A stretch of 28,738 bases of DNA, from the NCBI RefSeq assembly GCF_946885885.1, contig NZ_CAMPHN010000047.1, forward strand, positions 1-28,738. The letters are read 5' to 3'. This document shows positions 1-28,738 of this stretch, in pieces. Numbering within the stretch: position 1 is the stretch's first letter; each line of letters opens with the position of its first letter. A program made the translations under genes and the position numbers. The notes beneath the pieces are model-generated. The model saw only the letters and a list, made by a program, of their open reading frames with translations, ran no database searches and was not told the DNA's origin. Source of the DNA: an uncultured Pseudomonas sp. (lineage in GTDB: Bacteria; Pseudomonadota; Gammaproteobacteria; Pseudomonadales; Pseudomonadaceae).

Positions 1-1051
1 GGTGGAACTGGCCGTCCTTGTCGAGGACCAGCTTGAGGAAGTCCAGCAGGTTGCGCGCGTACAGCGCCGAAGCATCCGCCGGCACCATGGCCGCCAGGTT
101 GCTGTGGCCGACGATGGTCACGCCGTTGCTGCTGACCACCACCTGCTCGGCGACGGTCAGCGGGCAGTTGCCGCCTTGCGCCGCAGCCAGGTCGATGACC
201 ACGGAGCCGGGCTTCATTTCCCGTACGGTGGCTTCATGCAGCAGAGTCGGTGCCTTGCGGCCCGGAATCAGCGCGGTGGTGATGACGATATCGGCCTGCT
301 TGGCGCGCTCGTGCACCGCCTTGGCTTGGCGCTCCATCCACGAGGCCGGCATCGGCCGGGCGTAACCACCGACGCCTTCGGCGCATTCGCGTTCCTCGTC
401 GGTCTCGAACGGTACGTCGACGAATTTGGCGCCGAGCGATTCGATCTGCTCCTTCACCGCCGGACGCACGTCCGAGGCTTCGATCACCGCACCCAGGCGT
501 TTGGCCGTGGCGATCGCCTGCAGCCCGGCAACGCCGGCACCGAGGATCAGAATGCGCGCGGCCTTCACGGTGCCGGCGGCGGTCATCAGCATCGGCATGA
601 AGCGCGGGTAGTGATGAGCCGCCAGCAACACGGCCTTGTAGCCGGCGATGTTGGCCTGCGACGACAGCACGTCCAGGCTCTGCGCGCGCGAAGTGCGCGG
701 CGCCGCTTCGAGGGCGAAGGCGGTGATGCCGCGGGCATTCATCCGCGCGATGGTCTCGTTGCTGAACGGGTTGAGCATGCCGACCAGCACCGCGCCGGTT
801 TTCATATGGCTCAACTCGGCGTCGCTCGGCGCCACGACCTTCAGCACCAGGTCGGCGCCGAGGGCCGCGGCATCGCTGCCGATGCTCGCACCCACTGCTT
901 CATAGGCGCTGTCCGGGATGCTGGCGCTGACGCCGGCCCCGCTTTGAACGGTGACCTGATGGCCTTGGCCGATCAGCTTCTTGATGGTCTCGGGAGTCGC
1001 GGCAACGCGCGTCTCGCCGACATGGGTTTCGAGAGGAACACCGATGTGCAC
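1..1051 (-). CDS. pntAA: NAD(P) transhydrogenase subunit alpha part 1, PntAA (3' end cut by window)
   Basis: Encodes the soluble NAD(H)-binding domain I of proton-translocating nicotinamide nucleotide transhydrogenase, which with PntAB and PntB exchanges hydride between NADH and NADP+ at the inner membrane. The product begins (M)HIGVPLETHVGETRVAATPE and reads on with alanine dehydrogenase/PNT-type sequence to the left edge (ASALYARNLLDFLKLVLDKDG). About 350 codons are present; the family is about 370 residues, so only some 20 codons plus the downstream pntAB/pntB lie outside. The start is taken as GTG at 1051 because the family N-terminus begins there and AGGAG lies upstream at about 1061-1057. 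An overlapping out-of-frame ATG at 1053 is not the start. The gene is transcribed away from the rest of the window; identification rests on N-terminal and late motifs and is strong. Confidence 0.93.
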   Translation of the reverse strand, partial: MHIGVPLETHVGETRVAATPETIKKLIGQGHQVTVQSGAGVSASIPDSAYEAVGASIGSDAAALGADLVLKVVAPSDAELSHMKTGAVLVGMLNPFSNETIARMNARGITAFALEAAPRTSRAQSLDVLSSQANIAGYKAVLLAAHHYPRFMPMLMTAAGTVKAARILILGAGVAGLQAIATAKRLGAVIEASDVRPAVKEQIESLGAKFVDVPFETDEERECAEGVGGYARPMPASWMERQAKAVHERAKQADIVITTALIPGRKAPTLLHEATVREMKPGSVVIDLAAAQGGNCPLTVAEQVVVSSNGVTIVGHSNLAAMVPADASALYARNLLDFLKLVLDKDGQFH

Positions 1052-1479
1052 ATCTATTCTCCTGCGTGATCTTTTTTAATGAACCGGCGCACTACGTTGG
1101 CGCGCCGGCGAAGGGAGGATCAGCACAAACCCGCTCGAACCGGGTCGGGTTTCGGCGGGGCGCGGCATTTTGCAGGCGATACCTGAGACCATCAAGGCGT
1201 TATGGAGTAAAACCTGCGGCTGACTACAGGTCATTCGCTGACTTCTTATAGCCCATATTTTCGAGGTAAGGCTTGCAGGGTAAGGCTGCGGGGGCAAATA
1301 GCTCGGGTTAATCCCGGCAAATCTGATCCTTGCCATGAATAATGGTTCATCAGGGCGGTGCCCGCTGTTCCAGGTGCGACATCGGAACCACGGCGGCGCG
1401 CGCGAAGCGGCCGATGAAACGCGCAAGTGTAGCGGTCGTGGGCTGCTGACTACGGGGTCAGGTTGTCCCGTGCGTCCGC
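1052..1479. other. Non-coding gap between pntAA and gcdR
   Basis: About 430 bases upstream of pntAA, holding its leader and promoter. A 7 bp inverted repeat (AAACCCG at 1127-1133, CGGGTTT at 1146-1152) would form a hairpin in the pntAA leader. A TATAAG box on the minus strand near 1246 is a possible -10 without a convincing -35. A 116-codon minus-strand frame spans most of the gap but has no recognisable domain and low-complexity Pro/Arg/Ser composition, so it is not called. Confidence 0.4.
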
Positions 1480-2421
1480 CTATGCCGGTACGCGGCCGGT
1501 TTCCGGGCGTTCTTGGCTGAGGTCGTGCGCCTGGGCATAGGCGTGGGCTTCGCGCACCAGCCAGTCGCGCAAGGCGAGCAGCGCGGCGGATTCGGCTTTA
1601 CGCTCGGGGATGATCAGAAAGTAGGCCTTGTCGCTCCGATAGCTGTGGGGCGCGGCTATCACCAGGCGCTGCTCGTCGAGTTCGCGCTGGATCAGAAACG
1701 GTGGGATCAGCGCCACGCCCATCTCGTGCATGGCGGCCTGGGCGAGCATGGAAAACAGCTCATAGCGCGGCCCGCTCATGTCCCGTGCGACCGTCATGCC
1801 CTGGGCGCCGAACCATTGACGCCAGGCATAGGGGCGGGTGGTCTGTTGCAGCAGCGGCAACTCGGCGAGCTGTTCGGCGCTGAGTTGCGCTTGCCCGGCG
1901 AGCAGCGCGGGGCTGCACACCGGCATCGGGTTCTCGCGCATCAACAGGTGCGAGCTGGTACCCGACCAGTCGCCATCGCCGAAGTACACCGCGGCATCGA
2001 ACGCGGTATCGGCGAACAGGAAGGGGCGGGTGCGGTTGGTCAGGTTGACGGTGATCTGCGGGTGCAGGCGCTGGAAATCCTTCAGGCGCGGCAGCAGCCA
2101 TTGGGTGCCGAAGGTCGGCACCACCGCCAGCTCGATGGTCATCGCGCCCTGCTGGCCCATCACCGCCAGGGTGTCGCGCTCCACCGCATCCAGTTGGCTG
2201 GCGACCCGTCGGGCATACGACTGCCCGGCGTCGGTGAGCTTGACCCCGCGCCGCGAGCGGCGGAACAACTCGACGTTGAGAAACTCTTCGAGACCGGCGA
2301 TTTGCCGGCAGATCGCGCTCTGGGTCAGCGCCAACTCTTCGGCGGCCTTGGTGAAGCTCTGATGGCGCGCCGCCGATTCGAAGGCGATCAAGGCCGCGGT
2401 GCTGGGGATTTTTCGGCGCAT
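1480..2421 (-). CDS. gcdR: LysR-family regulator, GcvA-like, probable GcdR (glutarate catabolism regulator)
   Basis: A 313-residue LysR-type transcriptional regulator of normal family length. The N-terminal winged helix-turn-helix covers roughly residues 5-65 (AFESAARHQSFTKAAEELALTQS, then a recognition helix ending in ICRQIAGLEE), followed by the periplasmic-binding-like effector domain (about 90-300). The MRRKIPST start and the IAGLEEFLNVELFRRSRRGVKLT motif are typical of the GcvA subgroup. From memory, Pseudomonas putida has the order pntAA, gcdR, gcdH, gcdG; here this gene sits next to pntAA and gcdHG lies nearby, so GcdR is the best guess. The hmp-norR pair lies between this gene and gcdH. 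It starts at ATG 2421 with a weak Shine-Dalgarno. The subfamily call is strong; the gcdR symbol is inference from context. Confidence 0.85.
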   Translation of the reverse strand: MRRKIPSTAALIAFESAARHQSFTKAAEELALTQSAICRQIAGLEEFLNVELFRRSRRGVKLTDAGQSYARRVASQLDAVERDTLAVMGQQGAMTIELAVVPTFGTQWLLPRLKDFQRLHPQITVNLTNRTRPFLFADTAFDAAVYFGDGDWSGTSSHLLMRENPMPVCSPALLAGQAQLSAEQLAELPLLQQTTRPYAWRQWFGAQGMTVARDMSGPRYELFSMLAQAAMHEMGVALIPPFLIQRELDEQRLVIAAPHSYRSDKAYFLIIPERKAESAALLALRDWLVREAHAYAQAHDLSQERPETGRVPA

Positions 2422-2502
2422 TGTGCGGTTAGCTCATTCGAATAGCGGGAAAAGTCGCATAAAGCTATATCGGGTTGAGGTTTGCGCACAATGCGAATGA
2501 GC
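2417..2502. promoter_or_regulatory. gcdR upstream region with paired palindromes (candidate operators)
   Basis: The 88 bp between gcdR and hmp contains two related palindromic blocks in opposite orientation. One is CGCATTGTGCG at 2418-2428, overlapping the gcdR start codon, followed by GCTCATTCG at 2432-2440. The other is CGCACAATGCG at 2485-2495, running into CGAATGAGC at 2494-2502. Each core has CGCA-N3-TGCG symmetry, and the two 9-mers are perfect reverse complements. This arrangement fits autoregulation by a dimeric or tetrameric LysR protein, but no binding consensus for GcdR is known to me. A possible gcdR promoter on the minus strand (TTGTGC, 16 bp, TATAGC) lies between them. Confidence 0.4.
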
Positions 2503-2509
2503 CGTCGAC

Positions 2510-3691
2510 TCAGCTGTCCAGGACGCTAGCCGGGCCGAAGAACTCATAGTGGCTCTGGCTTTCAGGTACCCCGAGTTGGCGCAGGTGATTTTTCACCTGG
2601 CTCATAAACGGCTTGGGGCCCAGGAAATAGGCGTCCAGGTCGCGCTCCTGCGGCAGCCATTCGGCCAACTGCTCGAGCGTCAGAAAACCTTCGGCATCGC
2701 CCTGGTCACCCGCGCGCGGTTCGCTGTAGCACACATAGTGGCGCACCTGCGGCGATTGCTCGGCTTGGCTCTGCAGCCAGTCGCGAAACGCGTGCACGCC
2801 GGCATGTCGTGCGCAGTGGATGAAATGAATCGGCCGGCCGCTGTCGCGGGCCGCTTCGAGCATGCTCAGGGCCGGGGTGATGCCGACCCCGGCGGTGATC
2901 AGCGCCAAGGGTTTGTTCGAGGGGCGCAGGACGAATTCGCCGGCCGGCGGGAACAGCTCGAGGGTAGCGCCCGGCTGCAAATGGTCATGCAGATAATTGG
3001 AGACCTTGCCGCCGGCTTCGCGCTTGACGCTGATGCGGTACTCGCGGCCATTGCCGCGCGCCGAAAGCGAGTAGTTGCGGCGCATTTCCTGGCCGTCCAG
3101 TTCCAGGCGCAGGCCGATGTACTGGCCCGGTTGGAAATCCAGCAATGCCGCACCATCGACCGGCGCCAGGTAGAGGGAGACGATTTCTTCGCTTTCCGCG
3201 ACCTTGCGCAGCAGGCGAAACGCCCGCGCCCCGCGCCAGCCGCCGGGAGCCTCGGCGTTCGCCGCGTAGACGCTTTCCTCGGCGTCGATGAGGATCTGCG
3301 CCAGTTGGCCATAGGCCGCGGCCCAGGCGTCGATCACCGCGTCGGTGGCGATTTCGGCGCCGAGCACCTCGCGAATCGCCCGTAGCAGGCAGCCGCCTAC
3401 GATCGGGTAGTGCTCGGGAAGAATTTGCAGCGACACGTGTTTGCTGACGATTTGCCCGACCAGCGGGCCGAGCGCTTCCAGGCGGTCGATATTGCGCGCG
3501 TACATCAACACGCCGTTGGCCAGGGCGCGCTGTTGCTCGCCGCTGGCCTGGTGGGCCTGGTTGAACAGCGGTTGCACCTGCGGGTACTCGCTGAACATCA
3601 GTTGGTAGAAGTGCCGGGTCAGGGCTTCGCCGCCGGTTTCCAGCAGCGGTACGGTGGCTTTGATCAGTTCGCGTTGCGCGGTGGTCAGCAT
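2510..3691 (-). CDS. hmp: Flavohemoglobin, nitric oxide dioxygenase (Hmp/Fhp)
   Basis: A 393-residue cytoplasmic flavohemoprotein that oxidises NO to nitrate using O2, FAD and NAD(P)H; this equals the usual family length. The globin domain covers residues 1-140, with the proximal haem ligand His85 (in SKHVSLQ) and distal Tyr29 and Gln53 in their usual places. The FAD domain follows (about 150-255, with the MRRNYSLS flavin motif), then the NAD(P) domain (GVGITPALSMLE and a C-terminal YEFFGPA). The start is ATG 3691, preceded by GAGGA about 10 bases upstream; an in-frame upstream extension of 14 codons has no homology and is rejected. Divergent to norR, with a sigma-54 promoter between them, so expression is expected only under nitrosative stress. 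Confidence 0.97.
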   Translation of the reverse strand: MLTTAQRELIKATVPLLETGGEALTRHFYQLMFSEYPQVQPLFNQAHQASGEQQRALANGVLMYARNIDRLEALGPLVGQIVSKHVSLQILPEHYPIVGGCLLRAIREVLGAEIATDAVIDAWAAAYGQLAQILIDAEESVYAANAEAPGGWRGARAFRLLRKVAESEEIVSLYLAPVDGAALLDFQPGQYIGLRLELDGQEMRRNYSLSARGNGREYRISVKREAGGKVSNYLHDHLQPGATLELFPPAGEFVLRPSNKPLALITAGVGITPALSMLEAARDSGRPIHFIHCARHAGVHAFRDWLQSQAEQSPQVRHYVCYSEPRAGDQGDAEGFLTLEQLAEWLPQERDLDAYFLGPKPFMSQVKNHLRQLGVPESQSHYEFFGPASVLDS

Positions 3692-3761
3692 AAACGGGTA
3701 TTCCTCAGGGTGAATTCGGCTCGCCGGTGGCAAGCGTGGTAAGTTTCTCTATCGAGAGCAT

Positions 3762-3777
3762 TACAAACCACGTGCCA
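3762..3777 (-). promoter_or_regulatory. Sigma-54 (-24/-12) promoter of hmp
   Basis: The minus strand reads TGGCACG-TGGT-TTGTA, a complete -24 TGGCACG with the correct N4 spacing to a TTGTA -12 element. Transcription would start about 12 bases downstream (near 3750), giving a ~60-base leader to the hmp ATG at 3691. The neighbouring activator is a sigma-54 AAA+ protein, which fits exactly. Confidence 0.88.
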
Positions 3778-3818
3778 CATTTAATTTCCTTACATTTCAA
3801 TTAGTTATTTTTTACTGT

Positions 3819-3829
3819 GTCGTTATGAC
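3819..3829. promoter_or_regulatory. Candidate NorR/FhpR binding site 1
   Basis: GTCGTTATGAC matches the NorR half-site pattern GT-N7-AC. It lies 42 bp upstream of the -24 element of hmp, in enhancer position, and 25 bp from an almost identical second site. Confidence 0.62.
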
Positions 3830-3843
3830 TCGTTGTATCTAGA

Positions 3844-3854
3844 GTCGTGATGAC
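3844..3854. promoter_or_regulatory. Candidate NorR/FhpR binding site 2
   Basis: GTCGTGATGAC, differing from site 1 by one base, again GT-N7-AC. It ends 5 bp before the first possible norR start codon, so occupancy could also repress norR. E. coli norR-norVW has three such sites; only two good ones are visible here. Confidence 0.62.
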
Positions 3855-3859
3855 TACAT

Positions 3860-5416
3860 ATGGTCCTTATGACAACTAATCCGCTTCTCAGCGCCCTGAT
3901 CCCCCTGGTCGCCGACCTGTCCCGCGAGCTGCCGGAGGCCGAGCGTTACCGGCGCCTGCTCGACGCCTTGCGCCAGCTGCTGCCCTGTGATGCGCTGGCA
4001 CTGCTCAAGCTCGACGGTGAGGTGCTGGTGCCGCTGTCCGTGCAGGGCCTCAGCGCCGATACCCTCGGCCGGCGTTTCAGGATTGCCGAACACCCCCGGT
4101 TGCAGGCGCTGCTGGCCCAGGCCGGGCCGAGCCGCTTTGCCGCCGACTGCGAGCTGCCCGACCCCTACGATGGTCTGGTCGAGGGCCATCGCGGTCATCT
4201 GGAGGTCCACGACTGCCTGGGCTGCCCGCTTTACGTGCACGATCGGCTGTGGGGCCTGCTGACCCTCGACTCGCTCGATCCGGCGCGCTACGGCCAGGTC
4301 GACCTGAACACCTTGCAGGCATTCGCCAGCCTGGCCGCGGCCACCGTAATGGCCAACGAGCGGATCAACAGCCTGCTGCGTCGCGTCGAGGACGAGCACC
4401 AATTGGCTGAGGTCTACAAGCAGGCCGCCGATCACCATCGCCCGCGCGAACTGATCGGCCAGAGCGCCGGCCACAAGGATCTGCTGCGGGAGATCGCCCT
4501 GCTCGGCGACAGTGAGCTGACGGTGCTGATCGGCGGCGAAACCGGCGTCGGCAAGGAACTGGTTGCCGAAGCCATCCACGCCGCCTCGGCCCGGGCGACG
4601 CGACCGCTGATCAGCATCAACTGCGCCGCCTTGCCGGACACCCTGGTGGAGAGCGAGCTGTTCGGCCATGTGCGTGGCGCCTTCAGCGGCGCGGTCAGCC
4701 CGCGCAGCGGCAAATTCGAGCTGGCCGACGGCGGTACGCTGTTTCTCGATGAGGTCGGCGAACTGCCGCTGGCGGTACAGGCCAAGCTGCTGCGTGTGCT
4801 GCAGAGCGGGCAGTTGCAACGGGTCGGCTCGGATCGCGAGCATCGCGTCGATGTACGCATACTGGCGGCGAGCAACCGCGACCTGGCGCACGAGGTGCGC
4901 AGCGGACGCTTTCGCGCCGACCTTTATCACCGCCTCAGCGTCTACCCGCTGCGCGTGCCGGCTTTGCGCGAACGCGGTCGCGATGTGTTGCTGCTGGCCG
5001 GCTACTTCCTTGAAGAAAACCGCGCGCGCCTCGGTCTGCGCAGCTTGCGCCTGGCCGCCGACGGGCAGAAGGCGCTGCTCGCCTACGATTGGCCGGGCAA
5101 CGTGCGCGAGCTGGAACACCTGGTCGCTCGCGCCGCCTTGAAGGCCCTGTCGGCCTGCGCCGAACGCCCGCGGATCCTCAGCATCGGCGCGTTGGATCTG
5201 GGGCTGGTGGCACGCGAAGCCGATATCGGGCCCGTGGAAGCTGTTCCTTCGGACGCCCAGGGCCTGCTGCTGCGCGACGCCGTGGACGCCTACCAGAAGC
5301 GTCTGATCGGCGAGGCGCTGGCGCGACATCAGGGCAAATGGGCCGACGTCGGCCGGGAGCTGGGCGTGGATCGCGCCAATCTGAGCCGCCTGGCCAAGCG
5401 GCTAGGTTTGCGCTAA
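3860..5416 (+). CDS. norR: NO-sensing sigma-54 dependent activator NorR/FhpR
   Basis: Activates hmp in response to nitric oxide. Three domains: an N-terminal GAF sensor (about 1-170) with the VHDCLGCPL segment whose first Cys (residue 119) corresponds to the iron-binding Cys of E. coli NorR; a central AAA+ ATPase (about 190-420) with Walker A GGETGVGKEL and Walker B GGTLFLDEVGE; and a C-terminal Fis-type helix-turn-helix (KWADVGRELGVDRANLSRL). The sigma-54 contact loop reads GAFSGA rather than the usual GAFTGA, a conservative change. The start is uncertain: ATG 3860 (518 residues) or ATG 3869 (MTTNPLL); neither has a strong Shine-Dalgarno. Divergent from hmp, as in P. aeruginosa fhp-fhpR. Confidence 0.94.
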   Translation: MVLMTTNPLLSALIPLVADLSRELPEAERYRRLLDALRQLLPCDALALLKLDGEVLVPLSVQGLSADTLGRRFRIAEHPRLQALLAQAGPSRFAADCELPDPYDGLVEGHRGHLEVHDCLGCPLYVHDRLWGLLTLDSLDPARYGQVDLNTLQAFASLAAATVMANERINSLLRRVEDEHQLAEVYKQAADHHRPRELIGQSAGHKDLLREIALLGDSELTVLIGGETGVGKELVAEAIHAASARATRPLISINCAALPDTLVESELFGHVRGAFSGAVSPRSGKFELADGGTLFLDEVGELPLAVQAKLLRVLQSGQLQRVGSDREHRVDVRILAASNRDLAHEVRSGRFRADLYHRLSVYPLRVPALRERGRDVLLLAGYFLEENRARLGLRSLRLAADGQKALLAYDWPGNVRELEHLVARAALKALSACAERPRILSIGALDLGLVAREADIGPVEAVPSDAQGLLLRDAVDAYQKRLIGEALARHQGKWADVGRELGVDRANLSRLAKRLGLR

Positions 5417-5467
5417 GTGCAAGCAGTGCATTCCAGATAGGCAAAGCACTGAGCGGAATTGTTTTCG

Positions 5468-5498
5468 GAGTGCGAAAAGCGCACACATGAGTGCGAAA
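5468..5498. promoter_or_regulatory. Candidate LysR-type operator upstream of gcdH
   Basis: GTGCGAAAAGCGCAC at 5470-5484 is a 15 bp palindrome containing a perfect T-N11-A LysR box (TGCG-N5-CGCA). A direct repeat GAGTGCGAAA occurs at 5468-5477 and 5489-5498, 21 bp apart (two helical turns), as expected for the side-by-side binding of a LysR tetramer. It lies 70-100 bp upstream of the gcdH start. Confidence 0.5.
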
Positions 5499-5565
5499 TC
5501 CTCGTTTGCGCCGCTGCCCGAGCAGGCCTAGTCTTGGCCCATCACGACATATTGAGGTTCCCGCA

Positions 5566-6744
5566 ATGGCCAAGGCAAGCTTCAACTGGATCGACCCCCT
5601 GCTGCTCGATCAGCAACTCACTGAAGAAGAGCGCATGGTGCGTGACAGTGCCCAGCAATTCGCCGCCGACAAACTGGCGCCGCGGGTACTGGAAGCCTTC
5701 CGCCATGAACGGACCGACCCGGCGATTTTCCGCGAGATGGGCGAAACCGGCCTGCTCGGTGCGACCATCCCCGAGGTTTACGGTGGCAGCGGTTTGAACT
5801 CCGTGTGTTACGGCCTGATCGCCCGCGAAGTGGAGCGCGTCGATTCCGGCTACCGCTCGATGATGAGCGTGCAGTCGTCCCTGGTGATGGTGCCGATCAA
5901 TGAGTTCGGCAACGAGGCGACCAAGCAGAAATATCTGCCAAAACTGGCCAGCGGCGAATATATCGGCTGCTTTGGCCTGACCGAACCCGACCATGGCTCC
6001 GACCCCGGCTCAATGGTCACCCGGGCGAAGAAGGTCGACGGCGGCTACCGCCTGAGCGGCGCCAAGATGTGGATCACCAACTCGCCGATCGCCGATGTCT
6101 TCGTGGTCTGGGCCAAGGACGATGCCGGCGAGATCCGCGGTTTCGTGCTGGAAAAAGGCTGGCAGGGCCTGAGCGCCCCGGCGATCCACGGCAAGGTCGG
6201 CCTGCGCGCTTCGATCACCGGCGAGATCGTCATGGACAACGTGTTCTGCCCGGAAGAGAACGCCTTCCCCGATGTGCGCGGTCTGAAAGGTCCGTTCACC
6301 TGCCTCAACTCCGCGCGTTACGGCATCAGCTGGGGCGCCCTGGGCGCCGCCGAATTCTGCTGGCACACGGCGCGCCAATACACCCTGGACCGCAAGCAAT
6401 TCGGCCGTCCCCTGGCCGCCAACCAACTGATCCAGAAGAAGCTCGCCGATATGCAGACCGAAATTACCCTGGCCCTGCAAGGCTGCCTGCGCCTCGGCCG
6501 GATGAAGGACGAAGGCAGCGCGGCGGTGGAAATCACTTCGATCATGAAGCGCAACAGCTGCGGCAAATCCCTGGAGATCGCCCGCATGGCCCGCGATATG
6601 CTCGGTGGCAACGGCATCAGCGACGAATTCGGCGTGGCCCGCCACCTGGTCAACCTGGAAGTGGTCAACACCTACGAAGGCACCCACGACGTGCACGCGC
6701 TGATCCTCGGCCGCGCGCAGACCGGTATTCAGGCGTTTTTCTAA
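5566..6744 (+). CDS. gcdH: Glutaryl-CoA dehydrogenase GcdH
   Basis: An FAD-dependent acyl-CoA dehydrogenase that oxidatively decarboxylates glutaryl-CoA to crotonyl-CoA in lysine and glutarate catabolism. It has 392 residues, the normal length. The start ATG 5566 ([19 protein letters not shown]) follows GAGG at 5554-5557 with 8-base spacing; a 25-codon upstream extension is not homologous. Signatures: acyl-CoA dehydrogenase FAD/substrate motifs ([32 protein letters not shown]), and the C-terminal [20 protein letters not shown] with catalytic base Glu371. The downstream CoA-transferase gene completes the pathway step. Expression is probably controlled by the GcdR-like regulator through the palindrome upstream. 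Confidence 0.97.
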
Positions 6745-6754
6745 ACAGCAGCCC

Positions 6755-6830
6755 GTAGGATGGGTTAGCCGCGAAGCGGCGTAACCCATCGCGCGATCCG
6801 ATGGGTATCGCTGCGCTCAACCCATCCTAC
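6755..6830. repeat. REP-like double hairpin between gcdH and gcdG
   Basis: A 76 bp palindromic element: GTAGGATGGGTT at 6755-6766 is the exact reverse complement of AACCCATCCTAC at 6819-6830. Inside, GATGGGTT/AACCCATC arms form two successive hairpins (6755-6790 and 6800-6830), each with a GCG-rich loop. This resembles a dispersed intergenic repeat common in pseudomonads. There is no T tract, so it is not a classical terminator. Confidence 0.85.
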
Positions 6831-6835
6831 GTCCT

Positions 6836-6852
6836 GGTGCGCACGGCGCACC
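6836..6852. repeat. Short GC-rich hairpin just before the gcdG ribosome binding site
   Basis: GGTGCGC-ACG-GCGCACC, a perfect 7 bp stem with a 3-base loop. It ends four bases before GGAG of the gcdG Shine-Dalgarno (6857-6860). It is typical of a second dispersed intergenic repeat and abuts the 6755-6830 element. Confidence 0.75.
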
Positions 6853-6865
6853 CTACGGAGTTTCC

Positions 6866-8089
6866 ATGCCCGGCGCCCTGTCCCATATCCGCGTTCTCGA
6901 TCTTTCCCGCGTGCTCGCCGGGCCCTGGGCCGGGCAGATCCTCGCCGACCTCGGCGCCGAGGTGATCAAGGTCGAGCGCCCCGCCGTCGGCGACGATACC
7001 CGCCACTGGGGCCCACCGTTTCTGCAAAACGCCGCCGGCGAAAACACCAGCGAGGCGGCCTATTACCTGTCCGCCAACCGCAACAAGCAATCGCTCACCG
7101 TGGACTTCACCCAGGCCGAAGGCCAGCGCATCGTCCGCGAGCTGGCGGCCAAGGCCGATATCCTGATCGAGAACTTCAAGGTCGGCGGCTTGGCCGCCTA
7201 CGGCCTCGATTACGCCACGCTGCAAGCGCTCAACCCGAAGTTGATCTACTGCTCGATCACCGGCTTCGGCCAGAACGGCCCCTACGCCAAACGGGCTGGC
7301 TACGACTTTATGATCCAGGGCCTCGGCGGGCTGATGAGCCTGACCGGGCGCGCCGAAGGCGAAGAGGGCGCCGGCCCGGTCAAGGTCGGCGTGGCGCTCA
7401 CCGATATCCTCACCGGCCTGTATTCCACCGCGGCTATCCTCGCCGCCCTGGCCAGCCGCGAGCAGACCGGCGCCGGTCAGCATATCGACATGGCGCTGCT
7501 CGACGTGCAGGTCGCCTGCCTGGCCAACCAGGCGATGAACTACCTGACCACGGGTACCGCGCCCAAACGCCTGGGCAACGCCCACCCGAACATCGTGCCC
7601 TATCAGGACTTCCCCACGGCCGACGGCGACTTCATTCTCACCGTCGGCAACGACAGCCAGTTCCGCAAGTTTTGCGAGGTCGCCGGCCTTACGGCTTTGG
7701 CCGACGATCCGCGTTTTTCCACCAATCAGGCGCGGGTCGCGCACCGTGGCGAACTGATCCCGCTGATCCGCCAGGCCACGGTGTTCAAAACCACCGCCGA
7801 GTGGATCGCCGCGCTGGAACAGGCCGGCGTGCCCTGCGGACCGATCAACGATCTGGCCCAGGTGTTCGCCGACCCCCAGGTGCAATCCCGCGGTCTACGT
7901 TTCGAGTTGCCGCATGCCCTGGCCGGCAGCGTGCCGCAAGTCGCCAGCCCGATCCGCCTGTCCGCCACGCCGATCCAGCACCGCAACGCCCCGCCTTTAT
8001 TGGGCGAGCATACCGAGCAGGTGTTGCAGCAGTGGCTGGGCATGAGCGCCGAGCGGATCGCCGGCTTGCGCGCGGCGGGGGTGCTGTAG
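6866..8089 (+). CDS. gcdG: Class III CoA-transferase, probable succinyl-CoA:glutarate CoA-transferase GcdG
   Basis: A CaiB/BaiF-family (family III) CoA-transferase of 407 residues, expected to activate glutarate to glutaryl-CoA for GcdH. The N-terminal VLDLSRVLAGPWAGQILADLGAEVIKVE motif (about residues 10-38) binds CoA, and the catalytic aspartate is most likely Asp180 in GVALTDILTGL, equivalent to Asp169 of formyl-CoA transferase. SITGFGQNGPYA and GQHIDMALLD are also family-typical. The start ATG 6866 has GGAG five bases upstream. It lies 121 bp downstream of gcdH on the same strand, so an operon is likely but interrupted by REP-like hairpins. Substrate specificity is inferred from the gcdH neighbourhood. 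Confidence 0.92.
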   Translation: MPGALSHIRVLDLSRVLAGPWAGQILADLGAEVIKVERPAVGDDTRHWGPPFLQNAAGENTSEAAYYLSANRNKQSLTVDFTQAEGQRIVRELAAKADILIENFKVGGLAAYGLDYATLQALNPKLIYCSITGFGQNGPYAKRAGYDFMIQGLGGLMSLTGRAEGEEGAGPVKVGVALTDILTGLYSTAAILAALASREQTGAGQHIDMALLDVQVACLANQAMNYLTTGTAPKRLGNAHPNIVPYQDFPTADGDFILTVGNDSQFRKFCEVAGLTALADDPRFSTNQARVAHRGELIPLIRQATVFKTTAEWIAALEQAGVPCGPINDLAQVFADPQVQSRGLRFELPHALAGSVPQVASPIRLSATPIQHRNAPPLLGEHTEQVLQQWLGMSAERIAGLRAAGVL

Positions 8090-8124
8090 AGAACCGGCTT
8101 TCCGGTGCGCCGGCAGATGGGCAA

Positions 8125-9057
8125 TCACTCGCTCCAACTCGGCGTATTCAGAAGTTCCATTCCATATGGCGCGGTGCTGTTCAGGCTCGATCGAAGAGCC
8201 TGCAGAAAATAGCGGGCGCTCTGAGTGATGCTGCGATGCGAGGCAGTGAGCGCATACAGGGTGGTGGGAGCTGGCGTATCTTCCGGGCAGGCCAAGGTAA
8301 GGGCGCCGCGGGCCAGTTCGTCACGGCAGGCATGGAGTGGAAGGCATGCCAGGCCTATCCCCGACTTCGCTGCTTCGCGTACCGCCATCAGGTTATCGGC
8401 GCAGAGTGCCGGGCTCTGTAGATCTCGCTGCCAGCCGTCCATTTGCCAGGCCTGTGGCGTCGGGCAGCCGCTGGTCAATAACGCATCGTCGTCAAGTTGC
8501 GCTGTGCTTTTCGGGTTGCCCAGCTGTGCCAGCAGAGCTGCCGTGCCGACGATTACATTGCGTAGCTGCGCCAGAGGGCGCGCGACTATTTCGCCGCTGT
8601 CCAGCGGTGCGCTGCCCAGGCTCAGCGAGAGATCCAGGCGCTGCGCGCGCAGGTCGAGCTGCGCATCCGCCTGCACCAGCGCGTAAGTCACCTGTGGGTA
8701 GGTCTGACGAAAAGCGGACTGCTGCTCCAGTAACCAATCGAAGAGAATTCCAGGCGCCGCCATGCGAATTATTCCGCTCGGCCTGTCAAGCGCCTCCTGG
8801 GCACTGTGGGTTGCCGCTTCTGCCGCAGCCATCATATTCAACGCGTGTCGATAGATCTGTTCGCCGATCGTGGTCAAAGAGAACTGGCGGCTGGTTCGAT
8901 TGAGCAGTTGCACGCCTAGCCTTTGTTCCAGCTGCATAATTCGTCGGCTAAGGCTGGATTTAGCTGTGCCGATTTTGTCCGCCGCGGCGGAGAAGCTGCC
9001 GGCTTCGACCACGCAGATGAACCAGTACAAGTCGCTCAACAAATTGGCCTGGGTCAT
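8125..9057 (-). CDS. LysR-family transcriptional regulator (CrgA/DhaR-like group)
   Basis: A 310-residue LysR regulator distinct from the one at 1480-2421. The helix-turn-helix (about residues 5-60) reads LYWFICVVEAGSFSAAADKIG followed by SSLSRRIMQLEQRLGVQLLNRTSR, characteristic of the AaeR/CrgA-type group; the effector domain follows (about 90-300). The start ATG 9057 is preceded by AGGG with 8-base spacing; a 42-residue upstream extension is low complexity and rejected. It ends convergently 35 bp from gcdG. No gene lies divergently next to it, only a repeat element, so its target is not evident here. Confidence 0.9.
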   Translation of the reverse strand: MTQANLLSDLYWFICVVEAGSFSAAADKIGTAKSSLSRRIMQLEQRLGVQLLNRTSRQFSLTTIGEQIYRHALNMMAAAEAATHSAQEALDRPSGIIRMAAPGILFDWLLEQQSAFRQTYPQVTYALVQADAQLDLRAQRLDLSLSLGSAPLDSGEIVARPLAQLRNVIVGTAALLAQLGNPKSTAQLDDDALLTSGCPTPQAWQMDGWQRDLQSPALCADNLMAVREAAKSGIGLACLPLHACRDELARGALTLACPEDTPAPTTLYALTASHRSITQSARYFLQALRSSLNSTAPYGMELLNTPSWSE

Positions 9058-9189
9058 CGTTACTGCCCTGTTCGATGGAGTGCTGTGTGGCTGTGGATGC
9101 AACGGGGATGGTTTTTTGTCGTTGTGAATAGCATTGGGGCAGCACTGGCCGTGGTCTGGACGCCTGCCAAGTGATCCCTCCATTTAGCT

Positions 9190-9538
9190 AGCAGGCCGTT
9201 GAAAACTACCTGCGTTGGCCCTCTTGATAAAAGAAAGGGGCGTTTAAAACAGACTCGGCAAGCCGCTTGCGGCTAACGCGCTTCAGCGCGGCCCGAAGGG
9301 CGAGCGAAGCGAGTAATGCTCATTTACAGCTCGTAAACTCGCGTGCGAGCCCAGTCCGCTTGATTCGCTGCGCTCACCCTTCGGGCCAGCCGTTGGCTGT
9401 TACTTCGCTGCGCTGCGTTTCTCGCCTGTTTTTGTGGGGACGCCTAGTCCTTGTCTTGCCTGCCTCGGCTCGGGCTTCCTGCTTCGCTCTACCTCCTGCA
9501 TCCATGCAGTCGTCGCCTACGTTTTTCAACGGCCTGCT
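9190..9538. mobile_element. Non-coding element with terminal inverted repeats (MITE-like)
   Basis: AGCAGGCCGTTGAAAA at 9190-9205 recurs as its reverse complement at 9523-9538, giving ~16 bp terminal inverted repeats around a ~349 bp body. The body has no convincing gene but many internal palindromic patches (for example CGGCAAGCCGCTTGCGG and CCCGAAGGGCGAGCGAAGCG versus CGCTGCGCTCACCCTTCGGG). A small reverse-strand frame overlapping the right end has no recognisable domain. No clear target-site duplication was found. It could be a non-autonomous transposable element or a recurrent structured intergenic repeat. Confidence 0.6.
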
Positions 9539-9934
9539 GGGGGTCGCTTGGTCCTGAGGCGTGACTGTGGCGTTTATCTGCATCAGGGACCATCGGGCTG
9601 AACTGGTTTTCCGGTAGGGGGATGGCGCTGGTCTTGTAGGGCGTTTCTTAGTTGGCGGCTGGGTTGGCGGCTACAAATTTCGACCGATGGCGGGGGCGGT
9701 TTTAGCGAGGGACCATGCGGGAATGCGAAGCCGTCGTTGTGCATGCCATAGAAAACCTATACGACCTTTCCTGACGACGGAGATAAGTTTTTGCCGTTGT
9801 AAACTTTGCGCTATCTTACGCCCCGTTTCGTTTTGGACTTTTGCTCGAGCGGATCGGGGCTTTGCTCGGCCGGATGCGTGCGCGATATCTCGGTGTGGTC
9901 GGCGGTAGCATCAGCAAATGGAGGCGGTACGGGC
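9539..9934. other. Intergenic leader region of the two-component operon
   Basis: About 400 bases without a convincing gene. A direct repeat AGGGACCAT appears at about 9586 and 9709. A possible promoter is TTGCCG (9791-9796) with TATCTT (9812-9817), spacing 15, which would give a leader of ~110 bases before the response regulator. The open frame running through the last 130 bases is the in-frame extension of the response regulator and is not thought to be translated. Confidence 0.35.
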
Positions 9935-10717
9935 ATGGTGGATGAGGGCAGGGCGGCCGATCGTATGCCGCACATTCTGGTTATCGATGACTCCCCCGAG
10001 GACATCCGCTCGCTGTTGCTCATCCTGCGTGCGCAACCTTGGCGGCTGTCCGTCGCCAGCGATCCGCGGCAGGGCTATCAGCGCGCCTTGGCGTTGCTCC
10101 CGGATCTGATCGTGCTGGATGTGCGCATGCCGGGCATGGATGGGTTCACCCTCTGCCGGCTGCTGCGCGAAGCACCGGCGACCCAGCGCACACCGGTGAT
10201 TTTCCTGTCCTCCGCCAGCGCTGTCGAAGAACGTATCGAGGGCCTGAGCCTGGGTGGCGTCGACTACGTGCTCAAACCCTTCGCGGCCGAAGAAGTGCTC
10301 GCGCGGATTCGCATCCACCTGCAATTGGCTTGGCGCGACGAAGTGGTAGCCCCGGTCGAGCCGACGCCATCCATGCAGGATCCCGATCAGGTCATGCTGC
10401 GTGCGGCGATGCGTTTCATTGCGCAGAACCTCGGCGAGCTGCCGTCCCTGGCGGAGATCGCGCGCAAGGTCGGTACCCATGACAAGCGCTTGTCGGGCAT
10501 CTTCCGCGAGCACCTGGGCACCACGGTATTCGCCTACGCGCGCGAGGCGCGCTTGCGCAAGGGGCGGGAGTTGCTGGCGGACAGCCGGCTGAGCGTGCAG
10601 GACATCGCCGAGCTGGTCGGTTTCAACAATGCCTGCAATTTCACCACGGCGTTTCGTGAGCGCCAGGGTTTGACCCCTACCCAGTATCGCCAGCAGGCGC
10701 AGGGCGACCCGGCTTGA
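9935..10717 (+). CDS. Response regulator with REC and AraC-type DNA-binding domains
   Basis: A 260-residue response regulator. REC domain residues 12-130: acidic pair Asp18-Asp19, phosphoacceptor Asp62 (VLDVRMPGMDG), conserved Ser/Thr position 92-93 and Lys114 (YVLKPF). C-terminal AraC/XylS double helix-turn-helix, about 160-258 (LPSLAEIARKVGTHDKRLSG, then DIAELVGFNNACNFTTAFRE with LTPTQYR). The start ATG 9935 has GGAGG at 9920-9924; longer upstream frames add only unrelated sequence. Its stop overlaps the start of the sensor kinase gene by one base (TGATG), so the two are co-translated. It probably regulates this operon, including the TonB receptor. Confidence 0.93.
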   Translation: MVDEGRAADRMPHILVIDDSPEDIRSLLLILRAQPWRLSVASDPRQGYQRALALLPDLIVLDVRMPGMDGFTLCRLLREAPATQRTPVIFLSSASAVEERIEGLSLGGVDYVLKPFAAEEVLARIRIHLQLAWRDEVVAPVEPTPSMQDPDQVMLRAAMRFIAQNLGELPSLAEIARKVGTHDKRLSGIFREHLGTTVFAYAREARLRKGRELLADSRLSVQDIAELVGFNNACNFTTAFRERQGLTPTQYRQQAQGDPA

Positions 10718-13134
10718 TGGTGCGGCGTTGCGTGCTGTGGCTGATTTGCCTGTCGCTACTATGCGGCGTGGCCTTTGCCGAGGCCGCGTCGACAGAAGCG
10801 ATCTGCCAGACGCCACGGTTCGACCTGGCCGCCCAAACCCTGTTGCTGGAGGACCCGGGGGCCGCGCTGACGGCCGATCAGGTACTCGCGTTACCCGATA
10901 GCGCATTCATCCCCGCCACTCGGCAAAACCTGACCCGGCAATACAGTCACTCCGCGTTCTGGTTGCGCACGCGATTGTCGAGCGACGCCGGGTGCAAGCG
11001 TTGGCTGACGGTGGGCGATCCGCGTCTTGCCGATATCCAGGTGCACCTGTGGCAAGGCCGCGACCGGCAGACGATGCGCGCCGGCAGCGCTTACCCCGTG
11101 GCGCAGTGGCCGGTACGGGCACGGCAGCCGACCTTTCCGCTGGAGCCGTTGGCGGGGCAGGAGCTGACCCTGCTGATTCGGGTGGTCAGCAGCTCGATGA
11201 TCATCATCAAGCCGCAGCTCTGGTCGGAGCTGGGGCTGCTCGATCATCGACAAGGCGGTTCCCTGGTCGATGGCATGACGCTGGGCATCACCCTGCTGAT
11301 GGTGCCGTTCAGCTTCGTCATCGGCTGGCTTCTGCGTTCGCGGCTGCTGGTCGTCCACGCGTTGTCAGTGTCCGTTTACGCGCTACTGGTCAGCGTGGTG
11401 AATGGTTACCTGGTTCACTTTCCTTCGTTACTGCCCTGGTCGCACGAGCTGTTCTGGCTGCTGGGCCTGGTGCAGTACTGTCTGTTTTTCGCCTACATTC
11501 GCGTTCTGCTGCAGGTGCGCCAACTGCCGCCGCGTTGGGGTCAGGCCTACAACCTGTTCATACTCGCCGTGTTCGCCTGCTACCTGTGGATGCTGGTCGA
11601 CAACGTGCAGGGGCGGGCCATGAAAGATGAACTCGTCCTGTTCGCCTACCTGCTGATACCCGCCACTTTTCTCGCGGGCTGGCGGCGTCGGTTCGACTAC
11701 AGCTGGTTGGTATACCTGGTCTGCGGTCTGTTTATGCTGGCCGGTCTGATGCGCCTGCTGGCCGTGGCGGGGGTGCCCTGGCAGACCGCGGACGACAAGC
11801 TGAGCCTGGCCTCGACCCTGCCCGGCCTGCTGTTGCTGGCCTGCACGCTGGTGATGGAGGTCGGGCGCATCCGCTCCCGGGAACGGCGTGCGCTGGCCGA
11901 TCTCGATAACCAGCAGAAGGCCGAACACGAGCGTCTGGAAAGCACGGTGGCCACGCGCACCCGACAGCTGCGCGAGTCCCTGCGGGCACGCAGCTTGCTG
12001 ATGGCGCGGATCAGCCACGACCTGCGCTCGCCGCTGGTGAGCATCGTCGACTACGCGCGCCTGTTGTCGTCCGGGGCGGTACAGGATTACTCCCGCAAGA
12101 TCGAACGCAATGCCCGCCAGCAACTGGAGCTGATCGACGAGTTGCTGGAGTTCTCGCGCAGCGAGCTGCAGCAACTCGAGATCATCCTCGCGCCCGGTTA
12201 CCTGTATGGGTTTCTGCGCGAGATAGAAGAAGAGGCTGGCTTCCTCGCGGCGCAGCAGAACAACGCATTCGAGTGCCGCCTCGATCCAGGCTTGCCGACG
12301 CTGGTGCAGGCCGATTTCCGACGTTTGCGCCAGGTGCTGATCAACCTGTTGGCGAATGCCGCCAAGTTCACCCGCGATGGCCAGGTGCTGTTCGAGGTGC
12401 ACTGTCTGGCCAGCGACGTCGCCTCGGCGCGCCTGCGTTTCAGCGTCAGCGACACCGGTATCGGGATTCCCGCCGACGAGCGCAAGCAGCTGTTGCAACC
12501 GTTCTGGCGTGGACGTGAAGCGGAGCGTTATTCCGGTAGTGGCCTGGGGCTGTCCATCGTCAGTGGACTGTTGGAGCAGATGGATAGCAGGCTGTCGCTG
12601 GACGAGTCGCAGTCGCGTGGCGCCCGCTTCAGCTTCGAGGTGGAATTCGCCCGCGCGCGGGAGGAAGACCTCGACATCTCGTTCGCGCAGAGCCAGGACA
12701 TGCAGGTCAGCGGTGTCGGCAGACAGATCCTGCTGGTCGACGATGTCGAGCAGAATCGCGAGTGGCTGAGCGATCTCCTCGGCGGCTACGGCTTCGACGT
12801 TACTGCGGCGAGCGATGCCGGGCAGGCCCTGGAGGCTCTGCGCAATGAGGTCTACGACCTGCTGATCAGCGATCAGGCGATGCCGGGGATGGACGGCTGG
12901 GCGCTGCTCGCCGTCGTGCGCGAGCGCTGGCCCGCCCTGCCCGTGCTGCTGTATTCGTCCGCGCCTGCGTTGCGGCCGGCCGTCTATCCGGCCGATCTGA
13001 ATTTCGACGCCGTTCTGCTCAAGCCGTCCGATGCCGCCGAACTGCTCGCGACCGTCGAGCGCTTGGCTCCCGAATCCACGCGTCCGGCGGCTGCCGGTTC
13101 GCTCTCAGAGGTTTGCCGTGTCCTGGAAGACTGA
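10717..13134 (+). CDS. 7TMR-DISM hybrid sensor histidine kinase/response regulator
   Basis: An 805-residue inner-membrane hybrid kinase. Order: Sec signal peptide (about 1-22, ending AFAEA); periplasmic 7TMR-DISM extracellular type 2 domain (about 30-170); seven predicted transmembrane helices (about 180-385); a short coiled coil; HisKA with phosphorylatable His434 (ARISHDLRSPL); HATPase_c with N box Asn547 (NLLANAAKF), DTGIGIP from Asp579 and GSGLGLSIV; C-terminal REC with Asp719 (LLISDQAMPGMDGW). DISMED2 domains are often proposed to bind carbohydrate-like ligands. No Hpt domain is visible. The ATG overlaps the preceding stop, and the 3' end overlaps the TonB receptor gene by 17 bases. Confidence 0.94.
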   Translation: MVRRCVLWLICLSLLCGVAFAEAASTEAICQTPRFDLAAQTLLLEDPGAALTADQVLALPDSAFIPATRQNLTRQYSHSAFWLRTRLSSDAGCKRWLTVGDPRLADIQVHLWQGRDRQTMRAGSAYPVAQWPVRARQPTFPLEPLAGQELTLLIRVVSSSMIIIKPQLWSELGLLDHRQGGSLVDGMTLGITLLMVPFSFVIGWLLRSRLLVVHALSVSVYALLVSVVNGYLVHFPSLLPWSHELFWLLGLVQYCLFFAYIRVLLQVRQLPPRWGQAYNLFILAVFACYLWMLVDNVQGRAMKDELVLFAYLLIPATFLAGWRRRFDYSWLVYLVCGLFMLAGLMRLLAVAGVPWQTADDKLSLASTLPGLLLLACTLVMEVGRIRSRERRALADLDNQQKAEHERLESTVATRTRQLRESLRARSLLMARISHDLRSPLVSIVDYARLLSSGAVQDYSRKIERNARQQLELIDELLEFSRSELQQLEIILAPGYLYGFLREIEEEAGFLAAQQNNAFECRLDPGLPTLVQADFRRLRQVLINLLANAAKFTRDGQVLFEVHCLASDVASARLRFSVSDTGIGIPADERKQLLQPFWRGREAERYSGSGLGLSIVSGLLEQMDSRLSLDESQSRGARFSFEVEFARAREEDLDISFAQSQDMQVSGVGRQILLVDDVEQNREWLSDLLGGYGFDVTAASDAGQALEALRNEVYDLLISDQAMPGMDGWALLAVVRERWPALPVLLYSSAPALRPAVYPADLNFDAVLLKPSDAAELLATVERLAPESTRPAAAGSLSEVCRVLED

Positions 13135-15496
13135 ACCCGGGGTGGTGCGCTATGGCTACCCGCTCTGCCTTTTGTCCCTGTCCTGCCTGAGCGGGGCGTA
13201 TGCCGAAGAATATTCTGCCGCCGACCAGGCGCGATCCCGTCCCGACGCGGCCCTGGTGCTCGATGACATGACGGTCAGCGCGCGGCGCCGCGAGGAGCCC
13301 GCGCAGACGGTGCCGATTGCCATGAACGTGCTCGCTGGCGAGCAGTTGAACGATGCCGGGATCTACCGTACCGAGGAGCTGCAGCAGCGAGTGCCGAGCC
13401 TGCTGGTGTCGGTGCCCAGCCCGCGCTATACCAGCTACGGCATCCGTGGGCTCGGCTCGAGTTCCTACAACGACGGTATCGACGGCAGCGTCGGGGTGTT
13501 CCTCGATGGGGTTTACCTGGGGCGCCAGGGCATGTCGCTCGTCGATCTGGTCGATGTCGAGCGCGTCGAGGTGTTGCGTGGGCCCCAGGGCACCTTGTAC
13601 GGCAAGAACACCACGGCCGGCGCGATCAACGTCAGCAGCCGCGCGCCGACCTTCGCGCCGGAGGGCGGTGGCGAGGTATCGGTCGGCGAAAAGGGGCTGC
13701 GTCAGTATCGCGGTACGCTTTCAGGCCCGCTGATCGACGGCGTGCTGGCCGGACGTCTGACCGGCTATGACGTCGAGCGCGACGGCCTGATCGACAACCG
13801 CTACGACGGTAGCGAGCTGCGCGACCAGAACCGGCAGGGCCTGCGCGGCCAATTGCTGTGGACGCCGAGCGATACCTTCAGCGCCCGCCTGATCGGCGAG
13901 TACGCCTGGCAGGACGAGCAGAGCAACGTATTCACCGCCAGCCACTATAGCCAGGCGACCCTCGAGCGCTCCGCCTTCGTCGGCTACCGCCAGTTGCCGA
14001 TAGACCCCTATGCCCGCCGCGTGCAGCAGGATAAGCCGAACGCCGTGAAGACGCTGCAGACCGGCGCCACGCTGGAGCTGAACTGGCTGCTGGACAGCGG
14101 CGCCACCCTGACCAGCATCAGCGGTTATCGCGACTGGACCTATGACGCCAGCCAGGATGGCGACGGCATGGCGCTGTCCATCGTCGACGACGCGACGGTA
14201 CGTCTCGATCAGCACCAGTTCAGCCAGGAGCTGCGCCTGGCTGATTCGCCCAACGAACACCTCGACTACGTGGTGGGCCTCTACTACCTGCGCCAGCATC
14301 TGAACCGGGCAGTGGGCGTACGCTTCGGCGAGGACGCGGCGGCTTACTTCCTGGGCGATAGAGCGGAAATCCACCAGTTCGGCATTACCCCCGCGATGAT
14401 TCCAGCCTCGTTGCTCGAAGGTGGGCAGCAGCGCTTCGATGGCGAGCAGCGCAGCGACAGCCGCGCGGCGTTCGGTCAGGTCACCTGGCATGCCAGCGAG
14501 CGCCTGGCGATCACCCCGGGGCTGCGTTACACCCGCGAACGCAAGCAGGGCTGGCTGTCGCGCAGCGTCTCGGGGTTGGCGCCGCTCGGGCTGGACCTGG
14601 TCTCGCAGCTGGGTGGCAACTTGCTGCGCAGCACCGCGCTCGGTGGCGAGTATTACCGGCGCGACGCGATCGAGGAGAGCAATCTCTCCGGGCAACTGGC
14701 GCTCAGCTACCGGTTCCGCGACGACCTGCTCGGCTATGCCAGTTGGTCGCGCGGCTACAAGGCAGGCGGGATCAACCTCGACGTGGTCGGCCCGAATGTC
14801 GAGCCGACCTTCGAGGCGGAGCGGGTCAGCTCGCTCGAGGTCGGCCTCAAGAGTGGTTTCTGGAACGGTCGGGGTATGCTCGATCTGGCCCTGTACCAGG
14901 CCGATGTCGAGGACTACCAGGCGTTGACCAACCGTCCGCCGGTCAATGAGTTCGCCCCGCCGATCCGCGACAACCTGATCAATGTCGGCAAGGTACGCCT
15001 GCGCGGCATCGAGCTGGATGCCCTATTGCGTGCCAGCGAGCGGGTCGACCTGCGCCTGGGTATCGCCTGGAGCGATGCGCGTTACCGCGACTTCGCCAAT
15101 GCCCCCTGTTCGCCGGCCAGCGCGCAGTGGTCGTGCGACCTGGGCGGTAAGCGCCTGTTCAATGCGCCGGAATGGAGCGCCAGCGCCGGGGTCGACTATC
15201 GCTACCCGCTGGAGCACGCTCTGGAGCTGTTCAGCGGCCTCGACTACCAGTTCCGTAGCGGCTACTACGGCACGCTCGAAGGCGGGGCCGGCAGCTATCA
15301 ACCGTCCTATGGGCTGACCAACCTGCGTTTCGGCCTGCGCCGTGGCGACAGGCGCTGGGAAGCCGAGCTGTGGGCACGCAATCTGTTCGACGAGGACTAC
15401 ATCACCGCGGTCTATGCCCGCCTTGGTGCCGGTGACTATGGGGTATTGAGCGGTGACCCGCGCAGCGTCGGCATGACGCTGCGCACGCGCTGGTAG
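13118..15496 (+). CDS. TonB-dependent outer-membrane receptor
   Basis: A 792-residue outer-membrane transporter. The start is GTG 13118, chosen because AGAGG sits 6 bases upstream and the product then has a good signal peptide (LCLLSLSCLSGAYA, cleavage before EEYS); the frame is open further upstream inside the kinase gene. A TonB-box-like DDMTVSA lies near residue 50, followed by the plug domain (about 55-170; VERVEVLRGPQGTLYGKNTTAGAINV) and a 22-strand-type barrel ending in SVGMTLRTRW with a terminal aromatic. There is no N-terminal STN signalling domain, so regulation would run through the linked two-component system rather than a FecIR-type sigma/anti-sigma route. The substrate is not recognisable; no inner-membrane transporter is present. 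Confidence 0.94.
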   Translation: MSWKTEPGVVRYGYPLCLLSLSCLSGAYAEEYSAADQARSRPDAALVLDDMTVSARRREEPAQTVPIAMNVLAGEQLNDAGIYRTEELQQRVPSLLVSVPSPRYTSYGIRGLGSSSYNDGIDGSVGVFLDGVYLGRQGMSLVDLVDVERVEVLRGPQGTLYGKNTTAGAINVSSRAPTFAPEGGGEVSVGEKGLRQYRGTLSGPLIDGVLAGRLTGYDVERDGLIDNRYDGSELRDQNRQGLRGQLLWTPSDTFSARLIGEYAWQDEQSNVFTASHYSQATLERSAFVGYRQLPIDPYARRVQQDKPNAVKTLQTGATLELNWLLDSGATLTSISGYRDWTYDASQDGDGMALSIVDDATVRLDQHQFSQELRLADSPNEHLDYVVGLYYLRQHLNRAVGVRFGEDAAAYFLGDRAEIHQFGITPAMIPASLLEGGQQRFDGEQRSDSRAAFGQVTWHASERLAITPGLRYTRERKQGWLSRSVSGLAPLGLDLVSQLGGNLLRSTALGGEYYRRDAIEESNLSGQLALSYRFRDDLLGYASWSRGYKAGGINLDVVGPNVEPTFEAERVSSLEVGLKSGFWNGRGMLDLALYQADVEDYQALTNRPPVNEFAPPIRDNLINVGKVRLRGIELDALLRASERVDLRLGIAWSDARYRDFANAPCSPASAQWSCDLGGKRLFNAPEWSASAGVDYRYPLEHALELFSGLDYQFRSGYYGTLEGGAGSYQPSYGLTNLRFGLRRGDRRWEAELWARNLFDEDYITAVYARLGAGDYGVLSGDPRSVGMTLRTRW

Positions 15497-15587
15497 TCCC
15501 TTGGGTCTGTTGCGCCAACCATCCTATTTCGGCTGAGTGCCGGGCCGCGTGGAAGGGGCCAGACGGCCTTTCCCTGGGCGGCACTCC

Positions 15588-15660
15588 TGATCTTGAAGGC
15601 GCCAAAGCATCGCGGCTGAAGCTCCTCCCGCGGGCTGCGACAAATGATTCGTGTCTCGAC
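15588..15660. repeat. Degenerate REP-like repeat, left copy
   Basis: TGATCTTGAAGGCGC followed by AAAGCATCGCGGCT matches, with few changes, the reverse complement of the hairpin element at 27657-27712. The trailing ATTCGTGTC-CGAC also recurs near 27741-27754. The left arm of the stem is lost in this copy. Confidence 0.65.
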
Positions 15661-16055
15661 CCTGGTCACTCATCTGAATTCAGCGCATGCACGCCTGTGT
15701 TTCCCGCTAATTCTGTCCGCTACGGCAAAGGTCGCTTTGAAAGCGATATCGATTGCGAGCGGCTGGGCGCTAAGCGCTCTGGGAGAAAGCAGAGGCATTT
15801 TCCTGGTGGCATTCTGCTTTCTTTGCGCGGACGACCGTTTATCTCAGTGCAACGCTGGTTTCCATTTTGCCATCTTGTTGCCACCTCCTCTTGTCATCAC
15901 TCTGCCGCCCTTTCTTTGACGTCGGTGAGCTTGTCAGCCCGCAGGGCGCTGTAAGTCGGCAACGAGAGAGTGGTATGCCACGGGCCTTGGCCCGCTGGGG
16001 ATGCGATCCTCGTTGGGGGTGAAGACAGCGTAGCCAGGGGTATGCGACAGGCGCA

Positions 16056-16069
16056 CTGCAATATTGCAG
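16056..16069. promoter_or_regulatory. Perfect palindrome at the giant gene's ribosome binding site
   Basis: CTGCAATATTGCAG is a perfect 14 bp palindrome whose last two bases overlap the Shine-Dalgarno AGGGGAG (16068-16074). It could be an operator or an RNA element; which is unknown. Confidence 0.35.
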
Positions 16070-16081
16070 GGGAGCGTCGTG

Positions 16082-19000
16082 GTGCCAGGTTCTGTTCGCA
16101 GGAAGCGCCTGTTACAGGTGTTGGTGGGGAGCTTATGGGTGGGCCTGAGTTTGCTGCCGCTTGCGGCCAGCGCGGACCTTGGCGTGAGTAAGACCCGGGC
16201 GTCGGGCTTCACCGATCCCAAGTTCGTTGGCGATACCGATGGCTTCCTGATTCACCTGACCAACAGCTTCGCCAGCGGCGATATCACCGATGTCAGCTTC
16301 ACCGACACCATGCCGGCGGGCTTTCAGGTCGCAGGCGCTGGAGTGGTATCCGCCGAATGTCGCGACGGCAGCGGCGTGCTGACCGGCTCGCTGAGCAATG
16401 GCGATTTTCCCGGCACCCTCGATGCGGCATTGGGCAGCAACACCATCAGCCTCACTGGCGGGGTGATCCCGGCGGTGAACGGCGGCTCCGAGGCCGGTTT
16501 CTGCGATATCGTCGTGCAGGTGACCAGCCTCACCGGCAACGGCACCAACCAGATTCCCACAGGCACCGTAACCGGCGAGCACGCCGGCAGCCCGGTGAGC
16601 AACGCCGATCCGGCCCAGCAGTCGCTGAACTTCAACACGCTGCCCGCACCGAGCATCGGCAAGAGTTTCTCGCCCAGCACCATCGTCAAGGCCGATCAGG
16701 CGACGCGCCTGACCATCACCATTACCAACAACGCCTCGCAGCCGCTGCCGCTCAATGGCATAGGCGATACCCCCGCGTTCGCTATCCGTGACCGCCTCGG
16801 CGACCACGGTCTGCGGGTCGCCTCGGTGACCAGCGCCAACCCGGCGGGGCCGGACGCGCAGATCAACTGCGGCGTCAATCCACCGAGCTTCGCGCCAGCA
16901 GCGGGCGATACCGAGATCCTTGCCGTCGGCGGCGTCATCGCCGCCAACAGCAGCTGTAGCCTCAGCGTAATGGTGGTGGCGGACGGTTCCGACAGTGCCT
17001 ATTCGACTACGGTCAACAACGTCATCGACCGCACCACCGATTTCGCCAACCAGCGCGGTCTGGTACCGCCGAGCAACGCCTCGGCCAACCTGACGGTCAC
17101 CGCGCCATTGCGCGTGGCCAAGGTGTTCATCCCCGCCACGGTCGCCAAGGGCCAGGAAGCGACGCTGCGCATCACCCTGACCAACGCCAGCCCGTTGAAC
17201 GCTATGGTTCTGGGCAGTTTCAGCGATGCCATCGACGCTGGTGCGGGTCTGCTGGAAATCACCAGTGCACCGACCGCCAACTGCAGTGCGGGCTCCAGTC
17301 TCGTCGGCCTGGGCGGCGTCGGTTCGTCGACCCTGCAAATGACCGGCGGCACCCTGGCAGCCGGCGGCAACTGCGTGATCACCGTGCCCTACACCGCCGA
17401 CCTGGCGGTGGCCGGCGTGCCGCAGTCCTTCACCAATACCATCGCCCCAGGCGATGTGACGGTGAGCAGCCCGAGCGATGTGGTCAGCCAGGGCGTGAGT
17501 GCCTCGGTCAACGTGGTCGACCAGTTCCTGGTGGAAAAGACCAGTCGCCCCTCGGTCGTCACCCCCGGTAACCCGGTGCTGTTCACCGTCACTACGCGCA
17601 ACTACTCGGCCGCCGCGCAGAGCGGGGTGGCGCTGACCGACAACCTGCCCAACGGCATGCTGCTGCTAAACCTGCCGGAAAAGCCGGCGCCAGTACTCAG
17701 TGGCACGGGTTGTACCGCGTTGGCGCTCGGCGGCAGCGCAAGCGACCCGGTATTCACCTTCGACATGCCGGCGGGCAGCGCCGGCAACCCGGCGAACTGC
17801 ACCGTGACGTTCTGGGCCATGGTCCCGGCCGACGCGCCCAATGGCGCCATCGTCAACCAGATCGACGCCGGTGACGTCTGCACCGCCGGCAACATCTGCA
17901 ACCACACCTCGACCAATGCGCAGTTCAGCGTCAGCAGCAGTGTGCTGACCGTGGAAAAGAGCTTCGACGCCGGCTCCAAGCCCGAGGGAACCGCGGCGAC
18001 CATGACCATCGAGCTGGTCAACCTGTCCGCGCAGCCGCTCACCAACGTCAGCCTCACCGACAACCTGCCGACGGGCAGCAACGGCACGCCGATGCTCGTC
18101 GCCTTGCCGAACAACGCTTCCACCACCTGTGGCGGCACCATCACCGCGGTACCGGGCAGCAACCAAGTGATTCTCAGCGGCGCCACGGTGCCCGCGCGGG
18201 CCAATGGTGGCCTCGACGCAGCCGGCCGCTGCCGCTTGCGCGTGAATGTCAGCGGTGCCGCCGGTCAGTACGACAACCGTGTATCGGCCAATGCCACCCA
18301 GACCTTCGCCGATGGCACGAGCGATACCCTGACCAGCCCGGAAGTGGTGGCGACCATCAACTTCCTCTCGGCCCTGGGCGGCAGCAAGTCGTTCACTCCC
18401 AACACCATTCAGTCTGGCGGCATGTCCACGGTCACCCTGAGCCTGAGCAATAGTCAGGCGGGAGTGCTCAACGATGTGGCGATCACCGACAACCTGCCGG
18501 CCGGGATGACGGTCGCCAATCCGGCCAATGCCTACTCGACCTGCGCCGGCTCGCCGGTGGTTTCCGCAGCTCCCGGCGCCGCGGTGGTCAGCCTGACCGG
18601 CGCGCAGATCGCCGGCAACAGCACCTGCGAACTGCTCTTCGACGTCACCGCCAGCGGTGGCGGCGACTGGGTCAACAGCATCGCTCCCGGCCAGCTCACC
18701 GCCGCCGGTGGCGTGCAGAACGTCGCCGCATTCGGCGCGACCCTGCAAAACGCCAGCGGCGGCGCCGTTACCGTCAGCGTCAACCACGCCACCGCTAGCG
18801 TGGCGGCGCCGGGCGCTGTGACCCAGTTGACCCTGACCCTGTTCAACAGTGGCAGCCTGGACCTGACCAATCTCGACCTGAGCAACTATTTCACCGATAC
18901 CGGTCTGGTCGGCGGCACGCCGACCGGCGAGCGCATCGCCAGCGTGGCCAACGCCATCACCACCTGTACCGGGGGCGTGGTCGGCGCCAGCCCGAACGCC

Positions 19001-22000
19001 ACCTCGTTCAGCCTCAGCGATGCCAGCCTAGCGGTTGGCGAAACCTGTACCGTGACCGTCGACGTCACCATGGCGATCACCGGTACCGTGACCGACACAA
19101 TTCCGGTTGGCGCGATCACCACCGACCAGGGTGTGAGCAACACCCAGCCGGCCTCGAGCAGCCTGTTAACCAGCACCGGCCTGGGCGTGACCAAGCAGTT
19201 CACCCCTAACGTGGTTGCACCCAACGAGCGCTCGCGTCTGCGTATCACCTTCTACAACCCGACCTCCCAACCGATCAGCGACTTGACGCTGACCGACACC
19301 TACCCGGCGGGGTTGACCAGCGCCAGCCCGGCCAACGCCTTGACCACCTGCCAGGGCAGTGTCAGCAGCGATGCCGGCCAGGTGACGATCAGCGGCGGCA
19401 ACATCGCCGCGGGCAGCGGCAGCGCACCAGCCAGCTGCTATGTGGAAATCGACGTGCTGTCGAACACCCAGGGCGACTACCTCAACACCATCCCGGCCAA
19501 CAGTATCGTCGCCACGGCGGAGGGGACGCCGATCAGTAACACCGGACCGACCAGCGACACCCTGCGGGTCAAGGCGCCCATCGTCGTGCACAAGGCCATC
19601 GCCACGCGCACCCTGGATGCCGGCGACCCGGTCGGCTTCACCACCGGCACCGCCACCGGCACCGCCGGGACCGCTCTTACCCTGAGCATCCGTCTGGACA
19701 ACCCGAACAGCTCGCCGCTCACCGGCGTGGCCTACCTCGACAACCTGCCCACCGGTCTGGTCGTGGCCCAGGTGCCGGCGATCAGCAACAGCTGTGGCGG
19801 CAGCGTCAGCGCCACGCCGTCCGGCACCTCCGTGCGTCTGGCCGGCGGCAACCTGGCGGGCAACGGCAACTGTACGGTGAGTGTGGCCGTGCTGAGCAAC
19901 ATCGCTGGCACCTACACCAACACCATCGCCGCCGGCGACGTAAGCAGCTTCGAAGGCGTGAGCAACACCGAGCAGACCCGCGCGCGCCTGGTGATTTCCA
20001 GCCCGCCCACCCTGAGCAAGCAGTTCGCCCCGGCGGTCATCGCGCAGAACGGCATCTCGACGCTGACCATTTTCGTCAACAACCCGAATGCCTCGGCCAT
20101 GACCCTGACTGCGGCGCTGACCGACAACCTGCCGGACTCCCCTGGACAGGTCAGGGTCGCACCGACGCCGAACATCGGCGGCACCTGCCCGTCGGCTAAC
20201 ATCACCGCCACGGCCGGCGCCACCCTGGTGCGTCTGGCCAGTGGCACCGTGGTTCCGGCGGGGGGCTGCACCATCGAGGTGGATGTCACCGCCGATACCG
20301 CCGGCGAGCATACCAACCAGATCCCGGCAGGCGCGCTGCAGACCGACTTCGGCAACAACCCGGAGCCGGCCTACGCCACGCTGAATGTCAGCACGCTCGG
20401 CTTCATCTCCGGACGTGTGTACCTGGACAACGATCAGAGCGGCACCTACCAGGCGGGCACCGACAGCCCGTTGAGCGGCGTCGCCATCGAGCTGCGCAGC
20501 GGCGCGACCTGCGCCAGCGGTACGCCGGTCAGCGGCATCAACGGCCTGCTCAACCCGTTCAGTACCGATAGTGCGGGCAACTACCTGTTCGCCGGGCTGC
20601 CGGCCGGCACCTATTCGGTGTGCCAGGCGACGCAGCCGTCCGGCACGCTCAATGCGCCACCGGTGGCCGGTAGCATTACCCCGGCCAACGGCAGCAGCGG
20701 CACGCCCGGTACCGGCGGCAACGCCACCGCCACCAGCAGCCAGATCGAGGGCATCGTCCTCAATGACGACGGCGCTGGCGGTGAAACCAGCGGTTCGCAA
20801 CGCAACGATTTCCCTGAGGTGGCGCCGGCCAGCATCAGCGGCGCGGTGTTCATCGACCAGAACAACGACGGCCTCCGCCAGGGCGGCGACACCGGCTTGT
20901 CCGGTGTGCCCATCACCCTCAGCGGCACCGACTGGCAGGGCCAGCCGGTGAGTGCGACCACCACCACCGACAGCAGCGGCCAGTACCGCTTCAGCGGTCT
21001 GCAGCCCGGTACCTACACGGTGACCGAGCCGACCCAGCCGAGCGGCACCACCAATGGCAAGACCGTCGCCGGCAACAGCAGCAGCGGTGTGCCGACCGTG
21101 ACCGCGCCGGCGACCGTGCCCAGCGCGATCGGCGGCGTCACGCTGACACCGGGCTATGTGTCCGAGGGCAATGACTTCGCCGAGATCGTCAATGGCCGCA
21201 GCATCCATGGCCAGGTCTTCCATGACCGCGACACCGACAGCGCACCAGGTACCGGCGACAGCGGCCTGGGCGGTGAGACGGTGGTGCTCAGCGGCGTGGA
21301 CATCAACGGCAACCCGGTGAACCTGACGACTGTCACTGCCAGCGACGGCACCTTCAGTTTCGTCGGTCTGCCGGCGGGCACCTATGAACTGCTCCAGCCC
21401 AATCAGCCGAGCGGCTTGATCAATGGCTCGACGACCGCGGGCAGCGCCGGCGGTGTGGTCACCGAGGAGCCGAGCCGGATCAGCGCCATCGACCTGACTA
21501 CCAATACGCTTTCGGTGGATAACTGGTTCGCCGAAGTCACCATACCCAGCCTGTCCGGTACGGTGTGGTTCGATATCAACCATGACCGCGTACTCGATCC
21601 GGGCGAAACGCGCCTGCCCGGCTGGACCGTGGAACTGCTGCGCAACGGCGTGGAGGTGGCCACCACCACTTCCGATGCCGATGGCGCCTATGCTTTCGCC
21701 AACCTGACCCCGGGCAGCGGTTACGAAGTGCGCTTCCGTCACCCGGAAACCAACACGCTGTTCGGTCGCCCGGTGCCCAACGAGCAGGGCATCGCCTACA
21801 CGCCGGGCAGTGCCGGTTCGGGCAACCCGGCGGGTGCCGACAACCGCGACGGCACCTTGGCCGGTATCACCATTACCGCGGGCCGCAACGTCGTCGAGCA
21901 GAGTTTGCCGATCGACCCGGCCGGCGTGGTTTATGACGCCATCAGCCGGCAGCCGGTGCGTGGCGCCGTGGTCAGCATCAGCGGGCCTGCCGGCTTCGAC

Positions 22001-23377
22001 GCGGCGCAGGTGCTGGGCGGTTCGTTGCAGCAGACCACCGGTGCCGATGGTTTTTATCAGTTCCTGCTGTTGTCGACCGCGCCGGCCGGCACCTACACCC
22101 TCAGCGTGACCGTGCCCGCGGGCTACGTGCAGGGGCCGTCGGCGCTGATCCCAGCGTGCGACAACAGCCTGACCGTCACTGCGATTCCCGATCCGGCACT
22201 GGTGCAGAACAGCGCCCAGGCGCCGGCGGATGCCGTGACCCTGCATGACGCCGCCACCTGTCCGGTCAGTTCGGTCGGTCTCGGCGCGAGCAGCAACACC
22301 ACCCAGTACTACTTCAGCTTCGTGCTGGGCGCCACTTCGGCCGATGTGGTCAACAACCACATCCCGATCGACCCGATCCTCGGCGGCGCCATCGTCATGA
22401 CCAAGAACACGCCGAAGGTCAACGTGACCCGCGGCGAGCTGGTGCCCTACGTACTGACCGCGCGCAACACCCTGTCCAGTTCGCTGGCCGATATCGCCAT
22501 CGACGACCAGATGCCGCCGGGCTTCAAGTACATCAAGAACTCCGCGCAGATCGACGGCGTACCGGTGGAACCGCAGGTCGAAGGGCGGCGCTTGCGCTGG
22601 CCGAACCGCAGCCTGACCGGTGGCCAGGTGCTGACCATCAAGCTGTTGCTGGTGGTGGGCTCGGGCGTCGGTTTCAACGAATACGTCAACCAGACTTGGG
22701 CGCTGAACATGATCGCCAATGCGCGCGTGTCCAACGTCGCCACCGCCAGCGTGCGGGTGGTCGCCGACCCGACCTTCGACTGCTCGGACCTGATCGGCAA
22801 GGTCTTCGACGACCAGAACCGCAACGGCTATCAGGACGAAGGCGAGCCCGGCATCCCCGGCGTGCGCCTGGCCACGCCGAGGGGCTGGCTGGTGACCACC
22901 GACGAACACGGTCGCTACCACATCGCCTGCGCCGACGTGCCCAGCGAGATGCGTGGCAGCAACTTCATCCTCAAGGTCGACGAGCGCACCTTGCCGAGCG
23001 GCTACCGCATCGTCACCGAGAACCCGCGCGTGGTGCGCATGACCCAGGGTCGCCTGGTCAAGGCCAACTTCGGCGCCAGCATCCACCGCGTGGTGCGGCT
23101 GGACCTGAGCAGCGAGGCCTTCGACGCGGGCAACACCCTGACCGCGCAGTACCAGGCACGCCTCGACGAGGTACTGCAACTGCTGTACGCCGAACCGTCG
23201 ATCCTGCGTATCGCCTACCGCATGCCGGTGGACGGCGAGGTGAGCGACGCGCGTGAACGTGTCGACCATGTCAAGGACTGGATCAAGGAGCACTGGGAGC
23301 CCCACGACTGCTGTTACGACCTGCAACTGGAGGAAGAAATCGTACCGGCGACCGATAGCGTGGAGGTGATCCGATGA
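16082..23377 (+). CDS. Giant secreted DUF11/SdrD B-like repeat protein (putative surface fibre or adhesin)
   Basis: A 2431-residue exported protein; function not known. The start is GTG 16082, 7 bases after AGGGGAG, giving a classical signal peptide ([26 protein letters not shown]). Residues ~30-1437 hold about ten DUF11-type Ig-like repeats of 125-155 residues with recurring (K)xFxPxxV, LTDNLPxG and a cysteine pair. SdrD B/Cna-B-like domains with DxNxDG-type possible calcium loops begin near residues 1438, 1582, 1705 and 1821, followed by a more diverged one near 1946. A further DUF11 domain lies near 2098-2237 ([16 protein letters not shown]), another SdrD-like domain at 2238-2334 ([20 protein letters not shown]), and a C-terminal segment resembling an OmpA fold (2335-2431). 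There is no LPXTG and no type I secretion repeat. The stop overlaps the next gene (ATGA), linking it to the OmpA/barrel protein. Alternative starts are TTG 16064 and GTG 16079. Confidence 0.9.
23362..23371 (+). promoter_or_regulatory. Near-complete Shine-Dalgarno of the OmpA/barrel gene
   Basis: GGAGGTGATC is a ten-base match to the 16S anti-Shine-Dalgarno, with GGAGG seven bases from ATG 23374. It is embedded in the end of the upstream giant gene, whose TGA overlaps the ATG. This predicts very efficient coupled translation. Confidence 0.8.
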
Positions 23378-26300
23378 GCATGCGAAATCTGTTGGTGTGC
23401 GGCATCGCTGCACTGACGTTGAACCCGTTGGCCGTCGCCGTGTCGATCGCCGCCGAACAATGTGAAGTAGGAAAAGGCTGCGGCCTGCAAGGGCCGCGTG
23501 GGGCGATGGAGGACGAGTCGCTGTTGCAGCGCCGGCCCTTCACTCCGGGTGGCCTGCCGGCGTTGCCGGCCAACGCCGAGCGTGAACTGCCGCGCGAAAA
23601 GCTGATTCTCTGGCAGCTCGAGGGTGCCCTGGGCGAGCGTGAACAGCTGGTCGAGGTGGGCGAGGAGCAGATCAGCTCTGTGGTGCTGCGCGATGGCCTG
23701 CCGGTGGTGCGCTTCGCCTCCGGCCGTTCGGCGGTGCCCGAGCGCGACAGCGATGTCCTGGAAAAACTCATGAGCCGTCTGGCCGGCAAGCGCAATCTGC
23801 GCCTGCGCCTGATCGGCCATACCGATCCGCAGCGCCTGTCACCGCGTACTCAGGCCATCTATAGCGACAACCAGGGCCTGGGCTTGCAGCGGGCCAAGGA
23901 GGTCGGCGAGGTATTCCGCCAGCGCCTGAACCTCAAAGCCGAGCAGATCCAGCTCGACAGCCGCGGGCCCAGCGAGCCGCTGATGCAGGGCGACAGCCCG
24001 CAGGCCTGGGCGCTGAACCGTCGGGTGGAAGTGGAAATCTGGTATGACGAGTCCGTCGTCAGCACGCCGGCCAAGCCGCAGACCTGCGCGCCGGGCAGCG
24101 TGGCCGGGGAGAACGTCACGCCGTTCCGCATCAGCGTCGATGGCCAGCCGCAAGGTAGTGACGGCGTTGCCGGCAGCGCCGATACCCAGCGTTGCGTCGA
24201 CGTCGCCCTGGCCCACGACCTGTTGCAGGTGCGCTTCGATAACCTGTCGGCGCAGCCGCGTCTGAACTTGGTGTCTGGCGCGCGCGTGGCACGCATCGGC
24301 GAGCCGCAGACCTTCAGCGGCTACAGCAATTACCTGCATTGGATCAAACGCGCCGAGGTGCGCATCCTCGGCAAGAAGCGTTTGTTCGGCGAACCGCAGG
24401 TGTTGGAAACCATCGCTCTCGATTCGCAGCTCAACGGTAGCTGGACGCCCGCGGCCGGCACCCCCGAGCGCGTCTATTACCAACTGCGCGTGTATGACGA
24501 GCAGGGCCGTTACGACGAAACCAGCGTACAGCTGCTCAATGTCGCCCGTGGCGAGCTGGCCAAGGAAGCGGATGAAGAGATCGCCGCCGATCTGCTCGCC
24601 GGCTACGGCGGCAACCGTCTGCAACGTCATACCATTCCGGTGGCAGGCGGCACGGTGACGATCAACGGCAAGCAGGTGAAAGACGGTCAGCACGTGTTCG
24701 TCATGGGCCGGCCGGTGCCGGTGGACGGCAGCGGCACCTTCGCCAGCGCGCAGATCATCCCGCGCGGTCTGCACACCGTGGAGGTGGCGGTACTCGACGA
24801 CCAGGGCAAGGGACGCATCTACCGCCGCGACCTGCGCCTGCCGCAGAACGACTGGTTCACCGTGGCCATCGCCGACTTCACCGTCGGCCAGCAGGACACC
24901 AGCGGACCGGCGCGCCTGGTCACCCAGGAAGACCGCTACTACGACGACAAGTTGTACGCCGACGGACGCCTGGCCTTCTATACCAAGGGCAAGGTGGACG
25001 ACAAATACACCATCACCGGTAGCGTCGACACCGGCGAAGGGCCGGCCGACAGTCTGTTCAGCAACTTCAACGACAAGGACCCGCGCGAGTTCCTGCGGCG
25101 CATGAGCTCCGACTCGGACAAGGGCTGGGCGACCTTCGGCGACGACTCGACCCTGGTCGAGGACGCACCGACCCGCGGCAAGTTCTACGTCAAGGTCGAG
25201 GACGAGAAGTCTCATGCCATGTGGGGCAACTTCCGCGAGCAGATCCGCGAGACCGAGCTGACCCAGATCGACCGCAGCCTCTACGGCGCCCAGGTGCGCT
25301 ACCGCGACGACGCCTTCACCGCGTTCGGCGAACGCCGTCTGCAGGTCGAGGGTTTCGCCGCCGAGCCGGGCACCGCCTCGGCCCGCGAGGATTTCCGCGG
25401 CACCGGTGGTTCGCTGTACTACCTGCGTCATCAGGACATCACCGAAGGCAGCGAGCGGGTGCGCATCGAGGTGCGCGACAAGGATTCCGGCCTGGTGCTG
25501 CACAGCCAGGACCTGGTCGCCGGCATCGACTACGAGGTCAACGCGATGCAAGGCCGGGTGATCCTCACCCAGCCGCTGTCGGCCACTGCCGACGGCAGCA
25601 CGCTGATCCGCTCTGGCGGCAGCCTCTCCGGCAACCCGGCGTTCCTCGTCGTCGGCTACGAATACTCGCCGGGGCTGGAACAGCTCGACGACCTGGCCTA
25701 CGGTGGCCGCGCGGCCTACTGGGTCAACGACAAGGTACGGGTCGGCGTCACCGGCAGCATGCAGGAGCAGACCGGCCGCGAAGACCAGACCCTGGGCGGC
25801 GGCGATCTGTTGCTGCGCCACAGCGAAGGCACCTGGATGAAGCTGGAGTCGGCGCAGAGCCAAGGCGACAGCCTCGACCAGCGCTTCTCCTACGACGGCG
25901 GTTTCGGCTTCGGCCAGGAAGTCGCCGGCACCGACTCGCGTGCCCGCGCCAACCGCATCGAGACCGCCTTCGACCTCAAGGACGTGGTCGACGACGCCGA
26001 GGGTCGCGGTACTTTCTATTACGAAAGCCGCGACGCCGGCTTCTCCGCGCCGGGGCGCCTGTCCGAACTGGCCAGCGACCAGGTCGGCGGTAGCTACACC
26101 GCACCCCTGGGCGAGAAGACCGAAGTGACGCTGAAGGCCGACCAGACCGAGGAGGACGGTGGCCGTTCGCGCCGCGCCGCCGAGGGTATCGTCGCCTATG
26201 ACCTGAGCGACGCCTGGCGCCTGTCCGCCGGCCTGCGCAACGACCGCCAGACCTATGGCAGCGCCTACCGCAACCTCTACACCGGTACCTATGCCGGTGC

Positions 26301-27582
26301 CGACGACGGCAACTACGACGAAGGCGAGCGCAACGATGTGCTGGTCCAGGCGCTCTACCACGCCGAAGAAGATTGGTCGGTGTACGGCTTCGGCCAGGGC
26401 ACCGTCAGCCGCGACGGCGGTCGCCAGGCCAACAACCGCCTGGGCGTCGGCGGCGATTACCGCCTCAACGAGCGCACCTCGCTGAACGGCGAGCTGTCCG
26501 GCGGCAACCTCGGGGTGGGCGCCAAGGCCGGTATCGGCTACGACGCCTCCGACCGCACCAACGTCTACCTCAACTACCAGCTGGACAGCGACCGCAGCGA
26601 CGACGGTTTTGCCAGCCGCAGCGGCCTGGGCGGCAGCGGCCGCACCGGGCAGTTCGTCTCCGGCGCCCGTTCGCGCTGGAGCGACAGCACCAGCGTCTAC
26701 GCCGAACAGCGTTTGCAGCATGGCGATCAGGCCGGCCTGATCCAGGGTTACGGCCTGGACTTCGCCCCGGATGACCACTGGAGCTACGGCGTCACCACCG
26801 AGTTCGGCACCTTCAACGAAGAGACCGATTACGCCCTGAAGCGCCGCGCCATTGGCGGCAAGGTCGGCTACAGCAACGGCGACCTGCGCTACGCCAGCCG
26901 TCTGGAATACCGCGAGGACAGCAGCGCCGTGCAGGACCTGAGTGTGTGGTTGATGCGCAACAACATCAGCTACAAGGTCAATCCGGACTGGCGCTTCATC
27001 GGCAAGCTGGATTTCTCGGTGGGCGACTCCGATCGTGGCGATTACTTCAACGGCGATTTCGTCGAGGCCTCGCTGGGCTATGCCTACCGCCCGGTGTTCA
27101 ACGACAAGCTCAACCTGCTGACCAAGTACACCTACCTGGAGGACCTGCCGCCGCCGGACCAGGTGTCCACGGCCACCGGCAGCACGGTCGACTACGCCCA
27201 GCGCAGCCACGTCTTCGCCATCGACGGCATCTACGACCTCAACGAGCGCTGGAGCGTCGGCGGCAAGTACGCCTATCGCCTCAGCGAGCTGCGCATGAGC
27301 CGCGACAGCTCGGCCGACTGGTTCGACAGCCGCGGTCAGCTGATTGCCGCTCGCGTGGATTGGCATGTGGTGAAGAAGTGGGACCTGATGGCCGAAATCC
27401 GCCGGCGTGACGAATTCGCCGCCAAGGACAGCCGTACCGGCGTGCTCGTCGGCGTCTATCGCCACTTCGGCAACCACTTCAAGGCCGGCGTCGGCTACAA
27501 CTTCAGCGACTTCAGCGATGACCTGACCGACCTGTCGTACCGCAGCCAGGGCTGGTTCTTCAACGCCGTCGGCAAGTACTGA
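23374..27582 (+). CDS. OmpA-domain outer-membrane beta-barrel protein (1402 residues), partner of the giant repeat protein
   Basis: An outer-membrane protein with a signal peptide (about 1-27, ending VAVSIAA). An OmpA/MotB peptidoglycan-binding domain lies near the N-terminus (about 105-220): Asp151 in IGHTD and Arg173 in LGLQRAKEV are in the expected diaminopimelate-binding positions, and NRRVEVEIW closes it. Next come Ig-like or linker domains (about 225-510), then a very long amphipathic beta-strand region from about 520 to the C-terminus, ending NAVGKY with the terminal aromatic typical of BAM substrates. A 35-40 kDa OmpA carries its OmpA domain after an 8-strand barrel; here the order is reversed and the barrel is several times larger. 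It overlaps the upstream gene by 4 bases. Function unknown; probably anchors or exports the giant protein. Confidence 0.9.
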   Translation: MSMRNLLVCGIAALTLNPLAVAVSIAAEQCEVGKGCGLQGPRGAMEDESLLQRRPFTPGGLPALPANAERELPREKLILWQLEGALGEREQLVEVGEEQISSVVLRDGLPVVRFASGRSAVPERDSDVLEKLMSRLAGKRNLRLRLIGHTDPQRLSPRTQAIYSDNQGLGLQRAKEVGEVFRQRLNLKAEQIQLDSRGPSEPLMQGDSPQAWALNRRVEVEIWYDESVVSTPAKPQTCAPGSVAGENVTPFRISVDGQPQGSDGVAGSADTQRCVDVALAHDLLQVRFDNLSAQPRLNLVSGARVARIGEPQTFSGYSNYLHWIKRAEVRILGKKRLFGEPQVLETIALDSQLNGSWTPAAGTPERVYYQLRVYDEQGRYDETSVQLLNVARGELAKEADEEIAADLLAGYGGNRLQRHTIPVAGGTVTINGKQVKDGQHVFVMGRPVPVDGSGTFASAQIIPRGLHTVEVAVLDDQGKGRIYRRDLRLPQNDWFTVAIADFTVGQQDTSGPARLVTQEDRYYDDKLYADGRLAFYTKGKVDDKYTITGSVDTGEGPADSLFSNFNDKDPREFLRRMSSDSDKGWATFGDDSTLVEDAPTRGKFYVKVEDEKSHAMWGNFREQIRETELTQIDRSLYGAQVRYRDDAFTAFGERRLQVEGFAAEPGTASAREDFRGTGGSLYYLRHQDITEGSERVRIEVRDKDSGLVLHSQDLVAGIDYEVNAMQGRVILTQPLSATADGSTLIRSGGSLSGNPAFLVVGYEYSPGLEQLDDLAYGGRAAYWVNDKVRVGVTGSMQEQTGREDQTLGGGDLLLRHSEGTWMKLESAQSQGDSLDQRFSYDGGFGFGQEVAGTDSRARANRIETAFDLKDVVDDAEGRGTFYYESRDAGFSAPGRLSELASDQVGGSYTAPLGEKTEVTLKADQTEEDGGRSRRAAEGIVAYDLSDAWRLSAGLRNDRQTYGSAYRNLYTGTYAGADDGNYDEGERNDVLVQALYHAEEDWSVYGFGQGTVSRDGGRQANNRLGVGGDYRLNERTSLNGELSGGNLGVGAKAGIGYDASDRTNVYLNYQLDSDRSDDGFASRSGLGGSGRTGQFVSGARSRWSDSTSVYAEQRLQHGDQAGLIQGYGLDFAPDDHWSYGVTTEFGTFNEETDYALKRRAIGGKVGYSNGDLRYASRLEYREDSSAVQDLSVWLMRNNISYKVNPDWRFIGKLDFSVGDSDRGDYFNGDFVEASLGYAYRPVFNDKLNLLTKYTYLEDLPPPDQVSTATGSTVDYAQRSHVFAIDGIYDLNERWSVGGKYAYRLSELRMSRDSSADWFDSRGQLIAARVDWHVVKKWDLMAEIRRRDEFAAKDSRTGVLVGVYRHFGNHFKAGVGYNFSDFSDDLTDLSYRSQGWFFNAVGKY

Positions 27583-27597
27583 GTCCGACAAGTCCGA

Positions 27598-27766
27598 CAG
27601 CCTCCTAGTGTCCCGCCCACCATCATGTGTCGGTTTAATGCCGGGGCTGGGTGGGTGGGGCTTTAGCCGCGATGCTTTCAGCGCCTTCAAGATCAATCGC
27701 GGCTAAAGCCCCTCCTACAGACCACGGCCAGCGACAGATCATTCGTGTCGCGACACTAGGAGGCTG
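27598..27766. mobile_element. MITE-like element with 15 bp perfect terminal inverted repeats
   Basis: CAGCCTCCTAGTGTC at 27598-27612 is the exact reverse complement of GACACTAGGAGGCTG at 27752-27766. The 169 bp interior carries the REP-like hairpin at 27657-27712 and GTGTCGCGACAC next to the right end. It starts 16 bases after the OmpA/barrel stop codon. No coding capacity. Confidence 0.65.
27657..27712. repeat. REP-like hairpin, copy 1 (17 bp stem)
   Basis: GGGGCTTTAGCCGCGAT at 27657-27673 pairs perfectly with ATCGCGGCTAAAGCCCC at 27696-27712, with a 22-base loop. Such GCTTTAGCC hairpins are dispersed through Pseudomonas intergenic regions. It may protect the 3' end of the upstream mRNA. 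Confidence 0.85.
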
Positions 27767-27888
27767 TTCGAGCATGTGGGTTTGTTGGGGAGGCCGCGCA
27801 GGCTGCGCTCCGCGAAGCCCCACATGCTGATGTTGTTGGGCTTCGTTCCTCAGCACCAACCTACAGTTGGCAGTCAACTGCTGTTCTC

Positions 27889-27912
27889 GGACAGGCTCCC
27901 AGCAGCCTGTCC
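27889..27912. repeat. Short perfect hairpin
   Basis: GGACAGGCT-CCCAGC-AGCCTGTCC: a 9 bp stem with a 6-base loop. It is probably part of the same family of intergenic repeats, since AGGCTGTTCGAG at the right edge of the MITE-like element is similar. Confidence 0.6.
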
Positions 27913-27925
27913 CGGGCGGCGCTCC

Positions 27926-27973
27926 GCTTTAGCCGCGATACTCAAGCGCCCTTAAGATCATCGCGGCTAAAGC
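27926..27973. repeat. REP-like hairpin, copy 2 (14 bp stem)
   Basis: GCTTTAGCCGCGAT at 27926-27939 pairs perfectly with ATCGCGGCTAAAGC at 27960-27973. Its loop (CTCAAGCGCCCTTAAG) is related to that of copy 1. Both are followed by CCCCTCC. Confidence 0.85.
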
Positions 27974-28148
27974 CCCTCCCACACAGTCCAGGCATTTAAG
28001 CCTGGCCAGAAAGCGGCAAGATCATAGGATGCTTGACGACAGCAGGACTCGGGCGTGCTGGTGTTCGGCGACTGCCGATTGATCGCTGTCCCTGACTGTC
28101 GATCTTCTCTTCCCCGCGGCAATGCGAAGAACCCGAAAAAAGGCCCGT

Positions 28149-28738
28149 CTACCGCTGGCTCATCGCCAGTGTCGTCGCCGCGGCCGCGTCGAGCGGCCTG
28201 GCGTAGAGGTAGCCCTGCGCCACGGGGCAGCCGGCGCCACGCAGAAAGGCCGCGTGGGCCTCGGATTCGACACCCTCCGCCACCACGTCGAGGGAGAGTC
28301 CGTCGGCGATCGCCATGATTGCCCGGGTTATCGCCACGCTACTGGCGTCGTCGGGCAGGTTGGCGACGAAGCTGCGGTCGATCTTCAGGGTATCGACGGG
28401 ATACAGCCGCAGGTAGTCGAGCGAGGAGTAGCCGGTGCCGAAGTCGTCCAGCGAGATGCGTATGCCCGCCGCGCGTAGCGCCTGCAATTTGGCCACGGTG
28501 GAGGTGCGATCGTCCATCAGGATGCTTTCGGTCAGCTCGATGTCGATCAGATGCGCGGGCAGGCCGCTCGCCTCGATCGCGGCGAAGATGCGCTGCAGCG
28601 CGTCGGCCCGCTTGAGCTGGCGCCCTGACAGGTTGACGCCGATGCGCACGCCGGGGCAGATGGCTTGCCATTCCCGGGCCTGGCGGAACGCGCTGCGCAT
28701 CACCCAGTCGCCGATCGGGTGGATCAACCCGGTTTCCT
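28149..28738 (-). CDS. EAL-domain protein, probable c-di-GMP phosphodiesterase (5' part cut by window)
   Basis: The C-terminal ~196 residues of an EAL domain, entering at the right edge (frame open to 28738, reading TGLIHPIGDWVMRSA) and ending TAG at 28149. Conserved catalytic-domain pieces are present: VNLSGRQL, IELTESILMDD, SLDDFGTGYSSLDYLRLYPVDTLKIDRSF with the DDFG metal-binding pair, the general-base Lys of LKID, and AEGVES with loop 9/metal Glu. Only the EAL signature itself and any sensory, PAS or GGDEF modules lie outside. The active-site residues in view are intact, so it is likely catalytically active. It converges with the giant gene pair; a link to surface adhesion control is possible but only by proximity. 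Confidence 0.94.
   Translation of the reverse strand, partial: ETGLIHPIGDWVMRSAFRQAREWQAICPGVRIGVNLSGRQLKRADALQRIFAAIEASGLPAHLIDIELTESILMDDRTSTVAKLQALRAAGIRISLDDFGTGYSSLDYLRLYPVDTLKIDRSFVANLPDDASSVAITRAIMAIADGLSLDVVAEGVESEAHAAFLRGAGCPVAQGYLYARPLDAAAATTLAMSQR

Follow-up and report, generated by a model that had tools for sequence, protein, structure and literature searches.

The locus

The window analysed here, a stretch of 28,738 nucleotides from an uncultured Pseudomonas sp. (contig NZ_CAMPHN010000047.1), contains two very long overlapping genes, hereafter A and B, together with the following genes and signals.

8125..9183, minus strand: LysR regulator, a conserved neighbour
9806..10717, plus strand: response regulator with an AraC-type DNA-binding domain, a conserved neighbour (ORF as listed)
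10714..13134, plus strand: hybrid histidine kinase with a 7TMR-DISM sensor and a receiver, a conserved neighbour
13031..15496, plus strand: TonB-dependent receptor, a conserved neighbour in Pseudomonads
16082..23377, plus strand: gene A, giant repeat (fibre) protein of 2431 aa, predicted to be exported (ORF and domain searches)
23362..23371, plus strand: ten-base Shine-Dalgarno of gene B, GGAGGTGATC, inside gene A (read from the sequence)
23374..27582, plus strand: gene B, OmpA-domain giant barrel protein (barrel predicted) of 1402 aa, from the ATG at 23374 to the stop

The open frame of gene A spans 16064-23377 in the ORF list, and its start is a GTG at 16082 with AGGGGAG seven bases 5' of it. 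The TGA of gene A and the ATG of gene B overlap as ATGA (23374-23377), and the overlapping genes, this coupling and the ten-base Shine-Dalgarno, all claimed in the original prediction, are confirmed in the sequence. Frames so long with domain matches such as those described below are not due to chance. We regard the long antisense frames, of 1415 aa and 1285 aa, as shadows cast by the coding strand. A scan of 15450-16200 found no sigma-70-type promoter, the same interval holds two terminator-like sites against 0.8 expected, and an Rfam scan of the whole window gave no match. Further upstream, the response regulator probably begins later than the listed ORF start; in one of the upstream stretches (L100) two kinase matches lie side by side.

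Protein A

16082..16174, plus strand: Sec signal peptide (RRKR, hydrophobic stretch, ASA; read by eye)
16175..20389, plus strand: ten DUF7933 Ig-like repeats, residues ~32-1436 (Pfam scan, boundaries by eye)
20390..21547, plus strand: SdrD_B, SpaA and carboxypeptidase-regulatory-like domains, residues ~1437-1822 (Pfam scan)
21548..23374, plus strand: C-terminal conserved block of 609 aa (alignment and model)

Protein A is a long protein of exported type whose signal peptide and Pfam matches give it the Ig-like repeat stalk of a fibrillar adhesin. Its main repeat had been described as DUF11, yet both Pfam scores and stretch counts identify it as DUF7933, a published isopeptide-bond family (E 4.4e-147, 10 stretches), ahead of SdrD_B (E 2.5e-58, 5 stretches) and DUF11 (E 5.4e-29, 4 stretches, the best of which overlaps a DUF7933 repeat). 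With reference positions taken from passages of PMC12617251, the Lys-Asp-Asn isopeptide triad is complete in 8 of the 10 DUF7933 repeats (repeat 2 has only Lys and Asp, repeat 7 none of the three), and isopeptide bonds are predicted in these repeats from the residues present; a cysteine pair occurs in all ten. The Pfam scan of A matched no adhesion family, nor any family with a catalytic or ligand-binding role. DUF7933 and DUF11 are the sole matches within the first 236 residues, and the first repeats could themselves bind a target.

The C-terminal block consists, in order, of a pilin-like stack, a membrane-proximal DUF11 whose Lys-Asp-Asn is invariant over 29 aligned rows, an SdrD_B-type domain and a beta-alpha-beta-alpha-beta tail. 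It aligns with the shaft and basal pilins BcpA and EbpB, and the VIA rows for this block cover chiefly its Ig-like part, not the tail. The triads and cysteine pairs of the repeats, together with the invariant residues of this DUF11, fit a load-bearing stalk. As modelled, the tail resembles the OmpA fold in secondary-structure order only. Comparison of the tail with the OmpA domain of B was the best of seven by hhalign and stood above five column-shuffled controls; at a probability of 2.5% (E 0.019) it is not significant, and we keep an OmpA-like tail, at best a degenerate fold of that kind, as no more than a suggestion.

Protein B and its predicted barrel

23686..24051, plus strand: OmpA peptidoglycan-binding-type domain, residues ~105-226 (GHTD and NRRV, profile matches)
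24841..27579, plus strand: predicted outer-membrane barrel, residues ~490-1402, ~40 strands, ending GKY (AlphaFold2, Foldseek)

Protein B is composed of a signal peptide, the OmpA domain, Ig-like domains and a C-terminal predicted barrel. Peptidoglycan is contacted by OmpA domains through the Asp of an xTD motif and the Arg of an NRR motif, and B carries GHTD and NRRV. The Pfam scan of full-length B listed no domain; a 150-aa piece (23614-24063) matches OmpA PF00691 at 38.7 bits (cut-off 27.2), and NCBIfam and PDB profiles also back this identity, so the OmpA domain proposed earlier stands, as one of peptidoglycan-binding type. Among the homologues with one OmpA match, regular expressions find both motifs in 31 of 37.

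The C-terminal ~910 residues are modelled by AlphaFold2 as a beta-barrel (mean pLDDT 77, pTM 0.71), and Foldseek matches it to TonB receptors, LptD, SprA, FimD, SlpA and the barrels of S-layer deinoxanthin-binding complexes. Each of the 50 alignments listed with solved barrels runs from model position 250-257 to 1163, which looks as though the first and last strands of the model joined at the barrel seam. The last 426 residues score 28.2 bits against OMP_b-brl PF13505, just below the cut-off of 28.7. The second protein is predicted, as foreseen, to be an outsized barrel, at ~40 strands, and the objection that it might not fold as a barrel finds no backing in this prediction; for comparison, a part of a 2026 review (PMC13067283) gives 36 strands as the maximum for a single-chain barrel.

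Linkage, fusion and spread

The position of A could be assigned for 42 B genes with readable surroundings: it lies directly upstream in 30, in the same reading frame in 10 and 45 nt downstream in one, the last B gene being a relic without A. In 41 of the 42 testable B genes, then, A lies next to B or is fused to it, counted with an A signature whose DUF11 and SdrD_B type makes it partly generic and over loci that are not phylogenetically independent. This argues that the genes belong together; the possibility that homologues usually lie apart, raised when the pairing was proposed, fails. Left out of this count were B genes cut off at the 5' end (L025, L031), two rows holding the second piece of a B gene that is interrupted (L011, L088; L011 is counted through its first fragment), L015, which ends inside B, and 13 rows of a distant group that match the pre-barrel part only, where A is fused in five, split in two, absent in three and at edges in three.

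On the barrel tree, the state changes between fused and split at least four times, and a single clade of fused rows is rejected (p-AU 0.00019, or 4.4e-8 without three fused rows in which a linker resembling a signal peptide is retained). Single chains follow the order fibre, C-terminal block, OmpA where detected, barrel. The barrel part measures 849-924 aa in 39 of 40 tree rows (the exception, L088, is frameshifted), whereas over 39 loci, several of them cut by contig or stretch ends, the portion of the A frame preceding the last DUF11 is anywhere between 336 and 10085 residues long, with frames read from stop to stop and not from start codons; the short versions have 336 (L056) and 405 (L080) residues. 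In two relatives (L086, L087), B has no detected N-terminal OmpA domain, and two weak OmpA matches fall in another gene beside it, so that tethering need not reside in B itself. Since the OmpA profile misses some domains that are found by eye (L054, L055, L056), the labels of zero OmpA domains in the linkage count and on the tree are unreliable.

Homologues are numerous in the protein collection, with 2749 for B among 7994 scored candidates and 2333 for A among 7987. Among the 120 matches listed per half, those that are named carry generic names (for example 'OmpA family protein', 'flagellar motor protein MotB', 'SdrD B-like domain-containing protein', 'DUF7933 domain-containing protein'). Genome searches gave lower bounds, because only the top few candidates per genome were scored: at E 1e-20, at least 2 of 99 genus genomes (both loci already known) and at least 32 of 229 class genomes, part of which belong to the more distant group with a partial protein match only, and at E 1e-50, at least 14 of 299 phylum genomes. 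A literature search on the pair or its domains found no description of the pair among the papers listed.

Proposed working and alternative explanations

We read A and B as one envelope machine, in which a giant barrel displays and tethers a fibre hardened by isopeptide bonds, and give this reading a probability of roughly 0.55. B would form a giant barrel in the outer membrane, with its N-terminal OmpA domain holding peptidoglycan from the periplasmic side. A would be secreted by Sec, then cross the outer membrane, most likely aided by B. The conserved C-terminal block of A would keep it bound to B, and the Ig-like domains strung along its N-terminal part, locked by isopeptide and disulfide bonds, would project as a stiff fibre (some 60-80 nm in this case, assuming ~17 domains of ~4 nm each) that may serve adhesion or cell-cell contact. 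The two proteins, their domains, the linkage and fusion of the genes and the conservation of the triads are plain from sequence, while the barrel with its size and the isopeptide bonds are predictions. Surface location, docking of A to B, export via the barrel and adhesion are all steps that we infer. The constancy of the barrel part beside the wide range of the A part fits an A that is not confined by the periplasm, and the single-chain order would fit an autotransporter-like route, as a periplasmic OmpA domain can lie between a strand that comes down the pore and the one that opens the barrel. Against this reading, the locked domains of A would have to cross before folding or via a very wide pore; the missing adhesion domain in A, the non-significant comparison of its tail with OmpA, the short A parts and the relatives with OmpA outside B also count against it. 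A bolder version, to which we attach only a modest chance, is a new display pathway in which a self-anchoring ~40-strand barrel exports Ig domains already folded and locked by isopeptide and disulfide bonds, holds the fibre at the pore and clamps the cell wall through OmpA, passenger and pore being repeatedly split and fused as in type V systems, with an unrelated barrel.

Alternatively, A may be a periplasmic or envelope-spanning tether or spacer that is never displayed, with B anchoring it in the outer membrane and binding peptidoglycan. Where one or more OmpA domains are detected in a fused homologue, they sit between its fibre and its barrel, so that the simplest topology puts all pre-barrel parts in the periplasm, and versions of 336-405 residues would fit there; however, A parts can run to thousands of residues (the longest has 10085 ahead of its last DUF11) and passages of PMC12617251 place isopeptide-type domains in surface stalks, and we consider this scaffold unlikely. 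That A and B act as an adhesin for contact or exchange, in the manner of myxobacterial TraA/TraB, with B clustering A at contacts for recognition or outer-membrane exchange, seems to us quite unlikely. The plan is the same, one operon with a partner, the barrel and OmpA protein TraB, that is required for TraA adhesin function in the account given in parts of PMC6626042; but against the TraB model NF033763, B scores 15.2 bits (cut-off 700), with residues 112-236 on profile positions 394-510 of 522, so only its OmpA domain matches and the domain order differs, and no TraA-named family is among the NCBIfam matches of A.

The neighbouring genes raise the further prospect of nutrient capture, in which A would be a substrate-catching brush and B a large channel working with the TonB receptor and two-component system. 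Counterparts of the LysR regulator, response regulator and kinase lie upstream of the pair in all seven stretches examined, and the TonB receptor in 8 of 10 loci (L001-L010), yet the window's receptor has no match at 1e-10 in L005 and L010-L093 (most of these stretches being short) and A matches no substrate-handling family of the kinds sought above, which leaves this explanation improbable. An S-layer-like coat of A fixed by B is very improbable: A is a large exported Ig-repeat protein and Foldseek lists SlpA and S-layer deinoxanthin-binding-complex barrels, but these are one barrel type among many, and A varies in length among relatives as a lattice protein would not be expected to.

If the tethered fibre is correct, more than 2,000 homologues per half would constitute one undescribed system with a defined partner, B would be a candidate record-size barrel, and the display of very long isopeptide-hardened fibres without known export signals in some Gram-negative bacteria would be explained. 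With a clean operon of two genes and with both fused and split forms in nature, the pair lends itself to direct testing.

Comparison with known systems

On the best reading, and by analogy, the plan of A and B would be close to TraA/TraB and to OmpA-anchored fibrillar adhesins. Like TraA/TraB, it is a two-gene operon of an exported, probably surface-borne protein and a predicted barrel-and-OmpA partner; TraB and B share only OmpA by sequence, at opposite chain ends, and unlike TraA/TraB, A has DUF7933/SdrD_B stalks and fused single-chain forms occur among the relatives. Acinetobacter silvestris B9T28_05395, presented in a part of PMC12617251 as a CLIPPER (DUF11) fibrillar adhesin with an OmpA-like anchor, resembles A/B, as far as that part describes it, in its long stalk of isopeptide-type Ig domains, Gram-negative host and OmpA-like anchoring domain. 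In contrast to that adhesin, A is linked to a separate or fused giant barrel (predicted), has no recognised adhesion domain and ends in a tail that is at best a degenerate relative of the OmpA fold.

In types Va and Vb, whether passenger and outer-membrane barrel make up a single chain or two depends on the species, and the same is true of A/B relatives (two genes in the window, one chain in 10 of 42 relatives). Autotransporter-type barrels have 12-16 strands, whereas ~40 are predicted for B; Autotransporter PF03797 has no match in A or B, at full length or in pieces, and the type Vb features are missing, with no TPS (haemagglutination activity) domain in A and no POTRA in B. SprA, the type IX translocon, is likewise a single-chain giant barrel (Foldseek 8gl8_A, E 1.1e-7), but is one of many barrel matches of similar rank and absent from the 60 sequence matches listed, and these comparisons do not support a kinship beyond a common barrel fold. 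The earlier statement that this layout matches no nameable pathway thus holds insofar as the pair fits no tested secretion type, but not insofar as a TraA/TraB parallel and single-chain relatives exist. What is known already is the DUF7933 isopeptide family and the TraA/TraB-type partner arrangement; the pairing of A with B and their fusion suggest that bacteria can build a surface fibre in a manner that has been little described.

Gene pair and neighbourhood

In the window, the genes for A (the exported giant repeat protein, 2431 aa) and B (the OmpA-domain giant barrel protein, 1402 aa) overlap by 4 bases, and the ten-base Shine-Dalgarno sequence of B lies inside A.

2510-3733 (minus strand): protein of flavohaemoglobin type, with globin, FAD- and NAD-binding domains
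3860-5416: GAF-domain sigma-54 activator, encoded on the opposite strand to the flavohaemoglobin-type gene
15611-15628: CGCGGCTAAAGCCCCTCC repeat, before A
16082-23377: gene A, full-length
23374-27582: gene B, full-length
27654-27671, 27698-27715, 27962-27979: CGCGGCTAAAGCCCCTCC repeats, after B

GGAGGT also directly precedes the ATG of B in the printed Pseudomonad loci L001, L003-L006 and L008 and in Methylophaga (L010), and AGAGGT stands at the corresponding place in Nitrincola (L011). A contains ten DUF7933 stretches, five SdrD_B domains and one DUF11 towards its end. B has a predicted C-terminal barrel region and an OmpA domain in which the motifs GHTD and NRRV occur.

Counterparts of the LysR regulator, response regulator and hybrid kinase lie upstream of the pair in all 7 Pseudomonad genomes with upstream DNA examined, and the TonB receptor is present at 8 of the 10 loci L001-L010 (L001-L004, L006-L009). 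The window's receptor found no match at 1e-10 in L005 or L010-L093, most of these stretches being short; in Thiopseudomonas (L005) the kinase and regulator matches are weaker, and downstream. The four CGCGGCTAAAGCCCCTCC copies (0-2 mismatches; 0.06 expected) all fall outside the gene pair, and resemble Pseudomonas REP-type elements. The flavohaemoglobin-type gene and its adjoining sigma-54 activator are ordinary.

Linkage and fusion

Classification of 59 rows gave 42 B genes with the barrel signature and readable surroundings, and the A signature lies in the open frame immediately upstream in 30 of these and in the same open frame in 10, bearing out the adjacency expected under the original prediction. 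Since loci were found via B (alone or aligned with relatives), A was not selected for in this count. In L085 the order is swapped, with a 3505-aa A gene (DUF11, SdrD and tail signatures) 3' of B, its first ATG 45 nt past the stop of B. L012 (Stutzerimonas stutzeri A563/77) is a case of joint decay: B is reduced to its last ~335 residues (10007-11005), and A is absent at the locus and was not found in the genome at 1e-10. At L086 and L087, three consecutive genes encode a giant A, a barrel protein in which OmpA was not detected, and a third protein that gave two weak hits to OmpA.

Fused chains run from repeats through the C-block (the conserved C-terminal 609 aa of A) to OmpA (where detected), an Ig-like region and the barrel. 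On a quick, one-model tree of 40 barrels, fused and split forms require a minimum of 4 changes, and a single fused clade is rejected; both results hold when L013, L04849 and L051 are left out. By eye, the junction in these three fused frames retains a hydrophobic stretch that ends in AxA and resembles a lost signal peptide of B; the segment may be a relic or a site of cutting. The frame before the last DUF11 of A ranges about thirty-fold, from 336 to 10085 residues, several being cut at contig or stretch ends; the barrel part is nearly constant, at 849-924 aa in all but one of the 40 tree rows, the exception (L088) being frameshifted.

Three OmpA matches occur in B or the fused chain of L014, L016, L050, L062-L065 and L078, and in 70 of 120 listed B homologues, where the name Microbulbifer recurs; in 66 of those 70, the third match has no NRR motif. 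One contig (G225 C2, L048-L049) holds a single open frame of 11,777 residues ending in a B-type barrel.

Distribution

The pair is patchy in occurrence. A pattern scan with B alone across 84,980 species (one genome each) gave 16 loci: 9 in Pseudomonas or Stutzerimonas, one each in Thiopseudomonas, Methylophaga and Nitrincola, and 4 in metagenome-assembled genomes, of which one is truncated within B. Among 99 genomes from the genus, at least 2 have a B match, both at loci already known; the figures are at least 32 of 229 for the class (a more distant group included) and, under a stricter threshold, at least 14 of 299 for the phylum. The 609-aa C-block of A finds a match in 24 of the 229 class genomes. 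In the protein collection, 2749 of 7994 scored candidates are relatives of B and 2333 of 7987 relatives of A (E 0.001). The distant group (L038-L045, L047, L058-L061, L092, L093) shares a pre-barrel region (B residues ~490-830), in part OmpA, and gives weak matches to the barrel of B or none.

A putative surface fibre

Linkage, fusion, splitting and order swap together point to A and B as one machine. According to PMC12617251, the isopeptide-bond families include DUF7933, DUF11 and SdrD_B, and domains of this kind sit in surface stalks. Lys, Asp and Asn are all retained at the aligned positions by eight of the window's ten DUF7933 repeats. Repeat 2 has Lys and Asp, and all three are missing from repeat 7, as expected if they act as a unit. 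A cysteine pair is present in all ten, the first cysteine of repeat 3 (residue 401) being offset two residues from the aligned column. In the C-block DUF11, K286, D320 and N381 are invariant across a 29-row alignment, and we read them as a candidate isopeptide triad.

The main rival reading is that A resides in the periplasm. Isopeptide-type stalk domains, together with a peptidoglycan-binding domain, argue for a putative load-bearing surface fibre on a wall-fixed predicted barrel. In classical autotransporters the C-terminal end of the passenger descends through the pore; by analogy with this topology, single chains that have OmpA between the fibre and the barrel would be compatible with export if the C-terminal end of the fibre likewise descended through the barrel pore.

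Comparison with known systems

The original prediction that this layout fits no secretion pathway known to its author agrees with our tests, in which the pair lacked the defining features of types Va and Vb. It likewise lacked those of TraAB, and no published description of the pair was found in the literature searched. The pair is real and recurrent, a putative display system and, as far as our searches show, an undescribed one. Its overall plan is similar to those of TraA/TraB and of the OmpA-anchored CLIPPER adhesins, and it is best called a variant of barrel-anchored fibrillar adhesins, with putative export.
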